Source of the DNA: Planctomycetales bacterium | GTDB taxonomy: Bacteria > Planctomycetota > Planctomycetia > Pirellulales > Pirellulaceae | NCBI GenBank assembly: GCA_020427005.1 | Contig: JAGQOY010000006.1 | Span: 1 to 64,000, forward strand | Length of the DNA stretch: 64,000 nucleotides | Direction of reading: 5' to 3' | In this document: positions 1 to 64,000 of the stretch, one piece after another | Layout: each line of letters begins with the position of its first letter | Position numbering within the stretch: the first letter of the stretch is position 1 | Notes under the pieces: generated by a model | Database searches by the model: none | What the model saw: only the letters and a program-made list of their open reading frames with translations | Told to the model about the DNA's origin: nothing | Position numbers and translations under genes: made by a program

Positions 1-254
1 CATTGGAATCTCTGGCCCCGGATCAAGCCAAAGATCAATTAATGAAAATGATTGACTCACAAAGAATGGTGGATGTAGTCGCAATTCTTAAAGGCATGGC
101 GATAGAAAAACGAAAAAAGGTTATGGGGGAGTTTCAGGATCAGGCAGAGTCTGACAAGCTGAATGAGGTATTGTTGCAGTTTTTGGAAGGCGAACCGATG
201 CGGAGCGTAATTGAAAACGCCCGTACACAATCCGCGCCCCCTGCAGAACGTTGA
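1..254 (+). CDS. MotE-like flagellar protein, C-terminal part
   Basis: This is the 3' end of a gene entering from the left edge; the frame is open to the first base, so the real start is outside the window. The visible 83 residues form an amphipathic helical segment (IDSQRMVDVVAILKGM, then VLLQFLEGE) of the kind seen in the C-terminal MgtE-N-like region of MotE, a periplasmic chaperone for the flagellar stator. It lies directly upstream of fliK, flgD and flgE on the same strand, which supports a flagellar role. MotE rests on position and helix pattern, not on a decisive motif; another small flagellar coiled-coil protein is possible. Confidence 0.6.
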   Translation, partial: LESLAPDQAKDQLMKMIDSQRMVDVVAILKGMAIEKRKKVMGEFQDQAESDKLNEVLLQFLEGEPMRSVIENARTQSAPPAER

Positions 255-351
255 TAGGGAGCGACTAACCGCAAATTGGCAATAGGCCGTTATTTCGTTA
301 CCCCCAATGTCGAGCAAGATACGTCAACCGTTTGACGAATTAGGGGGCGAA

Positions 352-2088
352 ATGAGTGTTGCAGCAACGAATTCTGCGGCAAGTCTAAAGGATAGTGCGA
401 AAGCTAGCTCGCGGCTTCACAAATTGCCTCAAGGTTTCGACGCACGAGTCAATCAAATTCAATCTGGTTTGTTCGAGCAGTTGCTTGCTGTTCACGCACC
501 AGCGGCCGAAAATCGACGATCAAACGATTCCGACGATCTTCTGTGTGTCCAAGATGCTCCAGATAGCACAGTGAGCACTTGCTCGTCTAACGACGTTGGA
601 GCGCGCGAACAGGTAGATACGTCTGACGATACTGGCGAAAATGAGTCAGCCACGGAAGGGAGCGAAACGCTTGTCGCTGCCTCCGCAGTTTTGATTCAGA
701 TCGAACCGATCGATAATTCGAGTGCTTCGCCGATTGAAGCTGTCACTCAAGTGGCTACGGAATTGGCTGACGACAGTCTGCCTACGGTTAGCTCAGTCGA
801 ATCCGAAACACTTACTACCCAAGAAGTAAACTCATTGGATTCAACAACTGTGGAAGCAGACGTCGTTGTCACGCCGACAGACACCGACGTACAATTGGCT
901 TCCTCAGAAGATTTAACAGGTTCCGCTAAGAACGTGGGGCCTGTCGAATTGGGACCTCAAATACGCAATACGAACGAGCAAGGTCCGCGGCGGCATGCGG
1001 AAACTAATCAATCCACCCATTCTGCGGCTAACGCCACTCAACAAGTTGAGCAGCCTCAAACAGATTTCAACAACGATCAGCCAAGCAAAAATTCAAATCG
1101 AGACGTTGGTTCAAATGAAGAAGTCCAAGATTCCAACGCTCCAGGCATCGAGCTGACGCAAACTCCTAGCGAAAATGAAGCAGGACAAGGTTCCAAAAAG
1201 ACGCGAAACAAAGATAAGTGGTTTCAATCGGGAGCACCGGCCCAGAACCATATCACAGATGAGCCTGCACAACCATTGGAATTTCCAAAAGCGGCAGCTG
1301 AACAGGTAGCTTCGCAAATTGAGTCGAGTCCCCAAAGTTCTCCAGATCGGCCGCCAGCAGCTGCTGCGGAAGGAGGCACATCGGACCCAAGTCAAATCGT
1401 CGACATACCGTTAGCTTCTCTGGCAACTTCGACGTCCTCTGGGAATCAGAAACTCGAATCTCCTCCGCCAGCAATAACGAGTAGTAGCGGACGAGTTACC
1501 GCTTCAATTGACTCCCCCTCGAGCTCGGCCAGTAATGAGTCGAATCGTGCTAGCAAATCTCAGAATGTACGCCAAGCTCACCAACCAGAAACCGAGTCAA
1601 CAAACGGACTTTCAGCCGGGGAACGAGTACGCTTGATTCAACGTATATCGCGCAGTTTTGCTCGCCTTGACACAGGTGGGGGCGAAGTCCAACTGCGATT
1701 GCACCCACCTCAATTAGGTTCTCTAAACGTGCGGGTTCGTTTAGAGGGTAAGAACATGACCGCACAGCTAACAACAGAGTCACATGCCGCCCGCGAGGTC
1801 ATTCTGGAAAGCTTGCCAGTGCTTCGTACACGACTGGCCGAGCAAGGTTTCGAAATTCAACAGTTTCACGTGGATGTGGCGAACGGTAGCCTGGACATGC
1901 AGACGGGCGGTCACAGTCAAGCATCATCTCAGGGATTCGAGCAATCCAATTCTCAGCGGCAGCTCTCTCAGGCCGCACGTTCCAATCTGCGCGCTGTACG
2001 AACTTCAAATTCTTACTCTGCAGCGATGGCTGCGCATCAATCGACTAACGCAATCTCCTCAGGTAAAGGAATAGATGTTAAGGCATAG
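352..2088 (+). CDS. fliK: Flagellar hook-length control protein FliK
   Basis: FliK measures hook length and switches the flagellar export apparatus from hook to filament substrates. The C-terminal domain (about residues 440-520 of 578) has the family pattern: GGGEVQLRLHPPQLGSLNVR, then AREVILESLPVLRTRLAEQG. The first 400 residues are low-complexity and rich in Ser, Glu and Gln, as expected of the secreted ruler part. An upstream ATG at 307 is in frame, but the ATG at 352 is preceded by the purine-rich GGGGGCG and is the better start. It lies between the MotE-like gene and flgD on the same strand, consistent with one flagellar operon. Confidence 0.9.
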   Translation: MSVAATNSAASLKDSAKASSRLHKLPQGFDARVNQIQSGLFEQLLAVHAPAAENRRSNDSDDLLCVQDAPDSTVSTCSSNDVGAREQVDTSDDTGENESATEGSETLVAASAVLIQIEPIDNSSASPIEAVTQVATELADDSLPTVSSVESETLTTQEVNSLDSTTVEADVVVTPTDTDVQLASSEDLTGSAKNVGPVELGPQIRNTNEQGPRRHAETNQSTHSAANATQQVEQPQTDFNNDQPSKNSNRDVGSNEEVQDSNAPGIELTQTPSENEAGQGSKKTRNKDKWFQSGAPAQNHITDEPAQPLEFPKAAAEQVASQIESSPQSSPDRPPAAAAEGGTSDPSQIVDIPLASLATSTSSGNQKLESPPPAITSSSGRVTASIDSPSSSASNESNRASKSQNVRQAHQPETESTNGLSAGERVRLIQRISRSFARLDTGGGEVQLRLHPPQLGSLNVRVRLEGKNMTAQLTTESHAAREVILESLPVLRTRLAEQGFEIQQFHVDVANGSLDMQTGGHSQASSQGFEQSNSQRQLSQAARSNLRAVRTSNSYSAAMAAHQSTNAISSGKGIDVKA

Positions 2089-2169
2089 CCTCAGCCTAGA
2101 CGCCAATTGCGAAACACCCATGCTCGCCGTGGTTTAAAAACTGGGGCGAGCGGCAGGAATAAACGTCCC

Positions 2170-2224
2170 AACCCGAAACGTAAGTGAGGGATTCTTGTTC
2201 GGTCCCTCGCTTACGCTTCGGGTT
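2170..2224. repeat. Long intergenic inverted repeat (AACCCGAA family)
   Basis: The arms 2170-2191 and 2203-2224 are complementary over 22 bases with two mismatches, around an 11-base loop. The same arm core (AACCCGAAGCGT) recurs at 12061-12126, so this is a dispersed family. It lies in the 500-base gap between fliK and flgD; nothing else recognisable is in that gap. Confidence 0.85.
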
Positions 2225-2604
2225 AGGATTGGTAGATTTATTTCTGCTGCTCGCCTGGATTCAGCTCCGCGATCCGTTCTAGTTTTGGCAGAAGCGAATC
2301 GAGTCGCCGGAATCTCGAAAAGCCGAGTTGTCTTCGAGTGTGTCCGGCTGCTACAAACAATGACAATGTCCTTTTTGATGTTTCCTGATCCAGGACAGCA
2401 TGGAATCGGTTAAGGCGGACTTTGGACGGGGATCTTGCCTATTTCCGAGCAACGGGAAGAAGTTTAGTACGAGCAACAGCCAAGAGGTCCCGTCCTGTTC
2501 AGCTTGTAAATTGGACGGACCTTGCTCATGACCTTCTCCGTTTTGGTCAGTCCGCAAGACGTGAATTACCGATCATTGATAATTGATACTGAGTGAGCCC
2601 CATT

Positions 2605-3045
2605 ATGACTAGCATACCAGGTGTCGGTTCTTCCAGCTCAGCGAGCGCCAGTGGAATCAAAGGTAATGATCTCAGCAGTGTTGATCTGGATCAATTCTTG
2701 GGTCTGCTAATTACCGAACTGCAGAACCAAGATCCGCTAAACCCGATGGACAACGCCCAGATGTTGACTCAAATCAGCCAGATACGGGAAATTGGCTCCA
2801 CCAATAAACTTACCGAGACGTTGACTACGCTATCAATAGGGCAAGAGTTGAGCATGGCTAGCAATATGATAGGCAAGCGAGTCAGCGCATTGGATACCGA
2901 TAGTGAGTCGGTTGAGGGAGTTGTAGACCGCGTGTCCGTACAAACGGACAGTGAAGATCCATCTATTCGAAAAGTATCAGTTCATATTGGAGATTCAATC
3001 GTCGATATCAAGAATATCAGGGAGATCGTGGACTCCGCTGGATAA
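2605..3045 (+). CDS. flgD: Flagellar hook capping protein FlgD
   Basis: FlgD forms the scaffold cap on which hook subunits polymerise. The N-terminal family signature is clear: DLDQFLGLLITELQNQDPLN followed by PMDNAQMLTQISQIREIGS. The protein (146 residues) is shorter than many FlgDs because it has only a short beta segment (VEGVVDRVSV...DIKNIREI) after the conserved core. A GTG at 2593 is also in frame; the ATG at 2605 has the purine-rich GAGTGAG seven bases upstream. It lies 30 bases before flgE, which it serves directly. Confidence 0.93.
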   Translation: MTSIPGVGSSSSASASGIKGNDLSSVDLDQFLGLLITELQNQDPLNPMDNAQMLTQISQIREIGSTNKLTETLTTLSIGQELSMASNMIGKRVSALDTDSESVEGVVDRVSVQTDSEDPSIRKVSVHIGDSIVDIKNIREIVDSAG

Positions 3046-3074
3046 TCTTGCAACGCTAAACGGGGTAATATGCG

Positions 3075-5525
3075 ATGGGACTTGCATCGTCGCTCAGCAC
3101 GGCGCTTACTGGACTCAACGCAGCCGAAACGCAAATCGACGTTTTGGGCAACAACCTAGCGAATAGCCAGACCGTCGGCTTTAAGGCATCCGAGGTCGTA
3201 TTTGCAACACAATTCTTACAGACACTTTCACTAGGTGCTGCGCCGTCGACAGACAATGGTGGAACGGATCCACGTCAGACTGGCTTAGGCGTACAAGTTG
3301 CCGGGATCTCTCCCAACTTCTCACAGGGCACCATCCAAATCAGCAGTAGCCCATCTGACTTGGCGATTCAAGGCGATGGTATGTTCATGGTACAGGGAAG
3401 CGAAGGAGAGCGGCTGTACACGCGAAACGGGATCTTCAAGCTCAATAGTGAGAACCAGCTTGTTACTACCACTGGCAACCGTTTGTTAGGCCATGGTGTG
3501 GATGAGAATTTCAAGATTCAAGCCACCCAACTTGTACCACTTGAGATTCCCCTAGGAAGCGAGGCCGTCGCTCAGGCTACCGAAAACGTTGTAATGGAAG
3601 GAACCTTAACTCCCAGTGGAGATATAGCGGATACAGCGGAGGTGATTCAAAGCGCAGTTCTTGGAGATTCTGCTATTCCTCGTCCGGATAGTAGTTCCAT
3701 TAGCATCGGTAGCGCTCCGATAGCTGATACGTCCGGCATCACTGTTGCCCATAATCAAGGCGGCGGCGTCTTGTCAGAGAACGTTGTATACCAGTACCGT
3801 TTCGCCTTTGTAGATACTTCCGGGCACGAAAGTACACCGAGTAATGCGTTGAGCACCACGGTGCCCATTGGCAATGGTCTGGCGGATAACACGATTACTT
3901 TGAACGGACTTCCTACCGATCCAGATTATTCCTCATTGCGAATCTACCGCACAGATGCTGGCGGCACAGAATTCAAGTTGTTAGATACTGTACCTACAGG
4001 TGGATCCTATGTGGACGATGGCTCCATCGCTCTCGGAGCAACGCTAGATGCCACCACACTGAATGGCAATTATTCGTACATGATCACCTACTTCCACGCG
4101 GGAGATCCCGAGTCACGCCCCAGCGTAATGGTAGGACCTCAAAACATAGTTGGAGGACGAATACACTTGTCGGATTTTCCGACGCCTCCGACGCCTCCAC
4201 CTGGCGGCGGATTTCCTCCATACGATTCCATTCGAATTTATCGAAACACAGCGAGTGACCAAAACTCGTTCTATTTGGTTGATACGATCAATCCAGGGGA
4301 AGACTTTACTGATGCCAAGACCGATGCTGAGATCAGTAATCTATCGTTGTCTGGAAATAAGTTAGTCGATTTAGATGGTCCGACTGTTGACAGCAATACT
4401 CTTCTGACCAACGTCATTGTGCGGGAAGGGTTCGATTATTCTAGTCCGTTTGTAGAAGGAACTCTCGAATTTCAGGCTCGCAAAGGTGGTCGCAGTCTAG
4501 AGTGGCGGGAGTTTGAAGTAACCGCGACGTCTACCGTCCAGGATCTCATTACGTTTATGAAGGAGTCGATGGGAATTCAAACCGCGGCTGCCGACTCAGC
4601 CAACCCTATTCCCACCTCTCTGAACAACATTCAAGGTGAGACCGGCGAACTTCTACCCGGGGCTTACATCCAAAATGGCCAGTTAAGGTTCGTATCCAAC
4701 AACGGCATAGATAACGCAGTCGATATTGATTTGACTAGCTTTCGATTGACCAGTTCAGCGGACGGTGACGTCACCACGCCAAATCTAGCTTTCGGAACGA
4801 TTCAAGATGCGGTTGGACAAAGTGCCGTTGCTGACTTCATTGCTTACGACACTTTGGGTGTGCCCATACGTACTCGCGTCACGGCCGTACTAGAAAGTCG
4901 CACAGATTCAACTACTGTTTATCGCTGGTTTGCTGATTCGCCGGATAATATTCCCCGCAGCGGATCGGATATCTCCATCGGTACTGGTACTTTGACATTT
5001 GACGGCAATGGCAATTTCATTGCGGCAAGTAACACCACTGTCGCGATTGAACGAAACGGCTTACCTAGTATTTCTCCGCTCGAATTTGATTTCGATTTCA
5101 ATAACGTATCGGGACTGGCTACTGATACTGCCACACTGGCAGCCTCGCGACAAGATGGTTCACCTCCAGGAAAACTCACGAGTTACGTAATCGGTGAGGA
5201 CGGAACTGTACGCGGAGTCTTCAGCAATGGTATCTCTCGCGACTTGGGCCAAGTTCGCTTGGCAAGGTTCATTAATCCCGAAGGGCTAGAACAAGTTGGC
5301 CAGAACATGTTTGCCCAAGGTATCAACACCGGTCTGCCTATTGAAGGGCGACCAGGCGAAAATGGTATAGGGACTGTTGTGGCTGGCGCTCTTGAATTAT
5401 CGAACACGGATATTGGTGGTGATTTGGTTGACCTGGTTCTAGCCTCGACGCAGTATCGAAGTAATGCTCGGGTGATCACAGCTACCCAACAATTGTTCGA
5501 CGAATTGCTGAATATTCGGCGTTAG
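3075..5525 (+). CDS. flgE: Flagellar hook protein FlgE, enlarged
   Basis: FlgE polymerises into the hook joining basal body and filament. The N-terminus has the axial-protein signature (ALTGLNAAETQIDVLGNNLA, then NSQTVGFKASEV), and the C-terminus has the matching helix (ELSNTDIGGDLVDLVLASTQ...). At 816 residues it is about twice the size of enterobacterial FlgE. The extra length includes two fibronectin-like units at about residues 230-430, each with a YxYxxxxxDxxGxES...SLRIYRT pattern. These probably form surface domains on the hook. The start has GGGGTA eight bases upstream. It is the last gene of the visible flagellar run. Confidence 0.92.
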   Translation: MGLASSLSTALTGLNAAETQIDVLGNNLANSQTVGFKASEVVFATQFLQTLSLGAAPSTDNGGTDPRQTGLGVQVAGISPNFSQGTIQISSSPSDLAIQGDGMFMVQGSEGERLYTRNGIFKLNSENQLVTTTGNRLLGHGVDENFKIQATQLVPLEIPLGSEAVAQATENVVMEGTLTPSGDIADTAEVIQSAVLGDSAIPRPDSSSISIGSAPIADTSGITVAHNQGGGVLSENVVYQYRFAFVDTSGHESTPSNALSTTVPIGNGLADNTITLNGLPTDPDYSSLRIYRTDAGGTEFKLLDTVPTGGSYVDDGSIALGATLDATTLNGNYSYMITYFHAGDPESRPSVMVGPQNIVGGRIHLSDFPTPPTPPPGGGFPPYDSIRIYRNTASDQNSFYLVDTINPGEDFTDAKTDAEISNLSLSGNKLVDLDGPTVDSNTLLTNVIVREGFDYSSPFVEGTLEFQARKGGRSLEWREFEVTATSTVQDLITFMKESMGIQTAAADSANPIPTSLNNIQGETGELLPGAYIQNGQLRFVSNNGIDNAVDIDLTSFRLTSSADGDVTTPNLAFGTIQDAVGQSAVADFIAYDTLGVPIRTRVTAVLESRTDSTTVYRWFADSPDNIPRSGSDISIGTGTLTFDGNGNFIAASNTTVAIERNGLPSISPLEFDFDFNNVSGLATDTATLAASRQDGSPPGKLTSYVIGEDGTVRGVFSNGISRDLGQVRLARFINPEGLEQVGQNMFAQGINTGLPIEGRPGENGIGTVVAGALELSNTDIGGDLVDLVLASTQYRSNARVITATQQLFDELLNIRR

Positions 5526-5960
5526 TGCCTTGCAATCTCAAGCAAGCTAAATGGCACGGTGATCATGATCTGAAAGTCTAAGGCCGTAACGGGCTTGGGG
5601 TAGTACTCTAAACCCCCCTCCGCTAACCGGCTTGTTGTTTTAGTGAGCCGAAGGCCGTGAGGCCTCGGGTGGTACTCTAGAACCGGTCGCTCACGCGTCA
5701 CGGATCACATCCAGTGATAAATCCGAGTTCATAATCACGTAAGTTCATCCAGAAATCAGATGAACTTGGCCACCATGGGGCAGTCTTCGTTCTAGGCTGC
5801 CTGCCAATCTAGTTGAAGCAACAAAGCTTTGGTCCCGTAAACCGGTCGCTATTTCTGATCGGGACGGACCCTGAGGATTCGAATACTAAGTTTTTTGCCC
5901 CTTTGAATTCGTAATGTGCTAATATGATTGGGGCATTGAACTCTAATAGGAAACAAAAAC
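5526..5960. repeat. Intergenic region with nested hairpin repeats
   Basis: This gap carries no plausible gene. Its clearest content is a nested hairpin at 5643-5694: outer arms GTGAGC/GCTCAC enclose an inner stem CCGAAGGCC/GGCCTCGG. A related sequence with the shared phrase GGTAGTACTCTA lies just upstream at about 5598-5609, so the unit looks tandemly duplicated and partly decayed. No T-run follows, so it is not a canonical terminator. Confidence 0.6.
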
Positions 5961-6947
5961 ATGCGTAATTTGAACCGACGCGATTGGCTAGTGACGACCG
6001 GTGCTGCATCTGTTAGTAGTTTGTCACTGGGGACATTAGCAACAACGGCTAAAGCAATTGAATCCAATTCAGATTCACTCCCCATGCAGCTGTACAAGAG
6101 CCTGTCCGAGCAGCAGCGTCAAAAAGTGTGCTTGCCGATCGATTCTCCACGCAGAGGATACGTAAGCAATTGGTGGTACATACATCCCGACTATCGAATC
6201 CCCAGCACATTCGATGAACAGCAGCAAGAATTGATTAAACAGATCTTTGATTCCTTGCACAGTGAAGAACATCAAGATGCAGTGAACAAGCAGGTTTTGA
6301 TCGATCAATATGGCGAGCAACGCAACGCGCCCGCAGCGGGTTTCTTCGGCACTCCCGATGATAAAGATTTTGAGTTTATTTTTACTGGCCACCATGTTAC
6401 TCGACGCTGCAACGCACATAGTGACAAGGGGTTAGGATTTGGTGGGAATCCCGTGTTCTATGGGCATTACCCACATGATGTCACGAATATGCGTGACAAC
6501 TTCAACGAAGCCAAAGATCATCCCGGAAATCCCTATTGGTACCAAGGGAAACTGTTCAATCGCTTTGTGCAAGCCTTAGACCATAAACAACAGGTGCAAG
6601 GACTTGTTGCTTCAGAACCCCGCGGCGAAGAACCTGAGACAGTAATAAAGAAGGCCAATCGGTCTGCAGGGCTGAATTGCGCTGAACTGACTAGTGATCA
6701 ACGGCAGTTGCTTGTCGATACGATGCGCGGCATGTTAGCCATGTTTCGGGTCGATGACGTTGCGGCAACGATCCGGTCAATTGAAGAAAATAAAGTCGTT
6801 GATCGGCTACATGTTTCTTGGTTTTCGGGCAAATATGATATTGGCTCCGATCAATTCTGGGATACGTGGCAAATCGAAGGGCCGGACATGGTCTGGTATT
6901 TCCGTGGGTTTCCCCACATCCACTGCTACTTTCACCTCAAAACTTAG
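5961..6947 (+). CDS. Tat-exported DUF3500-like protein
   Basis: The N-terminus has a twin-arginine signal (NRRDWLVTTGAASVSSLSLG), predicting folded export and probable cleavage near TTAKA. The body resembles DUF3500: an N-terminal LSEQQRQK segment, the core GFFGTPDDKDFEFIFTGHHV with a GHH motif, the later FGGNPVFYGHYP, and a C-terminal HIHCYFHLK. The histidine clusters could bind metal, but no reaction is established for the family as far as I know. It stands alone between repeat-rich gaps. The ATG has a purine-rich AGGAAAC upstream. Confidence 0.75.
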   Translation: MRNLNRRDWLVTTGAASVSSLSLGTLATTAKAIESNSDSLPMQLYKSLSEQQRQKVCLPIDSPRRGYVSNWWYIHPDYRIPSTFDEQQQELIKQIFDSLHSEEHQDAVNKQVLIDQYGEQRNAPAAGFFGTPDDKDFEFIFTGHHVTRRCNAHSDKGLGFGGNPVFYGHYPHDVTNMRDNFNEAKDHPGNPYWYQGKLFNRFVQALDHKQQVQGLVASEPRGEEPETVIKKANRSAGLNCAELTSDQRQLLVDTMRGMLAMFRVDDVAATIRSIEENKVVDRLHVSWFSGKYDIGSDQFWDTWQIEGPDMVWYFRGFPHIHCYFHLKT

Positions 6948-7062
6948 ATAACAATACCTCTTGAATCTCACACACCAAACACTAGCCAAGAAATCGTCGC
7001 GTTGGTAATCTGAGTGCGTATATTGGAGTGAGGTTCAATCTAACATTCACTTGGTAATCAAC

Positions 7063-8016
7063 ATGCCACATTTGCTTTCCATCGGATCCAACGGTCCCGA
7101 CGTTAGTAAACTTCAGTCGCGACTGAACACTTGCTTGCCATTTTCCATGCCTCCTCTTAACGTGGATGGCATATTTGGTCCCAAGACGTTGGCCCGAGTT
7201 AAGGAATTTCAGAAAGCAAATGCACTAGTTGCCGACGGTATCGTAGGGCCAAAGACTTGGGCAGCACTAGATGCTGGGATTGAACAGTTAATTCCGGATC
7301 GAACAGGCTGCAATTGTGGTCAACATGATCCGAGCAATCGCGGTATTGGAGAACTAATCAAGTCAATCTACTACCAAGTCGTGAATTTGGGAGCATCGTT
7401 TGGACTCGGCGCATTTGGTGCGTCCGGCTCGGGCACGGCATCGGCCGGTACAGGTCCCATTCGGATGTTGACCGAAGCTCAGAAAATCACCTTGCAGCCC
7501 TTTTTTGGAAGCAGCATTGATTACTCTACGGTGTTTATCTCAGACAAAACAGGTGCCCAAGGGCGCCCGTTCACGGTTGCCTTTCCTGATAATAATCAGA
7601 CAGTACAAATCATCAATGCTGGTTCATTCAACCCTAAAGACCGGACGTTAATTCATGAGATGATGCACGTTTGGCAGTCACAGCATCACGCCGACAAATA
7701 CGCTTTCATGTCCGCAGCTGTCAAATGCCAGGCGGCTGCAGCAGCAGCTAACGCCAAAGAAGCATTCGTGGATGTAGATGTCATGTTGCATCACGAATGG
7801 CCGGTGCAGTATCCCTTCTCAGCCTACGCATACTCGACTGGTGGCGACCTTGATACTTACGGCGCAGAGCAAGCTGCTAACGCCGTGGAGCATGGCAATA
7901 GTACGGTTTGCATGACCGTGAAAGCTGCGTCGATTAACAGCATCAGTACCAAAAATACGTCCAGTCTCAAATTGACCCAGTACGGTGATCGTAGGACGCC
8001 CAAGATCACGTTTTAA
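7063..8016 (+). CDS. Peptidoglycan-binding protein with HExxH-type metallopeptidase domain
   Basis: Residues 1-75 form one peptidoglycan-binding domain (VSKLQSRLN...VDGIFGPKTLARVKEFQKAN, then VADGIVGPKTWAALD). After a Gly/Ala-rich linker the C-terminal half has LIHEMMHVWQSQH, an HExxH-like zinc site, embedded in a beta segment (VFISDKTGAQGRPFTVAFPD). This layout suggests a cell-wall-targeted or toxin-type peptidase, but no export signal is visible. A TTG twelve bases upstream is in frame; the ATG at 7063 is preferred because the fold begins immediately after it. Confidence 0.75.
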   Translation: MPHLLSIGSNGPDVSKLQSRLNTCLPFSMPPLNVDGIFGPKTLARVKEFQKANALVADGIVGPKTWAALDAGIEQLIPDRTGCNCGQHDPSNRGIGELIKSIYYQVVNLGASFGLGAFGASGSGTASAGTGPIRMLTEAQKITLQPFFGSSIDYSTVFISDKTGAQGRPFTVAFPDNNQTVQIINAGSFNPKDRTLIHEMMHVWQSQHHADKYAFMSAAVKCQAAAAAANAKEAFVDVDVMLHHEWPVQYPFSAYAYSTGGDLDTYGAEQAANAVEHGNSTVCMTVKAASINSISTKNTSSLKLTQYGDRRTPKITF

Positions 8017-8128
8017 GTGTAAATCGCATAAAAAATCTCGGCAGTGTCAGTTCCTGGTTAATCGAAAGTGATGTGCCAAGGTTGTTCTCAATCCGACAGC
8101 GAATGACAGCTTCTTTTCGGAATGAAAA

Positions 8129-8614
8129 TCACTGAAGTAAATTGTTCGTCCTGTTTCTTAAGACTGCATTTTGTTGCCGGTAGTGATAGCGATAACACCG
8201 CCAAATTAAGGCTGCTGTGTAGAGTCCCGATAGAGCGCATAGCACGCGAAGGCTGAGTAATGGTGAAGCTTTACAAGGCAACCAATTCTTAATCTCGGTA
8301 ACAGTGCAGCGTTCACAGTATCCGAGCAGCTCAAGAACGAAGCTAAGGCACGCAACGCTGGTCCACGGGAAACTCTTGAATGACCGATTGCTTGTCGTAA
8401 ATCCGACCACCAGTGGGACGATCGCGAATGGATTTATGCTGAAGCCATCAACGATAGGTGATAATAGAAGAGGAAGGACGATCGCAAGGAAGGCCAGCGC
8501 TCGTAACCCCAATCTAGTCGGTCCGATAAGTTCATCGGGTAGTCGACTAGCAGGGTCCGTACACGATTTGCCTCCCTTATTCGTTTGAGCGACAGGCGGT
8601 TGATACGGATTCAT
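8129..8614 (-). CDS. Small multi-pass membrane protein, unknown function
   Basis: I do not recognise the family. The N-terminal MNPYQPPVA is a start seen often in small planctomycete membrane proteins. Three to four hydrophobic segments follow (ALAFLAIVLPLLL, INPFAIVPLVVGF, VACLSFVLELLG, and LRVLCALSGLYTAALIW), and the C-terminus is basic. An in-frame TTG nine bases upstream would add three residues. It points away from its left neighbour and towards the REP array, and no operon partner is visible. Confidence 0.6.
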   Translation of the reverse strand: MNPYQPPVAQTNKGGKSCTDPASRLPDELIGPTRLGLRALAFLAIVLPLLLSPIVDGFSINPFAIVPLVVGFTTSNRSFKSFPWTSVACLSFVLELLGYCERCTVTEIKNWLPCKASPLLSLRVLCALSGLYTAALIWRCYRYHYRQQNAVLRNRTNNLLQ

Positions 8615-8871
8615 GGGTGACAATACAGTGATCTCATCATCTCCAGTCAGTTTCCTTTTCTACCGGTGGCACTAGTGGCACTCTACGCCGTTAACCCTAG
8701 TTTAGTTGTATTTTGTTGATGGAATAATTCTTCGAGTGCGATTTCTTGCTTGGTAGCAAAGGCGCATTTTGGGCGGACGGGTGGCACTGGCTTTGCCAGT
8801 GGTTATTTGGAGTCAAATTAGAATGTCCATCGGACGACGGGTGGCACTGGCTTTGCCAGTGCATATGTGGG

Positions 8872-9172
8872 TCAATCCAGAAATCCCATTGGTAGGCCAT
8901 GAATGTACGGTAAACCAGATGTCTGTTGTCTTGGAGGTTCGTTCAGGTAGTAGCTGGCAGATGACCATTTCCAATCTACGGTCTTCCTGCACAACCGCCG
9001 TCGTACAGGATTTTCATGTATGGAGTTGATAGAGTGCAATATGACGTCTCTAGAGAAAGTGTTTCGGTCATGGCCTGGCCCTTCTTCCCAGAATCGAAAA
9101 GATGCAAGTTTTGCTCTCAATTTTATGTATCGACAATTGCCAAAAACAGCTACATGCCGAGCAAGGTATCAT
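8872..9172 (-). pseudogene. RAYT transposase copy with internal deletion
   Basis: The C-terminal part is close to the intact copy at 10515-11120 (SFRFWEEGPGHDRNTFSRDV, then ILHSINSIHENPVRRRL, ending LPMGFLD). Upstream of it, 9129-9172 matches the sequence just before and around the start of the intact gene (CAATTGCCAAA..., GGTATCATGACGGAGCT). About 110 codons between these two parts, including the HxH motif, are missing. The copy cannot make an active enzyme, but both ends survive, so it could be a passively mobilised derivative. Confidence 0.85.
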
Positions 9173-9227
9173 GACGGAGCTGTACTGGCAGAGCAATCTA
9201 CCGGTGAAACACCGTCACCAAACAACG

Positions 9228-10073
9228 TCAGCTACTCGACTTGGGGCGCAGTGATTCTTCTACCGCTGTTGCTAGAAACTCGTCAATTACGGCATTGGTT
9301 TGATCCGGTTCACGAACCATCACCCAGTGGTCCGAATCAATCCCGAGTGTACGCGATTTCGGTGAACTATTGACGAGCTCGATCCATTCTGCCGTATGCA
9401 AATGGAACGGTTTGTTTTTGCCAAAGAGAAAGAGCAATGGTTTCGAAGGCTTGTAGTTGCCGTCAATAGCAGCGAATCTACCTGTGGTTAGTAGTGACCA
9501 CCAAAAATACCAGTACAAGTAGTTCATCTCGCTATGAGCTGGCGTCGATCGCTTTGGTGCTTTAAGGAGAGTCACCATAATTCGAGTCAGCCAGTCTCCA
9601 ATTGCCGGAAAGACTTTTCCAATGATATAGGCCTTAATCAGCCACCATTGATAAAACGTGATTCCGATTCTCTGTCGCCAGTTTTCCATGTGGAAATTCC
9701 CACCCACGTCGATGGTTACGAGTCTATCTATTTGGTCAGATAGTTCTCGCTCTAACAAGTATCCAAACAAGGCTCCCCAGTCATGGCATACGAGAGTGAC
9801 TTTGCGATGTGGATTGGTTGATAGTTTATTAATTAGAGTTGCTCGCAGTTTAGCCTCAAGGCGATCAAATGAAAGTTGAGAGTTACAACGCTCATCAAAT
9901 CCTGGAAGCATTACCGCGATACATCGGTAGCGTGAACTGAAGTAGTCGAGTTGTGCCTCCCAAATTTGGGCAGAATCAGGCCAACCATGTATAAAGAACA
10001 AGATAGGGTTATTCGGATCGCCCTTCTCGATACACGATAAGAGAAGGGTCTTTGTATCATCTTCTGAAGTCAT
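9228..10073 (-). CDS. Alpha/beta hydrolase, epoxide hydrolase / dehalogenase type
   Basis: The fold signature is complete: an oxyanion-hole motif HGWPDS near residue 30, a nucleophile elbow CHDWGA in which the nucleophile is Asp rather than Ser, and a catalytic His in DSDHWVMVREP near the C-terminus. An Asp nucleophile is typical of epoxide hydrolases and haloalkane dehalogenases. The cap region is rich in Trp and Tyr (NYLYWYFWWSLL). The start at 10073 has AGAGG five to eight bases upstream; a GTG six bases earlier is also in frame. The gene lies between a deleted RAYT copy and an orphan RAYT end, so it may have been carried in with the array. Its substrate is unknown. Confidence 0.85.
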   Translation of the reverse strand: MTSEDDTKTLLLSCIEKGDPNNPILFFIHGWPDSAQIWEAQLDYFSSRYRCIAVMLPGFDERCNSQLSFDRLEAKLRATLINKLSTNPHRKVTLVCHDWGALFGYLLERELSDQIDRLVTIDVGGNFHMENWRQRIGITFYQWWLIKAYIIGKVFPAIGDWLTRIMVTLLKAPKRSTPAHSEMNYLYWYFWWSLLTTGRFAAIDGNYKPSKPLLFLFGKNKPFHLHTAEWIELVNSSPKSRTLGIDSDHWVMVREPDQTNAVIDEFLATAVEESLRPKSSS

Positions 10074-10149
10074 TGCCACCTCTTTTCATAACAACAATAT
10101 GGTTTACTCCGTACTTGTACTCAGAATTACATTACAAGATCTCGAGTCC

Positions 10150-10310
10150 CTCCGGTACGGGTATCGTCTCTAGAGAAAAATGTTCTTGTCAAAGCGCCCA
10201 TTTGCCAGAATCCCAAGAATTGTTATTGATTTGACGTTTGACAATTGCCAGAAACAGAATGATTTGTAGGGCATCATGACGGAGCTGCACTGGCTTTGCC
10301 AGTAGCACCC
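10150..10310 (-). pseudogene. Orphan promoter-side end of a RAYT unit
   Basis: 10165-10215 resembles the middle of the RAYT genes (GTCTCTAGAGAAA, then CCAGAATC), and 10236-10310 matches the region before the start codon of the intact copy (TTGACAATTGCCA, GGGCATCATGACGGAGCT, then a REP palindrome). The coding part between is lost or scrambled. It is the right-hand partner of no intact left end, unless the hydrolase gene was inserted inside the unit. Confidence 0.65.
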
Positions 10311-10514
10311 ATGACATGCTCGCTCCAAGCAGCTTTTATCGTCCGTGCCATTCTACCGATTCGTCTGGATGTTAGTGGTTGAATACCCACATACGCATGC
10401 TGCCAGTGCGAGAACAGGCTAGTTCATTATGCGTTGACACGCATCACCACAACAAAACTCCAGTCAGTTTCCTTGTCTACGGGTGGCACTGGCTTTGCCA
10501 GTGTCTATTTGGGT

Positions 10515-11120
10515 TCAATCCAGAAAGCCCATGGGTAGGCCATGAACGTACGGTGACCCAGATGTCTGTTGTCTTGGAGGTTCATTCAGGTAATAGCTGG
10601 CAGATGACCATTTCCAATCTACGGCCTTTTTGCACAACCTTCGTCGTTCAGGATTTTCATGTATGTAGTTAATAGAGTGCAATACGACGTTTTTTGAAAA
10701 AATATTTCGGTCATAGCCTGGTCCTTCTTGCCAGAATCGAAAACTTGTTTTCCCGGGTCGTTCTCGAATGGTAAGTTTTTCGAGAAGACGTGAGCGATTG
10801 TTTGTCAGGACCTCTTTGATCTGTTTCGAGAACGGTTGCTTGATCCGACCGAGGTAATGACCAATCATTGGCTTCTCTTCCAAAGGCAATGTCAGGAGAT
10901 GAAGGTGCTCAGGCATGAAAACGAAAGCCACCAGTTGAAACCGGTACTCTTCGTTGGCAGCGTCAAGTGTCCGAGCCAAACGTTCTCTCCATTCGTCATT
11001 GGTCAACAGTGGTAACCGCCGATAGGTAGAAAAAGTAAACTCGTGCATGTGCCCGGGCTCGTGATAATGTCTGATTTGCTTTCGATTTTGCATTTTGACA
11101 ATTACCAAGCAGGGTATCAT
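10515..11120 (-). CDS. REP-associated tyrosine transposase (RAYT), intact
   Basis: RAYTs are single-copy IS200/IS605-like Y1 enzymes that cut and process REP palindromes as single strands. The sequence has the N-terminal HEFTFSTYRRLPLL, the metal-binding HxH pair in FVFMPEHLHLL, and the C-terminal helix SINYIHENPERRRL carrying the presumed catalytic Tyr, followed by WKWSSASYY. Length (201 residues, or 192 from a second in-frame ATG at 11093) is normal for the family. REP palindromes flank it at 10487-10503 and 11131-11147. It is the only complete copy in the array and would be the source of activity for the broken ones. Confidence 0.92.
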   Translation of the reverse strand: MIPCLVIVKMQNRKQIRHYHEPGHMHEFTFSTYRRLPLLTNDEWRERLARTLDAANEEYRFQLVAFVFMPEHLHLLTLPLEEKPMIGHYLGRIKQPFSKQIKEVLTNNRSRLLEKLTIRERPGKTSFRFWQEGPGYDRNIFSKNVVLHSINYIHENPERRRLCKKAVDWKWSSASYYLNEPPRQQTSGSPYVHGLPMGFLD

Positions 11121-11310
11121 GACGGAGTTGCACTGGCAAAGCCAGTGGCACCCATTACATTCCGCACGGAGCTGCTTTCATTCGTGCCATTGTACCGATT
11201 CGTCTGGATGTCAGTGATCGAAGACAGTTAGAATACCCACAACATACGCATGTTGCCAATTGTACGGACAGGCCGATTCATATCAACAAAAACTCCATCA
11301 GTTCCCTTGT

Positions 11311-11475
11311 CTACGGGTGGCACTGGCTTTGCCAGTGCTTATGTGGGTCAATCCAGAAATCCCAATGGTAGGCCATGAATGTACGGTAAACCAGATGTCT
11401 GTTGTCTTGGAGGTTCGTTCAGGTAGTAGCTGGCAGATGACCATTTCCATACTACGGCCTTTTTTCCACATCGTA
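11311..11475 (-). pseudogene. RAYT C-terminal remnant
   Basis: From the REP at 11321-11337 to about 11460 the sequence matches the terminal 45 codons of the intact RAYT copy almost base for base (GGGTCAATCCAGAAATCCCA through CTGGCAGATGACCATTTCCA), then similarity ends abruptly. The matching other end of a unit (GACGGAGTTG plus a REP) appears at 12168-12199. The interval between them holds a different small gene. Confidence 0.8.
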
Positions 11476-11561
11476 TGTTTCTTCGTCGAAACTAGACAAC
11501 GGCTCTGCCCGTGTTCGTGGCATTTGCCATTCCTTATGAAGATTACAGGTGCAGGGCGTTG

Positions 11562-11927
11562 CTAGCGCTTCAGGTCCTTATTTTTAGGTTTCCGTAATGG
11601 TAGAGCTTCCATTAGTTGTTTCAAGAGTTTTCTTGAGTTGTGGTCATCGTCGAATCCGACAAGCAGCATTCGTATTTGTCCACTTTCTTCGTCGAACTCA
11701 GGTATATTGAAATTGTGGCACTCCCAACATATCGTGGTCTCGAATAGAAGCTTGTCTTCGCGATAAAATCGAAGTCCGTAAGGTGGAGTATGGCACAAGG
11801 CACCATTTTCACGGAAGCTCAGATGACGCCACGTCTCAACAATAGCCTTGCAGCGATTGCCCTTGATCGTCACGTGCTCATCGACATCTGCTACAAATTC
11901 ATCTTCCTCTTCCACATCGCTAGTCAA
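11562..11927 (-). CDS. Hypothetical protein, 121 aa
   Basis: I do not recognise it. The N-terminus is acidic (EEEDEFVADVDEHV), followed by a compact region with three Cys (NGALCHTPPYGLRFYREDKL, then TTICWECHNFNIPEF) and a basic tail (PLRKPKNKDLKR). CWEC is a possible half zinc knuckle. It sits between a RAYT left end (11311-11475) and a REP right end (12168-12199), so it may be cargo of the array. The coding call rests on an uninterrupted frame and a protein-like composition only. Confidence 0.5.
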   Translation of the reverse strand: MTSDVEEEDEFVADVDEHVTIKGNRCKAIVETWRHLSFRENGALCHTPPYGLRFYREDKLLFETTICWECHNFNIPEFDEESGQIRMLLVGFDDDHNSRKLLKQLMEALPLRKPKNKDLKR

Positions 11928-12060
11928 AGGAGATGACAGTATAAAACGTTCTTTAGAAGGAGATCGAGGAGTTGGATTTTCATCGTTCGGAAAGCTTGAA
12001 TTACTCCAATCAACGTCGAGACGAAAAAGTTCTAGGCGGTCGGCCTCGGGAAATGATTCA

Positions 12061-12126
12061 GTAACCCGAAGCGTCAGAGCGTCAGCGAGGGGCTGGGCAC
12101 ATTCCCTCGATGACGCTTCGGGTTAC
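12061..12126. repeat. Inverted repeat, AACCCGAA family
   Basis: Perfect 16-base arms, GTAACCCGAAGCGTCA at 12061-12076 and its complement at 12111-12126, enclose a partly complementary centre (GCGAGGG and CCCTCG). It is the second copy of the family seen at 2170-2224. The rest of 11928-12377 holds a REP palindrome at 12177-12193 and no gene. Confidence 0.9.
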
Positions 12127-12377
12127 TTTTTCAGCAGATTGCTAGTGCCTACACAAGCATTTACTTGACGGAGTTGCACTGGCAAAGCCAGTGGCACCCA
12201 TTGCATGCCACTCTTCGTAACTTCGTCTAATGGAAATATTTGCTTGTCCAAACCTGGAGTGGCTGAGGAATTACTGTTTGTCTTAGGCAAATCTTAATCT
12301 TGGCGCGTTCGTCGCTATCATGACTTGGGATACAATTGAGACCCAGTTCAAAAAGTGTTCAAATCCTGGAGTCAGTA

Positions 12378-14972
12378 ATGTTGCAGTTCCTTTACGTTAT
12401 AGTTTCAACGATTGGCCTTTTGGTTCTCACTGGCGGTGGAATTTTGGCCCAAGTTGAGATTGACTCCATCGAGCAGATACGATCTTCTGCAACCCAAGCC
12501 TATCGCCTTCCCGGAACCCAAAAGGACGGCCAAGTATTGCTCCCGACTCAATGGTCATTGAATCCCGCCGGGAAACATTTGCAGGTTGGTGACTTTCCAG
12601 TAACTATCGAAATGCATCCGCTGGAGAGTTACGCGGCTGTACTTCATGCTGGTTATGGCGACCACGAAATAGTCGTAATTGAGTTGAACGATTTTTCCAT
12701 CGTTTCACGCGTTTCTTTGCCCGAAACCTTTGTAGGTCTACGTTTCAATTCAACCGGAGATCGGCTATATGCGAGTGGAGCAGAACAAGAAGTCGTCCAC
12801 CAATTCACTTTTCAAAAAGGAAATTTGTTTAATCATGAAATCATTCAAGTCGTGCCCGCTGATCAAAGCCAAGTTCCTGCCGGTATAACCGTTTCAAGTG
12901 ATGACACGACTTTATACGTAGCGTGTCCGTGGGGGAATAGCGTATGCGTACTGCCGCTAGATTCGCCAACGAAAAAGCAATTCATTAAATTCGCACCCGA
13001 TTCCTTTCCTTATTTCGCTTTGCCTGATGCGAATAATCAGCGATTATATGTGAGTCTCTGGGGAAAGTCGGCTATTGCCGTGGTAAATCTTGCCAATCTG
13101 GAGATTATCGACAACTGGAATACGGAATCTCACCCAACCGAATCACTGTTAACCCAGGACCAACAAACTTTGTATGTGGCGTGTGCCAACAGCAATTGCG
13201 TGACTGTCATAGATACGGAGTCCGGTAAGTCACTTGAGGTAATTTCTTCAGCCCTCTATCCAACTGCTGCTAACGGTAGTACGCCAAATAGCGTTTCACT
13301 TTCGCCAGACGAGAACGTTCTCCTCATCGCAAACGCAACGAATAACAATATTGCTGTCATCGATGTGCAACATCGTGGTCACAGTCGATCACTCGGGTTT
13401 GTGCCGGTTGGATGGTATCCCACTTGTGCTCGGTTCGGTCCACACGATGAAAATATTTATGTCGCTAATGGCAAAGGGTTGTTGCCCAAAGCAAACCGTC
13501 ATGGACCTAACCCACTAAGTCGCGTACCGAAAACTGTTCAAGAATATATCGGTGGCTTGTTTCAAGGGACAATTTCAAAAATTGAACCTCCGAGTCCTGC
13601 AGAAATGATTGACCTTACGCAAATGGCATTTGCATGTAGTCCATTACGAGAAGATCAAGCTCCAGTTGTTACACCGTCTGAAAGCAACAATCCCATTCCT
13701 GCACAAGTAGGCGAAGAGAGCCCAATCAAGTACTGTATCTACATCATCAAAGAAAACCGCACTTACGATCAAGTGTTGGGTGATCTGCCTCAGGGCAATG
13801 GTGATCCGTCGCTGTGCATCTTTCCTCGCCATGTTACGCCCAATCACCATGCGTTGGCCGAACAGTTCGTGTTACTTGATAACTTTTATGTTGAGAGTGA
13901 AGTAAGTGCTGACGGACATGAATGGTCGATGGCTGCCTATGCTACGGATTTTGTGGAGAAAACCTGGCCGCTCAAATATCGGGGGTCTAGAGAGGGAAAA
14001 CTGAAGTATCCAGCTGAGGGCACTTACGAGATTGCTCAACCCAGTAGCGGCTACATTTGGGACAAAGCCAAAGCGGCTGGAGTAAGCTATCGAAGTTATG
14101 GAGAGTTCATTTCTAATCCGGTAACCCAAGGTGCAAAGGCCACAGCCAAAGTCAAAAGTCTTGAAGGACATTTTGATCCAGATTTTCATGGTTACGATCT
14201 AGATTACCGGGACGTAGATCGGGCTGCGCGGTTCTTGAGCGAGCTGGAGCGATTTGAACGCGAAGGGGACATGCCCCGGCTTCAAATTCTCCGTATACCC
14301 AATGACCATACCTATGGAACAGCCGTAGGCAAGCTAACCCCCACGGCAATGGTCGCTGACAATGATTTGGCTTTTGGTCAGATTGTTGAAGGGTTGTCCA
14401 AATCGAAATTTTGGCCCGAATTGGCGATATTTGTTGTCGAAGATGATGCACAAAACGGTTCTGATCACGTGGACGCTCATCGCACGATTGCGTTTGCAAT
14501 CAGTCCCTATGTGAAGCGTGGTTACGTCGACAGTAGCATGTACTCTACCTCTAGCCTGCTTCGAACGATCGAACTAATTCTTGGGATGGAGCCGATGACC
14601 CAGTTCGACGCGGCAGCCCTACCCATGTATGCTTCATTTACGCCGGAGTTGAACTCTGCAACATATAAACATCTCCCGGCTCAGGTGAATCTTCAAGAAC
14701 GCAACGATCAGCACGCATTCGGCGCTCAGCTTTCTGCAACCTTTGATTTTTCGCAAGAAGACGCTGCCGATGATCTATTGTTGAATGAAGTAATCTGGAG
14801 AAGCGTCCGCGGACCAGAGAGTCCGATGCCTGCGCCCGTACGCGCAGGATTTGTGTTTGCAAGCATCGATATTGATGACGATGATGACGCTGAAGAAGGT
14901 GACTTTGACGGCGATGACTTTGACGGCGATGAAAAAAGCCGAGATGGCGATCAACAAGGCAAGCCGCGATAG
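12378..14972 (+). CDS. YncE-type beta-propeller fused to a phosphoesterase domain
   Basis: A signal peptide (MLQFLYVIVSTIGLLVLTGG) supports the ATG at 12378, which has CTGGAG about six bases upstream; an in-frame TTG lies 42 bases earlier. Residues about 75-360 are propeller repeats (FVGLRFNSTGDRLYASG, SPDENVLLIANATNNNIAVI). Residues about 450-745 match the phosphoesterase / phospholipase C-like superfamily (KYCIYIIKENRTYDQVLGD, SADGHEWSMAAYATD, LRIPNDHTYGT). The C-terminus is a strikingly acidic tail of Asp/Glu/Gly repeats. It is probably an exported enzyme hydrolysing a phosphate ester; the substrate cannot be read from sequence. Confidence 0.85.
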   Translation: MLQFLYVIVSTIGLLVLTGGGILAQVEIDSIEQIRSSATQAYRLPGTQKDGQVLLPTQWSLNPAGKHLQVGDFPVTIEMHPLESYAAVLHAGYGDHEIVVIELNDFSIVSRVSLPETFVGLRFNSTGDRLYASGAEQEVVHQFTFQKGNLFNHEIIQVVPADQSQVPAGITVSSDDTTLYVACPWGNSVCVLPLDSPTKKQFIKFAPDSFPYFALPDANNQRLYVSLWGKSAIAVVNLANLEIIDNWNTESHPTESLLTQDQQTLYVACANSNCVTVIDTESGKSLEVISSALYPTAANGSTPNSVSLSPDENVLLIANATNNNIAVIDVQHRGHSRSLGFVPVGWYPTCARFGPHDENIYVANGKGLLPKANRHGPNPLSRVPKTVQEYIGGLFQGTISKIEPPSPAEMIDLTQMAFACSPLREDQAPVVTPSESNNPIPAQVGEESPIKYCIYIIKENRTYDQVLGDLPQGNGDPSLCIFPRHVTPNHHALAEQFVLLDNFYVESEVSADGHEWSMAAYATDFVEKTWPLKYRGSREGKLKYPAEGTYEIAQPSSGYIWDKAKAAGVSYRSYGEFISNPVTQGAKATAKVKSLEGHFDPDFHGYDLDYRDVDRAARFLSELERFEREGDMPRLQILRIPNDHTYGTAVGKLTPTAMVADNDLAFGQIVEGLSKSKFWPELAIFVVEDDAQNGSDHVDAHRTIAFAISPYVKRGYVDSSMYSTSSLLRTIELILGMEPMTQFDAAALPMYASFTPELNSATYKHLPAQVNLQERNDQHAFGAQLSATFDFSQEDAADDLLLNEVIWRSVRGPESPMPAPVRAGFVFASIDIDDDDDAEEGDFDGDDFDGDEKSRDGDQQGKPR

Positions 14973-15361
14973 ATGGCTGTACCCAGCATCTAGGTTATCT
15001 CGTGCGTTTTTTCCACTTCAATTTGAATCTGGTCGGAGGAGGTGCGGTCACCTGGTCGCACCTTCGCGAGACAAAGTACGTCCCGCGAGCCGAGTGGGAA
15101 GTCGGGCGATTAACCTGAATCCCAACTCTCAGAAAATGGGGTGAATAACGGCCTAAGTGCCGCTAGGAAAGGGGTGGACGTCCGGTTATGCCGCCACGGG
15201 TTTGCGAATGCGGTCCGAAAGTTGTTTCTAGTCTGGTTCGTTACCCATCAGATCGAGAAACGTGAGGTTGCTACCTTGTCATGCATTTGATTTGCCCAAC
15301 CTGCTTCTATAAGAACGTTTAACCGTTCCATGACCAGCGGCCATTCTATACTTTTCTAGCT
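14973..15361. other. Gene-free interval
   Basis: No plausible gene, RNA or strong terminator is visible. The sequence has several short G/C-rich runs (for example GGTGCGGTCACCTGGTCGCACC, a small hairpin near 15041-15062) but no clear repeat family. Confidence 0.4.
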
Positions 15362-15703
15362 TCAGGGTACTCGGCGGAGGCTGAGGCCGATCCGCCTTGA
15401 GCTCAAGTCTACGCGTAACACTATGGCAGTTACGATGTCACCAACTGACACCACGTCCGAAGGATGTTGAATTTTAGATTCCGACAATTCCATAACGTGA
15501 ATTAGGCCCTCCGTTCCTCCGCCGACATCCACGTAAACGCCATAATCGCATAGCTTTTTGATACAAACCATCCTGAGTTGCCCTGATTTGATCCAAGTTA
15601 GCTTGCCACAATGAAAACAGACTGCATCCCAGTCAAGCACATAGTCAACCATCTCATTGGAGTGACCACAATGGATACATCGCTTCACGGATATCAAACT
15701 CAA
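15362..15703 (-). CDS. Zinc-ribbon plus S1 RNA-binding domain protein
   Basis: The first 35 residues carry two CxxC pairs (CIHCGHSNEM and CFHCGKLTW), a zinc ribbon. Residues about 47-112 are one S1 domain: CDYGVYVDVGGGTEGLIHVM, ELSESKI, VGDIVTAIVLRVDLSSRRIG, LSLRR. S1 domains bind single-stranded RNA, so a role in RNA metabolism or translation is likely. The called start is a TTG; a GTG five codons later is equally possible because neither has a clear ribosome site. The protein is far smaller than ribosomal protein S1 and looks like a stand-alone accessory factor. Confidence 0.8.
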   Translation of the reverse strand: MSLISVKRCIHCGHSNEMVDYVLDWDAVCFHCGKLTWIKSGQLRMVCIKKLCDYGVYVDVGGGTEGLIHVMELSESKIQHPSDVVSVGDIVTAIVLRVDLSSRRIGLSLRRVP

Positions 15704-15979
15704 ACTGTTAGTAGTATGCTTGCTTCACTTCACGCGTTAGTTACTTGACCCCACCGACTCGTTCACTCGAAATCTCCCCAGCGGGGATATGAGTTAACTA
15801 CCAACTAACCTTCCGTCTGGGAAGGTCGCGAGCATCGCGAGTGGGTTGGGTTCTTATTGAATCCCGGTACACGTACTCGCACGAAGCCTTATGCCGTAAC
15901 AACTTTTATCATGAGCGACGCGACGTTTAGCCATTTCAATTGACTGCAATGCTCTTCTATACATGAGGAGCTAGCCGAA

Positions 15980-16876
15980 CTAACAGGCAACACTTGTAAA
16001 CTGGAGTCCGCCGCTTGAATCGCACGAAAGAACGGATTGGTAATCAAGTGTCCATACTGCATTGACAGCACAGGCTTCATGTCCCCGAATCGTTTGAACG
16101 CATCTTCCCGACTCAGTTTCCCAAATACGCAAGGTTCGATCATGAGAAGCCGATAGGATTTGACGCTGGTCATGGCTCCATGCGAGAGATCGAATCGTTC
16201 CCGAATGGCCACGGAACTGGCGCAAACATTCCCCAGTCCCCGAGTGCCACAGCCGAATATCGTTACCGCAAGTAAGGAACCTTCGATTGTCCGCATGCCA
16301 AGCTAGACAATGGACATGAGCATCAGCAGTACAGATTATCTTCAAGCATCTCCCCGTGTTGACGTCCCAAAGCCTAACCTCGCCGTCCCGACCACCTGAC
16401 AAGACGCGAGTTTGGCCTGCGTCAAAAACCGCATGGTACACACCGTCCGTGTGTCCATGGAAAGCCTGCAACAACTTCCCAGAAGGTACCTTCCAAAGGC
16501 GAACAACTCCGTCTCCGCCGCCAGATAAGAGTTGTTGTCCTGATTGGCTGAATTCGACCGACCGAACGTACGACCGATGCCCTTCCAAGACACCAATACA
16601 TTGGCCCGATCTAACATCCCATAGGCGAATGCAGGGATCGAAGGAACCCGATGCCACCACGCTTTGATCCCTGGTCCAGTTCAGAGCGGTAATGGATCCA
16701 CGATGCCCGCTTAAAATCTGACGGCAATTCCCGCTGTCCACGTTCCAGATATGAACCGTGGGGTCTGCACCATCGCCGCCAGTAAGTAATAGCGATCGAT
16801 CGGGACTAAATGTTCCATACATCTCCGCAGTTTTAACCGGCAGTTGGAGCGTGCGCATATGGCCGGTACTCGTCAA
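15980..16876 (-). CDS. WD40-repeat protein
   Basis: About seven WD40 blades fill the whole protein (298 residues), enough for one closed propeller: each ends in a form of IRLWDVRSGQC, VRLWKVPSGK, VRLWDVNTGRC, LRIWETESGRC, with GH dipeptides between. WD40 propellers are protein-interaction platforms. There is no signal peptide, so it is probably cytosolic. The start is a TTG at 16876, chosen because AAAAAGGAG lies seven bases upstream; the first ATG is six codons later. In planctomycetes such domains are often fused to kinases; here it stands alone. Confidence 0.85.
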   Translation of the reverse strand: MTSTGHMRTLQLPVKTAEMYGTFSPDRSLLLTGGDGADPTVHIWNVDSGNCRQILSGHRGSITALNWTRDQSVVASGSFDPCIRLWDVRSGQCIGVLEGHRSYVRSVEFSQSGQQLLSGGGDGVVRLWKVPSGKLLQAFHGHTDGVYHAVFDAGQTRVLSGGRDGEVRLWDVNTGRCLKIICTADAHVHCLAWHADNRRFLTCGNDIRLWHSGTGECLRQFRGHSGTIRSLAWSHDQRQILSASHDRTLRIWETESGRCVQTIRGHEACAVNAVWTLDYQSVLSCDSSGGLQFTSVAC

Positions 16877-17160
16877 TCGGTTACTCCTTTTTGCAAATTT
16901 TGCACTCCAGTTGCGTTATTACAACCAAGTTTCAGGACTACCAACGGAATCAGATCCTCCACAATTGCCGCGGGTGACACTATGGAACGTTGATATTGTC
17001 TATCATTATAATGAAGATACCGACAGTCGCACTTCGCATCCAACGTTACAAGCTGCCGATGCCCTTTTCTGCTTGTACGAGCGATGATTGTCTTTTCTGT
17101 GTCGGCTTGCAAAGAAATTCCTGGTTAACAGAAGTCGCCTTTGAACCGAGGTTAGTGGAA

Positions 17161-17946
17161 ATGAGCGCCAATTCTAGTCTCGAGATAGACATGGCACTGT
17201 TTCTGAATGTGATCACCAGTGTTCAGCGTACGGCCAATCTTCGTGGCGGCGAAATCCAGGGACTTCCCAATGCCCAGGTTATTCGAGGTCTTTCTGGAGT
17301 GGGCAGCATTCCATCAGCAATCAATGAGGCTAAGGTCAGCGCCGAACAGAACGATTTCAAGAAGGCCCTCGACACAGTTCGGCTGCAGTCCAATGCCTTT
17401 GAAAGCATCGTATCGCGCTGGGTCGCTGATGTTTCACGCATTGCTTCCCAAGGCAGAATGCCAGGTCGAAATCAAATGTCCATGCAGAAGATTCAGGAAG
17501 TCACTTCGGCCCGCACTAACATGCAGCAGGCTACCTCTCCAGCTAGCCGTGCATTTCAGAACTTGATACAGGCACTTGAACAAGCCTACACTATTCAATC
17601 GAGAGAGAAGAAGCTGGTGTTGACGCCCGAGCAGATTAAAGAGCACCTTAGTCAACACGGGAATGCGATACTCGAAGAAATTGTCCGAGAGCATTTCGAC
17701 ATGGGCGATAAGTTGTCTGTAACCGTCGACGGGTTGTCGGTAAAAATTCGGCCGCGATTGGAGAAGGGGGCATACTACTACTTTCCGAAAAAACGACTGA
17801 TTGCGGTCTACATTGGTCCTTCGGACCAAAAGAATCCGCACTTTGTTGATCTGTCCAATGATCAGGTGCTTGACATTACCACGAGCCAGTTGGTTGATAC
17901 GATCCAGCGCGGTGGACTCTGGCCACTTACACTAAAATGCACCTGA
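17161..17946 (+). CDS. Hypothetical protein, 261 aa
   Basis: I do not recognise the family. The N-terminal half is mostly helical (MALFLNVITSVQRTANLRGG, AINEAKVSAEQNDFKKALDT), with no signal peptide. The C-terminal half looks like an alpha/beta domain (KLSVTVDGLSVKIRPRLEKG, AYYYFPKKRLIAVYIGPS). The frame is open 57 codons further upstream, but ATG 17161 has GAGG about nine bases before it and begins the protein-like part. It is divergent from the WD40 gene. Confidence 0.6.
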   Translation: MSANSSLEIDMALFLNVITSVQRTANLRGGEIQGLPNAQVIRGLSGVGSIPSAINEAKVSAEQNDFKKALDTVRLQSNAFESIVSRWVADVSRIASQGRMPGRNQMSMQKIQEVTSARTNMQQATSPASRAFQNLIQALEQAYTIQSREKKLVLTPEQIKEHLSQHGNAILEEIVREHFDMGDKLSVTVDGLSVKIRPRLEKGAYYYFPKKRLIAVYIGPSDQKNPHFVDLSNDQVLDITTSQLVDTIQRGGLWPLTLKCT

Positions 17947-18050
17947 GCCATCGCACAGTCAGCAGCTTGCTTCTCTGCATTGAATAGACTGCGCAAATAC
18001 GCATGCCTATCCTAGGTGCAATATCTATGTGATTCTCCTAAGCCTAAGGC

Positions 18051-18332
18051 TCAGATGATTCCGCCGACGCTCTGGCCAGATGAATTTCTCAGCCAAATTG
18101 TCCCATCTGGATAATCAAATCGGTAGATCATTCCATCATTGCATTTCTGTATCTTCGTGCCCGTCGGCAAACTCTCGCGTTCCTCTTTGTTCATAACTGA
18201 GTCGGGCAAGTCACTTGCGCCTATCGCACTCCCGGTAGGTAGGCGATCCAAGAGTTTTCCTTCGCCGATCGCACAACCAGAAATCAATAGGATCAAGTTG
18301 ACCAGTGGATATGCAATCCGATGAGCATCCAT
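18051..18332 (-). CDS. Small lipoprotein, unknown function
   Basis: Starting at 18332 the N-terminus is MDAHRIAYPLVNLILLISGC, a lipoprotein signal with lipobox-like ISGC, so the mature protein would be lipid-anchored at Cys20. The mature part (about 73 residues) contains LPTGSAIGASDLPDS and IYRFDYPDGTIWLRN. An upstream in-frame start at 18392 would place 20 extra residues before the signal and is unlikely. Function is unknown. Confidence 0.55.
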   Translation of the reverse strand: MDAHRIAYPLVNLILLISGCAIGEGKLLDRLPTGSAIGASDLPDSVMNKEERESLPTGTKIQKCNDGMIYRFDYPDGTIWLRNSSGQSVGGII

Positions 18333-18498
18333 GATAGTTTCAGTGTGAGGTTTGCACTTGCAAGGGGCTGAGTCTACCGTCTGAGTTTTCATTGTCGCCG
18401 GAGTTGATTAGGTAATGCAAAAGGGCACCGGCAGCAAAGCAGGCCTTAACTCAATCGATGTTATCACTTCTGTCTGTCAAGCCCTCGTCGCGCGGGGC

Positions 18499-18981
18499 TC
18501 ATTCATGCTGCAAATTGACTCCAAATTGTTTTACTTTTGCCTGCACTAGGCGGTACGCAGCAATCGTTGGATCCTCTGGAGGAAACCATAGGACCCGGTG
18601 GGCATGGTATCGCAAGGGAAACGTCCTCCCAACCAACTTCGAGTAGTCAGCAATCGCAAGATTCGTAGGCACGGAGACGGCTGACTGAGAGAATCCATTT
18701 GGGAGTTGCACCAAGAATTCAACCGAACCTGATGGTTCCCACGTTGGATGATAGTTGATGATTTCAACCGTAGTGATCGTGGCACCGAAGTGTTCAATCG
18801 CGAAGCTAAGAGCGGCCATCGCAATTGCAACGCTGGCCATCAGGCCAAGCAGATGTCGCGAGTAGAAGCGAAAACGATGGTGGGGAATGCCGGCGCTGTC
18901 ATTGCGATCAGAATACTTCGACTGGGATCGCTGTAGATCTTTCTCAAATGTTTGGTCTATCAAGGACGGCACCAGATTCAT
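18499..18981 (-). CDS. Single-pass membrane protein, unknown function
   Basis: A 45-residue polar N-terminus precedes one transmembrane segment (LLGLMASVAIAMAALSFAIE). The following extracytoplasmic part has alternating beta segments (TITTVEIINYHPTWEPSGSV, EFLVQLPNGFSQSAVSVPTN). I do not recognise the family. The topology fits a small anchored sensor or stalk domain. Its neighbour on the left is also an envelope protein on the same strand. Confidence 0.5.
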   Translation of the reverse strand: MNLVPSLIDQTFEKDLQRSQSKYSDRNDSAGIPHHRFRFYSRHLLGLMASVAIAMAALSFAIEHFGATITTVEIINYHPTWEPSGSVEFLVQLPNGFSQSAVSVPTNLAIADYSKLVGRTFPLRYHAHRVLWFPPEDPTIAAYRLVQAKVKQFGVNLQHE

Positions 18982-19283
18982 GGCATATGTTAATGTGTAT
19001 GTATTAAGAGACTGGGAGTGGCCGGACAGATTGGGCGTTGGGCTTGCCGCATTGGGACATGCGATCTGAGCCGCGTGTAGTAAGCTAACTTGTCAGGTTG
19101 ATTCAAGGGTTGACCGACTTGGCGTTCATAATAATACGCTTGGGGTATGGGGGCAAACTAGGGTGTGACCATGCCTCTGATTGAGGTGCAGCATTGCACG
19201 TCCGTAACATGCATCCGTTCATCCGGATGATATGCTCAACGGTCAAGGGGCCTCGCCGTCAGCCTAAAAGCACGGCTCTTCCG
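18982..19283. other. Gene-free interval
   Basis: No coding sequence, RNA gene or repeat that I can support is present in this 300-base gap between the membrane protein and the methyltransferase gene. Confidence 0.4.
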
Positions 19284-19967
19284 CTAGCACGAAATCGAAA
19301 AAGCACCGGATATTTTCCGCAAAAGCTTTAGCCGGCCTAGATCAACGTTCGTCGAGATCTGTTGGAAACGATCATTCTGCTGAGGTGCTTGCAGCATCCC
19401 GACCAGCCAGTCCGAGATCCTAGTGACGATCAGCATTGAACCTAGTGGCAACTGCTGAAGCAATCGCTGTTCGAGCTCCCGGACCAACTCATCACCGAAG
19501 AAAGGAACGTGATAGTAGACAATGTCAAAAGTGCAGTAATCAAGCTCCAGTGCATTGGCGTGTACGAAAGAACAAAGTGGATATACTCGACGGGCGAGTG
19601 CCACGTACTCTGCTAGCAAGTCCACTCCGGTTGCGCTCATGCCGGTCTGTCGTGCAAGTTCGCATTTTGTTCCTATTCCACAACCAATTTCAAGGAACTG
19701 AGCTTCATTGAGGGGCTTGCCAAGCGCTCCCTCAACAACCTGGAACGCATTGAGCAAAGACGCGTTGGACGCGCGGATATACGGATATCCTTTCTCAATT
19801 TTTCCGTGATGTTCAAAAGGAATGTTGCCTACGGACAGCAGATTGTGCTCGGCGAGAATGAAATCCTCAAGTTGGCGGACGACTTCTTCTTGGGTAAGCA
19901 TTATGGGGTCGGCTCCAGGCAGTGAGTTCAAACATGTTTCAAACTTCGCCGCAGCTCGTAAAACCAT
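19284..19967 (-). CDS. Class I SAM-dependent methyltransferase
   Basis: Motif I is LEIGCGIGTKCELA at about residues 92-105, followed by a GVDLLAEYVALAR acidic-loop segment and a motif II/III region FDIVYYHVPFF. These define a Rossmann-fold methyltransferase binding S-adenosylmethionine. The substrate cannot be told; the N-terminal 80 residues (EEVVRQLEDFILAEHNLLSV) may select it. A later in-frame ATG (19901) has GGAG about eleven bases upstream and is an alternative start. The ECF sigma gene just upstream is on the same strand but reads as a separate unit. Confidence 0.75.
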   Translation of the reverse strand: MVLRAAAKFETCLNSLPGADPIMLTQEEVVRQLEDFILAEHNLLSVGNIPFEHHGKIEKGYPYIRASNASLLNAFQVVEGALGKPLNEAQFLEIGCGIGTKCELARQTGMSATGVDLLAEYVALARRVYPLCSFVHANALELDYCTFDIVYYHVPFFGDELVRELEQRLLQQLPLGSMLIVTRISDWLVGMLQAPQQNDRFQQISTNVDLGRLKLLRKISGAFSISC

Positions 19968-20011
19968 GCATTATCAAGGAACAATATCTTAAAAATTTAC
20001 GCGGAATTAAC

Positions 20012-20572
20012 TCAGTGCGATTCCGAAATGCGCAAAAACAGCCAGGCGCGAGCTTGGCACCAATAGCGGTGAGCTGTAGCCCGTGAAATACCCAAGGTTG
20101 TGCAAATCTGCTGTGCATTCAGACCTGCAAAAAACTTAAGCTCGACGAGCTTGGCACGAACGGGATCAATACGCTGTAATTGAGACAGAGCAGCAACTAG
20201 TTCCAGCAAGGATCGATCATCGAAATTGTCGTCTGCCTCCTCCGGCGCGGATGTCGAGTCACAACTTCTCTTCAGTCGTTTCTGCGCATTTTTGCGACGC
20301 GCACTGTCAACCAAGACTTGGCGCATGACTCGTGCGGCGGCCGAAAAAAAGTGACCTTGGTTATCCCACTGTCGACATTCATCAGGCGACACAAGTCGCA
20401 AATAGACTTCATGGACTAGTGCCGTCGGGTCCAACGTGTGATCCGAGCGTTCAAACCGCATCCGATGCTGTGCCAATTTGCAAAGCTCGTCATAAATGAG
20501 AGCGAACAACTCGGCAGAGGTCTGGCCTGCTTCTCCTGTGTCTTCGCTGTAATCCACTGCGGCAAGTAGCAT
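20012..20572 (-). CDS. ECF-type sigma-70 factor
   Basis: Region 2 shows LIYDELCKLAQHRM, then LDPTALVHEVYLRLV and the WDNQGHFFSAAARVMRQVLV segment typical of the planctomycete ECF group linked with Ser/Thr kinases. Region 4 is VRAKLVELKFFAGLNAQQIC plus TTLGISRATAHRYW, the helix-turn-helix that reads the -35 element. The ATG at 20572 has AAAGGGG six bases upstream and is preferred to the in-frame start at 20596. It is divergent from a large surface protein and a kinase with TPRs (21391, 24045), its likely functional neighbours. No anti-sigma gene is adjacent. Confidence 0.9.
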   Translation of the reverse strand: MLLAAVDYSEDTGEAGQTSAELFALIYDELCKLAQHRMRFERSDHTLDPTALVHEVYLRLVSPDECRQWDNQGHFFSAAARVMRQVLVDSARRKNAQKRLKRSCDSTSAPEEADDNFDDRSLLELVAALSQLQRIDPVRAKLVELKFFAGLNAQQICTTLGISRATAHRYWCQARAWLFLRISESH

Positions 20573-20596
20573 GATAACCCCTTTCCCGTGCTCCAA

Positions 20597-21390
20597 TGAA
20601 ACCGTGTCCCTTTTTTCCCTTGTCCTCTAAGCCTTTAATCCGAAACGCCGCCCCGATTCGGCCAACAATTCGAAAAAAAGTAGTTCCCAACAAATCGACC
20701 CAGCTAGAGGTCTGCCAGCGCGTCTTAGTTAGGAGCTGGGAAAAACTTGGGTGTTTCCATCGTGTTCTTGCCTGAGACGACGGCGTTAGCCGAGGTTTTT
20801 TTGCAGAAATGGAGGGTAGTCACCCGCGGCTAGCAGGCTAGCTCCGTCGGCTCAAGCACCGAAGAAATATTTCCCGCGTTCCTTTTAGTCCGGCGCCACT
20901 GGGAAACCGCGGGCTAAACAGCTACCCCAACTGCTGATTCACGAGCCTCTGTTTGGAATTCCTGCAGATATTTTTTCCAACCGCTGAGACAATTCCCTCC
21001 GTACTGCGCATAGAAAGTTAATGAGTTTCGGCAGACGTCCTGTAATACGCAAGAACCGGGCTTTCGAGCGGTTTGGCTTCCGCATCCACTAAGCAGTTCG
21101 CACAAAAGTAGCGTGTTTTCGCCCATTTGATCCATGATTTCCCTGAAACACATGCTATACGTCGGTGTGACTCGCACTTTGGGAGCAGCAGTTGAACTCT
21201 AGCTGGCCACTTCCCCCGCAGACGCTTGACCAGCAGCGAATTCCTCGCTGACCTCGTGCAGGGGCGATAACGATTTCGCGGCCGCTGGCTCAAGCAGCCA
21301 TCCTCGCTCCACAGAATAAGTCGGAAATACCGACAGGCAAGAAATTCATGACCCGTTCCTAAAGCGATTGTTCAAGGGGAGGACTCATAA
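20597..21390. other. Long intergenic region with a dispersed repeat
   Basis: This 800-base gap between divergent genes has no convincing gene. 21103-21175 is one copy of a 70-base repeat (core CGCCCATTTGAT, then CACATGCTATACGTC and GACTCGCAC) also present at 28076-28145 and 28920-28993. A decayed hairpin around 20775-20860 has the arms GACGGCGTTAGCC and GGCTAGCTCCGTC. The segment must hold promoters for both flanking genes, but I cannot place them. Confidence 0.55.
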
Positions 21391-23982
21391 GTGGCCGCCA
21401 TGAATCAACGGAATCAGAAAAAAGTGTCGAACATAACCAAACGCTCTTGGAACCGCCGATTGCGCGCCGAGTTACTGGAGGATCGTCGCTTGTTAGCAAC
21501 GCGGATTTGGGATGGTGGGGCGCTGCTTAGCAACAACTGGACTAATGCCGCAAACTGGGTAGGTGATGCGGCCCCAGTCGCCGGCGACAATCTCGTGTTT
21601 CCCGGCGGAGTATCGGACCGGACTGCTGACAATAACTTTCCCGACGGAACAGCCTTCAATTCCATTTCAATGTCGGGGGGTTACACGTTAAAGGGTAACC
21701 GTATTATCCTGGGTGCGGGAGGGGTAACGTCTAACAACAGCGGCGCTCCCGACGTAATCAAACTGGATATCACATTGGCAGGCGTCGACCGTACTTTCAA
21801 CGTTGGCTCTGGGTCAACGTTGTTTGTAGACGGCAAGCTATTTGGCTCTGGCCTCGTCAAGCAAGGTGAGGGAAACCTGTCCTTGCTGGCCAAAAACGAG
21901 TACACCGGACTAACTCAGGTCGTCGCAGGGCAACTGTTCGTGAAGGAAGACCAGGGCTTGGGGGCGACAAGCGCAGCGACCCAGGTCAAATCCGGGGCCA
22001 CTTTGGTGGCTGATCACTCGGACACACTTCTCGGGGAGCTCAGGATTAGTGAACCGATCATTCTGGAAAACGGCAGCCGGCTGCGTGGCCTAAGAGAAGT
22101 CGTCCTAGACGGACCAATCACAACGCTGGGGACAGCAGAAATTCGTCAGGAGGGGATTACCGAGGAATTGCACGTTAACGGCCCGATATCCGGTCCAGGC
22201 GGGTTGAACATCACTTCCGAAAATCGGGTTTGGTTTGAAGGTAGTCAGGCAAATACCTTTCAAGGAACAACGTCGGTGTTCGGCGATCTATTCCTTGGCA
22301 AGTATCGGGTTGTCACTGATCCAATTCCTGATACTGAGGGTGTAACGTCCATCGCAAGCACATTGGAGGTTAAACCCGGTGGCAGCGTGACATTTCGCGC
22401 TAGCAATCAAATCGACGATACCGCCGATGTCATTGTTAGAACTAGCGGCCGATTGCGGGTTAATGGTTTTTTTGAAGCCGTTGGAGCGCTCATGCTGAAT
22501 GGAGGTGAAGTCAGTACGCAGATCGTGGTACCATTTTTGCCGTCGTTGTTAAATACTCGTCCGAATCAAAATCCTAGTGGAGCTATGAGGATCCGAGGAA
22601 TTGTTACTGCCTCATCGACATCATCCCAAAACCCGGCGCAAATCGACGGGAAATTACGGCTTGATGGGGCGATCAAATTCGAAGTGGCCGATGGTCCTGC
22701 TGCCACGGATCTGGTCGTGAACGCGCAGATCGAATCCGGCGCATTGATCAAGAACGGCCTCGGCACAATGCGACTAGCCGGTCCCGGAAACGACTATGAT
22801 GGGACGACCAGGATCAATGCGGGCACCCTGGAGGTCTATGCAGTTCAACGTCATAGCCAAGTCATCGTAGCACCTAACGCAACGTTGGCTGGGACCGGCA
22901 CGGTCGGACCGCTTACCGTCAATGCGGGCGGGAAAGTCGTACCCGGCGGCCAAAACACGACTAGCAAATTGCGTGTCGACGGCAACGCAGTGTTCGAACC
23001 TGGCTCGATTTTTGCTGTGTTCCTGAATGGTCCGCTCGCTGGACCCGGCCACGATCAGCTCGATGTCAACGGCAGTATCGGTTTTCAAGGTGCGTTGCTA
23101 GTAGCAACAGTAGGACCGCTCTCCTCCGTGGGCGACCAGTTCAGGATTGTAAACAACGACGGAAGCGATCTGCCAGATACGCCGTTCTTTCTTAACAGCA
23201 CCAATCCGCTAAACGACGGAGAGGCATTTCTGTCGAGCAACGGCGTGCGGCTGAGGATCGATTATCGCGGCGGATTCAATGGCAATGATGTCGTGCTGAC
23301 ACGAATCAATACTCCTACACTTGCGCCCGGTCTAGCATTGTCTGCCGCTGAAATCGATGAGGGACAAAAGGTTGTGGCTACCGGAATTCTATTCGACCCG
23401 GACGCCAAGGACCATTTGACGTTGGTCGTGGATTGGGGTGATGGCTCGAACGCCGAGCGGATTCGTCCTGGAAAACGCGAGTTTGAACTTGAGCACATAT
23501 ACCGAGACAACGGCACGTATCGGCCCAGATTCAGCTGGTTTGATCAAAGCGGCGAGGGCAACAGTCGTGAATTTGTGTTGGAAGTACTTAACGTCGCCCC
23601 TAGCGTTAACGCGGGTGAATCAATCACGCTCGTAAACGGCGGCAAACTGGTTAGGCCGGGCAGTTTCACCGATCCAGGCGAAGACGCTTGGACTGTATCG
23701 GTCGACTTTGGCGATGGATCAGGAACTCTGCCCGTTAGGCAAGCAAACGGCAATTTTGTTCTCATGCATCGTTACACGGAACCAGGCGAGTACACGGTCC
23801 GCGTAACAGTTGTCGACGACGATGGAGGCCAAGGAGAGACCAGCTTTACAGTTAAAATCGTCGCCGGCGCAGCCCCCGCCCGAGGCGCGCCCCTCGGTCA
23901 AGCCACTCCGCACTGGAAGCGGAAAGACGCCTTCTTTGATTGGCTTGACCAAGATCAAGGGAACTGGCTCCGCTACAATTAG
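21391..23982 (+). CDS. Exported surface protein with beta-strand repeats and two PKD-like domains
   Basis: The N-terminus is basic and contains LRAELLEDRRLLA, a motif shared by many large secreted planctomycete proteins. Residues about 45-600 are autotransporter-associated beta-strand repeats (WDGGALLSNNWTNAANW, GTTRINAGTLEVYAV, GTGTVGPLTVNAGGKVVPGG), likely a beta-helix. Two PKD-like domains follow at about residues 650-735 and 737-823 (LTLVVDWGDGSNAERI and WTVSVDFGDGSG). The GTG start at 21391 is chosen because GGGAGGA ends seven bases before it; an ATG three codons later is less well placed. It directly precedes the kinase gene on the same strand. Confidence 0.8.
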   Translation: MAAMNQRNQKKVSNITKRSWNRRLRAELLEDRRLLATRIWDGGALLSNNWTNAANWVGDAAPVAGDNLVFPGGVSDRTADNNFPDGTAFNSISMSGGYTLKGNRIILGAGGVTSNNSGAPDVIKLDITLAGVDRTFNVGSGSTLFVDGKLFGSGLVKQGEGNLSLLAKNEYTGLTQVVAGQLFVKEDQGLGATSAATQVKSGATLVADHSDTLLGELRISEPIILENGSRLRGLREVVLDGPITTLGTAEIRQEGITEELHVNGPISGPGGLNITSENRVWFEGSQANTFQGTTSVFGDLFLGKYRVVTDPIPDTEGVTSIASTLEVKPGGSVTFRASNQIDDTADVIVRTSGRLRVNGFFEAVGALMLNGGEVSTQIVVPFLPSLLNTRPNQNPSGAMRIRGIVTASSTSSQNPAQIDGKLRLDGAIKFEVADGPAATDLVVNAQIESGALIKNGLGTMRLAGPGNDYDGTTRINAGTLEVYAVQRHSQVIVAPNATLAGTGTVGPLTVNAGGKVVPGGQNTTSKLRVDGNAVFEPGSIFAVFLNGPLAGPGHDQLDVNGSIGFQGALLVATVGPLSSVGDQFRIVNNDGSDLPDTPFFLNSTNPLNDGEAFLSSNGVRLRIDYRGGFNGNDVVLTRINTPTLAPGLALSAAEIDEGQKVVATGILFDPDAKDHLTLVVDWGDGSNAERIRPGKREFELEHIYRDNGTYRPRFSWFDQSGEGNSREFVLEVLNVAPSVNAGESITLVNGGKLVRPGSFTDPGEDAWTVSVDFGDGSGTLPVRQANGNFVLMHRYTEPGEYTVRVTVVDDDGGQGETSFTVKIVAGAAPARGAPLGQATPHWKRKDAFFDWLDQDQGNWLRYN

Positions 23983-24044
23983 TCTACCCACATATCAATT
24001 CATTGGGGCCGAGTTTAATTTGCGTATCGCAACGGGAATAGATA

Positions 24045-27000
24045 ATGCGGACTGCGTCGCATTCGATCGATGAATACTCGCCTGATCTGGAACGGCTGTA
24101 CCGGCAGTTCGAGCAGGCCTGGTTCCAGGCACCACCTCAGCCCGACATTGCTAACTTTCTGCCGTCGAGTGATTGCGATCGGTCGACCGCAATTCGGGAA
24201 CTCGTACATTTGGATCTCGAGTTCCGGCTCAAGTCACATGAACCGGTTCGGGTCGAAAAATACGTCGAGCGGTTTCCAGATATTGCCAATGACGAGACTC
24301 TGGCAGCTTGGATTAGCACTGAGTATTGCGTTCGAAGCGCCACCGATCGTTCTGTTTCAACAGTTGAGTACCTGACGCGTTTTCCGCACCTGCACAAGAC
24401 ATTAACGGACTGTTTGGCCAAGGCCCAACATGACCGAGCGACGGACGATGGCTTTCCCCGCGATTCGACTCCCACCGAGCTGCTACCATTTACGCAGGTT
24501 CCCAAACAGCTAGGGAGATTCGAAATCCTGGAAAAGTTAGGATCTGGCGGGTTTGGGACGGTCTACAGGGCGCTCGATGCGACATTGGGAAGACATGTCG
24601 CCATCAAAGTCTTGCGTGCCGCCGTGACCGATGATGCTTCGTCGCAGCGATTTCTTCGTGAGGCTCGAAACGTGGCCCACCTATCGCATCCCGGAATCGT
24701 TCCCCTATACGATGCAGGGGAGCAAGACGGTTTGCGATATCTGGTTAACGAGTTAGTCGAAGGTGTCACTTTGGCGGAGGCAAAGAATCAAAAAGGATTG
24801 AGCACGCGGACAATGGTTGAATGGATGGCCACAATTTGCAGTGCCATACATTACGCTCACCAGCGTGGCGTGATTCATAGAGATCTGAAACCGGCCAATG
24901 TAATTCTGGAAGCAGGCTGCCGACCGCGCGTGACGGATTTTGGTTTGGCGCTTCGGCACGATGAGCACGACTCTGCAGACCAACAGATTCTGGCAGGCAC
25001 TCCACCGTACATGTCGCCTGAGCATGCGGCTGCCAGTTCACGAGCCATCGACTCGCGAAGCGACATTTACAGCTTGGGAGTAATGCTGTTTGAGTTATTG
25101 ACCGGACGCACGCCGTTTCAAGGTACACCGCGCCAAGTGCTCGCCCTATCAAAAAGTCAAGACAGCCCTTCGCCACGTGACTTCGTGCCGGACGTACCGC
25201 GTGATTTGGAAGCGATCACACTCAAGTGCTTGCAGCGCGACCCGATTCGGCGATACGCGTCAGCCGGAGAATTGGCAGACGACCTCGGCCGGTGGTTGAA
25301 TTGCGTGCCGGTTTCTGCCCGGCCAGTCAGTTGGCTTGCGCGGCTGCGAATGTGGTGCAAACGGAATCCTCGCGTGGCACTATTGAGTTGTTGTATTGCC
25401 GGGTTGTTGGCAACGGTTACCATTGGCTCAAGCACTGCAGCATTGGTTGTTTACAATCAGCGACGAACCGCTGAGGCACTGGCCGAGCGAAATCGACAAC
25501 TTGCGGATTCCGAACACGCTGCCCGACTCAACGCACAGGATCGTCAGCAGGAAGCTGAATCCGCTCGTCAGAACGAAGCCGAAGAGCGAAAAAGCGCTGA
25601 TGCAGTGGCTCAAATGATGATCAAATTCTTGCGGAGAGCGGATCCGGAAGTGGATGGCAGTCAGCTGACGATTGCCGCAGCTCTAGACCGTGCATTCGCC
25701 GAGTTGACGGCGGACAAACAAGTCAAACCACGAGTTCGCGGTGGTGTGCTCTTGAACATCGGCCAAACCTGGGCTGGATTGGGAAGATACTTGGACGCCC
25801 TGAAGGCCTATCAAGAGGCCACCAGACTGTTTGAGATGGAGTATGGCGCGGACGACCGAGATGCTCTGTTATCGCAGACCAAGGTAGCCGAGGCATATTA
25901 CTTGCTTGGTGACAGTCACAGAGCAATTGACATGTATCGGCGGTTATTGCCTCGCCTCAACGCCGTCATGGGTGAACGACACGAGGTCACATTATCCGCC
26001 GTCGATGGTCTTGGAAGCGCGCTGACTTCCGTGGGGCGCGTCGCAGAATCGGTAGTGTTACTGGAGGAGAACCTAAAATCTGCGCAGGCGACTTTGGGAA
26101 CGCAGGACGCCAACTCTTGGATGGCCATGCACTCGCTGGGACAAGCCAAAGTTGCGGCTGGACAATTCGACGACGCAATTTATCTGTTACGATCAGCGCT
26201 GAGTTATCGGCAAGCATCGCTCCCCGCGACGCACCCATCCGTACTAACGACCACTCGTAACCTGGCGATGGCTTTGCAATGGTCGGGACAGTACGAGGAT
26301 GGGCTGCAAGTCCTGCGAGGTTGCCTGACCGATTGCATTTCGCGCTTAGGCCAAAACCATCCCGAAACGTTACTCACGCAGGAATACTTGGCTGAGTCCC
26401 TAGCCGATTGCGGACAATTCCAGGAAGCCACACAATTGGCCCAAGAGGCCTGGCGGCTTGCCACTAACGAGTACGGGGAAACTCAATCGACAAGCCTCAG
26501 AGCCACGCGCACTTTAGCGTCTGTGCTCCGCGCTGCCGGTCGTCCTCTGGAAGCTCAACCACTACTTGATGAACTGCTCAGCAACTTGGCTGGCACTGGA
26601 AAAGGCGATTCAGTCTCCGTGTTTGAGGCCTTGAATGAATCCGCGCTGGCTGCCTCAGCAGCAGGAGAGCTCTCACGAGCCACCGAGCTATTGGAAATGG
26701 CGTACCAGCTAGGTGTGGATACGCTAGGAGCCGAACACTTCTCTGTGCTCACCCTCGGCGGGAATTTAGCTCAAGCATACAACCGCATCGGGGACAATCA
26801 ACGCGCGATGGCGCTTTTCGAAGCACTGGTGCCTGAACTAGAGACCTCGCTGAACCCAGAGCATCCGACCCGGCTCGCGCACCTTTCCAACTACGCCTGC
26901 GCGCTACGCGACCTAAATCGATTCGACGAAGCCCAAGAGATTTTCGAGAACGTTCTTATCGCTGCAGAGCAGGCTGGCGACTTCCAAATTCGAACTGCCA

Positions 27001-27815
27001 TCACCACGCGTCACGACTTGGCAATTCTCTACAACGCTGTCGGTAGGCACAGAGATGCAATCGAGCTTGGTCAAATTGCGTTGCAGCAAAGCCAAGAGAT
27101 TTTCGGCGACCTGCATCCACAGTCTTTAGCACTACTGACCGCTCTCGGCGAGTATCAGTTGCGAGCTGGCGACATCAACCAGGCAATTGAGTCGCTGGAG
27201 GAGAGCCAGCAACTACAAGCATCTATATTCAGTGAAGACCATCCGTCTCTGATGCAAACGCGGATCCGCCTAGCAGAGTGTTATGGCCAGGTCGGCAGAG
27301 GGAACGAAAGCGTACCAATCTATCTGCACATCATCAGGGTTCGCGAGGAAACTCTGGAAGAAGACCATGCCGCTACACTGCAAGCGATGACACAGTTGGC
27401 CCGCGTCCACGAAACACTGTCGCAATTCCCCGAGGCACTCGCCTTACATTTGGAAGTGCTCCAGCGACGTATTTTGAACATGGGTGAAAACAACGTCGCG
27501 ACGAATGCGGCTCGCAATAACCTGAGCCGATGTTTTCTTGCAGCTGGCGATCAACAACAGGCGGAATCGATCTGTCGCCAAGCACTGGAAAGTGGCGTTG
27601 CCTCCCATCCCAACTCTTGGGTCACGTTTGATTCGCGAGCCGTCCTGGGCGATATCCTCTTCCACCAAGGGAATCTGCTGGAGGCAGAAGCACTTCTGTC
27701 CGAAGGCTACGCAGGCTTGGTCCAACGACAGGAACGCATTTTGCCCCAAATGAAATATCGCATCGCGGAAGTCAAGTCGAGACTGGATGCATTGCAGCAA
27801 GCGAACCTACCATGA
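24045..27815 (+). CDS. Transmembrane Ser/Thr protein kinase with TPR sensor region
   Basis: The cytosolic kinase domain has LGSGGFGTVY (about residue 165), the VAIKVL lysine (near 187), GVIHRDLKPANVIL (near 278), TDFGLAL (near 297) and GTPPYMSPEHA, so all catalytic elements are present. One transmembrane segment lies at about residues 440-468 (ALLSCCIAGLLATVTIGSST). A coiled coil (ERNRQLADSEHAARLNAQDR) and about ten TPR units (GRYLDALKAYQEATRLFEME and similar) fill the remaining 700 residues. It presumably phosphorylates partners in response to a signal read by the TPR part. It is 62 bases downstream of the surface protein, and ECF sigma genes lie on both sides. Confidence 0.93.
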   Translation: MRTASHSIDEYSPDLERLYRQFEQAWFQAPPQPDIANFLPSSDCDRSTAIRELVHLDLEFRLKSHEPVRVEKYVERFPDIANDETLAAWISTEYCVRSATDRSVSTVEYLTRFPHLHKTLTDCLAKAQHDRATDDGFPRDSTPTELLPFTQVPKQLGRFEILEKLGSGGFGTVYRALDATLGRHVAIKVLRAAVTDDASSQRFLREARNVAHLSHPGIVPLYDAGEQDGLRYLVNELVEGVTLAEAKNQKGLSTRTMVEWMATICSAIHYAHQRGVIHRDLKPANVILEAGCRPRVTDFGLALRHDEHDSADQQILAGTPPYMSPEHAAASSRAIDSRSDIYSLGVMLFELLTGRTPFQGTPRQVLALSKSQDSPSPRDFVPDVPRDLEAITLKCLQRDPIRRYASAGELADDLGRWLNCVPVSARPVSWLARLRMWCKRNPRVALLSCCIAGLLATVTIGSSTAALVVYNQRRTAEALAERNRQLADSEHAARLNAQDRQQEAESARQNEAEERKSADAVAQMMIKFLRRADPEVDGSQLTIAAALDRAFAELTADKQVKPRVRGGVLLNIGQTWAGLGRYLDALKAYQEATRLFEMEYGADDRDALLSQTKVAEAYYLLGDSHRAIDMYRRLLPRLNAVMGERHEVTLSAVDGLGSALTSVGRVAESVVLLEENLKSAQATLGTQDANSWMAMHSLGQAKVAAGQFDDAIYLLRSALSYRQASLPATHPSVLTTTRNLAMALQWSGQYEDGLQVLRGCLTDCISRLGQNHPETLLTQEYLAESLADCGQFQEATQLAQEAWRLATNEYGETQSTSLRATRTLASVLRAAGRPLEAQPLLDELLSNLAGTGKGDSVSVFEALNESALAASAAGELSRATELLEMAYQLGVDTLGAEHFSVLTLGGNLAQAYNRIGDNQRAMALFEALVPELETSLNPEHPTRLAHLSNYACALRDLNRFDEAQEIFENVLIAAEQAGDFQIRTAITTRHDLAILYNAVGRHRDAIELGQIALQQSQEIFGDLHPQSLALLTALGEYQLRAGDINQAIESLEESQQLQASIFSEDHPSLMQTRIRLAECYGQVGRGNESVPIYLHIIRVREETLEEDHAATLQAMTQLARVHETLSQFPEALALHLEVLQRRILNMGENNVATNAARNNLSRCFLAAGDQQQAESICRQALESGVASHPNSWVTFDSRAVLGDILFHQGNLLEAEALLSEGYAGLVQRQERILPQMKYRIAEVKSRLDALQQANLP

Positions 27816-28051
27816 AACATGCTTCGTGCAAGCGAAGCGTATTTTCGCCGGTTATAAAATGAGGTCCTATTCCCAACGCGTTTGGCGGGCGTAAGGAATA
27901 TTCAGTTGACGGTCAAAACGGCCAGCGAAGAGACTACATCTGTCATCGCTTCGCGACTTGCGTAGGGTTCTTCGGCGAACCTCGGACTAACGTCCGAGGC
28001 TAGAGTCTGCCGCTGCTACGCAGCTGAAATCTCAACAGCATTTTAAATTGA

Positions 28052-28160
28052 AAGCTAGAGCAAACTTCATTTAAGAGTAGCGTTCTTTCGCCCATTTGAT
28101 CAATGAATTCCCTGAAAACACACGCTATACGTCCGACTCGCACTATCGCCATACGTCGGT
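28052..28160. repeat. Dispersed repeat, left copy beside an ECF sigma gene
   Basis: The segment reads CTAGAGCAAACTTCATTTAA, GAGTAGCG, TTCGCCCATTTGATC, then ACACACGCTATACGTCC. The same order of blocks recurs at 28903-28993 in the same orientation, so the two copies are direct repeats on either side of the sigma gene 28219-28827. A third, shorter copy is at 21103-21175. The rest of 27816-28218 carries no gene. Confidence 0.75.
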
Positions 28161-28218
28161 GGGTCTCGCACTGGCTTGCAAGTGGACGACAGTCCAGCGC
28201 GCAGTTTACATCACCGTT

Positions 28219-28827
28219 TCACTGGTCATCATTTTTGTCGATAACATCTTCTTGCATCATGCGTTCCAAACGGTTGCGAACGCGTTCACGCAAGCGGCGC
28301 ACCGATCGCTCGGCACGTTGCAAGCGTTCACATATCTCGCGGGTCGAAAGGCCTTGCAGACTCAATTCAATTACTTGCCGATCGTCGGCGTCAAAGCCCT
28401 GCAAGGCAACTTCCACTGTCTCGACCAGCATGAGCGCGTCATCGGGAGTTGGCTCGCGATCAATTAGCACCACCCCTGAGCAGGAAGCATCGTGCACTCC
28501 ATACAAAGCAACTTCGCGGTTCACGTTTCGCTGTTGAGCGACTGCCCGTTCAATTTGCTTAGCGCACTTCCGCAGCGTAATCAAGCTCAACAGGCCCCAC
28601 AAACATTGCCAGTTGTGAATTTCAAACAGTCCTTCTTGATTGCGGCGAAAAAAGCTGCGGTAAGCGGACTGGACGACGTCTTCGGCATCGACACGGTGCT
28701 GAACACCGTCTGCGATCTTGCTGCGAGCCAGCCCGACGAGCTTCCCTACGAAGCGCTCGAAGATAATTCTCGCTGCCTCTTCCTCGTCGCAGTTGAGTTG
28801 AAAAATGAGGGCCTGGAATGAATCCAC
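28219..28827 (-). CDS. ECF-type sigma-70 factor
   Basis: Region 2 is DEEEAARIIFERFVGKLVGL, then HRVDAEDVVQSAYRSFFRRN. Region 4 is DRQVIELSLQGLSTREICER, LQRAERSVRRLRERV. This is a different subgroup from the sigma factors at 20012, 34936 and 40427: the EDVVQSAYRSFF pattern marks another planctomycete ECF class. The GTG start has AAGGAG nine bases upstream. It is convergent with the TPR kinase (24045-27815). No anti-sigma factor is adjacent. Regulation is probably through a kinase, as is common for these families, but that is inference. Confidence 0.9.
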   Translation of the reverse strand: MDSFQALIFQLNCDEEEAARIIFERFVGKLVGLARSKIADGVQHRVDAEDVVQSAYRSFFRRNQEGLFEIHNWQCLWGLLSLITLRKCAKQIERAVAQQRNVNREVALYGVHDASCSGVVLIDREPTPDDALMLVETVEVALQGFDADDRQVIELSLQGLSTREICERLQRAERSVRRLRERVRNRLERMMQEDVIDKNDDQ

Positions 28828-28902
28828 TTTTGCTCCTTAGCCACCACATAGAATCCGGAACTAATAACAACTCACCGACATCTCACGGCATCCTATACAC
28901 CT

Positions 28903-28993
28903 AGAGCAAAGTTTACATAAGAGTAGCGTCTTTTCGCCCATTGGAGCGATGATTTCTTTGAAAACACGCTTTATACGTCCATTCGACTCGCAA
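28903..28993. repeat. Dispersed repeat, right copy beside an ECF sigma gene
   Basis: CTAGAGCAAAGTTTACATAA, GAGTAGCG, TTTTCGCCCATTGGAGC, AAAACACGCTTTATACGTCC: the same blocks in the same order and orientation as 28052-28145, diverged by scattered substitutions. The following 28994-29360 holds no gene I can support; its clearest feature is a hairpin at about 29321-29343 (CCCTCCCGA / TCGGGGAGGG). Confidence 0.7.
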
Positions 28994-29360
28994 GAATCTA
29001 TCAGACCATGCAGACAACCGGTGAGGAATCCCTCGCCCCCGAAACGAAATGGAGCTTCTTGGTGGACGAGTTAGTATACTCGTCATCGTGATGGTTTCCA
29101 TGGTGCCCACGGGACGAAGCCTGTTTGAACAAACGAAACTCCGCAATTACTGTAGACTGGACCGCAAGAAGCTTATTGCGCATTTACTGATCTACGGACT
29201 TACATCCTTTTGTACTTGTAAAGCGTGCTCACGGAGTACTTCAACGAATGCGCCCACGGAGTACTTCAACGTGCGTGGTAGAGTACTGCAATAGTGCGCA
29301 CGAAGTCTGGCCAACTTACCCTCCCGAGATTTCGGGGAGGGACGAGCCAGCTGTACAGAC

Positions 29361-29504
29361 CGGGGACATAGGTAACAGATGTTCGGGGACATGGGTAACA
29401 CTCCATTAAGTTCATAAATTAGTTCCAAATGGAGCTAAAACATGAGCTGGAAAGAGAGCGATCGAGTGTCTCAGCGACGGGAAGTTTGCCGCTGCCAATG
29501 TTGT
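29361..29504 (+). mobile_element. Possible 5' end remnant of an IS481/IS3-like element
   Basis: Two direct copies of CGGGGACATRGGTAACA (29361-29377 and 29384-29400) are followed 42 bases later by an ATG at 29442 opening MSWKESDRVSQRRE, the kind of N-terminus seen in integrase-type transposases of this group. The frame loses resemblance after about 14 codons and then runs into the 3' end of the SGNH hydrolase gene. I read this as the surviving left end of an insertion sequence. The family assignment is from memory of similar ends and is tentative. Confidence 0.45.
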
Positions 29505-30872
29505 TTACTCACTCGTGGGCAGGATTGCAAAACGATGTGGCCGCGGCTGGTTGATTTTGAAAATCTCATCTTCGATTGCCAAAGCCGCGGCCTCGGCTGC
29601 CTTCACCCGCTCCTCCATCCCGGGCATTTTCTTCTCGACGTCTGCCAGCCGCTGCTTCTCCGCCTCATCGCTCGGATTCTTTTCGACCTGCGCCTGCAGG
29701 AACTTCAACGACTGGAAATTGACCCATTCGTTTCGAAGGTCTCTTACCGGCCCTTCGTTTCGTCGCTCATTCAGCGCGGCAATATTCACGGCCTGCTGGT
29801 ACTGAGGCGATTTGTTCGCGTTTTGCAGGGGAATTCCAACGCTGAGTTCTCTCTCCGTTGCTCGAACCACCTCCACATCGTCGATCAGTATCGAATACGT
29901 TCCGGACGGAAGCCCCGATACCATCAAGGTCTCGCGACCGAATCGCCGACGAATATCGATTAGTTCAACCCCAAGTTGCGCATCCACCGGCAGCACCCAC
30001 GGCAGGGCATGTTCGCGTGACGTGAAGGATAGCCGGTCCGCGCTGCCGTATAACTCAGTTACGTCTGCCGATTCCGAAGTTGAGGACCAGATTCCGTCCT
30101 TGAGAGTAAAGTTCATTTGCGAAACGATCTCCGGCAGGCTTAGGTCTTTAATCATCGCTGTAGCCATGACGACTTGTCCCTCTGGATCCGGATGCACGGA
30201 ATCCCTGATCATGGTAAACGTAGGATCTTTCCGGCGCTCGCGGAGCGTGATCTCGTTCAAGGGTCCCCACATGTCAACAAATCCTAATCCCCTTTCGCAA
30301 GCGGTGTCCCTTAGCCACGTCCCGTAATAGGCGAGCGTCGAATTATAAAATGTAACCGCCTTCTCTCCCATGAAACCGCCAGGAGGCTGCATCCGTTTGG
30401 CACGGGCGTCGAACATGGTTGGCGTCATGAGAATCGCGGTCGCGCCGCATTCGTCGATCTTCGCCAGGAGCCGATTCATGTCCTCGCTATAACTTGCGAA
30501 CACGTCGTCGAAGTACTCCGCGTATCGGCCGTCGTTCATTCCCAGGAGCACCGTGACATACTTGGGATGGTAGGCAGCCACGTCCCGGTCGAACCGAAAA
30601 AGCGCGTCCCAGGCCCGCGAGCCGCCAACTCCTGCATTGTGCAGCCGGAGCCTGATCGTTGGAAATCGGGTGTAGAAGTAGTCTTCTACGTACTGCGTGT
30701 ATAGGCATTGGTGGGTGATGCTGTCGCCCAGAAAGACGATGCAGTCGCCATCATGCAGATCGAGCCCGCCCAATGGAGCCTTCGGGACATACGCCGGTTC
30801 CTCAGCGACCGACAGCCCGGACAGCGAGACGAAAAGAGCCATGGCAAGCGGCCAAGTTCTGAACAGGTTCAT
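29505..30872 (-). CDS. Secreted SGNH/GDSL-family hydrolase
   Basis: The mature enzyme has the SGNH blocks in order: block I IVFLGDSITHQC (Ser), block II NAGVGGSRAWD (Gly), block III VLLGMNDGRY (Asn) and block V DSVHPDPEG (Asp-His). It therefore hydrolyses an ester, most often of acetylated carbohydrate or lipid. The start is placed at 30872 because it gives a clean signal peptide (MNLFRTWPLAMALFVSLSGL, cut near SVAEE). The C-terminal 150 residues are helical, with a coiled coil (ADVEKKMPGMEERVKAAEAA). A fragment of a sister gene is at 31376-31502. Confidence 0.88.
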   Translation of the reverse strand: MNLFRTWPLAMALFVSLSGLSVAEEPAYVPKAPLGGLDLHDGDCIVFLGDSITHQCLYTQYVEDYFYTRFPTIRLRLHNAGVGGSRAWDALFRFDRDVAAYHPKYVTVLLGMNDGRYAEYFDDVFASYSEDMNRLLAKIDECGATAILMTPTMFDARAKRMQPPGGFMGEKAVTFYNSTLAYYGTWLRDTACERGLGFVDMWGPLNEITLRERRKDPTFTMIRDSVHPDPEGQVVMATAMIKDLSLPEIVSQMNFTLKDGIWSSTSESADVTELYGSADRLSFTSREHALPWVLPVDAQLGVELIDIRRRFGRETLMVSGLPSGTYSILIDDVEVVRATERELSVGIPLQNANKSPQYQQAVNIAALNERRNEGPVRDLRNEWVNFQSLKFLQAQVEKNPSDEAEKQRLADVEKKMPGMEERVKAAEAAALAIEDEIFKINQPRPHRFAILPTSE

Positions 30873-30912
30873 GGCGGAAGTTTTCTCAAGGAATCGAAGG
30901 AATGTGAATTTG

Positions 30913-31251
30913 TTACTCGACACCCATGGCGGACAAACATGTTTTATCAACAATTGTGCCAACGCAGAAACGCAAGTGTAGAAAAATCAAGCACCCACCC
31001 AGCTGCTTCGCAATTGCTTGCTGATGTGCCAGCTGCTCCGCCTCTGCCACGGCTGCCTCCAAACCAAACGAAAATTGGCCCGTCGGAGGTAAAGATGGGA
31101 TGCGGACTGCCGCTCCGCATGAGTTGCATTTTGCACTGCGACCTGCCGTCAGCACCGGTGCACGAAGTTGCTTGGAGCATTGTGGGCAAACGAAGCAGAT
31201 GTGCTGGTCAGGTGTCACGTCGATCTCCCCGGATAGGTAGACAGTGAACAC
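30913..31251 (-). pseudogene. Zinc-ribbon gene fragment, copy 1
   Basis: The conserved part is HICFVCPQCSKQLRAPVLTA followed by GRSAKCNSCGAAVRIP, a two-CxxC zinc ribbon near the N-terminus. After about residue 50 it continues into sequence unlike copy 2 (35709-35936). The 3' part (about 30935-31010) is itself a dispersed repeat shared with 39733-39812. The zinc-ribbon part looks like the 5' end of a family gene cut off from its body. It may still be expressed as a small zinc protein, but shared upstream DNA and unrelated tails argue for remnants. Confidence 0.55.
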
Positions 31252-31285
31252 TATGCAAGTTGTTCTAGCGTTAACATTCTAGCAT
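31090..31285 (-). repeat. Direct repeat flanking the sigma/kinase module, left copy
   Basis: 31090-31285 and 35812-36012 are alike over about 200 bases, including the zinc-ribbon coding start and the upstream non-coding part (AACATTCTANCATTGT). They are in the same orientation and bracket the kinase (31704) and its sigma factor (34936). Counting by eye, roughly 85-90% of positions agree. Confidence 0.8.
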
Positions 31286-31375
31286 TGTAAGACGGCGCCT
31301 GTTATCGTTCACTTCTCGCACCAAGTAATGCTTCTGAGGTTCGTTCTTCGTGACGGGAATTGCCAAATGATTCCC

Positions 31376-31502
31376 CTAGGCTGCCACATTCGGGTCGAAC
31401 CATAAAAGCGAGTCCCAGGCCCGCGTGCCGCCAAACCCGTGTTGTGCAGCCGAAGCACTTTTTTGGAAATCGCGTATAGAGTTAGTCTTCGACGTACTGC
31501 CG
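31376..31502 (-). pseudogene. Fragment of a second SGNH hydrolase gene
   Basis: The minus strand of 31380-31500 matches 30578-30700 of the neighbouring hydrolase gene at roughly three bases in four, and in translation the phrase GFGGTRAWDSLLWFDPNVAA parallels GVGGSRAWDALFRFDRDVAA. Only the block II region survives, about 40 codons, with a frame disruption. It is evidence of an ancestral tandem pair of hydrolase genes or a local duplication. Confidence 0.75.
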
Positions 31503-31510
31503 CCAGCCAC

Positions 31511-31553
31511 TGTAGCTTTGGATTCTTCGCTACGCTCAGAATCCAAAGCTACA
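31511..31553. repeat. Perfect inverted repeat, 16-base arms
   Basis: TGTAGCTTTGGATTCT (31511-31526) and its exact complement (31538-31553) flank an 11-base loop. No T-run follows on either side, so it is more like a miniature repeat element than a terminator. It sits next to the hydrolase fragment, possibly marking the breakpoint. Confidence 0.8.
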
Positions 31554-31703
31554 ACACCAATAGTTTGCCGTACAATATCACTCGTATGCAACATACAAGG
31601 GTCGGAAAAGGAATAAGTCTTTTGGACGATTCCTTTTTCGGGGAGGGGCTCGTCAGCAGACTAGGTGCGCACTGGCCCGGAGAGTGTCGCTCAAGCACGT
31701 CGC

Positions 31704-34700
31704 TCATGGTCCGGGTATATCCGTCGTGTCCTGAGTTTGAGACGCGTCAATCAATTCGGGATTCGTGTCCTGAATGCGTGCTTGAATCGATTCTTCCAGG
31801 GCTCGGAAACTGTCGTATGTGCGAAGTATCGTGAAATCGGTGTTTCCTGGGGCCATGTCGATAAAGCATGGCCCTCTTTTATCGACAATCACCTTCAACT
31901 GGTCGATGGCCGCTTCCGCATATTTGTTTTGGCTGTCCGAGCCCGTCGGACCGTTCGTGGCGGCGACACTGGCAGCGACCGCGTAAAATCGAGCGACGAG
32001 ATATTGTCGATTGAGAGAACGGATCGCGCCCTCGAGAATTTTCTCTGATTCCGCCCTCGTCATCGCTTCGTCGAGGCTGATGGCACCGCTCTGGATTTCG
32101 GTGGTTAGACGTCCAAGCCGGTAGGCTGCTTCGTCTTCTTTCCTAAATTCTCGGCAATGTTCGATTGCTTCATCCCAATCGCTCAGGGCCTCCCTCCAGT
32201 TTTGCATTCGGTCATGGGTGATCGCGCGCTCGCCCAGCAAGTGAGGAAGGGCGCCCTCACCTGCCATCATGGTGTATTCTTGAACTCTTAAGACGCTAGT
32301 TCTATTGATCGCGTCCGTCAACAGCTTCTGGCTCTGCTGCAGTTCCATTTTGTCACGGTGGAATCGTCCCAGACAGCCCTCCGTGTGAGCCAACTCCCAG
32401 GTGGTTTTGGGGAGTGGTCCAACAGTTTTCAGGCTCTTCTCGTGGGTTTGCCTGGCCGTTTCCCACTCCCGCACTGCCTCAGAAAGATTACCCGTCGCAG
32501 CTAACGTAATCCCAAGGCTATCGTGGGACCGGCCGATGACTCGTTGCAGAAAGGGAGCGCTTTGAAACTCATCGGCGAACCGTCCTCCGACGCTCAGGGA
32601 TTCGCGAAAACTGTGCTCTGCGAGAGCCAGCTTTCCATCTTCTTGATAGAAGCGTCCCAGGTTGTGCAGCATTTGCGTGTAAGCACCACCATACTTGAGA
32701 CGATCGCGTGCGCTCACATTGGGTTGTTCTACGAGTGTTTGCATGATCTCCATGGACTCATGAAACGGTTTTTTGGATTGCTGCCCTCTGCCTGAACGAG
32801 CGAAAACGGCGGACTGCCCCAGCAATGCGTTGGAGATGTCGAATTGGTACTCCAAATTCCTGGGATTATCGCTGGCTAACTTCCGCATGATGCGAGTCGC
32901 CTCGGCCATTTCTTTGTCGGCGTCGTCGATTTTCCCTAACTCAAAATACGTGACCCCAAGTCCCCTGTGACAGGCGAACTGGCCCGTTCGATATTCCAGT
33001 GTGTCGGGGGCACTGCTGGCAAGCGCATCGTAAAGCTCCCGGGCACTTTGCAGGTGCCGGATCCCTTCCGCTGGGTTGTGTCTCCTCCAGCCATATAGAT
33101 TTCCCAATTGCAGATGGGATTCGGCAAGCTGTTTCTGGTAAACGAGGCTCTCCGAAGATTCGCCAACCAGATCGGTGTACGCCGGTATTGCGATCTTGAG
33201 TGCTTTAATCGCCTGTTCTTCGTCGCCGATAAGCTCAGCCAAGTCCGCCGCTCGGAGTGCGGAAGCGGCGATCCTGGATCGAGTTTTCGTGTCGGTCCCC
33301 TTCTGCTCGGACAAATACTCGTAGTATTCGATTGCAGTTCTGTAGAGCTGTTTCTGTTCCTCCGTGATGTCGCGTTGGGCAAGCAGTGTATCTCCCGAAG
33401 TAGGTGTTGTGAACGAATCGAGTACGGTCAACAGTTGAGAAAGCGTTATTTCCGCTTGTTCTCGCTGTTTGGATTCCCCCACTAGTGCAGCCTGAACTTT
33501 TTGTGCTAAAGCATGAGCCTCCTCTTCGGAACGCAGCGCACGCATCTCAGCACTTTTTGCCAGTACTGCGAAGGCCGAACTCACTCCAGTCGAGGTGACC
33601 AACACGGCCACGATTAGTCCGGTAGTCAGGACGGCGACACGGTTCTTTCGATACACCTTCCGCAATCGGTAACGCATCGTTGGCGGGCAGGCTTCGACGG
33701 CATCTCCGGTAAGGTATCGCTGCACATCCTTAGCAAGCCCGCTGGCGCCATCGTAGCGCCTGGTACGGTCCTTTTCCAGACATTTCATAACGATCCAGTC
33801 GAGTTCTCCCTTCACCAGCGAACTTAGTTTGGAAGCATCGGTCTTTCTCGCAGCGGCCAGCTTGGCAATCGTGCCTGACATGCTAATCCGAACGCTTGGA
33901 CGCGGTGGTTCTTCTTCCTTGATCATTCGGATCAACTCGCCATAGGCGGCGCTGCGTAGCCGCGTCTTTTCCAGCGGTGTCGTGCCTGTCAACAGTTCAT
34001 AGAGAAGCACACCCAGAGAATAGACGTCACTGCGTGTATCTACTCCAAAGGCATTCAGTTCCGCCTGCTCGGGGCTCATATATTCGAACGTACCGACGAG
34101 CGCTCCGTATTGCGTGAACAGTGTCTTTTCTGTTAGACGCTGTTCCACCGCTTTCGCGACACCGAAGTCGATCACTTTCGGCACGGGCTTGTCATCATAC
34201 TGCGTTACCAGAATGTTACTGGGTTTGACATCCCGGTGAATGATTCCTTTCTGGTGGGCATGTTGCAGTGCTTGGCAAACGGGAACGAACAGTTCGAGTC
34301 GTTCAGTGTTTGACAAGTGATGGGCATCGCAGTATTCCGTGATGGGCACGCCGTGGACCAGTTCCATTACAAAGTACGGACGTCCCGATTCCGTGGTTCC
34401 GGCATCGAGCACTTTCGCGATATTCGTGTGATCCATCATCGCCAGCGCTTGCCGCTCAGCCTCGAAGCGTGCGATAACCTGGCGGGAGTCCATTCCGGGT
34501 TTGATGATCTTGAGCGCCACCTTGCGGCGGACGGGTTGCTCCTGTTCGGCCATGAAGACAACGCCCATTCCGCCTTCGCCTATCTGCTGCAGCAACTTGT
34601 AGTGGCCGACCAGTGCTCCAGGCTTTTCTGGTAGAGCATCCGAACCCAAGAGATTCGTCGGTGCGAAAGCGCCGGGATTCTGCATAAAGCCGCCCGCTTG

Positions 34701-34850
34701 ATCATGCAATCGCAGCATCTCTTCAATTTCCGACTGCAAAGAGGCATCGCCGCTGCAAGCCTGACGGAGAAATGATCCCCGCTGGCGGACATCAGATATT
34801 TTGAGGGCTTGAGCAAAAATTGACTTCGAATCGAGGGATGACTGCGACAT
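31704..34850 (-). CDS. Transmembrane Ser/Thr protein kinase with TPR-like region
   Basis: The N-terminal helical segment (FAQALKISDVRQRGSFLRQA) is the usual prefix of this planctomycete kinase class. The kinase core is complete: IGEGGMGVVFMAEQ (near residue 91), VALKIIKPGMD (K114), GIIHRDVKPSNILV, VIDFGVAKAV and GTFEYMSPEQAE. A transmembrane segment follows (VAVLTTGLIVAVLVTSTGVS, near residue 390), and the last 600 residues are TPR-like helices (LAESHLQLGNLYGWRRHNPA, LEYRTGQFACHRGLGVTYFE). The ATG has GGAG seven bases upstream. It is 85 bases downstream of its sigma-factor gene and almost certainly co-transcribed with it. Confidence 0.93.
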   Translation of the reverse strand: MSQSSLDSKSIFAQALKISDVRQRGSFLRQACSGDASLQSEIEEMLRLHDQAGGFMQNPGAFAPTNLLGSDALPEKPGALVGHYKLLQQIGEGGMGVVFMAEQEQPVRRKVALKIIKPGMDSRQVIARFEAERQALAMMDHTNIAKVLDAGTTESGRPYFVMELVHGVPITEYCDAHHLSNTERLELFVPVCQALQHAHQKGIIHRDVKPSNILVTQYDDKPVPKVIDFGVAKAVEQRLTEKTLFTQYGALVGTFEYMSPEQAELNAFGVDTRSDVYSLGVLLYELLTGTTPLEKTRLRSAAYGELIRMIKEEEPPRPSVRISMSGTIAKLAAARKTDASKLSSLVKGELDWIVMKCLEKDRTRRYDGASGLAKDVQRYLTGDAVEACPPTMRYRLRKVYRKNRVAVLTTGLIVAVLVTSTGVSSAFAVLAKSAEMRALRSEEEAHALAQKVQAALVGESKQREQAEITLSQLLTVLDSFTTPTSGDTLLAQRDITEEQKQLYRTAIEYYEYLSEQKGTDTKTRSRIAASALRAADLAELIGDEEQAIKALKIAIPAYTDLVGESSESLVYQKQLAESHLQLGNLYGWRRHNPAEGIRHLQSARELYDALASSAPDTLEYRTGQFACHRGLGVTYFELGKIDDADKEMAEATRIMRKLASDNPRNLEYQFDISNALLGQSAVFARSGRGQQSKKPFHESMEIMQTLVEQPNVSARDRLKYGGAYTQMLHNLGRFYQEDGKLALAEHSFRESLSVGGRFADEFQSAPFLQRVIGRSHDSLGITLAATGNLSEAVREWETARQTHEKSLKTVGPLPKTTWELAHTEGCLGRFHRDKMELQQSQKLLTDAINRTSVLRVQEYTMMAGEGALPHLLGERAITHDRMQNWREALSDWDEAIEHCREFRKEDEAAYRLGRLTTEIQSGAISLDEAMTRAESEKILEGAIRSLNRQYLVARFYAVAASVAATNGPTGSDSQNKYAEAAIDQLKVIVDKRGPCFIDMAPGNTDFTILRTYDSFRALEESIQARIQDTNPELIDASQTQDTTDIPGP

Positions 34851-34935
34851 GGTTTTCTCCGTGGTAAGTTAATGCCATCCCTACAATGCGTTCTCCAGGT
34901 CCGATGACTGCACGAATTTTTCGATTCTATGGCAG

Positions 34936-35502
34936 TTATTCGGATTTATCTCCCTGCAATGCCCGAAAGAGCCACACTCGGGCAAACGACCAGATCTGAA
35001 AGGCCTTTCGAGTCGAGACTCCGAGAACTGCCGCCGATTGCTCCATCGTCAGGCCGCCAAAGTAGTGTAGTTTGACGAGTTGAGTGGCCTGCGCGTCCCG
35101 TTCTGCCAGCAGGTCCAGTGCTTCGTTGACCGCCAGGATTTCCTCATCGTGATTTGAATCGGCGCTTATCTGCCGAGGTAGTGCAACTTGCGAAAACTGA
35201 CCACCATGCTTCAGACGCGCTTTGCGTCGTGCGACGTCCACCAGGATTCGCCGCATCGCCTCCGCCGCGGCGGCAAAGAAATGCCCCTGACCGTCCCATT
35301 TCCGATCGTCTGCAGGACCAATCAGCCTCAGATAAACTTCATGTACCAGTGCCGTGGGATTCAATGTCTGACCTGGCTGTTCACGAGCCATATGTCCGGC
35401 GGCCAGTTTTCGCAGTTCGTCGTAGACAAGAGGCAGCAATTCCGCCGCCGCCTTGGGATCGCCGCGGTTGGCTGCCTCGAGTAGTTGCGTAACCTCAGTC
35501 AT
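34936..35502 (-). CDS. ECF-type sigma-70 factor paired with a kinase
   Basis: The protein shows LLPLVYDELRKLAAGHMARE, then LNPTALVHEVYLRLI, KWDGQGHFFAAAAEAMRRIL (region 2) and ATQLVKLHYFGGLTMEQSAA, VLGVSTRKAFQIWSFAR (region 4). Its start MTEVTQ at 35502 has GGAGGA about eleven bases upstream; the frame is open 30 codons further but that part is not family-like. The pairing sigma-then-kinase at 85 bases is a recurring planctomycete arrangement, in which the kinase is thought to regulate the sigma factor. Confidence 0.93.
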   Translation of the reverse strand: MTEVTQLLEAANRGDPKAAAELLPLVYDELRKLAAGHMAREQPGQTLNPTALVHEVYLRLIGPADDRKWDGQGHFFAAAAEAMRRILVDVARRKARLKHGGQFSQVALPRQISADSNHDEEILAVNEALDLLAERDAQATQLVKLHYFGGLTMEQSAAVLGVSTRKAFQIWSFARVWLFRALQGDKSE

Positions 35503-35708
35503 CGTAGAAAGTCCTCCAGCTACTTCCACCACTTCTTTCTTCTGAAATTGCGAGCTTATCCGAGACCTCGACCAATTCCTACTGGTCTGCACATTCGTTG
35601 TAAGCGCCCTGGATCCTTCCCAATCAATTTACATCCGAAGTTTTGGTTGCAGAAGCTCCGTTCAATGAGAGCTGGGCAGTGAATCGATGGCTAGGCTTAA
35701 GTGCAAAA

Positions 35709-35936
35709 TTATCGGAGGTGCCAGGGCAACACCTTCGAATCGTCCTGGTCAGGCCCACTTGGTTCGCAACACCGCGCTTCGCTCGGCCACTTAAAATCCC
35801 TTGGAGCTGAAGATGGGATGCGAACCGCCGCTCCGCATGAGTTGCATTTTGCATTGCGACCAGCCGCCAGCACCGGTGCACGAAGTTGCTTGGAGCATTG
35901 TGGGCAGGCGAAGCGGATGTGCTGGGCAGGTGTCAC
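35709..35936 (-). pseudogene. Zinc-ribbon gene fragment, copy 2
   Basis: MTPAQHIRFACPQCSKQLRA, PVLAAGRNAKCNSCGAAVRI: the zinc ribbon is nearly identical to copy 1 at 30913-31251, and about 60 bases of upstream DNA are shared too. The tail after residue 42 is unrelated to copy 1. This is probably the detached 5' end of a duplicated gene family, now flanking the sigma/kinase module. The following 36013-36320 contains no supported gene. Confidence 0.55.
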
Positions 35937-36012
35937 GTCGATCTCTCAGAAAAGGCTAGACAGTGAACATTATGTTAGTCGTAGTATTGTCAACATTCTA
36001 TCATTGTCAGGC
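35812..36012 (-). repeat. Direct repeat flanking the sigma/kinase module, right copy
   Basis: Partner of 31090-31285. It covers the zinc-ribbon start and the upstream segment with GTGTCACGTCGATCTC and CAACATTCTATCATTGTC. Recombination between the copies would delete or amplify the 4.7-kb module between them. Confidence 0.8.
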
Positions 36013-36320
36013 ATTCGTCAATTCTGGCGTTCAGCGAGAAGTTTCCAGATTGAGTTCATTTCATTGCGTGGCTCGCTCAGAAAATAGTTGGCGTTCTTTG
36101 TGAACCATAACGCCGGATTGGCGTCTATATCTCTGAGAACGGCGGAATTGGAATCTAAAACAAGAACGAATTGGAACAGGACAATGACTTTAATACGGCT
36201 GAGTACCCAGAGATTCGATGAAGGTAGGAGTTATATCGTGTCACAAGACGCGAATATGCCCTGCTTACATCTAGAGCGAAGGTGACACTCGGCCTGCTAA
36301 AGTCAACGGACAACGTTGGT

Positions 36321-36356
36321 AACCCGGTGTCGGCTAGAGCTACACCGGGTTTTTTT
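36321..36356 (+). terminator. Rho-independent terminator before the tRNA cluster
   Basis: A ten-base perfect stem AACCCGGTGT/ACACCGGGTT around an 11-base loop is followed by six further T residues. It ends any transcript coming from the left and marks the upstream border of the tRNA/HNH/slipin locus. No convincing gene precedes it on this strand. Confidence 0.85.
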
Positions 36357-36443
36357 ATGCGCGTTTTTTCGTGCACAAATCCAACGCTCGCGCACACTTC
36401 TGGTGAGCTCACTGGTCTTTAAACTTAGGCAGGTGTAATTCGT

Positions 36444-36528
36444 GGAAGACATCCGGCTGGATGAGGACGCTGTCTTGAAAACAGTTGACGCAATATCGCG
36501 TTTCGGGGTTCGAGTCCCTGGTCTTCCG
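36444..36528 (+). tRNA. tRNA-Ser(UGA), atypical
   Basis: The acceptor GGAAGAC/GTCTTCC is fully paired. The anticodon arm is GCTGT/ACAGT with loop CTTGAAA (anticodon TGA at 36476-36478). A class II variable arm (ACGC/GCGT) and a T-arm with loop TTCGAGT are present, with discriminator G. The D-arm is weak (TCC/GGA), and only one base, A, lies between acceptor and D-stem, so the near-universal U8 is missing. CCA is not encoded. It is first in an array of similarly reduced tRNAs; function in translation is uncertain. Confidence 0.72.
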
Positions 36529-36569
36529 CTTGAAAAGCGCTGAGAGGTAATGAGTAAACAATGACGTAT

Positions 36570-36628
36570 GAGGATGGCCCTATGGGAAGGCACCGCCACA
36601 ACATGGCGAAAACCCGGGCTCGATCTTC
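36570..36628 (+). ncRNA. T-armless tRNA-like fragment
   Basis: A six-pair acceptor-like stem (GAGGAT with ATCTTC, one G-T pair), a D-arm GCC/GGC whose loop contains GGG, and an anticodon-like arm CGCC/GGCG with a seven-base loop (ACAACAT, lacking U33) can be drawn. The next bases contain GCTCGAT, like a T-loop, but no T-stem can form. A single base again joins acceptor and D-stem. Either a decayed tRNA or a tRNA-derived RNA with another role. Confidence 0.4.
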
Positions 36629-36644
36629 CATTCGAAACACATTC

Positions 36645-36732
36645 GGAAGGTAGCCAGATACGGTTTGCTGGGCCGGTTTGCTACACCGCGCGACCACCAA
36701 TGGTCTTGAGGGTTCGAATCCCTCGCCTTCCG
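36645..36732 (+). tRNA. tRNA-Ser(GCU), atypical
   Basis: Acceptor GGAAGGT/GCCTTCC (last pair T-G; a register shifted by one base, using the preceding C, also pairs fully). The anticodon arm CGGT/ACCG has loop TTGCTAC, anticodon GCT. A strong variable arm GACCA/TGGTC and a perfect T-arm GAGGG/CCCTC with loop TTCGAAT follow. The D-arm can be drawn as CCAG/CTGG with a ten-base loop containing GG. Discriminator G; no encoded CCA. The variable and T arms make the class II identity firm, while the D side is unusual. Confidence 0.75.
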
Positions 36733-36745
36733 CTCAATTACAAAT

Positions 36746-36815
36746 GCTCGACGGTGAAATGGAGATTATAGCTGTTTTCTAAACAGTGGGGCCAGGTTCG
36801 ATTCCTCGTCGAGCT
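36746..36815 (+). tRNA. tRNA-Arg(UCU), atypical
   Basis: The acceptor GCTCGAC/GTCGAGC is perfect. The anticodon arm GCTGT/ACAGT has loop TTTCTAA, anticodon TCT. The D-arm GTGA/TTAT (loop AATGGAGA) is weak and is joined to the acceptor by one base, so U8 is missing. The T-arm loop is TTCGATT, but its stem has a C-C mismatch and shares a base with the acceptor. At 70 nt it is shorter than a normal class I tRNA. Confidence 0.6.
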
Positions 36816-36920
36816 GCTGGGGCTCAGCGCGAACTTTATCAAATTATTCCTAAAGCTTGGATTAGAGCCGTGACCGAAGCAACCTTGGAAAGACGAACTG
36901 AGATCACGGGCCTTAGTCCG

Positions 36921-37505
36921 ATGCTTCAGAGACCAACACTTGTGCTAAACCGCAGTTGGCAGCCGATCAACGTCGCGACGGTTGCGCGGGCGCTGATCTT
37001 GTTGTGGAATGGCTCAGCAAAGGTTGTCGACCCGATCAACTACCAGTTATTCGATTGGAGCGATTGGAGCCGACTCGTTCCAGACCAGGATGAGCCGTTC
37101 GTTCAGTCTGTGCGCCAGAAATTTCGAGTGCCAGAAGTCATCGCGTTAAATCAGATTGACCGCATGCCGACGCAAGCGGTAACGTTCAGCCGACGCAACG
37201 TGTTCAGGCGTGACAAGATGACTTGCCAGTACTGCGGTAAGCATCCCGGAAGTAAGGAATTGACGATTGACCACGTTGTGCCTCGCTCACAGGGCGGTCA
37301 GTCAAGTTGGACGAATTGTGTACTGGCATGCGTTGAATGTAACTCTCGCAAGGCCGGCCGCACGCCGACAGAAGCTGGCATGCGGCTGCGCAATCAGCCG
37401 ACTCGACCAGCCTGGAAGCCGATCTACGCACAGCGCATGACCCGAATCGAAAGCTGGGCGAAGTTTATCAGCGAAGCCTATTGGAATGTGGAATTGGAGT
37501 CGTAG
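36921..37505 (+). CDS. HNH endonuclease
   Basis: The HNH core is CQYCGKHPGSKELTIDHVVP, RSQGGQSSWTNCVLACVECN, SRKAGRTP: two CxxC zinc pairs around a DH-N-type catalytic site. The N-terminal LVLNRSWQPINVATVARALI is the usual start of this HNH subfamily, so ATG 36921 is chosen over an in-frame GTG at 36870; the frame runs back into the tRNA-Arg gene. HNH proteins of this kind accompany tRNA arrays, mobile elements and phages. Here it interrupts the tRNA array, suggesting either a homing-type nuclease or an effector of the locus. DNA or RNA could be its target. Confidence 0.88.
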   Translation: MLQRPTLVLNRSWQPINVATVARALILLWNGSAKVVDPINYQLFDWSDWSRLVPDQDEPFVQSVRQKFRVPEVIALNQIDRMPTQAVTFSRRNVFRRDKMTCQYCGKHPGSKELTIDHVVPRSQGGQSSWTNCVLACVECNSRKAGRTPTEAGMRLRNQPTRPAWKPIYAQRMTRIESWAKFISEAYWNVELES

Positions 37506-37534
37506 ACTTCGGTCGCCATTTTTTGACCTACGAT

Positions 37535-37569
37535 AATCACGTCGAACGCTGTGTGCGTTCGGCGTGATT
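37535..37569 (+). other. Long hairpin between HNH gene and tRNA-Trp
   Basis: AATCACG plus CGAACGC on the left and GCGTTCG plus CGTGATT on the right form a 15-position stem with one T-G pair and a five-base loop. No T-run follows, so termination is unlikely. It may be a processing signal just upstream of the next tRNA. Confidence 0.75.
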
Positions 37570-37576
37570 CCATCAC

Positions 37577-37646
37577 AGGAATGTTCTCCTGGGAGAGAAA
37601 TCGGTCTCCAAAGCCGATACACAGTGTTCGAATCACTGCATTCCTG
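37577..37646 (+). tRNA. tRNA-Trp(CCA), atypical
   Basis: Perfect seven-pair acceptor AGGAATG/CATTCCT with discriminator G; anticodon arm TCGGT/GCCGA with loop CTCCAAA, anticodon CCA; perfect T-arm CAGTG/CACTG with loop TTCGAAT. The linker TT supplies U8. The D-arm is reduced to a short stem with a four-base loop CTGG, and the total length is only 70 nt. The sequence 37647-37768 after it contains further tRNA-like scraps (a GCGGA/TCCGC hairpin, GTTCGATT, ACGGGTTC) that I cannot fold into a tRNA. Confidence 0.68.
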
Positions 37647-37771
37647 CTTAGCGGATGGTAGCCGTCCGCATATGCAAGCGTTCGATTGATGTTGTTCCGG
37701 CGGCGCAAGCGTCCTGTCCCTTACGGCAGTTGGCTAATTGTGTTCCGTGAACGGGTTCTATCGCAGCATTG

Positions 37772-37921
37772 ATTGGAGTAGCTCAGTGGATAGAGCATCA
37801 GGTGTTGAACTGTCGAGCGGTCCACGTGTTGCAGTCGCGCCAGGCGGCGCCAGACTGCACCCTGTAGGCCGCTCGGTGGAGAACCTGACGGTCACGGGTT
37901 CGAATCCCGTCGACGCAACCA
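37772..37921 (+). ncRNA. tRNA-like RNA with a giant anticodon-arm insertion
   Basis: A canonical D-arm (TA, GCTC, loop AGTGGATA, GAGC), anticodon-stem halves CAGGT (37799-37803) and ACCTG (37883-37887), a perfect T-arm ACGGG/CCCGT with loop TTCGAAT, and a terminal ACCA are all present. Between the anticodon-stem halves lie 79 bases instead of 7. They fold into CGAGCGG/CCGCTCG, then TGCAGTC/GACTGCA, then GCGCC/GGCGC; TCCAC could pair across with GTGGA as a pseudoknot. The normal acceptor positions do not pair (ATTGGAG against CGACGCA), but the displaced TTGATTG (37769-37775) pairs with CAACCAA (37916-37922) with one mismatch. It cannot decode mRNA and is probably the RNA partner of the slipin downstream. 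Confidence 0.8.
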
Positions 37922-38311
37922 AGTTGGTTGAAAACCAACCTGACCCCGGGCGCAACTGCGTCCACCTAGAAGCTGGCGGGCAACGCTTGTTTGGCTCGAT
38001 CGGCGGTTGTCGGATGAATAAACGAATCGGAGCATACATGAGTTTGCGAAAGCAGCTCGTGTTTGTGACGTGAAGTAAAGGATTTCGTCGGCAGCAGCAC
38101 TGGGCATCGCCTTGCAGAATCAGGAGCAAGCGGGAAAACGGTAGCGGTTCGTGTTCGCGGACTAAGCAATGAAAAGCAAAGACCAACGGGTCTCAGTTCC
38201 AGTTGCCATCGAAGCGAATAACAACGTTACTAGCCGACCTGCGGAAACATTCTCCGCGAATGCCATGTGTGATCGGCGAACAACGCGTTGCCTTAAGGCG
38301 TTTTGTAAAAG

Positions 38312-38467
<156 letters not shown>

Positions 38468-38483
38468 AAAGAAGGCCAATTTC

Positions 38484-39584
38484 ATGTTCAAGAGAATCAA
38501 GATCCGCAGTTACGAAGTTGGCTTGAAGTTCCGCGACGGCGAATTCAAGAGCCTCATACCTGCTGGTACGCACTGGCTGATTGATCCATTGGGCAAAGTT
38601 CGCATCCGCGTGGTATCCAAGCGAGAGCCATGGCTAACGGACGAACAGCTGGATGTAATCGTCAAGACTGGTGCTTTGACCGGTAAGGTTGAAGTACTTG
38701 ACCTGAAGGACAACCAGCGCGCGTTGGTCTGGATCGATGGTCGGTTCGCTCGAATTCTCGGCGCAGGCTTGTACGCCTACTGGACTGGTGTCCGCGAAGT
38801 GCGTGTCGAGATCGTTGATGCACGGCAGGTACGACTCGAGCACGAGGAATTGAAGTCGATTGTTCGCGCCTCGGAAGCAGCCCGCCTGCTCGATGTGTGC
38901 AAAGTCGATCGCAATTGTGTGGGTGTCCTGTATGTTGACGGCCAATACGTCAACCAATTGGAGCCAGGTTTGTACGCTTTCTGGAGGGATATCGCAGATT
39001 CGCGTGTAGTCGAGCTTGACCTGCGTGAGACGCAGATCGACGTCAGTGGTCAAGAAATCATGACGGCTGACAAGGTCACGTTGCGCATGAACGCTTTGGC
39101 CACCTACCTGATCAAGGACCCTCGTCGTGCCGTGAGTGCATCCAGCGATGTTCGTCAGTCGCTGTATCGCGAGGTGCAATTGGCACTGCGAGCCGTAGTT
39201 GGTGCCCGTGAGCTCGACAGCTTCCTGACTGGCAAGGACGATGTGGCTCAGGAACTTGCGCAAAACGTGCGTGGGCAGGCTAACGCATTGGGTTTGGAAG
39301 TGTTATCGATAGGTATCAAGGATGTGATTCTTCCAGGCGACATGAAGGACCTGATGAACAAGGTAACGGAAGCCAAGAAGGCCGCCGAAGCCAACTTGAT
39401 CTCACGTCGTGAGGAAACGGCCGCCATGCGCAGCCAAGCCAACACTGCCAAGTTGTTGGCAGACAACCCAACGTTGATGCGTCTTCGCGAGCTGGAAGTA
39501 CTCGAGAAGATCGGCGCAGCCGGCAAGTTGAACATTGTTCTTGGCGAAAAGGGATTAGCCGACCGAGTCGTCAACTTGCTTTAA
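38484..39584 (+). CDS. Slipin (SPFH/Band-7 protein)
   Basis: The SPFH domain covers about residues 185-330 ([60 protein letters not shown]). It is followed by the typical Ala/Glu-rich helix ([20 protein letters not shown]). Before it are two similar beta units ([20 protein letters not shown] and [20 protein letters not shown]). There is no N-terminal membrane segment, unlike stomatins, so it is probably soluble and oligomeric. Band-7 proteins of this form have been proposed as scaffolds in RNA-repair modules with a tRNA-like partner RNA. It follows the tRNA-like RNA and the heptad repeat and ends 15 bases before a terminator. Confidence 0.9.
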
Positions 39585-39599
39585 TTGGCACACGTTTCA

Positions 39600-39638
39600 A
39601 ACGCCCGCGTTTCGCACACCGATTCGCGGGCGTTTTTT
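39600..39638 (+). terminator. Rho-independent terminator after the slipin gene
   Basis: Ten-base stem AACGCCCGCG/CGCGGGCGTT with a 15-base loop and a run of T residues. With 36321-36356 it brackets the tRNA/HNH/slipin locus as a candidate single transcription unit. Confidence 0.9.
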
Positions 39639-39732
39639 GTATCCAATCAAGGTAGATTTCATTTCACTAAACATGGAAACGGGAATAAGGAATTGGGAAG
39701 GGAACTTGTTATCCGATAGCAAGCGTGGATAA

Positions 39733-39812
39733 GCCAGGTTTTTTCAACAACGGTGCGTGTGCCGAAACTCAAGTCTAGCAAAATCGAGCGTCCACCAAGG
39801 AGAGCCAAACAC
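39733..39812 (-). repeat. Dispersed repeat (translating as TRTVVEKTW)
   Basis: The minus strand reads LLDLSFGTRTVVEKTWLIHA and matches 30935-31010 (LIFLHLRFCVGTIVDKTCLS) at the DNA level over about 70 bases. It looks like a dispersed planctomycete repeat, not a gene. The following 39813-40426 shows no supported gene until the sigma factor; a TATAAT at 40384-40389 could be the -10 box for it. Confidence 0.55.
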
Positions 39813-40426
39813 GACGCTACCTGCCCGCATCGCTTGAACTGAGACTCAAGCGTCTCTGAATAATGACGGATTCTCATAATACGCTTATGCGAACACTCGC
39901 TGAATAGCGAGTGGCCAGCCAACAAGCAGCCTAGCATCTTAAGCTCATACCCGATCAATCCCTGGCTGGGCTGTCGGACGAAGAGGATCTGCTAATCTAC
40001 GACTAGAGTGGACGCCAGCTTCGTGAACACCAGCCCTGTTCCCTCGCCACATCCAGATTCACTCCGGTCGACCGTGGGCCATCGGCTCTTCAGGAAGTTT
40101 TGCTGGCTGCCCGATCGCTGGTGTATGAACCGGAGCCTCCTTCGCATGCACCGGCGCAAGGGACGTAATGGTCGATCGGCTGCCTCCCGGACCTCCGTGT
40201 GCGGAATCGTACGCGGATGTACGGGATCTGTCAGCCTTCATGGAGGCCATTGAAAAAAACAGGTAGGTCGCCATAGGGTGCACGACCGGGCTGTCGGGCA
40301 ATTCAATACCGAGCGGATCGTGGACAACATCACACTGCTGTGAACATACCCGTCTGGAAGGAGGAAACGCGACAGCGTCAAGTGTATAATCACGCTCGTG
40401 GCAGTTGTTTATGGAAAGTGTCGCCT

Positions 40427-41017
40427 ATGACTGATGTTACGCAGATACTCTCACAGATTGAGGATGGTGATCCCAGTGCGGCTGAGCAGCTGCTGCCGCT
40501 GGTGTACGACGAGCTGAGGAAGCTGGCAGCCGCGAAGCTGTCGAATGAGAAGCCAGGACAGACCCTCCAGGCAACGGCCTTGGTCCATGACGCCTACTTG
40601 CGCCTAGTTGATGTCGACAAGGCTCAGCACTGGGATTCACGAGGGCACTTCTTTGCCGCAGCGTCGGAGGCTATGCGGCGAATCCTGGTTGAAGCGGCAC
40701 GCCGCAAAAGTCGGGAGAAGCATGGCGGCAATTGGGAACGCGTTCCGATCGAACCGGACTTGCTCGTTAGCGCTGAGGCGACCGATCCGCTCCAAGTCCT
40801 GGTGGTTAATGAAGCTCTCGACCATCTGGCTCAGCAATCTCCGCGGAAAGCCGAGTTGGTCAAATTGCGCTACTTCCTTGGCTTCACGTTGGCCGAGGCC
40901 GCGAATGTACTCGGTATTTCCGTCGCAACCGCCGAAGATGATTGGACTTACGCACGAGCCTGGTTGCGGCGGGAGTGGCTACGCGGGCGACCGATGGGTG
41001 CGGACGAAAAAACTTGA
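40427..41017 (+). CDS. ECF-type sigma-70 factor, kinase-linked class
   Basis: The sequence closely parallels the sigma factor at 34936: LLPLVYDELRKLAAAKLSNE, LQATALVHDAYLRLVD, HWDSRGHFFAAASEAMRRIL in region 2, and KAELVKLRYFLGFTLAEAAN, VLGISVATAEDDWTYAR in region 4. ATG 40427 has GGAAAG nine bases upstream; a GTG-initiated form 29 codons longer is not family-like. It is 58 bases upstream of a kinase gene of the matching class that is now truncated, so its expected partner is lost. Confidence 0.92.
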   Translation: MTDVTQILSQIEDGDPSAAEQLLPLVYDELRKLAAAKLSNEKPGQTLQATALVHDAYLRLVDVDKAQHWDSRGHFFAAASEAMRRILVEAARRKSREKHGGNWERVPIEPDLLVSAEATDPLQVLVVNEALDHLAQQSPRKAELVKLRYFLGFTLAEAANVLGISVATAEDDWTYARAWLRREWLRGRPMGADEKT

Positions 41018-41075
41018 AAATTTCCCCCGGGGTTTTGGGTCGCGGCGTCGCATGTAGAAGCGGAGGAACAAATCA

Positions 41076-41609
41076 ATGACCCAATTGCCCGATTCTGACA
41101 GTGCGATATTCCAAGCTGCGGTCATGCTCGAACCAGAGCAGCGGACAGCCTTCCTTGAACGTGCGTGCGGCGGCAACAGCCGTCTTCGCGACGAAGTCGA
41201 ATCATTGCTGAGGGCCCATGCCCCCAATGACAGCTTCCTTCAAGCACCGCTGGTTGCTATGACAACGGCTCAACCAGCGAGCCAGCGACCAGGAACGATG
41301 GTTGGGCCCTACAAGATCCGTGAGCAAATAGGTGAAGGCGGATTCGGAGTTGTGTACGTTGCGGAGCAGGAGAAGCCGGTTCGGCGAAAGGTCGCCCTAA
41401 AGGTCATCAAGCTCGGCATGGATACGCGAGATGTCATCGCTCGCTTTGAAGCAGAACGCCAAGCACTTGCCCTGATGGATCATCCGAACGTCGCCCGCGT
41501 CCTGGATGCAGGCGCCTCGGAAGGCGGACTGTCATCGAATAGAGCACGACACGTTCCTAGTGAGGCATTCTTGGCGGCAACAACTCGGCCTCATCGAGTT
41601 GCCCGGTAA
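41076..41609 (+). pseudogene. Truncated Ser/Thr kinase (N-lobe only)
   Basis: The N-terminal prefix (ALEPEQRTAFLERACGG-like) and kinase N-lobe are intact: IGEGGFGVVYVAEQEKPVRR, KVALKVIKLGMD, RFEAERQALALMDHPNVARV. Similarity to the kinase at 31704 stops after LDAGAS, about 150 residues in. The reading frame then runs 27 codons through unrelated sequence. HRD, DFG, transmembrane and sensor parts are missing, so it cannot phosphorylate. GGAGGA eleven bases before the ATG shows the translation signal survives. A deletion or insertion joined its stump to the DNA before the DUF4440-like gene. Confidence 0.88.
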
Positions 41610-41682
41610 CGCCGGTAGAAAAATGCAGGTGTGGCTATGTTGATGACTTTTTAAAACGCGGTAATTCGACAGGAGTGTGCGC

Positions 41683-42198
41683 ATGCAAGCCGAAACGAAG
41701 GTGTACTTGGATGTTGCGATTCGCGTGGCCGTGGCGATTCTTGTGCCGGCTTTCTTGCCCACAGCAATGTGCCAAGAGCCGTTGCCTGTCGTGGAGGCGA
41801 TCGACGACAAGCTGGCGATAGAGCAGATCAAACGCTTATACGACAAAGAACACGAAAACCTGTTGCGAATGGACATCTCAGCCCAAGCGAAATTTCTTCC
41901 CGACGACTTTGTCGTGACGAACCCGTTCGGCATGTTCATCGATAAGCAACAGGTGGTGAAGCGGCTCCATGACAACATTATCAAATACAGCCGTTATGAG
42001 CGGACGTTCGATGCTTTTCGACGTCACGATGACACAATGATTGTTATCGGCAGCGAAACCGTCGTGCCGACACGCGACGCCAACCGACCTGACGCTGGCA
42101 AGATAGTCCATCGACGATTCACCGAAGTGTGGTTGCGACGCGAAGGAGGCTGGCAAAAAATCGTACGGCACGCTAGTGATAACCCCTCCGGTAACTGA
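41683..42198 (+). CDS. Exported NTF2-like (SnoaL/DUF4440) protein
   Basis: A signal peptide is present (VAIRVAVAILVPAFLPTAMC, cut near QEP). The mature part follows the NTF2-like cone fold of DUF4440: AIEQIKRLYDKEHENLLRMD, FLPDDFVVTNPFGMFIDKQQ, RRFTEVWLRREGGWQKIVRH. Such proteins bind small ligands or act as simple enzymes; the ligand is unknown. ATG 41683 has AGGAG seven bases upstream, better than the GTG two codons earlier. Confidence 0.78.
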   Translation: MQAETKVYLDVAIRVAVAILVPAFLPTAMCQEPLPVVEAIDDKLAIEQIKRLYDKEHENLLRMDISAQAKFLPDDFVVTNPFGMFIDKQQVVKRLHDNIIKYSRYERTFDAFRRHDDTMIVIGSETVVPTRDANRPDAGKIVHRRFTEVWLRREGGWQKIVRHASDNPSGN

Positions 42199-42315
42199 GG
42201 CCCGCCTGACAACGCTCATCGTGTCGTCGCAGGATTTCTTCTGACGTCCCACCGCGAGGCTCGCCTGAGATTGTCGATTACTGGGACATGGTTAGAACAT
42301 GCAGAGGAGAAAAAT

Positions 42316-43044
42316 GTGAACGAACACGAAATGGTTCAACAGCTGCTCAACCAAAAAGATCAGACGCCGATTGCGATTGACGCGGAGAATACCGCGCTCA
42401 TCGTCGTCGACGTTCAGCGATTCTTCTCGCGGCCTGAATACCCGTTCGCTCAAGCATTCGAGAAAATGGTCTCGGGTGTCACCGCCGGCTACTTTCGGCG
42501 TGTCGAGGACACTGTGCTTCCAAATGTTGAGCGGCTGCTGACTTGTTTCCGGGCCAGAAAATTGCCGGTTGTTTACTTCGCGGTTGGCTGCCACACGCCC
42601 GAGGGACGCGACTTGCCAGCCTGGATGCGTGAGTTCGACGACCTCAGTCTGATGCTCAATGGCCAAAGAGTCTGTCCGCCTGCGGGTGATCCAAGCGGCG
42701 CGATTGAGGATTGTGTCGCTCCGCTTCCCGGTGAAATCGTACTCACAAAGTCATCGAGTGGACCTGGCGCGTCAACGAATCTGCAGCAGATTCTTCGCAA
42801 CCTGAGCGTACGGTCGCTAGTGGTCTGCGGGCTCACGACGGCCGTATGTGTTAGCCAATCAGCCCGTGAACTGGCCGACCTTGGCTTTCAGGTGATCGTC
42901 GCAGAAGATGCCTGCACAGAGCTGAGCGTCGAGTCTCACCGCGCCGCACTCTTCACCTTTGCACTGACGTTTGGCCGCGTACGTCCCACCGTTGAGATAA
43001 TCGAACTCTTCAAGTCGATATTGACTGAGACAACCGTTCGGTAA
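42316..43044 (+). CDS. Isochorismatase-family cysteine hydrolase
   Basis: The catalytic triad of the family is visible: Asp in LIVVDVQRFF, Lys in EIVLTKSSSG and Cys in LTTAVCVSQSARELADLG, with the usual cis-peptide region before the Cys. These enzymes hydrolyse amides or vinyl ethers such as nicotinamide, carbamoylsarcosine or isochorismate; the substrate here is not clear. GTG 42316 is the start because AGAGGAG ends six bases before it, and the overlapping ATG is followed at once by a stop. The DUF1559 remnant begins right after its stop codon. Confidence 0.88.
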   Translation: MNEHEMVQQLLNQKDQTPIAIDAENTALIVVDVQRFFSRPEYPFAQAFEKMVSGVTAGYFRRVEDTVLPNVERLLTCFRARKLPVVYFAVGCHTPEGRDLPAWMREFDDLSLMLNGQRVCPPAGDPSGAIEDCVAPLPGEIVLTKSSSGPGASTNLQQILRNLSVRSLVVCGLTTAVCVSQSARELADLGFQVIVAEDACTELSVESHRAALFTFALTFGRVRPTVEIIELFKSILTETTVR

Positions 43045-43045
43045 T

Positions 43046-43450
43046 AGCGGCGTTAAATTTGGCGACATCACCGATGGTACAAGCAACACGTCCTTGGCCG
43101 GCGAACGCGACACCAAGAACTGCCGGTCGGGCACGTGGGTAGGAGTCCGAAACGCCAATGGCGGCGGCTCTCGAGGTGTCTTTTTTGTGGTTGGGCATTC
43201 TCGCGCCCGACAAAACGAACCAGTTCTAGCTTGGGATAGCGATCCCGAAGGATGCGGACAGGGATTCAGCAGCCTGCATACCGGTGGTGCTCAGTTCGTT
43301 TCATGTGATGGATCTGTACGCTTCGTCTCGTCAAACATCAACCATAACCATACGCGTGGTGGTTGGACCAACGCCGGTGACCCCTTGAACGGTGTTTACC
43401 AACGTCTGCTTTCAAGAAATGACGGCTTGGTTGTTCAACCCGAAGACTAA
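43046..43450 (+). pseudogene. C-terminal remnant of a DUF1559 prepilin-like protein
   Basis: The frame shows the DUF1559 C-terminal signature: KFGDITDGTSNTSLAGERDT, then GFSSLHTGGAQFVSCDGSVR, FVSSNINHN and VYQRLLSRNDG. The family's prepilin-type N-terminus (about 200 residues) is absent; upstream is the isochorismatase stop codon. The remnant is a truncation, although in-frame starts could still give a 118-residue peptide. It remains next to its usual partner, the lipoprotein at 43585. Confidence 0.88.
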
Positions 43451-43584
43451 TGTTTTTGTCTAAAAATAAACAATCATCACGCTGCGACTCAAATACATCT
43501 CTCTCTTAGTGTTGCAGATAAGAAAGTCAAAGTGGGAGAGCGATTGAGATAGCACTTAAAAGTGAATGGGTCCTCCGACGGAAT

Positions 43585-44025
43585 ATGAAACAGCGAATTC
43601 ATCATCTGGCACAATTGTTAGCACTCGGGTTTTCAACTTTTGTGCTTGTAGGGTGCTCCGGGTCAGGTAACGTAGCGTCGGTTAACGGAAACGTCTCGCT
43701 CGACGGCACGCCACTTCCCGGTGCATACGTTGTTTTTACTCCAACTGTTCCAGGAGGACAGGCATCTGCCATTACAGATGAACTCGGCAATTACCAGCTT
43801 CAATACACGCGTGAGATTCGTGGAGCAGAAATTGGTGAGCATACCGTGCGTATAACGACATTTGAGGGTGGAAACCCAGACGCGGACTCTCCTAGGCCTC
43901 CCACTCCCGAGAAATTGCCGAGCATATATAACTCGGCGACCGAACTAAAGGCCTCTGTGAAGGCTGGAAAAAACAAAGTCGATTTCAGTTTGTACTCTTC
44001 AAAAGGCAAGCCTCCCAGGCGGTAG
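43585..44025 (+). CDS. Lipoprotein with carboxypeptidase-regulatory-like domain
   Basis: Signal peptide with lipobox (LLALGFSTFVLVGCSGSG); the mature protein is anchored at Cys24. The body is one beta-sandwich of the transthyretin/carboxypeptidase regulatory type: VNGNVSLDGTPLPGAYVVFT, GQASAITDELGNYQLQYTRE, GEHTVRITTFEGG. In planctomycetes this protein usually follows a DUF1559 gene, as it does here with the remnant. Role unknown, probably at the cell envelope. Confidence 0.85.
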   Translation: MKQRIHHLAQLLALGFSTFVLVGCSGSGNVASVNGNVSLDGTPLPGAYVVFTPTVPGGQASAITDELGNYQLQYTREIRGAEIGEHTVRITTFEGGNPDADSPRPPTPEKLPSIYNSATELKASVKAGKNKVDFSLYSSKGKPPRR

Positions 44026-44412
44026 TTGGCTTCCGCTCCGACCTTTCTCGTACCTGTCGGTTCGGATCCGTCATTTTCTTCAAGATTTCAGAGTGATTTC
44101 GCGACAAGTCAGCGATGATTTCTTGGTAGAGATCCTCGACGAACAGCTTATTGTCATTTGGTGCATAGTTCTTCTCGTGGACAGGTGAACGAGAGCTCGC
44201 GTAAACCGAGGTATTTTACGATTCGCAAGCCAAGTGCTGAAAAGTGCCGCCACCAAAATGATCAAAACAACGTACCGAGGCGAATGCGCATGGTTTCAAT
44301 CTAGGTTGTTAGGCGAACGTTTTGACTTGACCCAATTCGCGGGCACGAGTAATTAGCAAGTTGGACCGTCAGTTGAACTTGGACCCAATCCTGGTTCGTC
44401 CTTCTTCTTCCC
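44026..44412. other. Gene-free interval
   Basis: Between convergent genes. No coding sequence, RNA or repeat that I can support is visible. Confidence 0.4.
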
Positions 44413-44868
44413 TCACAGGGAAAGTTTTGGGGTTCGCCCCAGCAGATTCTCAATAACGGAGTTCTCGATCGACTCCAACTGACCATTGCGAAGCCAAAGC
44501 TCGATCACTGCATCGTAGTTATTGTCAATTGCTGGGTCTATTCTCGACATCCAATATGGCATAAAAGGAGCATCATTCCAACGCGATCTCTGCCCATCCC
44601 AATCGAACCGCGAGCAATATATCCAAACTGAGTAACCACCCACCATTTTGCCTGTCGACGGATCGCGGCGAGAACCGTTCCAAACGGAATCTGGTGGACC
44701 GAGTAAATTCAAGACATCGCTTTCGGATGTTCCGGTCGACATTAAACCAATTTGGTTTCTCAAGAATATTGTCTTTCGGTAGTCAGCAACCAAGGCCACG
44801 GCAGTTATGCAGGCAAGAATCAAGGAGAGGCCGCCAATGACACGCCAGACCCAATACCGTTTCCGCAT
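44413..44868 (-). CDS. Membrane-anchored protein, BamE/SmpA-like pattern
   Basis: Starting at 44868 the N-terminus is MRKRYWVWRVIGGLSLILAC, a membrane anchor or uncleaved signal. The following GTSESDVLNLLGPPDSVWNG resembles the helix-turn of small BamE/OmlA-type domains, where a Gly-x-Ser...LGxP loop recurs. The rest (YSVWIYCSRFDWDGQ, VIELWLRNGQLESIE) fits a small beta domain. An upstream start at 45003 would bury the anchor. Similarity to BamE is only at pattern level. Confidence 0.55.
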   Translation of the reverse strand: MRKRYWVWRVIGGLSLILACITAVALVADYRKTIFLRNQIGLMSTGTSESDVLNLLGPPDSVWNGSRRDPSTGKMVGGYSVWIYCSRFDWDGQRSRWNDAPFMPYWMSRIDPAIDNNYDAVIELWLRNGQLESIENSVIENLLGRTPKLSL

Positions 44869-45123
44869 GACTTGTTCTCTAAAGGACGAAAGACCGGTTT
44901 CAGGTGAATGCGAACGGTTGACTCTACGCAAGTCAGCATCAGCATGCAGGATTTCGCTGCAATCCAATGTTCGGCCGATTGTGTCACCCAGAGTTTCCAC
45001 CACGATCTCTAGCAGTCAGTTCTCCAAATGCTGAATCATAGTTACTTAAACTTGTGAAGGATGTAGGTGGGCCGTCCTTACCCGATTCGGCCAAATGAGT
45101 GGTGGCAATGAACCGCAGCCCTG

Positions 45124-45546
45124 CTATTCGTCACGGGTTACAAACGTCAAGCCTTCTGTGAGCAAGTAGACTGCTCCCTTCTTGGCCCCCCACTTTTCTC
45201 GTTTCGTTGATCGGTACGGGATGCTGTCACCTTTCTGGAGCTCGATCTGAGCGGAATTGACTTTGCCGCTTGGCGTGAAAAATCCATCAATCGTCGCTTC
45301 ATACATCACCGCGAGCTTCCCATCGCCCAGATAAAGGCGTTGCGATCTCACTGACACATTCTTGCATTTGGCGATCAGCACCATGCCCTCATTCGACTCA
45401 ACAAAAGAGATTTGGATGTCATCTGGTGGCATCTCAATTTGAATGGAACTTTCCGCGTGGAACGGAGGTGCTTTGTCGTCGGCAGGCATCAAAGTAGCAA
45501 ACATTCCCAGAACGCTGATCGCGAGCAGCCCATACATACGTTTCAT
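45124..45546 (-). CDS. Small exported protein, unknown function
   Basis: From 45546 the protein begins MKRMYGLLAISVLGMFATLM with cleavage near MPADD, so it is exported. The mature 120 residues are beta-rich (IQIEMPPDDIQISFVESNEG, QRLYLGDGKLAVMYEATIDG). I do not recognise the family. The frame extends 25 codons upstream without a good start. Confidence 0.55.
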   Translation of the reverse strand: MKRMYGLLAISVLGMFATLMPADDKAPPFHAESSIQIEMPPDDIQISFVESNEGMVLIAKCKNVSVRSQRLYLGDGKLAVMYEATIDGFFTPSGKVNSAQIELQKGDSIPYRSTKREKWGAKKGAVYLLTEGLTFVTRDE

Positions 45547-45662
45547 TCGCGTCCCCTTTTTTCTAACGGTGGCGACACAACAGCGATTCAAGTTAACAAA
45601 AAGTTGATCGGCTGCGATCACGTAGTCGCCGCCAAAGACTTTGATTCACAAATCCGGTCGAC

Positions 45663-46361
45663 TTACGTGCAGACATTGGTAGCGACGATTGTATCGCAGA
45701 AACGGCAGGTTCCAAAGACAAGGTCAACGTCATCCGTGTACGCTCCCCAGTGGTCATCAGGTGCTAAGTCTCTTGAACAGGGTACGATACAGAACACGTT
45801 GAGTCTTGATTGTTTACCATGTGCTTTGCAATCGGCATTTCGGCAATCATGATCAAGATCGCCCTGAAAGGTTCTTAGGTTATTGCCTATCATGACCGAG
45901 GAAAACGCAAGTGAGGAGTCAATTAGTTTTTGGTCAGAATGGTCAAGCGCCCAAGTTGGAAAATACTCAGATAGAGCAATTGCACGGACCTCTTCGTACC
46001 CAAAGGGAACAAGGTTACCGCGAAAAAACGGAAGGTAGGTAGTTTCAATCATTGGGGAATCGGCAGATTGATAATCAGACACATGTACGATTTCAATCGA
46101 GTCATTTGACTTGACGCGATACTGCAGTAACGGAAAGTCCGACGCGAATGGGTAGTAGAGTGGTAGTACCGTGAACGGATAGTCTTCGAGAGGAAACGCC
46201 GCATCACTTGCGGCAAGCGTAGCAATCAAGTGCAGTGATTGCTTCCAACCTTTGGGGTGGGCCCCCGCATGTGTCGAGTCTCCCCCAAAGGTGCACGTGC
46301 CATCATCAGCCCGAACGATCCGGGCGAGTTTGACGTGGTACTTGAATTTGAATGTATTCAT
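45663..46361 (-). CDS. Hypothetical protein, about 232 aa
   Basis: Not recognised. It has no signal peptide. The N-terminus is MNTFKFKYHVKLARIVRADD, with later FPLEDYPFTVLPLYYPFASD. The C-terminus is Cys/His-rich (DHDCRNADCKAHGKQSRLNV, FGTCRFCDTIV), perhaps a zinc site. An in-frame start 18 codons upstream (46415) is possible. It is the last host-side gene before the integrase remnant. Confidence 0.5.
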   Translation of the reverse strand: MNTFKFKYHVKLARIVRADDGTCTFGGDSTHAGAHPKGWKQSLHLIATLAASDAAFPLEDYPFTVLPLYYPFASDFPLLQYRVKSNDSIEIVHVSDYQSADSPMIETTYLPFFRGNLVPFGYEEVRAIALSEYFPTWALDHSDQKLIDSSLAFSSVMIGNNLRTFQGDLDHDCRNADCKAHGKQSRLNVFCIVPCSRDLAPDDHWGAYTDDVDLVFGTCRFCDTIVATNVCT

Positions 46362-46510
46362 GAAGCAGAACGACAGCCGCGGCCGAAAAGCTATGATTTC
46401 AGGAGTCTGCGTCATCGGCGGCTCCCGTCCACCGCTTGGTTTATTCGCCTCCTTTGATTTTAGTGCAAAACGAACGCGAAATCGACGAGTCCCGCGTCCT
46501 TTGAAGTCAC

Positions 46511-46917
46511 CAAGTGCCGGATACGAAATTGCTCGAACAGAAACTTCGTGCAGGGCCGGATCGAGCAGGACAAAACCTCGGTACCCAGTTCGAGCGTGTT
46601 AATAAAGCTGCTGGGGTAATTCCGTGGCCAAAGCTCTTCGTAAATCTGCGGTCTACACGGCGAATTGAGCTACAAGAGAAATTCCCAAGCCATGTCGTGG
46701 ACGCTTGGCTGGGGCACTCAACCAAGGTAGCAGAGAAGCGTTACCTACAAGTAACCAATGACCATTGGCAGTCAGGCCCCAGTTCTGCGACAAGCCTATT
46801 CCGTCTCCTTACTGGTCCCCTTGTCAGTAACATATCAGGGCCCATCACGATCCAGCAAAGAAATCAAGAAACCAATGTTTTGCTTGGTTCTGATGGTTCC
46901 TGCTGGCCCATGATGGA
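46511..46917 (+). pseudogene. C-terminal remnant of an older tyrosine recombinase
   Basis: NKAAGVIPWPKLFVNLRSTR, RIELQEKFPSHVVDAWLGHS, TKVAEKRYLQVTNDHW aligns with the intact integrase at 56084 (VPWPRLMQNLRATRETELLA, KYPAKDVTSWLGNS, VATKHYAMA). It keeps one catalytic Arg, the His of LGHS and the Tyr, but everything before is missing. It ends exactly at the left att repeat, in the same orientation and position as the intact integrase has to the right att. This is the end of an earlier element in the same tRNA site. Confidence 0.85.
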
Positions 46918-46941
46918 CAGCCTAATACCCCCAACAGGACT
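46918..46941 (+). other. Left attachment site of the 10.4-kb element
   Basis: The 24 bases match 57371-57394 with one mismatch (A for G at the eighth base). The shared core contains TACCCCCAACAGGACT, the antisense of the tRNA-Arg 3' end. Similarity stops abruptly on both sides. Confidence 0.92.
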
Positions 46942-47232
46942 TCGCCAGCGCAAGAAAAACAAGGGATTCTTGAACGATGGTCAGATTTTGCCCCAGAAAA
47001 TACCCCTGAGGCTGCCATCGCAGCGGATTGCATCGCCAAAACCCTTAAACCGATGGAAATACAATTCCTAGTTACTGAACTGCAGCGGAGGGGGCATGGT
47101 CAATTCTGATCGATGCTTCACTAGCGACCCACTGATCGGAATGTATAGTTGTCTCCAAGATTGCAATTTGTCACGATAGTCGGGATTACTGCTTTTAGTG
47201 CTTCAAACTATCGCCTTTTAGGGAGATCTTTT

Positions 47233-47985
47233 ATGAGATCGCTACTGATTCTGCTGTCGGCCGTATTGTGCAATGTGGCGTCTGCTGACCTGATTGATTC
47301 TGGTAATCCCAGGTTTTCTGCCGGTGGGTGGGCGTTCGAACTTCCCAATGGAGGCGTTATAAGTCAAACCATCGAATTTGCGACCACATCGGGTCCAGTC
47401 GGAACATTTGACAATCTCAACAACATAATCAATTACACGACCAGCTTTTCTACTTCTTCATCTCAAAGCGTGTCTAGATCTGACAGCATTAACTATACAA
47501 CGCAAATAAGTAATGGGTATTGGGATGCGTTTGGGTATCACCCACCGGAGATAGTTACTGACCACTATGTGTTTTTGACGACTTTGGATTTGTTAACCAT
47601 GTCGTTTGCTCCCATTCCAGCCGACGTGCCAGTATTTTCATATTCGCAACGTACGGCACAAACGGGACCAGTGCCACAAATATCAACATTCACGCTGACT
47701 GGGACATGGACTATTCAGGGACCAACGGAAACTGCAACTGGACCAATTTCTGTTACTGGTCAAATGGCATCTAATGGTGTTATTTTATTAGAAAGAAGTG
47801 CAAACGGTCCAATTACTTCGTGGTCACCACAGTTTGGTTTTTCCGGCGCGCGTGAGGCATCCGAAATGTCCGTCGTTGTTAATGGCCGAACATTTACGAT
47901 GTATGCGGTACCAGAACCGTCCATGGCGGCTTTGTACCCATTTGCTGCGATGTTTGTCTTAAGAAGAAAACGATCGCGAATGTAA
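47233..47985 (+). CDS. PEP-CTERM sorting-domain protein
   Basis: Signal peptide MRSLLILLSAVLCNVASADL; C-terminal sorting tail VPEPSMAALYPFAAMFVLRR followed by KRSRM, that is VPEP, a membrane helix and a basic end. Such proteins are exported and processed by exosortase, often to the surface. The middle is Ser/Thr-rich beta sequence. ATG 47233 has GGGAG seven bases upstream. It lies at the left end of the element beside att and may be cargo or stranded host sequence. Confidence 0.85.
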   Translation: MRSLLILLSAVLCNVASADLIDSGNPRFSAGGWAFELPNGGVISQTIEFATTSGPVGTFDNLNNIINYTTSFSTSSSQSVSRSDSINYTTQISNGYWDAFGYHPPEIVTDHYVFLTTLDLLTMSFAPIPADVPVFSYSQRTAQTGPVPQISTFTLTGTWTIQGPTETATGPISVTGQMASNGVILLERSANGPITSWSPQFGFSGAREASEMSVVVNGRTFTMYAVPEPSMAALYPFAAMFVLRRKRSRM

Positions 47986-48289
47986 CTGTTTGAATTGACC
48001 GACTACCCCCACCCGGGTTCTATGTGGGTCCTACCTTAGAATCTGTCTTCTCTGCGGTGACCGAAGAGCCCAAAAGTTAATACGAAAGTCCGTCCGGCAA
48101 TTGCGTTTGGGGAAAGGGGGCATAATTGCCTGCAAAGTATGGTTTTGATTCTTGCGTCATAGAAATACAATGGCCAGCAGGAATCTTTATCGGGTAGCAG
48201 TTTGATCCGCTGCGGCATGCCCTGAGTAGCCCAGCCTGCATTGTGGTTACTCAGTGCATGGCCCGTCCAATTTGATGCAGGAATCTAAG

Positions 48290-49723
48290 ATGTCACGGAC
48301 TAGGGACCGGGGTGCCATCGTCGCGCCCGCTGTTGATAGGCAGCAACTGTTGAGTGATTTAGTTCGGCGATCAGCTGAGTATCGGATTTACTCAGGCAAA
48401 GTGCTGCGAGACGGGGACAGTTTCAAGCTGCTGTATTATCCGAAACCAGAGGAATATCTGATTGAAGACAAACGGTTGGCCTGGAACGATGGGGTTCGAG
48501 CACTGGAACAGATTGCTCCCAGAGCTGTTAGTTACCTGCGCAGCAGAGGAGCTGAGTTGCCGGCAGCAGAAACGCCTGGGGCAAGTCTGATGGCATGGGT
48601 GCTGCGAGATTGGTTAGTCGGCATGCGAGGCAGTGCCCATTCCATCACAACCGCATTTGATGCAATCCGAGAGGCAATTCTGATGATGGATGGCAATGTA
48701 TTGGAACTTGCCACTGAACTTTACGGAAAACTACTAGACCTATCGGGATTCTTTCACAGGCTAAGCCACAGCAGATTCAATATAGCTTTCGACCCTGAAC
48801 ATTCTCCCGATACAAACCAGGCCATGCTGGAAAAATTTCAGGCTAGCTATCGGTTTGATTTTGACCATTTGAACGAAACGCTGGCTGTGCTAAATGGCGG
48901 TTGTGGAAACAAGGGTATCCGACAGCATTCAGTGCTTAGCATGCACATATTCGATACCATTGCACATCAGAGGGAACGATTGTTGCCGGCCGAAAAGAAT
49001 ACATTTGCAGACCAGGCAATCGACAGGTTTAAGACGATCAAAGGACTATACCTGCGTTTATCAGAATCGTTGTCCAAGCCGGTTTCTATTGAATCGAAAG
49101 TGGTTGAAGATATTCGCATTTGGCGAGAATTTGAATTCGATGATGACTTTAGCCAGCAAATTAAGGGGCTTCAATGGGAAGCATCTACCATTCGCATGTT
49201 GGTACACGAACGGGGAGGAATGCAGGTAGCATCGCCACAGCCAGTAGAACCACCAGCTGCCCCATCGAATCCGAGCGGCCAGCCTGAGCAGAAGCGTAAA
49301 GGTGGGAATAAAAAGAAAGGCGATCCGAGGTTCGACGTGAACATAGAATTCATCCTCAAAGCCATCCTTACAAAGCACCACAAGTACAGCGAATCCATCG
49401 TTGATGGGCACGAGGTGCATGGACTGGACCAGACCCCGCTGTCGCTGCCGGATATGATTGCTGAATTAGCAGAATCGGGACGCCAGATTGAATCAAAGGA
49501 TACGATGGGCAACTACTTAGGCAGGCTGTTGCCAGGAAAGCCCACATCCAAAATACACACCCACTATAAACGACTCTGCAAAGACACAACCGGGCTGTAC
49601 TTCTTTCTTAGAGGGTGTGCAGGAGATGTTGCAGAGTTGAAAGCGAGGACGAACCTCAGTGATGATATTGAGCGGAACCTAGGCGGCGATGATTCGGATG
49701 ATGAATTTGAGAGTGATAACTAG
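48290..49723 (+). CDS. Unknown element-encoded protein, 477 aa
   Basis: I do not recognise it. No signal or membrane segment. The first 330 residues look helical (RQQLLSDLVRRSAEYRIYSG, FDTIAHQRERLLPAEKNTFA). A Pro/Gln/Lys-rich linker near residue 335 (EPPAAPSNPSGQPEQKRKGG) leads to a C-terminal domain with a winged-helix feel (FILKAILTKHHKYSESIVDG, TMGNYLGRLLPGKPTSKIHT) and an acidic tail. AGGA lies about eight bases before ATG 48290. As the largest unknown gene of the element it is a candidate for a regulator or an accessory function such as defence. Confidence 0.6.
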   Translation: MSRTRDRGAIVAPAVDRQQLLSDLVRRSAEYRIYSGKVLRDGDSFKLLYYPKPEEYLIEDKRLAWNDGVRALEQIAPRAVSYLRSRGAELPAAETPGASLMAWVLRDWLVGMRGSAHSITTAFDAIREAILMMDGNVLELATELYGKLLDLSGFFHRLSHSRFNIAFDPEHSPDTNQAMLEKFQASYRFDFDHLNETLAVLNGGCGNKGIRQHSVLSMHIFDTIAHQRERLLPAEKNTFADQAIDRFKTIKGLYLRLSESLSKPVSIESKVVEDIRIWREFEFDDDFSQQIKGLQWEASTIRMLVHERGGMQVASPQPVEPPAAPSNPSGQPEQKRKGGNKKKGDPRFDVNIEFILKAILTKHHKYSESIVDGHEVHGLDQTPLSLPDMIAELAESGRQIESKDTMGNYLGRLLPGKPTSKIHTHYKRLCKDTTGLYFFLRGCAGDVAELKARTNLSDDIERNLGGDDSDDEFESDN

Positions 49724-49726
49724 TCT

Positions 49727-49841
49727 GTTCGGGCATTCGGGTAATAAGCCCGAACGGCAACTGCCTTTCTCACATTTTCTCAGCCTGTATTTCACTATCC
49801 GATTTTGAAAAGTTGCAACATTCGGGCATGGGCTACCCGAA
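49727..49841. repeat. Paired inverted repeats upstream of the AlpA-like gene
   Basis: GTTCGGGC/GCCCGAAC (49727-49734 and 49748-49755) and TTCGGG/CCCGAA (49821-49826 and 49836-49841) share one motif, TTCGGGYA. They lie 70-185 bases before the AlpA-like gene and could be operators or recombination-directionality sites. Confidence 0.55.
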
Positions 49842-49911
49842 CGCAGCACATAGGTATATAGCACGCAGCATAACGCTGCTGGCACTGACTCTACCTTTGT
49901 GAGGCATTTCT

Positions 49912-50136
49912 ATGGAAAAGCAGTTTGAGCTGTTTCCACCCGTTGAGCGGCTGTTGAACTACGAACAGCTGCAAGAGAAGTTAGGCGGAATCACCCGCCG
50001 AACTATCGACCGTTGGTTATCTGAAGGCATCTTTCCAGCTGGCTGTAAGGTTCTGATTTCTGGTTCGGCCAGGTTTCGCGAATCGGCAGTAGACGAATGG
50101 ATTCGGGCAGGATGCCGAGGGGCTGGTGATGAGTAA
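49912..50136 (+). CDS. AlpA/MerR-like helix-turn-helix protein
   Basis: A 74-residue protein with LLNYEQLQEKLGGITRRTID, RWLSEGIFPAG and a C-terminal ARFRESAVDEWI. This is the layout of small excisionase/AlpA-type winged-helix proteins that bind att DNA or activate the integrase. ATG 49912 follows TGAGGCATTTCT. It overlaps the next gene by eight bases, implying translational coupling. Confidence 0.82.
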   Translation: MEKQFELFPPVERLLNYEQLQEKLGGITRRTIDRWLSEGIFPAGCKVLISGSARFRESAVDEWIRAGCRGAGDE

Positions 50137-50293
50137 GCCAGGCCACACCATCTGCGACGGATGCGGGGCAACGATCACCTATGAAACGCCCTGCCAGTTG
50201 TGGTGCATGTTCTGCGGCTGGTTGGAACCCGAGCCATGCGATTGCCCAGACTGTGCGGCTGCGGCAGATGGGGATGGGCCAGTTGAAGATTAG
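50129..50293 (+). CDS. Small zinc-ribbon protein, 54 aa
   Basis: MSKPGHTICDGCGATITYET, PCQLWCMFCGWLEPEPCDCP, DC: nine Cys in 54 residues with CDGC, CMFC and CDCPDC pairs, so at least one zinc site. It starts inside the end of the AlpA-like gene (ATGAGTAA overlap), typical of a compact operon. Function unknown; small zinc proteins in mobile elements are often transcriptional co-regulators. Another frame open through 50268-50555 overlaps the next gene and is not called. Confidence 0.7.
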   Translation: MSKPGHTICDGCGATITYETPCQLWCMFCGWLEPEPCDCPDCAAAADGDGPVED

Positions 50294-50445
50294 CAACGTC
50301 TACCGCAGTAAACAGCGGACACCCAAACAGCCCAGGAAATCGAAACCGCAGGCTGTTCGTATCGAACCACTACCTGGCTGCTATTGGATGTGCGGTCACA
50401 TCCCAGCCAGTGAAAACGATTGTTCATGTTCAAGGAATGTTAGTT

Positions 50446-50889
50446 ATGAAAATCAGCCAACAATTTGCAGGCAGTTACCTGAAAGCAGCAGACCTACCAC
50501 AGCCCAGAGTATTTGCGGTTCAATCCGTTGTGATGGGCAAGATGCCAGAGGGTGATGAAAAGCCCGTTTTGAATTTTGCAGGTTCAGACCAGGCACTAGT
50601 TTTGAACAAAACGAACGCAACCATTCTGGCCGAGCTGTGGGGCGATGAAACCACAGCCTGGCATGGGCAGCTAGTGGAACTGTACGCGACTACTACGAGT
50701 TTCGGTGGTCGCATGGTTCCATGCATTCGAGTTAGGGCAGCCCAGGTGCAAACTGCTGCACGGCAGCCAGCACCAGTGCCCCAGCCATCAGCACCGCAGC
50801 CAACAGTGCCGCAGCCTACTGCCGCACCTGCCCAGCAACAGCTGCCGCTACAACCAGCACCTGCACCCGATTATCCGCTGGATGCATAG
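50446..50889 (+). CDS. Phage-type conserved protein, 147 aa
   Basis: The first 95 residues (FAGSYLKAADLPQPRVFAVQ, KPVLNFAGSDQALVLNKTNA, TILAELWGDETTAWHGQLVE, GRMVPCIRV) match a small protein common in phages and mobile elements near replication genes; I know of no assigned activity. The last 45 residues are a Pro/Gln/Ala repeat tail. ATG 50446 is internal to a longer frame from 50410 but starts the conserved part. Confidence 0.75.
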   Translation: MKISQQFAGSYLKAADLPQPRVFAVQSVVMGKMPEGDEKPVLNFAGSDQALVLNKTNATILAELWGDETTAWHGQLVELYATTTSFGGRMVPCIRVRAAQVQTAARQPAPVPQPSAPQPTVPQPTAAPAQQQLPLQPAPAPDYPLDA

Positions 50890-50892
50890 GCC

Positions 50893-51069
50893 ATGGATAT
50901 TATCGAACAGCTGGTGCTGTTTGTCGGATGGTATGCAGACCGAATGCAGCTGCCGTTGCAGCAAGCCATTCATGTGCTGCATGCCATCTACGACAGCCGT
51001 AAAGATGCTCTGCTGCCATTGGTAGAGCAATTCAAACAGGAACAGCAAGGCAGCAGCCATGCTGACTGA
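50893..51069 (+). CDS. Small helical protein, 58 aa
   Basis: MDIIEQLVLFVGWYADRMQL, PLQQAIHVLHAIYDSRKDAL, then LPLVEQFKQEQQ: an all-helical amphipathic protein. It begins three bases after the stop of the preceding gene. Composition and spacing argue for a real gene. Function unknown. Confidence 0.6.
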   Translation: MDIIEQLVLFVGWYADRMQLPLQQAIHVLHAIYDSRKDALLPLVEQFKQEQQGSSHAD

Positions 51070-51148
51070 TCCCCATTCAATGCAGCAGCCCTGGCAAGTT
51101 TTGCGACTACGGCCAGGGCTGCTGATGTTCAAGGATGTTACCGAATGA
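51059..51148 (+). CDS. Possible micro-protein, 29 aa
   Basis: MLTDPHSMQQPWQVLRLRPG, LLMFKDVTE: it starts 11 bases inside the end of the preceding gene and its stop overlaps the ATG of the primase gene (ATGA). The coupling pattern is suggestive, but the frame is short and could be chance. Confidence 0.35.
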   Translation: MLTDPHSMQQPWQVLRLRPGLLMFKDVTE

Positions 51149-53487
51149 ATTATACCCAAACTGTTACGAACTACCTAACGCATGGTTTCAACTGCCTGCC
51201 TTTGCAAGTGGATGGTAGCAAGAAACCCATCGGCAGCTGGTCCCATCTGCAAGACCGGCAACTGTCCGAACATGAAATCAAAACCTACTGGGATTCACCC
51301 ACACCGGCTGGCATCGGCATACTGGCCGGCCAGAGTAGCCACAACCTGCACATCATCGACTTTGATGCAGAGGCTGAGATTTACTTTCAGCGGTTCTGGG
51401 GTTGCCTGATGGCAAACTACCCTGAGCTGGTGAATAAGGTGCTGGCAGTTGCGACACCCAGACCAGGCAGGCAAGTATGGTTTCGGCAAGAATCAAAACC
51501 GCCGAAGTCTCAGCAGTTGGCACTGACTGAACCGCAGCCCACTGGTGAAACTGATGCAGATGGGAATGAAATACTGCTGCCAGTTATTCTGGTCGAAACC
51601 AGAGGCAGTGGCGGTTATGCAGTGGCAGTAGGTAGCCCAGCTGCGGTTCATCCAACTGGAGAACCTTACCAGTTGATTCATGGTAGCTATGAACAGCTTC
51701 CTATCATCACCGATGCAGAGGCAGACATTCTGCTGGACATTTGCAGAGGCTACACTCGCTACCAGTTGGATAACGTACAGCGGCAGCTAGGTGAACGCTA
51801 CGCAGGTGAACCCAGACCAGGTGATGTTTACAACCAGCATGCAGACATTCGGCAGCTGCTGTTAGATGCTGGCTGGAAATCACACCACTGGGAAGCAGAT
51901 ACCGAGTATCTAACGCGACCAGGTAAAGCCGTTTCAGATGGATACAGTGCAACGCTGGGCTATGTTCGCAGCGAAGACGATAAACCGCTGCTGATTGTGC
52001 ATTCGGCTGCGGCTGCACCATTCACAAAGGGCAGCTGTTACGATGCCTTTGCTGTATCGGCACTGCTTAACCATGATGGCGATTTCTCGCAGGCAGCGGC
52101 TGCGGCCAAAATTGAATACGCCCAGCAGGTGAACGCTGCCCAGGTAGGTTTTGCACAGAATCAGAGAATCGAAACCGAGCAGCAGTATCAGCCATTCCCA
52201 GTGGAGCTGCTGCCCGATGTGGTGCAGCAGTATGTGGCGGAACATTCCGCTGCTATCGGTATTGATGCTGCATTCATTGCAGTGCCGATGCTGCCCTGCC
52301 TAGCTGCACTGATTGGCAATAGTCGGCAGGCATTCATCAAACGGGGTTTCACACAGCCCAGCATCATCTGGGCGGTTACGATTGGCGATGTAAGCAGAGG
52401 CAAGACACCAGGCTGGATGGCAGGCACTGCCCCCGCTGATGCCATTGAACATAGATTACACCAATGGATGCACCAGACCAAGCAGACCTACCAGCAGCAG
52501 CTGCAAGAATTTGAACTGGGGAAACGCGAATCGAAACCGGCAAAGCCTGATACCAGCATGCAGCTGGTGGTGAATGATTTCACGATGGAAACGCTGATCG
52601 ACATTCACCAGCATAACAGTAAGCTGCTGTTGAGCATTGATGAGCTGGCCGCATGGGTCCGCAGCATGGACCAGTACCGAGCTGGCAAAGGCCGCGATTG
52701 TGAGAACTGGCTAAGCATCTACAACGGCGGCAAAATCCAAGTAAACCGCAAGACCGATGGCTACCGAGTCTACCTACCGCAGACCTGCATCAGTGTATGC
52801 GGAACCATTCAACCCGCAGTTGCCCAGGAAACCATCTTTACCGAACGCTTCATTGCGAATGGTTTTGCGGCCAGGATTCTATCAGCTTACCCACCCGCTG
52901 AGATTGTGAGCTGGTCCGATTCGGAAGTACCCCAGCAGGTAGATGATGCCATGATGCAACTGGGGCAGCGATTGTATGCCTTGGCTGGTGAACCACATGG
53001 CAGCAGCACCCGGCCGAAATTGTTACCGCTGGATGATGCAGCCCTGGTACTGTTCAAGCAGTGGATGTACGACGCAGCAGCCCATGTAGCAGAAATGCCC
53101 ATCGACCTGCAGAACGCATGGCTGAAACTGCGACCAATTGCAGCCAGATTTGCACTGGTGCATTCAGTAGTTCGGCAACTGGTACAACATCCTGATGGAA
53201 ACGCTGTGCGACCTATCGACCAGCACAGCATGCAGGCTGGCATTCAGCTGGCCTGGTGGTTCGGCCATGAGATAGAACGCAACTACAACGTAGGCAGCAG
53301 CCCAGATGACTTACAAAGCCATTTCAAATGGATACTGGCCAAGCATCCAATTGGGATTGATGCTCGAGGATTGCTAACAGGCAGATGGTCAATCAAGACC
53401 GCAGCAGAGGCCAGACAAGTGATTCAGCAACTGCTTGAACAGGGTTTCGGCAGGCTGGATGGTTCCATCTTCATTCCCCACAAATAA
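51145..53487 (+). CDS. Prim-Pol / DUF3987 replication protein
   Basis: Residues about 8-215 are a bifunctional primase-polymerase domain (GFNCLPLQVDGSKKPIGSWS, HIIDFDAEAEI with the metal-binding Asp pair, VETRGSGGYAVAVGSPAAVH, PTGEPYQ). Residues about 350-640 are DUF3987, a helicase-like domain with a P-loop-like GDVSRGKT at about 413-420, DELAAWVRSMDQY and a TERFIANGFAARIL segment. It probably primes and helps unwind the element DNA. It precedes the polymerase gene by 171 bases that hold an origin-like repeat region. Confidence 0.87.
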   Translation: MNYTQTVTNYLTHGFNCLPLQVDGSKKPIGSWSHLQDRQLSEHEIKTYWDSPTPAGIGILAGQSSHNLHIIDFDAEAEIYFQRFWGCLMANYPELVNKVLAVATPRPGRQVWFRQESKPPKSQQLALTEPQPTGETDADGNEILLPVILVETRGSGGYAVAVGSPAAVHPTGEPYQLIHGSYEQLPIITDAEADILLDICRGYTRYQLDNVQRQLGERYAGEPRPGDVYNQHADIRQLLLDAGWKSHHWEADTEYLTRPGKAVSDGYSATLGYVRSEDDKPLLIVHSAAAAPFTKGSCYDAFAVSALLNHDGDFSQAAAAAKIEYAQQVNAAQVGFAQNQRIETEQQYQPFPVELLPDVVQQYVAEHSAAIGIDAAFIAVPMLPCLAALIGNSRQAFIKRGFTQPSIIWAVTIGDVSRGKTPGWMAGTAPADAIEHRLHQWMHQTKQTYQQQLQEFELGKRESKPAKPDTSMQLVVNDFTMETLIDIHQHNSKLLLSIDELAAWVRSMDQYRAGKGRDCENWLSIYNGGKIQVNRKTDGYRVYLPQTCISVCGTIQPAVAQETIFTERFIANGFAARILSAYPPAEIVSWSDSEVPQQVDDAMMQLGQRLYALAGEPHGSSTRPKLLPLDDAALVLFKQWMYDAAAHVAEMPIDLQNAWLKLRPIAARFALVHSVVRQLVQHPDGNAVRPIDQHSMQAGIQLAWWFGHEIERNYNVGSSPDDLQSHFKWILAKHPIGIDARGLLTGRWSIKTAAEARQVIQQLLEQGFGRLDGSIFIPHK

Positions 53488-53490
53488 CAG

Positions 53491-53642
53491 TCTCAGCACC
53501 TCAGCAAATCTGCACCTCAGCAACAGTTGAGACATTACAGGACAGTATCTCGCAGGCATTTTGGCAGGCTAGGTAGACTACGATGCAAAGTCTCAATATG
53601 TCCTAACGCTTGCAGAGTTGCTAAGCTGCTGAGGTGCTGAGA
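53491..53642. repeat. Candidate replication origin: iterons and inverted repeats
   Basis: TCTCAGCACCTCAGCA (53491-53506) and its exact complement (53627-53642) bound the gap between the Prim-Pol and polymerase genes. The 10-mer CACCTCAGCA occurs twice directly (near 53497 and 53513) and once inverted. Inside, TTGAGAC/GTCTCAA (53527-53533, 53590-53596) and AGGACA/TGTCCT (53539-53544, 53599-53604) are further inverted pairs. Repeats of this density beside replication genes are typical of an origin; a regulatory role is the alternative. Confidence 0.65.
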
Positions 53643-53658
53643 ATAGGATTTTGCACCC

Positions 53659-55809
53659 ATGGAAACGACTATCGGAAATCAGGACTACACCTGGCAGCAC
53701 TGGGATGGGCAGCAGTTGGGCAAGTATGTAGCCATCGACACCGAAACCACATTGATAACTGGGCACCGCATACCGCAGCTATGCCTGGCAAGTTGTAGCG
53801 ATGGGCAGCAGCATTTCATTATCCACCCAGACCAGCTGGGCAGTTTCCTGAACCAGCATCTGCCCAGTGGTAGCCATTTAATCATGCACAATGCTGCATT
53901 CGATTTTTGGGTTTTGGATAAGCACCTGGCGAGCAGCGGTGGCGATGATGCACGCAGTTGGATGTGGTCAACAGTGGATGGTGGTAGGTTTCACGATACG
54001 ATGCTGCTGCATGCACTGGTAACGCTAGCCCAGAGCGATGATGACACCATGCACAGCCTAGCAGAGCTGGCCAGCAAGCTGCTGGGGATTCAGTTGGACA
54101 AGGATTCCTACCGAACTCGATATGCTGAAACCATCGGCCAGGACTGGCAGCAGTTGGATGTGGGTTTCTTTCAGTACGCAGTTACTGATGCCATCGTTAC
54201 CTGGCAGTTATTCTGCAAACTGACGCACCAGGCCAGCAGCATCTGCCAGCATCACAATCTGAACCGCAGCTACGGGTTTCTGACTGAACGGTTACAAGTG
54301 CAGGCAGCTATCAGCCTGGCCGCGATTACTCGCAATGGAATGCATGTAGACCTGGACCGAGCTGCCCAGTTGCAACAGCGGATAGATGCGGGAATCAAGC
54401 AAGAAGTGGAAACCATGCAGCAGATTGATGCAGGGCTATGGCACACCTACGTTAAAAATGGATTGTTCAAAACGAACAAGGAAACTGGCCTGCCCAAGAT
54501 GAACCAGAAACGGCTGCTAGAACATCTGCAACGCATTGCTGATGAGCACCAGTTGAAAGTGCCATTGACGGCTACGGGGCAGATTTCAAGCAGTGTGAAC
54601 GAATGCTGGACCCAGTACACCGAGTTGCACCCTCTGATAGCTGCCTATTGCACTTACACCGAGCTAACCAAACTGCGAACATTCTTTGCCGCTTTGGATA
54701 AGCCTACCATTCACCCCACATACCGAACCCTAGTTAGGTCAGGCCGCACCAGTTGCAGCGGTCCGAACATTCAGCAGCTGCCTGCACGCAGCCCCATACG
54801 CGATGCCATTACAGCAAAGCCAGGGCATCTGCTTTTCATCATCGACTACAACGCATTGGAGCTGCGAACGCTGGCCGCAGTATGTTATGAGCGAATCGGA
54901 TTCAGCAGACTGCGGGATGTCCTAATAGATGGCACTGATCCGCACAGCTACGCTGCTGCCATGTTTGCTGGTATCGACTTGGCTGCATTTGAGCAGCTAC
55001 CGAATAAGAAACAGCTACGGCAGCAGGCTAAGGTATTCAATTTTGGATTGCCTGCAGGTTTTGGTGCTGCTGCCCTGGTGGATCATGCCAAGTTTGCCTA
55101 CGGGGTAACGATAACGCAGGCAGAGGCTGAACAATTCATTGAACAGCTAACCAGGCAAGTCTACCCAGAGTTGCAGCTGTATCTGGCCGAAGATACTGCC
55201 AGCATCGTAGCCCAGATTTTGCAGGCTGATGTAGTGCAGATTCGAGCTACCTGGCCGCAGCAGTACCACATGGGGCTGCTACGCAGATTGCTGGCCGGCC
55301 ACCAATGCAAACGCGATGGAACACCCTACCAGCAACGCACGATTGATACTGCTTGGCAGCAGCTGGAAACCCTTTGTAGAAACCCACACCTGCTGCCATT
55401 CATTCAGCGGGGTGATACTTCCGAATCATCACCGCTACGCAGATTGTTTAATTCGACTGTGAGCACAACCACTGGCCGCATGCGAGGTGGCGTACCATTC
55501 ACCGCAGCCAGGAATGCACCATTCCAAGGACTGGCCGCAGATGGCTGCAAGTCTGCCATGTGGAACCTAACCAGGGCTGGTTACCGAGTAGTGGCATTCA
55601 TTCACGATGAGTTTATTATCGAATTGAACAAACTGGACGACATAGACCGAGCATCGGCAGAGATACCGAGTATCTGCCAGCAGAGCATGCGGCCATTCGT
55701 TCCTGGCATACCAGTTCCAGTTGAATTTGCCCTAACCCACCGCTGGGATAAGGCAGCCCATGCAGTTTGGAGCGAACAGGGGCAGTTGCTGGAATGGGCT
55801 ACTGCTTGA
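53659..55809 (+). CDS. Family A DNA polymerase with 3'-5' exonuclease
   Basis: The N-terminal exonuclease has IDTETTL (residues 26-32) and LIMHNAAFDFWVLD (near 75). The polymerase has SGRTSCSGPNIQQLPARSPI, motif A FIIDYNALELRTLA (near 394), motif B KKQLRQQAKVFNFGLPAGFG (near 450) and motif C AFIHDEFIIEL (near 646). At 716 residues it is phage-like: no 5' nuclease domain. All catalytic Asp and Lys/Tyr-region residues appear present. It should copy the element, possibly with the Prim-Pol as primer source. Confidence 0.93.
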   Translation: METTIGNQDYTWQHWDGQQLGKYVAIDTETTLITGHRIPQLCLASCSDGQQHFIIHPDQLGSFLNQHLPSGSHLIMHNAAFDFWVLDKHLASSGGDDARSWMWSTVDGGRFHDTMLLHALVTLAQSDDDTMHSLAELASKLLGIQLDKDSYRTRYAETIGQDWQQLDVGFFQYAVTDAIVTWQLFCKLTHQASSICQHHNLNRSYGFLTERLQVQAAISLAAITRNGMHVDLDRAAQLQQRIDAGIKQEVETMQQIDAGLWHTYVKNGLFKTNKETGLPKMNQKRLLEHLQRIADEHQLKVPLTATGQISSSVNECWTQYTELHPLIAAYCTYTELTKLRTFFAALDKPTIHPTYRTLVRSGRTSCSGPNIQQLPARSPIRDAITAKPGHLLFIIDYNALELRTLAAVCYERIGFSRLRDVLIDGTDPHSYAAAMFAGIDLAAFEQLPNKKQLRQQAKVFNFGLPAGFGAAALVDHAKFAYGVTITQAEAEQFIEQLTRQVYPELQLYLAEDTASIVAQILQADVVQIRATWPQQYHMGLLRRLLAGHQCKRDGTPYQQRTIDTAWQQLETLCRNPHLLPFIQRGDTSESSPLRRLFNSTVSTTTGRMRGGVPFTAARNAPFQGLAADGCKSAMWNLTRAGYRVVAFIHDEFIIELNKLDDIDRASAEIPSICQQSMRPFVPGIPVPVEFALTHRWDKAAHAVWSEQGQLLEWATA

Positions 55810-55861
55810 AATGCAATCGCGGCTTGATTATCATTCGGATAACTTATCAGAGAGATATACA

Positions 55862-56083
55862 ATGGCTAAGCGGAAACATCAGAAAAAGCCGATGACGATT
55901 CAGCAGCAGCTGCTTGCCCACATTCAAGCATCAGGCATGACACAGAGACAAATTGCCGAGCTGGCAGGAATGCCTGAGAGCAATGTAAGCAGTTTTATAT
56001 CTGGCAAACGGGGCATTAGCTTGAAATCCCTGAACAGCATATGCATTGGTTTGGAATTGGATCTGATTAAGAGGGGCAGCTAA
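55862..56083 (+). CDS. XRE-family helix-turn-helix regulator
   Basis: 73 residues: a basic start (MAKRKHQKKPM), then the HTH LLAHIQASGMTQRQIAELAG, MPESNVSSFISGKRGISLKS. It abuts the integrase gene with stop and start adjacent (TAAATG), so the two are co-expressed. It is a candidate repressor controlling excision and replication. The ATG 55862 begins the family match; an open frame upstream overlaps the polymerase gene. Confidence 0.85.
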   Translation: MAKRKHQKKPMTIQQQLLAHIQASGMTQRQIAELAGMPESNVSSFISGKRGISLKSLNSICIGLELDLIKRGS

Positions 56084-57409
56084 ATGGCAACTGTTCGCAG
56101 ACGCGAAAACGGTTCAATTGAAATCCGATTCATTGACCACAACGGCAAACGCAAAAGCCTATACCCCGGCCAGGTGGCACTGCGGGATGGTGAAAGCATG
56201 GCAGCCAAAGTAGAGCACATCGTTAGCCGCAAGGTGCAGGCATCCAGCCCTGATGTAGCTGTTGCCCATTGGATTGCTGGGTTATCCGATAAGCTGCACA
56301 GCAAGCTGGTGAAACTCGACCTAGTACCAGCAAGGGAACCATCGGAACCGCAGGCAGAACTGGCCGCAGCAGATGCAGTGCAGATGCCTACCATTAAGCA
56401 TTGGACTAATAGTTACATCGAACAGCACCCAGGCAAGGAACGCACCATTCTGAATCTGAAACAGTCCGCGAAAAACCTTTGCACATATTTCAAGCCAGAT
56501 AAGGCACTGGATTCATTCACTGCTGGTGATGCTGAGCGGTTCCGCAAGTGGCTGCAAGGCAAAGGGCTAGCCGAAAACACAGTCAGATGCAGGATTCGCA
56601 GGGCTAAGCAGTTTTTCAACGCAGCCATGAAAGATGAACTGTTAGAGCGGAACCCATTCGCGGCTGAGAAATCAGTTGTGGGCGGCAACGATAGCCGGCT
56701 GTTCATGGTTCCTGCGGAATGGATTGAAACCCTTATCAGGAAAGCCCCCTGCGAGGATTGGCGAATTATCCTAGCCTTTGCCCGCTACGCTGGGATGCGA
56801 GCACATGAATGCTGCATGCAACGCTGGGAAGATATCGACCTGGCAAATAATCGCATGGTGATACGCAGCAACAAAACCCCACCTATCCGCAGCTGCCCGA
56901 TATTCCCAGAGCTGCGGCCACACCTTTTGCGAGCTAGGGAAATGGCACCAACCGGGGCTGAGTATGTGCAGACCCGATACAGCCCTGATAGCAACCTGAG
57001 AACTACACTTCTGAAAATCATCACCGCTGCTAAGCTAGTGCCCTGGCCGCGATTAATGCAGAATCTACGAGCAACCAGAGAAACTGAGCTGTTAGCCAAG
57101 TACCCAGCCAAGGATGTGACCAGTTGGTTAGGCAACAGCCCATCAGTTGCTACCAAGCATTATGCAATGGCTACTCAGGAATCGTTCATCAGAGCAACGC
57201 AAGATGGGGCAAACCTGCCAGGAATAACTTGTGGCGTAGATTCCAAAAGTACCCCAAAAAGTACCCCACACATTGCAGGAATTGATGAGAAATGGCAGGA
57301 CACGAAAAAAGCCATAGTGAAAAACCCCAGGGAAATCTGGCATTTTCTCGCTATGGCTTTGGCTGACTCGCAGCCTAGTACCCCCAACAGGACTCGAACC
57401 TGTGACTAG
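56084..57409 (+). CDS. Tyrosine recombinase (integrase) of the element
   Basis: Catalytic residues: Arg239 in AGMRAHECC, Arg329 in NLRATRETEL (Asn327 where many enzymes have His), Asn351 in WLGNS where His or Trp is usual, and Tyr360 in TKHYAM. The SAM-like core-binding domain is at about 110-200 (KHWTNSYIEQHPGKERTILN). The last codons cross the att core and end inside the antisense of tRNA-Arg (PSTPNRTRTCD), so the C-terminus in this form comes from host sequence. In the excised circle the same frame would continue 55 codons into 46942-47109. It integrates the element at the tRNA. Confidence 0.93.
   Translation: MATVRRRENGSIEIRFIDHNGKRKSLYPGQVALRDGESMAAKVEHIVSRKVQASSPDVAVAHWIAGLSDKLHSKLVKLDLVPAREPSEPQAELAAADAVQMPTIKHWTNSYIEQHPGKERTILNLKQSAKNLCTYFKPDKALDSFTAGDAERFRKWLQGKGLAENTVRCRIRRAKQFFNAAMKDELLERNPFAAEKSVVGGNDSRLFMVPAEWIETLIRKAPCEDWRIILAFARYAGMRAHECCMQRWEDIDLANNRMVIRSNKTPPIRSCPIFPELRPHLLRAREMAPTGAEYVQTRYSPDSNLRTTLLKIITAAKLVPWPRLMQNLRATRETELLAKYPAKDVTSWLGNSPSVATKHYAMATQESFIRATQDGANLPGITCGVDSKSTPKSTPHIAGIDEKWQDTKKAIVKNPREIWHFLAMALADSQPSTPNRTRTCD
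57371..57394 (+). other. Right attachment site of the element
   Basis: Partner of 46918-46941, one mismatch in 24. It covers the last bases of the integrase frame and the 3' end of tRNA-Arg, including the acceptor and part of the T-arm, so integration keeps the tRNA whole. Confidence 0.92.
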
Positions 57410-57450
57410 GCTTTAGGAAAGCCTTGTTATATCCACTTAACTATGGGGGC
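57379..57450 (-). tRNA. tRNA-Arg(CCU)
   Basis: A complete cloverleaf on the minus strand: acceptor GCCCCCA/TGGGGGT (first pair G-T), linker TA, D-arm GTTA/TAAC, anticodon arm AGGCT/AGCCT with loop TTCCTAA (anticodon CCT), T-arm ACAGG/CCTGT with loop TTCGAGT, discriminator A. CCA is not encoded. Its 3' end is the element's integration target. In contrast to the 36-38 kb array, this tRNA is fully canonical. Confidence 0.97.
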
Positions 57451-57823
57451 TCGTTGAAAAAAAGTGAAGGATGTACTTCGCTAAGCGTTGTCTTGAAGAA
57501 TAGGGTTGTGGTCAAGGGAATACCTTGTCCAACAAATTGTTAGTTCCTGGCCTTGCGGGGATTTGGGCCCGAAGCCTCAGCACTGCTAGATTCAAACTAA
57601 GCCACATTCTAACTTGAAGTCGGACTTCCGGGGAGACGTTAGGGCCAAGCTTGGAGCTCAAGGCAAGTTTGATGGCGTTTAATTGAGTCGTCAGGCGTCC
57701 ACGTCACATTTTTGAGCGAATTGCAATTGCAAAATGTGCCTGCAAATGAAGGAGAGTTGGCCGCAATTGAATTGGTAACTTTTGTAGAACCGCTCGAATT
57801 GATAGTAAAGCTGGAAACTAGGC

Positions 57824-58005
57824 GCCCCCTCTCCGCTCGCTTGGCTCGCGACTCTCCCTACGGGGAGAGTAAGTTGCGTTGGTGTTGATTCGAGAGGTGT
57901 CGATTTTGGCCTGTTGGGAATATCGTTGGCAGCCTTCGGGATTCGGGATAGACTGAGATATCCCCCTCTCCGCTGGCTGGCTCGCGACTTTCCCCGCGGG
58001 GAGTA
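57824..58005. repeat. Two copies of a CCCCTCTCCGCTCGC hairpin repeat
   Basis: 57824-57870 and 57961-58005 share CCCCCTCTCCGCT, then GCTCGCGACT and a hairpin CTCCC...GGGAG. Two more copies lie at 61888-61937 and 62019-62075. The family is intergenic and sits just beyond stop codons. The preceding 57451-57823 shows nothing I can support. Confidence 0.8.
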
Positions 58006-58056
58006 GGTGTGTTGGTGTTGATCGAAGCTCGTCGTAGCTTAATAACCGGAGATAGA

Positions 58057-61000
58057 TCAGCGTTGACTGGTTAACCACTTTGAAAGTACTTGCTCGCGAT
58101 AGTCAGCAGGCTGAAAATCCAATGCTCTGAAATAACGATGCTGCTCAGCTTCGGTTTGGCTGGTGGCAATCAACTCAACCAACATCTGACAGGCTCGAGG
58201 ATCCCGTGCACGCCACACAATATCACGACCGGCTGGTGTATCCCAATTACCTTTGACCGCTGCTAACCATGTATCATAACACAACGCCCAATTTAGATCG
58301 GCCCCAATGCCCAGTGCCTCAAGGTACCACCGATCTTGACCGTCATGCTGTAAGGCCAACTCTGTCCATCGTTTGGCTGTCTCCACAGTGCCAGGTTGCT
58401 CGCGAAGCGCAATGGCAACTTCACGTCGAACTTGAGGCGAAGGATCATGCAATAGGTGGTCGATCGTACTGGTGATCAAATCGGCTGGGCCCCGCCGTGC
58501 CATACGTAGGCCGACAATTCTGATGTTGCTGTCGGTTGAGGATAGCGCTTGGTTAACAGCGGCTGACAATCTGAGTTGCGGAATTAGGACCTCAGGACTC
58601 GTAGACAACAAGGACCATTGCCACAATAGTCGCGCGATGTATCGTGAATTCGCCTCGGTCCTCAATTGGAATTGGATGGTTCGAATGCCTTGTATTGGAT
58701 CCATCGACTGCAACATAGTCTGACCAACGTAACGTGTTGCAAGATTCGGGCTACGGATGGCACGCAAGGCGTCTTCAGCTGTGGTCAGTGGCAGGGAATC
58801 CACATGATATGCTCCAGAATGTTTGCTCGGTAGAATTCGAAAGATGCGACCATGTTGCGCGTCTCCCATGCGATGGCCACCTACTCCCGGGTCATACCAG
58901 TCGGCCACAAAAAGCGATCCGTCTGGCGCCGCACACACATCCACGGGGCGAAACCATGGATCGGAGGAACCGGCGATTAGATTGTCGATCTCGGCAGTGT
59001 AGCCTGCGCCCTGATCATGAACCGGGTATGCTCGTACGACGGCAGGACCAGGGTCAGTATGAATGATTTGATTGCGGAATCGCTCAGGTAGCAACTCTCC
59101 CTCGTAGAAGAAGATGCCTGTTGGTGAGCCAGCGCCGGTTTGAATCAGATTGGGTACCACACCGGGATCGTTCAAATGCCAGTGTTGAAGTGGTTTTTCG
59201 GATTCCAGACCAATGCGAGATTGTTGCCAACTGGCTCCGGTCAATTCATCTTTGTAACCATAATTGCCGTACTCCATGACGAAGTTAATGCGCGTACCCC
59301 GATTGCCATCATCGTCGTTGTCGGACTGCCAGAGCGAGCCAAAGGAATCAACACAGACTTCCCAATTATTGCGGAAGTTCCAGCCCAACGTCTCCAAGTT
59401 GCTTCCATCCGCATCACATCGGAATACCATGCCTTCTTGGTATGGATGCCGAGAGTTGTCGACCACGTTACCGGCCTTGTCAACAATCGTTTCTCCACGG
59501 GCATTCTTAAGTTGTTTGCCCTCGTTGCCGAAGTTGAAATAAAGCTTGCCATCGGGACCGACTTCAAAAGCATGGATGCCGTGATCGTGCTGAACACCAC
59601 TTATGCCGGTGAAAAGTGGCTTGTGCGATTCGGGCTTGAGGTCACCATCCGAGTCGCTAAAGACCCAGACGTTTTCCCCTGCAGAAACCAACACGGTGTT
59701 TCCAAGAACGGTGACGCCATGAGGTGAATCGATGTCGGATCCTTGGTAGAACACCGTACTACGGTCTGCATGACCGTCGTGGTCGGTATCTTCCAGGACG
59801 AGGATTCGATCGCCTGCAGTTCGCTCTGCGTTGTATGGATTACGAAAATGTCGATAGTTGACCGCTTCGCAGACCCAAACGCGTCCTAAAGAATCGACAT
59901 CAATGCTAGTGGGGCTCAGCATCATTGGCTCGGATGCAAACAATTGAACCTTCAGGTCAGGGGAAACATTCAGGCCCGGGACGGCAGAATTTGATGCGTG
60001 AGATTCCACCAGAGAATTGTCGAGTGGGCTAAGCGCTTGGAAGGGCCCCTCCCCTTCTTTCTTTAAGAGTACCAAGTAGTCGACTAGGTCTACCAATTCT
60101 TGTTCATTCATCGCCAGTTGCAAATCAGCTGGCATTAGTGAAGTCGTCAGTTTCTTGAGTTCCGCAATGTCTTTGGCGGCGACTGTTCTGTCGACCCCTT
60201 CCGCATTTCGTAGCGTCGTACTCTCTGCTTGCTGATTAATTAAAAGTCCCGTAGTAATATTTCCATCCAAGTCTAGCAACGCGTAAGTTTCAAAGTTGTG
60301 GCTGACTGCAGCGCTGGGATTGAGAATGGCGACATACAGGTCTTCACGCGATAGTTTACTTCCAATCTCGGATAGATCGGGGCCAACGGACTTGCCTGCA
60401 CCTCGTACCTGATGGCATTTCGCACATGTACCTTTCGTCTCAAAGATCTTTTGACCAACCGCCGCATCACCTCTGAGACGTACCAATTCAGCTATGGGCG
60501 CAAGAGGGGCTTGATTGCCGGTGGAAGTAGGGGGCAAGAGTTTCTTGGCTGCCGCCAGAATGGCTTCGTTCTTGGAACCATAAAGAGCATTGCTCAGTGC
60601 AAATCGTATATCGGGAGGAACATCGGTTCGTTGATAGTGTGCCAGCAATTCACGTTGACCAGGCAAAGATCGTCCGAGTGCCGACACGATAGCGATACGA
60701 ACCTGAGGTCCAGGTTTAGTAAGTTGCAATTGGTCCTTTAGGATCGCAATACCAGCCTCCCCGGGCAGGTAGCCAAGAGCTGTGATGATGGCAACTTTCT
60801 GTTCATCGGAGGTTGTGACGGAGGAGAGGAATTTGCCAACAGCATTAAAGTTTGGCGAACTTGCCAGGATCTCCAAGGCGTCAACGTTGATAGTCGAGAA
60901 CGGGATTTGCGCAACCATATCTATCAAGACATCGGTCTGATCGTTGACACCCAACTGCTTGGCAACTTGTATGTACTTCGGCGAGCCCGAATTGCGTTCC

Positions 61001-61176
61001 AAAAATCGCAAGACGGATGGGCGCAATTGAGGATGCCTTTCCAGGGCACCCGTCGGCAAACGCAGCAGGGATTCTGTAATAGCGTGATCAAGAGCACTTT
61101 CATCGGCTCTCGCACAAGAGGCTGATGGGATTAAAGTAATGAGCGCGAGTACTAGCAATGTAGATGGAAATCGCAT
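58057..61176 (-). CDS. PVC-type cytochrome c / propeller dehydrogenase with internal haem domain
   Basis: Signal peptide MRFPSTLLVLALITLIPSAS. HEAT-like helices follow (DALEILASSPNFNAVGKFLS), then a cytochrome c domain at about residues 235-370 with the haem motif CAKCH and an LMPADLQLAM methionine region. Next is a six-bladed sugar-dehydrogenase-like propeller (DSLGRVWVCEAVNYRHFRNP, HGIHAFEVGPDGKLYFNFGN), and finally more HEAT repeats (SPQVRREVAIALREQ). The usual order in this family is propeller, HEAT, cytochrome; here the haem domain precedes the propeller. It should act in the periplasm as a redox enzyme on an unknown substrate. Confidence 0.88.
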   Translation of the reverse strand: MRFPSTLLVLALITLIPSASCARADESALDHAITESLLRLPTGALERHPQLRPSVLRFLERNSGSPKYIQVAKQLGVNDQTDVLIDMVAQIPFSTINVDALEILASSPNFNAVGKFLSSVTTSDEQKVAIITALGYLPGEAGIAILKDQLQLTKPGPQVRIAIVSALGRSLPGQRELLAHYQRTDVPPDIRFALSNALYGSKNEAILAAAKKLLPPTSTGNQAPLAPIAELVRLRGDAAVGQKIFETKGTCAKCHQVRGAGKSVGPDLSEIGSKLSREDLYVAILNPSAAVSHNFETYALLDLDGNITTGLLINQQAESTTLRNAEGVDRTVAAKDIAELKKLTTSLMPADLQLAMNEQELVDLVDYLVLLKKEGEGPFQALSPLDNSLVESHASNSAVPGLNVSPDLKVQLFASEPMMLSPTSIDVDSLGRVWVCEAVNYRHFRNPYNAERTAGDRILVLEDTDHDGHADRSTVFYQGSDIDSPHGVTVLGNTVLVSAGENVWVFSDSDGDLKPESHKPLFTGISGVQHDHGIHAFEVGPDGKLYFNFGNEGKQLKNARGETIVDKAGNVVDNSRHPYQEGMVFRCDADGSNLETLGWNFRNNWEVCVDSFGSLWQSDNDDDGNRGTRINFVMEYGNYGYKDELTGASWQQSRIGLESEKPLQHWHLNDPGVVPNLIQTGAGSPTGIFFYEGELLPERFRNQIIHTDPGPAVVRAYPVHDQGAGYTAEIDNLIAGSSDPWFRPVDVCAAPDGSLFVADWYDPGVGGHRMGDAQHGRIFRILPSKHSGAYHVDSLPLTTAEDALRAIRSPNLATRYVGQTMLQSMDPIQGIRTIQFQLRTEANSRYIARLLWQWSLLSTSPEVLIPQLRLSAAVNQALSSTDSNIRIVGLRMARRGPADLITSTIDHLLHDPSPQVRREVAIALREQPGTVETAKRWTELALQHDGQDRWYLEALGIGADLNWALCYDTWLAAVKGNWDTPAGRDIVWRARDPRACQMLVELIATSQTEAEQHRYFRALDFQPADYREQVLSKWLTSQR

Positions 61177-61259
61177 GGTTTAACAACTTGCCTTGGTAGT
61201 CGTTTTGTTAACGGAGCAAAACAATCCCCGCGTTCTAAAACAGGTTTTTTGAAAGGGTG

Positions 61260-61425
61260 AAGTTTGTAACTGTGAAATGCAAGCATTGTAATTTTTACAA
61301 TGCAAATATTACAAACTTGGGTTCTAACTCATTTGAATAATCCGCACAAATTCACCCAATTTGGTAAAGACGCGAACATTGTAACGGATTTAGGACAAGA
61401 AGAATGATTTGGCACGCCGTGTGCT
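61260..61425 (+). promoter_or_regulatory. Candidate sigma-54 promoter with upstream palindromes
   Basis: TTGGCACGCCGTGTGC at 61409-61424 has GG and GC separated by ten bases, matching the -24/-12 sigma-54 consensus; initiation would be near 61436. About 140 bases upstream, nested palindromes occur: AAGTTTGTAA/TTACAAACTT (61260-61269, 61309-61318) outside and GCATTGTAA/TTACAATGC (61283-61291, 61295-61303) inside. Another CATTGTAA is at 61378. This is the distance expected for an enhancer-binding activator site. Confidence 0.65.
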
Positions 61426-61435
61426 TTTGAGAAAC

Positions 61436-61835
61436 CTATGGCACAACACCGAGGCCCATTGCGGAGCTAGGTAGCCGGGATAGCGGCAAACAGCGTTCCA
61501 ACATTGTCGTACCTCCCAAATGGGCGCGTCGAGCTGGTAACGGAAACGAGCATGCTTCGGCCACTGTCATGAATCGTTCCAAACCCAGCTGACGCGTTTG
61601 TTAGCGAACAAGGATGCCCCGTGATCTTAGAGGCGAGTCACCGGTGTATGGTGGCGCATGCAGGTAGTAGTTTTTGAATTTGAGTCGCGGACTCGGAAAC
61701 GATCTCGGTTGGACAACCCAATCAGATGCAACGGCGGCTCATCAAAATTCCAGAAACTCAGAAACGAAAAAACCAGGCCCGTTTTTCACGGTAGGAAAGG
61801 GCCCGCTTGGCTGAGCTCCCAAGCGGGTCCTTTTT
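61436..61835 (+). ncRNA. Possible sigma-54-dependent small transcript
   Basis: From the predicted start to the terminator at 61799-61835 there is no convincing coding sequence; an open frame at 61658-61888 runs through the terminator and is not protein-like. The interval may therefore specify a 400-nt regulatory RNA, or a short leader plus peptide. It rests only on the promoter and terminator motifs. Confidence 0.35.
61799..61835 (+). terminator. Rho-independent terminator
   Basis: GGCCCGCTTGG pairs with CCAAGCGGGTC around a short loop, followed by five T. The orientation closes plus-strand transcription from the sigma-54-like promoter. Confidence 0.85.
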
Positions 61836-61887
61836 CGCATTATAGGTCTGCCGCTCGCTCGTCGTGGACTCAGAAAACCGACTGTTG

Positions 61888-62075
61888 ATCCCCCTCACCG
61901 CTCGCATCCGCTCGCGACTCTCCCCGAGGGGAGAGTTAGTTGAGGAGAAATTCACAGTGAGTTGTCGTATTTGGTGTGGGACAATTTTGGGCACGTTTGG
62001 GATTCGGAACCGACTGATGATCCCCTCCCCTCTCCGCTCGCATCCGCTCGTGACTCTCCCCGAGGGGAGAGTTAG
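61888..62075. repeat. Two further copies of the CCCCTCTCCGCTCGC hairpin repeat
   Basis: 61888-61937 and 62019-62075 match the copies at 57.8-58.0 kb (CTCGCGACTCTCCCCGAGGG, GAGAGTTAG). The second copy overlaps the stop codon of the spherulin-like gene, so it may also shape its 3' end. Confidence 0.8.
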
Positions 62076-64000
62076 ACATCAGTTCTCCGACTTAGTTGCC
62101 TAGGATTCGTCTTCGCGGAGAGCGAATATATGTCAATCTTCGGCCAGCTTGCAAACGCTAGATCGTAGGCAACTTCACCATCCTGCCGATACGAGGGCTC
62201 GCGACTTGGTGAATGCCGAAACCGGATGCCAGTGCCAAAGTTGAGTGGTGATGTCGTTGCTGAACGACCTACCGAAGTATCAACAACTGAGTAGGTATGC
62301 TCGGCATTGTCGTGCAGGGCTGCGCTATAGTGTGCATCAGTTTGTGAGCCCGAGAGAATGATCTTGGTTTGGTTGTCCTGGGGCGGAACGGGAGCCGGGG
62401 CAGGAGTAGTGGTGTCTGCGGGAGCATTCTTAGCACCAGTTTTTCCGTTGCTTCCATTTAGGTCCAGCAGAACGAGACTAACGAATCCAGTCTGGGCCAA
62501 CTGCGAAAGAAGATAGTCAACAACATTGACCGCCTGATCGCGATCGATATCAAAGGGATTCTGAGTCGGTACACGTTCAAAGCCAGATTGATTCAGGGTA
62601 ATACGCAGCGTGTCAGCTACGTCTACACGCGTTTTACCAACTTCATCTCCAGTTTCGGCAACCTGATTTCCCCAATAGAAGACGTCGGGTGTTACAAGAC
62701 CCGTGCTGGCGGTTGCCAAGACGGTGATCTGTAGCCACAAATCTTTGATTCGACCGTCGCCCCAGATCAGAGTTACACGGTCCGCTCCGTCAAGACCGGC
62801 ACCTGCACGCACACTGATCGACAGGGGATTTGGCCCTAGTGGCCAAGTCTCAGGAGTTTGCGAATTACCCATGCGAAATTCAAAGTCACTGGCACTTGGT
62901 GTTCCCGGAAGGCGAGGAAAGTCGATGAACACACCGTTGATTCCCCGAGAGTAGTTGGTGTAATTGGCGTAACCGGCTGGGCCGCTTCCGGCTATATAGG
63001 GCGATTTATCAACGGCCAGCGCGGCATCATCGCTTGCCGAAGCCCCAACTGTGCCATCGTGAGCCGAATTGTTGTAGAAAATGTATGACTTGGAGCTCTC
63101 AGCAACATCAATCAGTTGAATCTGAATTGTATTGTGGTCGCTTAGAGCAAGAGGACTATTATCGGATACCTGAACCTCGAGCGTAAAAAGCGGCGTTACT
63201 TCATAATTCAAAGCTAGGCTATTGTTGACACGTATTTCACCGGAAGTCGGGTCAATTGAGAACGCGTTGTTTGCATTGCCGGAAACAATCGTAAAAGTTA
63301 ACGATTGGCCTGCGTCGGGATCTCCATAAACTGGCGTGCCAACAACGGTGCCCAACGGTGCATTTTCGTCCAGAGAAAAGGTAGCTGCAGCTAAGAATGG
63401 TGCGTGTATGTCGCGTAGTAGCTGATCAAAGTAAGTTGGAGCTTGATCGTAGGGATTCGCTAACGAGTCATCGGTTATGAAAGCGTAATCAAATTCTCTC
63501 AATTTGACGTCACGGAGCGCGGCGGCGAGGCCGGTAGCGCCAACGACGTTATACAGAATCGCACCAAAACCAAGTTGTGCGTAAGCGGCGGAGCTAACGT
63601 AATCCGGTATGGGATTATTGACCAGGTCGCTATGATTGCCTTCGCGAATAATAAAAACGTCGGCGGTGTGTTGATCAAGGTATTCGATCGGTACTGATGT
63701 GCCAGGATTGGCAAAGATGTCGTTGCCGCTCAGGCCGGTCATTCCACGAATGGCATTGGCAACCGAATCGTACGCACTGACGTTGGCTGTATCATTGCTC
63801 ATTTCGTCAAGAAAGATACCGTCAATAAGCGATTGCCCATTAAAAATGTCTCGGTAAAGATCTGCGTACTTTTGGGCATCCGCGATGATATCCGCACTGG
63901 GACGGACGATGGAAGATCCGGGTGACACGCGAGTCTTCACATAGCCCAGGATTTGGATATTGGGATTGCTACGCATTTGCGTCAAGGCGGTGATCCAGTT
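62072..64000 (-). CDS. Spherulin-4-like / cadherin-like surface protein, N-terminus outside
   Basis: The frame is open to the right edge, so the start is missing. The visible part begins with a spherulation-specific family 4 domain (NPNIQILGYVKTRVSPGSSI, then LIDGIFLDEMSND), a TIM-barrel-like fold that may cleave polysaccharide. A cadherin-like domain follows (FSLDENAPLGTVVGTPVYGD, AFSIDPTSGEIRVNNSLALN). Further on are a beta domain (FEFRMGNSQTPETWPLGPNP) and a dockerin-like segment (DIDRDQAVNVVDYLLSQ). It is very likely exported and extracellular. The C-terminus ends in a basic stretch inside the repeat. Confidence 0.82.
   Translation of the reverse strand, partial: NWITALTQMRSNPNIQILGYVKTRVSPGSSIVRPSADIIADAQKYADLYRDIFNGQSLIDGIFLDEMSNDTANVSAYDSVANAIRGMTGLSGNDIFANPGTSVPIEYLDQHTADVFIIREGNHSDLVNNPIPDYVSSAAYAQLGFGAILYNVVGATGLAAALRDVKLREFDYAFITDDSLANPYDQAPTYFDQLLRDIHAPFLAAATFSLDENAPLGTVVGTPVYGDPDAGQSLTFTIVSGNANNAFSIDPTSGEIRVNNSLALNYEVTPLFTLEVQVSDNSPLALSDHNTIQIQLIDVAESSKSYIFYNNSAHDGTVGASASDDAALAVDKSPYIAGSGPAGYANYTNYSRGINGVFIDFPRLPGTPSASDFEFRMGNSQTPETWPLGPNPLSISVRAGAGLDGADRVTLIWGDGRIKDLWLQITVLATASTGLVTPDVFYWGNQVAETGDEVGKTRVDVADTLRITLNQSGFERVPTQNPFDIDRDQAVNVVDYLLSQLAQTGFVSLVLLDLNGSNGKTGAKNAPADTTTPAPAPVPPQDNQTKIILSGSQTDAHYSAALHDNAEHTYSVVDTSVGRSATTSPLNFGTGIRFRHSPSREPSYRQDGEVAYDLAFASWPKIDIYSLSAKTNPRQLSRRTDV

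What the first reader, a model, noticed from the sequence alone, without database searches (positions are those of the whole stretch)
37769..37945. tRNA-like RNA with its anticodon loop replaced by a 79-base structured domain
D-arm, T-arm and terminal ACCA are canonical, but the anticodon stem CAGGT/ACCTG opens into three stacked helices (CGAGCGG/CCGCTCG, TGCAGTC/GACTGCA, GCGCC/GGCGC) and a possible pseudoknot (TCCAC with GTGGA). The acceptor positions do not pair, while a displaced TTGATTG/CAACCAA helix can. The insert is too small for a group I intron. Such an RNA cannot decode; it could mimic a cleaved or damaged tRNA. A hairpin follows at 37922-37940.
Basis: partly seen in the sequence, partly recalled or inferred. 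Interest (0 to 1): 0.9.

Follow-up and report, generated by a model that had tools for sequence, protein, structure and literature searches.

The report
tRNA-mimic RNA paired with slipin
The odd "tRNA" is not a decoding tRNA but one domain of a roughly 630-base structured RNA that lies just before a slipin gene in many bacteria, apparently as part of a tRNA-repair system; in this species alone its unused anticodon loop has been replaced by a long hairpin.

Summary
In detail: D-arm, anticodon stem and T-arm are canonical and the anticodon loop is 79-81 nt instead of 7. The boundaries and acceptor reading do not. The RNA runs from about 37676 to 38304: a 5' hairpin domain, the tRNA-like body, hairpins, and a ~330-nt 3' domain closed by a long helix, ending just before a slipin (SPFH/Band_7) gene. 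A covariance model finds it in 63 of 397 genomes of the order; 61 of the 74 closest slipin loci with enough upstream sequence carry it, across several phyla. Covariation is strong over 5 and over 30 sequences. Across 84 homologues the tRNA elbow is conserved, but 31 anticodons occur, U33 is not kept and only the inner ~3 acceptor pairs form, so it is a non-decoding tRNA mimic. The 79-nt insert is unique to this genome. Rfam 15 has no such family. In Proteobacteria and one Firmicute the same slipin sits with RtcR, RtcB or RlaP, which points to RNA repair. As I recall, Burroughs & Aravind (2016) noted a "novel tRNA-like molecule" cognate to Band-7 proteins in RNA-repair systems; that paper could not be opened. 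I therefore call this a new, large variant of that kind. Its function is inferred.

The parts
37577..37647 (+). tRNA-Trp(CCA), last ordinary tRNA of a small array just upstream
   Evidence: ARAGORN; same order in G008, G009, G012, G013
37676..38304 (+). whole structured RNA with embedded tRNA mimic (ends inferred from conservation, closing helix and U-run)
37678..37777 (+). 5' domain: long irregular hairpin (conserved GTTCCGGCGGCGC 37694-37706 ... GTGTTCCGTGAACGGGTTCT) lying between an upstream GCGTT strand and U8 of the tRNA body
   Evidence: covarying helices
37779..37917 (+). tRNA-mimic domain (U8-A9, D-arm, anticodon arm, T-arm, residual acceptor 3' strand)
   Evidence: parsed set of 84 homologues
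37781..37796 (+). D-arm
37798..37888 (+). anticodon arm: stem TCAGG/CCTGA enclosing an 81-nt loop (79 nt if CAGGT/ACCTG is taken)
   Evidence: the stem covaries in homologues (helix 8)
37804..37882 (+). species-specific 79-nt hairpin insert replacing the 7-nt anticodon loop
   Evidence: no copy elsewhere in this genome or the genus; absent from all other homologues
37894..37910 (+). T-arm ACGGG-TTCGAAT-CCCGT
37918..37921 (+). ACCA (NCCA at this place in only 18 of 84 homologues)
37923..37939 (+). 3' hairpin GTTGG/CCAAC
   Evidence: helix 9
37948..37963 (+). hairpin GGGCGC-AACT-GCGTCC
   Evidence: helix 13
37968..38304 (+). 3' domain closed by a long helix (about 37975-38000 with 38268-38300), U-run after it
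   Evidence: helices 14, 20
38484..39584 (+). slipin-family protein: three beta repeats, SPFH domain, long helix, no transmembrane segment
   Evidence: Band_7 2e-32; model pLDDT 82; Foldseek; hydropathy

Best explanation
The finding is the tRNA-mimic module of a ~0.55 kb structured non-coding RNA (~0.63 kb here because of the insert), encoded directly upstream of, and functionally paired with, a soluble slipin/SPFH protein of an RNA-repair system. Shown: conserved fold, covariation, conserved tRNA elbow (D-loop GG, TTCRA T-loop, Levitt-type pair), unconstrained anticodon, acceptor stem reduced to about 3 bp, and slipin linkage. Inferred: the RNA is made as a separate transcript, binds the SPFH ring or cage, and uses its elbow to dock where a tRNA would in the repair complex (slipin with RtcB/RlaP), as scaffold, sensor or regulator of repair of broken tRNAs. 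Because the anticodon loop is not read or bound, it can drift in sequence and in this species could take a 79-nt hairpin without destroying the RNA.
For: Covariation over 5 sequences and over 30 (68.2% of cells paired, slid 35-42%; covariation 0.232, slid 0.071-0.107; 0 of 500 shuffles). Model R1 gives full-length hits of at least 62 bits in 63 of 397 genomes of the order. Slipin directly downstream on the same strand in 41 of 45, and an R1 hit of at least 40 bits upstream in 61 of 74 related slipin loci. 84-sequence parse: U8A9 95%, GG in D-loop 99%, T-stem 100%, anticodon stem 98-100% with 4-5 pair types, 31 anticodons in 74 seven-base loops, U33 52/74, acceptor pairs 98/82/74/54% (inner) falling to 32-40% (outer). 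RNA-repair link: related slipins beside rtcR (Citrobacter, Burkholderia, Photobacterium), RtcB (Burkholderia, Photobacterium) and RlaP (Citrobacter, Burkholderia, Subdoligranulum), with tRNA-like elements before slipin in Burkholderia and Photobacterium. P. aeruginosa PaFlo8 lies in the rtc locus (PMC13086221). In Anabaena the repressor TrcR, which studies link to the 26-tRNA operon, also represses a slipin (42-fold up in its absence) and rtcB (77-fold) (PMC10272220). This genome has two RtcB matches and two adjacent RlaP matches.
Against: No transcript, protein binding or phenotype was tested. In planctomycetes RtcB and RlaP are not next to the RNA. The RNA could be a leader of the slipin mRNA rather than separate. 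Homology of the Proteobacterial tRNA-like elements to the planctomycete RNA rests on position and tRNA-likeness, not on the 5' or 3' domains; in E. coli only a T-arm-like piece was seen. R1 also scores ordinary tRNAs up to about 57-61 bits, so hits of 40-58 bits in tRNA arrays are weaker evidence.
Confidence: 0.62

Rival explanations
1. A decaying tRNA gene or pseudogene left in a shrinking tRNA array, with a random insertion.
For: It lies at the end of a tRNA array, has no complete acceptor stem, and carries an insert that breaks the anticodon loop.
Against: Anticodon, D and T stems are 98-100% paired in 84 homologues with compensatory changes; about 550 nt of flanking structure covaries; linkage to slipin persists across several phyla. 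Decay is possible only for the anticodon loop of this copy.
Confidence: 0.05
2. A bacterial Y RNA (YrlA type) tethering Ro60.
For: YrlA mimics tRNA; G009 and G013 have Ro60 (TROVE) a few kb downstream; true YrlA lies near many planctomycete Ro60 genes.
Against: Here the order is D - anticodon - T, whereas the YrlA copies read here are T then D; the YrlA basal-stem motif is absent from the window; Rfam YrlA does not match; G009 has separate YrlA copies besides this RNA; no Ro60 was found in this genome.
Confidence: 0.07
3. A cis-acting leader of the slipin mRNA that senses tRNA or a repair factor and controls slipin expression.
For: Always upstream on the same strand, usually 350-560 nt from RNA end to slipin start; a U-run follows the closing helix just before the ribosome-binding region.
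Against: Very long and elaborate for a leader; at the end of arrays it could be co-transcribed with tRNAs; gaps of 1.2-1.6 kb to slipin occur in G161 and G084.
Confidence: 0.18
4. A spliced tRNA precursor: the insert and perhaps the 5' domain are removed to give a working tRNA.
For: The sequence is otherwise tRNA-like with ACCA.
Against: Homologues without insert have random anticodons and mostly no acceptor stem or CCA; the insert is too small for a group I or II intron and no such Rfam family matches.
Confidence: 0.03
5. A decoy or resistant mimic for anticodon nucleases: the tRNA body competes for such enzymes, and in this species the target loop has been removed.
For: tRNA arrays and RNA repair are both seen as answers to tRNA cleavage (PMC7824862); a competitive-inhibitor role was proposed for YrlA (PMC7790460).
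Against: The loop varies without any common nuclease site; no direct evidence.
Confidence: 0.1

Closest known systems
tRNA-like RNA cognate to SPFH/Band-7 proteins in RNA-repair systems (Burroughs & Aravind 2016, doi 10.1093/nar/gkw722; recalled from the abstract, paper not held)
   Same: tRNA-like RNA encoded beside a Band-7 protein of the RtcB/RlaP/RtcR repair network
   Different: Here the mimic is one domain of a ~0.55 kb RNA with covarying 5' and 3' domains, sits in planctomycete tRNA arrays, and in this species has a 79-nt anticodon-arm insert; whether that paper described these domains could not be checked
YrlA (bacterial Y RNA, RF02553)
   Same: Non-coding tRNA mimic with elbow, partner protein nearby, tied to RNA repair
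   Different: YrlA is permuted (T before D), about 115-150 nt, Ro60-linked; both exist separately in G009
GOLLD RNA
   Same: Large ornate RNA near tRNA islands, sometimes with tRNAs in its linker (PMC12286853)
   Different: No Rfam GOLLD match; phage/prophage-linked; its tRNAs are described as tRNAs; no slipin partner noted
tmRNA
   Same: tRNA-like domain inside a longer structured RNA
   Different: Full D-arm and anticodon arm, internal tRNA body, no tag peptide called; only a 24-bit sub-threshold match in the tRNA clan
Vault particle (MVP with vault RNA and TEP1)
   Same: The slipin model has tandem beta repeats + SPFH + helix; Foldseek to MVP E 4e-11 over ~400 alignment columns; an RNA partner; Ro60-like protein in some loci
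   Different: Three repeats instead of nine; stomatin scores better; no sequence-level MVP family; the analogy is structural only

Membership tests
Decoding tRNA | Seven-base-pair acceptor stem | tested here: not met
   Only inner ~3 pairs form across homologues, outer pairs at 32-40%; not formed locally in the window
Decoding tRNA | Conserved anticodon at an orthologous locus, U33 | tested here: not met
   31 triplets in 74 loops; U33 52/74; 81-nt loop in the window
Decoding tRNA | D/T elbow | tested here: met
   GG in D-loop 99%, TTCRA loop 100%, 15-48 covarying
YrlA (RF02553) | Model match and permuted order with Ro60-binding basal stem | tested here: not met
   No match; basal-stem motif absent from the window; order D-AC-T
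YrlA (RF02553) | Ro60 binding | not testable with these tools
   Ro60 near the RNA in G009 and G013 only; none found in this genome
tmRNA | RF00023 above gathering score, tag reading frame | tested here: not met
   24.2 bits vs 47; ARAGORN calls no tmRNA in the window
GOLLD / ROOL / OLE | Match to the Rfam model | tested here: not met
   No hit at E<=0.5 or 0.1 in 23 homologue loci nor in the window
Group I intron in tRNA | Group I core | tested here: not met
   No Rfam intron match; insert 79 nt; homologues lack it
Band-7-cognate tRNA-like RNA of RNA-repair systems | tRNA-like RNA directly beside a Band_7/slipin gene | tested here: met
   41/45 neighbourhoods; 61/74 slipin loci
Band-7-cognate tRNA-like RNA of RNA-repair systems | Genes of the RNA-repair network in the same operon | tested here: inconclusive
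   Not adjacent in the window; RtcB and RlaP elsewhere in the genome; adjacent in Burkholderia, Photobacterium and Citrobacter
Slipin / SPFH | Band_7 domain | tested here: met
   PF01145 2e-32
Membrane slipin (stomatin type) | N-terminal membrane segment | tested here: not met
   Highest 19-residue hydropathy 1.22; none above 1.48 in 14 homologues

The most novel reading that the evidence does not exclude
A previously undescribed class of large bacterial RNA that packs into or onto a soluble vault-like SPFH cage, presents a tRNA elbow as a docking handle for repair of broken tRNAs, and travels with tRNA arrays; in this lineage it has gained an extra domain through its free anticodon arm.
Probability: 0.25. 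Interest if true: 0.95.

Novelty: new variant of a known kind. Interest (0 to 1): 0.76.

Why it matters
It turns one oddity into an RNA family that is widespread, covarying and absent from Rfam, with a fixed protein partner, so it can be tested directly. It shows natural tRNA mimics in which the elbow is kept while anticodon and acceptor are free. It links tRNA arrays, slipins and RNA repair, and the vault-like architecture of the slipin raises a testable question about RNA-containing protein cages in bacteria. Such RNAs are likely to be misannotated: ARAGORN calls the body an ordinary tRNA in about 17 of the 45 neighbourhoods examined, with many different anticodons.

Tried and rejected
Own-genome search for the RNA and for the insert: single copies only. 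Y RNA idea, raised by Ro60 near two homologues: rejected by topology, missing basal-stem motif and separate YrlA genes. First model acceptor pairing (GCGTT/GACGC, one compensatory change): may hold in this clade only; other clades form a short local GGU/ACC stem, so I do not insist on it. Defence-system library: no strong hit to the slipin (RmrT, E 8e-4); the upstream HNH protein hits many HNH families, uninformative. Phage records hold no slipin of this kind at E<=1e-20. Papers by Chen 2014, Wang 2018, Sim & Wolin 2018 and Burroughs & Aravind 2016 were not held.

Full report
WHAT IS THERE. The window is part of contig C494 of a 7.87 Mb genome assembly (96.5% complete) whose slipin relatives are mostly planctomycetes, many of them Pirellulales. 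Rfam tRNA matches 37778-37911 with 32.8 bits and an 80-nt unmatched stretch in the anticodon loop; ARAGORN misses it but finds tRNA-Ser, -Ser, -Arg and -Trp just upstream. The insert folds as one long hairpin. There is no other copy of the RNA or of the insert in the genome.

HOMOLOGUES. A DNA search of 60 relatives found the element after tRNA-Trp in four species of the same genus. All have ordinary 7-base anticodon loops, all different: CTAATAA, CTACTGA, CTAGAAA, CTTGGGA. The strand before the D-arm pairs with an upstream strand to make a long 5' hairpin, not an acceptor stem. Counting 60 pairs on five sequences gives 96.7% paired cells and nine pairs with changes on both sides; partners slid by 1-3 columns give 32-41% and 0-3 pairs.

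BREADTH. Model R1 searched in 397 genomes of the order gives full-length hits of at least 62 bits in 63 genomes (my count of the listing); ordinary tRNAs reach about 57-61 bits over shorter spans. In 45 neighbourhoods the only gene family that recurs in most is a slipin, directly downstream on the same strand in 41; of the four without it, G008 is cut by a contig end. A protein search with slipins in named genomes returned 80 loci. R1 hits of at least 40 bits lie upstream in 61 of the 74 with about 500 nt or more upstream, including Desulfobacterota (one of them an isolate, Desulfogranum japonicum), Acidobacteriota and, more weakly, Lentisphaeria; Verrucomicrobia (L264, L267) reach only about 30 bits.

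FULL EXTENT. Conservation continues to a point just before slipin. Unbiased pair scoring finds long-range covarying helices closing a ~330-nt 3' domain, and single-sequence folds show the same closing helix, including in the window. On 30 sequences and 162 pairs taken from one member's fold, 68.2% of cells pair (slid 35-42%), 481 cells carry double changes (slid 211-277) and the covariation score is 0.232 (slid 0.071-0.107), with 0 of 500 shuffles reaching the score. Several peripheral helices of that single-sequence fold pair in only 40-60% of cells, so the detailed 3' structure is provisional. Rfam 15 scans of 23 homologue loci show tRNA hits and weak chance matches only.

WHAT IS CONSTRAINED. 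In 84 parsed homologues the tRNA core is kept: U8-A9, A14, G18G19, the 15-48 pair (G-C 56, A-U 14), the T-loop and all three arms. The anticodon is free (31 triplets), U33 is not kept, the acceptor stem fades after about three pairs to chance level, and NCCA follows in 18. This is a tRNA elbow mimic. The window's 81-nt loop is the only exception to loops of 6-8 nt. The insert is therefore a private addition to an arm whose tip has no visible constraint; whether it has its own role cannot be judged from one sequence, and an assembly error cannot be excluded without reads.

THE PARTNER. The slipin has a Band_7 domain. An AlphaFold2 model (pLDDT 82, pTM 0.60) shows three tandem beta repeats, SPFH and a long helix, with no membrane segment in 14 homologues. 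Foldseek ranks stomatin first over about 230 columns and finds major vault protein at E 4e-11 over about 400 columns, so the chain architecture resembles MVP. This is a resemblance of fold, not family membership.

PATHWAY. More distant orthologues (33-38% identity) lie beside rtcR in Citrobacter, Burkholderia and Photobacterium, with RtcB in Burkholderia and Photobacterium and RlaP in Citrobacter, Burkholderia and Subdoligranulum. Burkholderia and Photobacterium have tRNA-like bodies before slipin; E. coli and Citrobacter show only a T-arm-like piece (read by eye). This slipin locus is in 1624 of 5426 E. coli genomes. RtcR is activated by 5' tRNA fragments (PMC7790460). P. aeruginosa PaFlo8 is in the rtc locus (PMC13086221). 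In Anabaena, loss of the repressor TrcR raises a slipin 42-fold and RtcB 77-fold, and that study links TrcR to the 26-tRNA operon (PMC10272220). The genome of the window has two RtcB matches and two adjacent RlaP matches. The most likely role is thus in tRNA repair or translational stress; the exact mechanism (scaffold, sensor, decoy or leader) is inferred.

NOVELTY. From memory, Burroughs & Aravind 2016 mention SPFH/Band-7 modules with a cognate novel tRNA-like molecule; the paper was not available, so how much of this was described is unknown. The large covarying 5' and 3' domains, the size, the link to tRNA arrays, the constraint pattern and the insert are documented here, and Rfam holds no such family. 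I therefore rate it a new variant of a known kind, with a smaller chance that it is a new class.

Noticed in passing
L076, L077, L078, L080, L081, L084, L086, L087, L089: In relatives Ro60 (TROVE) genes lie near YrlA RNAs and, in most of these loci, at the 3' end of large tRNA arrays (up to 19 tRNAs in the stretch seen).
   Followed up: partly
L085:10200-10339: A YrlA copy in G005 carries an insertion in its acceptor-side loop, a parallel case of a tRNA mimic tolerating an insert.
   Followed up: no
window 38314-38465: Tandem heptamer array (GGAGTAA, then GCAGTAA/GGCAGTA variants) between the RNA's 3' end and slipin; a similar run follows the RNA in G008.
   Followed up: no
window 36786-37505: HNH endonuclease gene inside the tRNA array; related HNH genes sit in the array upstream of the RNA in nine of 45 genomes.
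   Followed up: partly
L053 (G009): One locus holds this RNA, slipin, a methyltransferase, a YrlA-type motif and Ro60 in order, with a second YrlA inside the tRNA array.
   Followed up: partly
L276:6645-6750 and L277:6626-6767: tRNA-like bodies before slipin in Burkholderia (anticodon arm with a 3-nt loop by eye) and Photobacterium (two in tandem), in RtcR/RtcB loci.
   Followed up: partly
window 27980-28025: Acido-Lenti-1 RNA, 46 bits.
   Followed up: no
window 50410-57450: Looks like an integrated element: primase-like and DNA-polymerase-like ORFs and an integrase-like ORF ending at tRNA-Arg(CCT) (named by eye).
   Followed up: no

What the first reader, a model, noticed from the sequence alone, without database searches (positions are those of the whole stretch)
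46918..57394. Satellite-like integrative element with Prim-Pol and family A polymerase but no virion genes
A 10.4-kb element in tRNA-Arg(CCU) has its own primase-polymerase and replicative DNA polymerase plus integrase, XRE and AlpA-like regulators, and no recognisable packaging or conjugation genes. This combination recalls pipolins (self-replicating integrated elements with a family B polymerase) but uses family A. It may be a planctomycete phage satellite or a self-synthesising plasmid-like element.
Basis: partly seen in the sequence, partly recalled or inferred. Interest (0 to 1): 0.78.

Follow-up and report, generated by a model that had tools for sequence, protein, structure and literature searches.

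The report
Self-replicating satellite-like island at tRNA-Arg
A 10.5-kb DNA element inserted in a tRNA gene of a planctomycete-like bacterium carries its own integrase, primase-helicase, DNA polymerase and a probable replication origin but no virus-shell genes; it is one of a large, apparently undescribed family of phage-satellite-like islands, unusual because it brings its own DNA polymerase.

Summary
24-bp direct repeats (23/24 identical) at 46918-46941 and 57371-57394 flank a 10.45-kb element, and the right copy overlaps the 3' end of tRNA-Arg(CCT). All genes read rightwards: PEP-CTERM cargo, ORF489, AlpA-like HTH, an SSB-like protein, Prim-Pol+DUF3987 helicase, exonuclease-PolA with intact motifs, XRE, tyrosine integrase. 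No virion, terminase or relaxase gene was found. Left of attL lies the C-terminus of an older integrase, so the site was used twice. The element is not unique. Related integrases occur in 129 of 241 genomes of the host family. Of 40 loci read, 36 run into a tRNA on the opposite strand and 19 have a detectable attL (7.4-15.4 kb). At least seven other loci in the host family carry the same PolA lineage; a second PolA lineage occurs in seven more. Some relatives carry TerS, TerL-fragment, portal or tape-measure genes, or defence genes. New here: in all five PolA elements with an intact replication block, inverted arrays of 8-9-bp repeats lie between primase-helicase and polA. This resembles the published PICI origin layout. 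Best reading: an excisable, phage-satellite-type island with its own replisome. Packaging by a helper is inferred; an integrative plasmid is the main rival. Not a pipolin.

The parts
46562..46942 (+). C-terminal ~125 codons of an older tyrosine integrase, cut at attL: remnant of an earlier element in the same tRNA gene
   Evidence: tblastn 54% to L217 Int (E 1.5e-33) and 48% to the Int of L221, which sits at tRNA-Arg(CCT) in a congener
46918..46941 (.). attL, 24-bp direct repeat
47233..47985 (+). secreted PEP-CTERM-type protein, likely cargo (250 aa)
   Evidence: read from sequence: signal peptide and C-terminal VPEP motif + hydrophobic stretch + RRKR; GC3 0.40 against 0.46-0.58 in the other element genes; no family hit
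48290..49723 (+). ORF489, large protein with a conserved C-terminal domain (probably DNA-binding regulator or initiator; inferred)
   Evidence: C-terminal domain shared with L040 ORF468 and L023 ORF329, and found in L215 at E 2.3e-6 with a profile not built from it
49912..50136 (+). AlpA/excisionase-like HTH protein
   Evidence: HTH_17 3e-7; phrog_66 excisionase 2.4e-8
50126..50293 (+). small Cys-rich (zinc-ribbon-like) ORF
   Evidence: sequence reading; no family hit
50446..50889 (+). SSB-like protein: conserved N-terminal domain, P/Q-rich linker, tail ending DYPLDA
   Evidence: 66% identical to L040 homologue; phrog_21613 6.5e-8; SSB role inferred
50893..51069 (+). ORF58, unknown
   Evidence: no family hit
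51145..53487 (+). fused primase-polymerase (AEP Prim-Pol) and DUF3987 helicase/ATPase
   Evidence: AEP motif DFD at residues 72-74, Walker A GDVSRGKT 414, Walker B IDEL
53490..53645 (.). candidate replication origin: two inverted arrays of 8-bp repeats (CTCAGCAN)
   Evidence: best inverted repeat in the whole element; 0 of 200 shuffles; same place in four relatives
53659..55809 (+). family A DNA polymerase with 3'-5' exonuclease
   Evidence: exo motifs DTETT 27, HNAAFD 77, YAVTDA 173; pol motifs DYNALELR 396, RQQAKVFNFG 454, FIHDEF 647
55862..56083 (+). XRE/Cro-type HTH regulator
   Evidence: HTH_3 5.6e-7
56084..57409 (+). tyrosine integrase, 3' end runs into attR and the tRNA
   Evidence: phrog_1 integrase 3.6e-28; SAM_5 9e-12
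57371..57394 (.). attR, 24-bp direct repeat overlapping the tRNA 3' end
57378..57450 (-). tRNA-Arg(CCT), insertion target

Best explanation
A phage-satellite-type integrative element. Integrase with AlpA-like excisionase excises a 10.45-kb circle by recombining attL and attR (inferred). The Prim-Pol/DUF3987 protein binds and opens the inverted iteron origin downstream of its own gene and lays primers; the element's exonuclease-PolA copies the circle, helped by the SSB-like protein (inferred from domains, intact motifs and conserved gene order). XRE and ORF489 keep it quiet while integrated (inferred). A helper phage then packages the DNA (inferred, weakest step: this copy has no TerS, so it would need a cos/pac site), after which it integrates at tRNA-Arg(CCT) in a new host. 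Shown here: boundaries, target site, gene set, intact catalytic motifs, conserved origin-like arrays, repeated use of the site, and the family of relatives. Not shown: excision, replication, packaging or helper.
For: att repeats and tRNA. int + AlpA/HTH_17 + DUF3987 are the three protein markers of the published PICMI satellite model. Relatives at tRNA-Gln, -Val and -Arg carry the same blocks. TerS-like genes occur in the G024 PolA element (phrog_83 9e-5) and in the tandem neighbour of the G050 PolA element (phrog_57 2e-5). A TerL fragment lies in an element at the same tRNA-Arg(CCT) in a congener (phrog_38 3.7e-10), and tape-measure/portal-like genes in two others. Inverted iteron arrays directly 3' of the primase-helicase gene match the published PICI origin layout of two iteron sets after pri-rep (PMC6092414), although the spacer is only weakly AT-rich. 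PolA belongs to a phage-type clade, apart from host PolA. Defence genes are recurrent cargo.
Against: No packaging gene in this element, and no helper: no TerL in the host draft genome. No close relative in 2.9 million IMG/VR contigs, phages or plasmids. TerS matches in relatives are weak (Pfam 19.5 bits against cut-off 24.7). Satellites normally borrow a DNA polymerase, so carrying one is atypical.
Confidence: 0.55

Rival explanations
1. Integrative plasmid: the element lives part of its life as a free, self-replicating circle and does not depend on phage particles; it moves by transformation, vesicles or chance packaging.
For: It carries a nearly complete replisome. Cyanobacterial plasmids pGM04 (17 kb) and pDongsha4a (26.7 kb) carry an HTH protein, an AEP-primase/DnaB-helicase fusion and exonuclease-PolA, and pDongsha4a also tyrosine integrases, so such replisomes do run free plasmids.
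Against: Only PolA is homologous, at 25%; no partition or relaxase genes; TerS, TerL and tape-measure genes in family relatives point to phages; no near match among 72,556 plasmids.
Confidence: 0.27
2. Shrunken prophage that has lost its structural genes and keeps int, regulators and the replication module.
For: The PolA and Prim-Pol modules are phage-type, and phages carry homologues.
Against: Relatives in several genera at different tRNA genes keep the same compact gene set with intact motifs; 57-63% identical homologues lie in small elements, not in phages; the origin arrays are kept in place while their sequence diverges.
Confidence: 0.12
3. Mobilisable island moved by a conjugative element.
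For: Islands in tRNA genes with tyrosine integrases include such elements (general knowledge).
Against: No relaxase or T4SS family in the ORFs scanned; no oriT was sought.
Confidence: 0.05

Closest known systems
Gram-negative PICIs (phage-inducible chromosomal islands; PMC6092414)
   Same: att-bounded small island, AlpA-like regulator, all genes in one direction, fused primase-replicase followed by two iteron sets, TerS in some relatives
   Different: integrase is the last gene and runs into the tRNA; own family A DNA polymerase; no TerS here; the spacer between iteron sets is only weakly AT-rich (54% against 49%)
PICMI satellites (PMC10803314)
   Same: integrase + AlpA (PF12728) + DUF3987 primase
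   Different: not at fis, not Vibrionaceae; adds Prim-Pol domain, PolA, XRE, SSB-like protein and cargo
Pipolins (PMC7385651)
   Same: tRNA-bounded direct repeats, tyrosine recombinase, own replicative polymerase
   Different: family A, not primer-independent family B; separate AEP primase
Tycheposons / VEIMEs
   Same: tRNA-borne, tyrosine recombinase, cargo islands, tandem use of a tRNA
   Different: original definition papers not in the library; could not be compared gene by gene
Cyanobacterial plasmids pGM04 and pDongsha4a
   Same: HTH protein, AEP-helicase fusion and PolA in the same order; integrase in pDongsha4a
   Different: free plasmids; only PolA is detectably homologous (25%); different helicase; no 8-bp arrays found at a comparable threshold
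PLE of Vibrio cholerae (PMC7145576)
   Same: satellite in a setting where a Pol-I-type polymerase replicates the helper
   Different: PLE encodes only RepA and depends on ICP1 for replication; this element encodes its own Pol-I-type enzyme

Membership tests
PICI | specific attachment sites as direct repeats | tested here: met
[quoted passage not shown]
   two inverted 8-bp arrays right after the gene; spacer 54% AT against 49% for the element; origin function untested
PICI | AlpA-type or Stl-type regulator | tested here: met
   HTH_17 3e-7, phrog_66 2.4e-8
PICI | packaging through TerS or a helper cos site | tested here: inconclusive
   no TerS in this element; TerS-like gene in the related G024 element; cos not searched because no helper is known
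PICI | helper-phage induction and interference | not testable with these tools
   needs experiments
PICMI | int + AlpA (PF05930/PF12728) + DUF3987 or DUF5906 primase | tested here: met
   model quoted
PICMI | insertion next to fis | tested here: not met
   inserted in tRNA-Arg(CCT)
Pipolin | primer-independent family B polymerase (piPolB) | tested here: not met
   the only DNA polymerase is family A
Pipolin | att direct repeats, often at a tRNA | tested here: met
Temperate phage / prophage | capsid, terminase, portal and tail genes | tested here: not met
   no such family at E<=0.001
ICE/IME | relaxase and/or T4SS | tested here: not met
   none in Pfam scan; oriT not sought
Tycheposon | defining gene modules of the original description | not tested
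   original paper not in the library

The most novel reading that the evidence does not exclude
A family of phage satellites that carry their whole replicase (AEP primase-helicase, proofreading family A polymerase, SSB-like protein, own iteron origin) and so replicate without the host or helper polymerase: the PolA-based counterpart of self-synthesising elements, with PolA present in two unrelated lineages of one integrase family.
Probability: 0.35. Interest if true: 0.75.

Novelty: new variant of a known kind. Interest (0 to 1): 0.57.

Why it matters
Known phage satellites bring a primase or initiator but take the DNA polymerase from host or helper. PLE, for instance, depends on its helper's replication machinery (PMC7145576). 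An island with its own proofreading polymerase and origin would let one ask directly why a satellite would pay for replication independence: to copy itself while a phage shuts down the host replisome, to avoid helper counter-measures, or to persist as a plasmid. It also opens a large, apparently unstudied mobilome in planctomycete-like bacteria, where a related integrase occurs in more than half of the genomes examined.

Tried and rejected
Empty-site comparison by the neighbouring 1039-aa gene: synteny is not conserved, so no empty allele was found. Viral-contig scans with the SSB-like, Prim-Pol/DUF3987, Prim-Pol/AAA_25 and PolA alignments: no close relative; exact att pattern in viral contigs: none. 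Genome-contig scan with PolA: one 32% hit only. Terminase search of carrier genomes: none in the host. ORF489 as hidden TerS or capsid gene: no family support, not accepted. Pipolin membership rejected (no PolB). One Pfam call failed on a wrong coordinate.

Full report
WHAT IS THERE. ARAGORN and Rfam place tRNA-Arg(CCT) at 57378-57450 on the minus strand. A 24-bp repeat, CAGCCTA[A/G]TACCCCCAACAGGACT, lies at 46918-46941 and 57371-57394; the right copy covers the last 16 nt of the tRNA. The 16-bp core occurs only twice in the window, with 0.03 expected by chance. All recognised genes between the repeats read rightwards, and the integrase is last, its 3' end running into the tRNA.

GENES. The 780-aa protein is a Prim-Pol (1.3e-15) fused to DUF3987 (2.5e-46). 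The 716-aa protein is an exonuclease (3.3e-17) plus DNA_pol_A (6.2e-32). The catalytic signatures can be read directly: exonuclease DTETT, HNAAFD, YAVTDA; polymerase DYNALELR, RQQAKVFNFG, HDE; AEP motif DFD; Walker A and B. Others are an AlpA/excisionase-like HTH, XRE, a conserved 147-aa protein with a P/Q-rich linker and acidic tip that looks like an SSB (role inferred), ORF489, and a secreted PEP-CTERM-type protein of lower GC that is probably cargo. No virion, terminase or relaxase family was found in the ORFs scanned.

SITE HISTORY. The sequence up to attL (46562-46942) encodes the last ~125 residues of another integrase, 48% identical to the integrase of an element in the same tRNA-Arg(CCT) gene of a congener (L221). 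So an earlier element sat here and has mostly decayed. Tandem elements also occur in L023 and L024.

RELATIVES. Close cousins: L040 (complete genome; SSB-like 63%, Prim-Pol 57%, PolA 64%, Int 60%, at tRNA-Gln, attL 23.6 kb away, with what read as type I restriction genes as cargo, identified by eye) and L024 (PolA 69% over a partial gene, Int 59%). A sister group (L023, L141, L142, L143; tRNA-Val, tRNA-Gln) has PolA at 41-46% identity and, where the gene is present, a Prim-Pol fused to an AAA_25 helicase. L145 holds a further partial copy. Ten of 241 genomes of the host family match the PolA profile at E<=1e-50, including more distant copies in larger elements. The maximum-likelihood tree puts element PolAs in two fully supported clades, near phage polymerases and far from host PolA. 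IMG/VR phage homologues are about 35% identical or less. The integrase has relatives at E<=1e-35 in 129 of 241 genomes. Of 40 loci read, 36 end at a tRNA on the opposite strand and 19 have a detectable attL, giving 7.4-15.4 kb. Their replication blocks vary (DUF3987, Prim-Pol, DnaB, AAA_25, DnaG-type primases), and restriction-modification genes recur. A second, unrelated PolA lineage (~580 aa) is carried by seven of the 40 loci (family A confirmed by Pfam in one; no meaningful similarity to the window PolA).

PACKAGING SIGNS IN RELATIVES. TerS-like genes: L023 (phrog_83 9e-5; below the Pfam cut-off) and the tandem element in L024 (phrog_57 2e-5). TerL N-terminal fragment: L221 (3.7e-10). Tape-measure: L208 (9.4e-25) and L218 (8.5e-6), the latter with a portal-like gene (1.2e-4). 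This is the main ground for preferring a phage-satellite reading. The window element itself has no such gene, and its host draft genome has no recognisable TerL.

CANDIDATE ORIGIN. Between the primase-helicase and polA genes (53488-53658) lie two inverted arrays of 8-bp units: CTCAGCAC CTCAGCAA ATCTGCAC CTCAGCAA and, reversed, four similar units. In L040 the same place holds GTCAGCA units; L023, L141 and L142 have their own sequences (period 8, 8, 9). In every case no shuffle of 200 equals the inverted repeat. In the window, L040 and L023 it is the best inverted repeat of the whole element or stretch scanned. Sequence diverges while layout and both arms stay matched, as expected for sites that coevolve with a binding protein. 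Published PICI origins lie immediately 3' of the pri-rep gene and have two iteron sets (PMC6092414). The spacer here is 54% AT against 49% for the element, so the 'AT-rich' point is weak.

MECHANISM. Excision by Int with AlpA-like protein; initiation by Prim-Pol/DUF3987 at the arrays; synthesis by the element's own PolA with the SSB-like protein; repression by XRE (and perhaps ORF489); packaging by a helper phage; reintegration at tRNA-Arg. Boundaries, genes, motifs, arrays and family are shown; every functional step is inferred.

COMPARISON. Three PICMI protein markers are met but not its site. PICI features are met in part. Pipolin fails on the polymerase. Cyanobacterial plasmids with an AEP-helicase fusion and PolA show that such replisomes support free plasmids, which keeps the integrative-plasmid rival alive. 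Literature searches found no satellite with a family A polymerase and no planctomycete satellite in the library held; that library is partial and lacks the original tycheposon paper.

LIMITS. The assembly is a draft. No reads, no empty allele and no experiment. Host taxonomy is inferred from gene content; notebook entries that name the host family 'Pirellulaceae' go beyond what was tested.

Noticed in passing
L213 (genome G160), 9285-12413 minus and neighbouring ORFs: An att-bounded element of the same integrase family at tRNA-Ser(CGA) carries Cas9-like (HNH_4, RuvC_III, Cas9_a), Cas1- and Cas2-like genes and a CRISPR-like repeat array: a mobile satellite-like island with a type II CRISPR-Cas system.
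   Followed up: partly
L186, L204, L206, L207, L209, L210, L211: A second, unrelated family A polymerase (~580 aa) recurs in these loci, in those inspected without an obvious primase-helicase beside it.
   Followed up: partly
L208 7388-9523 and L218 7161-13804: Small elements of the same integrase family with tape-measure, portal-like and TerS-like genes, possibly capsid- or tail-forming satellites or small phages.
   Followed up: partly
window 47233-47985: A PEP-CTERM-type secreted protein gene of low GC3 (0.40) is carried as apparent cargo next to attL.
   Followed up: no
L040 7248-7385: A second 8-bp direct-repeat array (ACTGTCCC) lies after ORF468 in the L040 cousin; it might be a second control site.
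   Followed up: no
window 56084-57409 and related integrases: The His of the HxxR box of the tyrosine recombinase reads Q, V or other in this family (QNLR, VNLR), an unusual catalytic variant.
   Followed up: no
L231 (plasmid pDongsha4a): The 26.7-kb cyanobacterial plasmid holds two copies of an int/HTH/AEP-helicase/PolA block, like a cointegrate of two related elements.
   Followed up: no

Follow-up and report, generated by a model that had tools for sequence, protein, structure and literature searches.

The integrase gene (int) of an integrated element in a Planctomycetales bacterium very probably contains the attachment site of the element (attP) and, as judged from sequence comparisons, integration would exchange the C-terminal tail of the enzyme for a few tRNA-coded residues, leaving the catalytic residues intact. 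The element is located in a window of 64,000 nucleotides (contig JAGQOY010000006.1), which is the whole stretch of DNA analysed. The complete explanation, in which attP lies within int, a helical hairpin is swapped at integration and the two resulting forms of the enzyme favour different reactions, is given a probability of about 0.65. Its functional part, in which integration uses the hairpin as a contact and the truncated enzyme depends on an excisionase, is more tentative and stands somewhat below even odds.

The integrated element and the displaced end of its integrase gene

The element extends from core to core at positions 46926-57394, has a length of about 10.5 kb and is bounded on each side by an exact 16-nt direct repeat (TACCCCCAACAGGACT), with 10453 bp separating the two copies. 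The left copy is located at 46926-46941 (forward strand), and the right copy, at 57379-57394 (forward strand), lies within both int and the 3' end of a tRNA-Arg(CCT) gene (57378-57450, reverse strand, detected with ARAGORN), which is the attB gene. If one mismatch is allowed, the match extends to about 24 nt (CAGCCTARTACCCCCAACAGGACT). A search with CCCCCAACAGGACT, allowing up to three mismatches, shows a sole second copy at 46928-46941, and no third core copy was found within the window. Directly left of the left core there is a remnant of an older integrase (46544-46774, forward strand; E 1e-11, 43% identity), which corresponds to a catalytic C-terminus and crosses the left core in a different frame (PPTGL). 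This remnant is probably the trace of an earlier, different element at the same tRNA gene.

Between its ends, the element contains replication genes (51145-55806) encoding a Prim-Pol/DUF3987 protein as well as a family A DNA polymerase that has an exonuclease domain. These genes are common to the related element L041 (57-64% identity), which shares the primase, polymerase and HTH genes with the window element. A gene at 49912-50133 (forward strand) encodes an HTH_17 protein that is a candidate excisionase (RDF), with matches to Pfam HTH_17 (3e-7) and to a PHROG excisionase (2.4e-8). The window element shows no recognised capsid gene and is therefore possibly a satellite or an integrative plasmid. 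At the left end, an ORF at 47233-47982 has the look of a PEP-CTERM exported protein (VPEPS...RRKRSRM) and is possibly cargo or a host gene.

The tyrosine integrase is encoded at 56084-57409 (forward strand) and its prophage form, which is the truncated one, has 441 amino acids. It shows matches to Pfam Phage_int_SAM_5 (9e-12), to Phage_integrase (3.5e-5, just below the cutoff of this family) and to a PHROG integrase (3.6e-28). In an alignment with 22 relatives, the R, K, R, W and Y columns are invariant and the catalytic tyrosine corresponds to residue 360, about 70 residues upstream of the core. Every catalytic residue is upstream of the att core, including Tyr 360, and the truncated Int therefore need not be inactive. 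The 3' end of the gene reads CAG CCT AGT ACC CCC AAC AGG ACT, which contains the core, followed by CGA ACC TGT GAC TAG. Thus, int enters the tRNA gene in antisense and its last four codons past the core, encoding R T C D, are derived from the host tRNA gene, as the sequence-only reading of this DNA had proposed when it described a frame that crosses the att core and stops after four host codons.

The displaced 3' end of int is located at 46942-47109 (forward strand) and would join the gene only in the circle. When the int frame is carried across the joined core, it stays open for 55 codons from 46942 up to a TGA at 47107-47109, and the stop-free continuation described in that reading is present at its full length. 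The two alternative frames past the left core are open for 42 and 9 codons, so that in the window the length of the tail alone is weak evidence. However, against an HMM of the tails of L041-L044 the window tail scores 13.1 bits, a value equalled by none of 2000 shuffles, and by this homology it is a member of a divergent branch with them. Its post-arm part (47020-47106, forward strand), which by position and by homology to the modelled tail of L221 is the counterpart of a predicted helical hairpin, is not exceptional under the general tail HMM once trimmed (rank 25 of 100). A genome search with the 55-residue tail by itself shows only matches with E > 0.02 beyond the self-match, which is attributed to the tail being too short and diverged. 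An assignment of the 55 codons to the older integrase was rejected because the frame of the remnant across the core is a different one (PPTGL) and because the P'-arm repeat matches the P arm of the new element.

The core of the window element is flanked by putative arm sites. The P arm (57245-57267, forward strand) is within int and shows two copies of AAAAGTACCCC, 12 bp apart, which encode STPKSTP. The P'-arm repeat, GAAAATACCCC, is within the tail at 46996-47006 (forward strand), 54 nt past the core, and matches the P arm at 9 of 11 positions (shuffle p 0.0045); the window element shows one diverged copy on the right and two copies on the left. In L041, the relative with the shared backbone, AAAAGTACCCC is found on both arms. 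Of 41 related elements, 37 show direct repeats spaced 12 bp in the left arm and 31 show them in the right arm, typically 105-160 bp to the left of the core and about 36-75 bp to the right. The two sides of a core have a mean of 8.7 9-mers in common, about tenfold the 0.84 of mixed pairs. Since the 12-bp step corresponds to four codons, the repeats are translated as doubled tetrapeptides, such as STPKSTP and GGAESGA. From their sequence and arrangement they are likely arm-binding sites for Int and, because they flank the core on both sides, the entire attP is coding sequence.

Joined elements and uninterrupted genes in relatives

In the GTDB family of the window, 164 of 199 genomes have a match to the integrase family, and across the phylum 161 of 392 sampled genomes have one; the named relatives that carry it include Rhodopirellula, Rubripirellula and other Planctomycetota. 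Outside these genomes, a plasmid search with the window Int shows a single distant match, in Deinococcus, and a search of a phage collection shows zero matches. Seventy-nine named integrases have a complete ORF: 63 of them stop within or just past an antisense tRNA gene, with nine isotypes represented, five stop shortly before the tRNA gene and 11 have no antisense tRNA gene near the stop. The antisense tRNA explains odd integrase C-termini such as ...PPRGVEPL or ...GIRTR.

For the in-silico joints, 20-60 kb around the integrases was taken, the second copy of the core was located and the int frame was read over the joint. The joined set contains 45 related elements of 2.9-26 kb at tRNA genes of 10 isotypes. 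These elements are related and not fully independent, although the integrases in the alignment of relatives are only 31-62% identical to that of the window and their tRNA targets differ. A comparison of the three frames was used as the null for the extension length, random positions of the elements being unsuitable since they sample coding frames. In 44 of the 45 elements, int can be read into the core without a stop. The extension has at least 40 codons in 42 of these 44 and is the longest of the three frames in 37 (p 5e-12). The two exceptions, L086 and L094, show tails of one and eight codons, respectively, keep the arm repeats on both sides and look like losses of the trait. In L090 the core repeat has 57 nt, from the tRNA end into int, a far longer duplication than in the other elements.

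Viral contigs contain the same gene in an uninterrupted form. In L202, L209/L212, L213, L220/L221, L225/L232 and L230 the int ORF continues into a tail and no tRNA gene is present. A tail HMM made solely from the in-silico joints detects these full-length ORFs with a best E of 2e-15, the exception being L230 (E 3.6, not significant), whose tail is recognised by its arms and layout. As the HMM contains in-silico joints only, the viral full-length ORFs are an independent confirmation. The arms match in the full-length ORFs of L202, L209, L221, L225 and L230. Between the arms, L202 and L225 show 21 nt of the 3' ends of tRNA-Glu and tRNA-Val, respectively, whereas controls show 12 nt or fewer; L221 shows a 14-nt tRNA stretch, and no tRNA match was found between the arms of L209, L213 and L230. 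The integrases of L219, which is located at a tRNA-Ser gene, and L221, which has the tail, are 79% identical and the two proteins diverge exactly at GIRT in the core. Circular permutation was tested in the L220/L221 contigs and not found, the viral contigs being linear fragments.

In-frame joints and uninterrupted viral ORFs together bear out, at the level of sequence, the proposal of a longer integrase in the circular form that integration cuts short. The further suggestion of the sequence-only reading, that the truncation may bias the reaction or silence excision, is more tentative. The sequence-only reading would have been undermined if the segment past the core were never fused to an integrase, or if related integrases all ended at the core. 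Fused homologues are found in L202, L209/L212, L213, L220/L221 and L225/L232, and not all related integrases simply end at the core. A different kind of fusion is observed at L197:9959-11461 (L197/L062), where an integrase is joined in frame to the tail of the neighbouring element and the arms do not match. This locus is a probable tandem junction with a natural hybrid Int, and the mismatch of its arms is expected if the tail comes from the neighbouring element.

The C-terminal tail and its possible role

The tail family was compared by leave-one-out HMMs. Of 39 in-frame tails, 34 score above all 99 shuffles and 38 above both other frames, and after removal of the first 26 residues, which are coded by the arm, 28 of the 39 tails are still above all shuffles. 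The tails share a pattern of two helices joined by a short turn, the first helix containing a tryptophan (consensus DPDLAELVAAWPSLSDAVRADLLALARAL). For the post-arm part, pN/pS was compared in four pairs of relatives (L041/L042, L041/L043, L042/L043 and L059/L158); it is 0.45 in frame, whereas the shifted frames give 0.99 and 2.48. These comparisons argue that the tails are homologous and under constraint at the protein level.

The AlphaFold model of the full-length Int of L221 shows a beta-sheet N-terminal domain, made up of three strands plus one helix (residues 3-52, pLDDT >92), followed by core-binding and catalytic domains, a disordered stretch at 379-460 corresponding to attP and a helical hairpin at 461-491 (pLDDT about 66-82). 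The nearest solved folds are lambda Int (1z1b) and Tn1549 Int. As in lambda and Tn916/Tn1549-type integrases, the predicted architecture contains arm-binding-like N-terminal, core-binding and catalytic domains, and the arm repeats lie on both sides of the core. The lambda attP is outside the int frame; in contrast, that of the window element is inside it. According to the model, the part lost on integration would be the helical hairpin that follows the attP-coded linker, all the catalytic residues being retained.

The sequences show that attP, consisting of two P-arm repeats, a tRNA-derived core and a P'-arm repeat, lies wholly inside the frame of a lambda-type tyrosine integrase. In the circle, int would encode putative arm-binding, core-binding and catalytic domains, then a disordered linker read from attP and, as its last part, the helical hairpin. 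When the element enters tRNA-Arg, the P' arm and the codons of the hairpin end up at its opposite end, and the integrated int ends in a few antisense tRNA codons. The prophage Int therefore lacks the hairpin and keeps its complete set of catalytic residues, and the full gene would be regained by precise excision. In the proposed mechanism, the hairpin may act as a protein-protein contact, between Int molecules or with a partner, for the integrative synapsis, and this role in integration is a best guess. The two forms of Int would favour different reactions, with the prophage form needing the RDF for excision, and the switch would be encoded in the gene through recombination itself.

Alternatively, the tail could be a functionless overprint, in which the arms must adjoin int, stops are avoided by chance and the ORF ends at the first stop. 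The two elements that keep their arms though the frame closes at once (L086 and L094) fit this explanation, and so do the short and variable length of the tails and two Phycisphaerae-type pairs with short tails that show dN ~ dS. However, it is unlikely: the post-arm part is conserved as protein, shows purifying selection in the int frame only and is predicted to form the hairpin described above, and neutral frames of 40-80 codons at saturated synonymous divergence would not last in 42 of 44 elements.

Integration might also inactivate the integrase in the suicidal manner of SSV-type elements, excision then depending on an intact Int supplied by a further copy or by a newly arriving element. 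Integration does change the int gene, and tandem or neighbouring copies are seen, as shown by the older int remnant of the window and the hybrid full-length int of L197/L062. But the SSV-type cut removes the catalytic domain (PMC8371274), whereas the catalytic residues, the invariant tyrosine included, here remain on the N-terminal side, which makes inactivation quite improbable. As a third explanation, the tail could be a stability or degradation signal that makes the Int of the free element short-lived and is removed by integration, with the genetic layout of gp33 of mycobacteriophage BPs (PMC4557955). This is rather more doubtful, since there is no common ssrA-like ending among the 42 tail C-termini and conservation falls on an internal hairpin and not on the last residues of the tail. 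That the open frame of 55 codons arose by chance, as the neighbouring frames of the window alone might allow, is already refuted for practical purposes by an arrangement repeated in dozens of relatives, by its uninterrupted form in viral contigs and by the homology of the window tail to those of L041-L044.

Comparison with known systems

The closest precedent of the hairpin-swapping integrase is found in the Myxococcus phages Mx8 and Mx9 (int/intX), for which the original studies (Tojo 1996, Magrini 1999, Julien 2003) are taken through a review (PMC6070905). As summarised there, attP is within int, integration changes the C-terminus and the specificity of the enzyme, and the integrated-form Int has altered properties and is not inactivated, which was termed a molecular switch. 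Like Mx8, the planctomycete elements have the att core inside int, with a frame that would be open beyond the core in the unintegrated form, and integration would swap the C-terminus for a short host-coded one (RTCD in the window element, and the 63 named integrases that stop in or just past a tRNA gene). Unlike Mx8, the planctomycete trait is phylum-wide and uses many tRNA targets, the core is between 12-bp spaced repeats that are within the ORF on both sides, and the part lost is a conserved, predicted helical hairpin; the likeness to Mx8 described here is one of gene layout. What sets the planctomycete case apart is its spread across the phylum, with the two arms and a conserved hairpin all encoded in the int frame.

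In SSV-type archaeal integrases the gene also spans attP and is cut on integration, which splits the catalytic domain from the N-terminus (PMC8371274); in the window element the catalytic residues, with Tyr 360 about 70 residues before the core, are kept with the N-terminus. In BPs, attP is inside the repressor gene (gp33) and integration removes a C-terminal ssrA-like tag (PMC4557955). Integration strips C-terminal residues and would alter the state of the protein in both cases, but the planctomycete gene is int, not a repressor gene, and no ssrA-like tag is seen. The Islander program allows integrases extending over attP, citing Mx8 and SSV (PMC4383910). Among open-access papers, no literature on a self-truncating int in planctomycetes was found. 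A review of archaeal recombinases describes self-disrupting integrases as exclusive to archaea (PMC8371274), and the bacterial cases contradict this view.

The directionality of lambda-type integrases is usually attributed to the excisionase. In the elements described here, recombination would itself alter the enzyme, reversibly and predictably, across a phylum and at many tRNA genes, and the rare case of Mx8 gains a broad comparative footing. A wider proposal is that Planctomycetota elements and phages share an integration-state switch, in which a hairpin encoded past attP, and only in unintegrated DNA, sets the direction of Int, and in which tandem insertions give hybrid integrases with the hairpin of the neighbour; this is a tentative extension that could fail slightly more easily than hold. 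Two natural forms of one enzyme, one hairpin apart, provide a ready test of the switch, and L086 and L094, which keep the arms and have lost the frame, are useful natural controls. If the switch reading is true, recombination would rewrite its own catalyst in each cycle of integration and excision.
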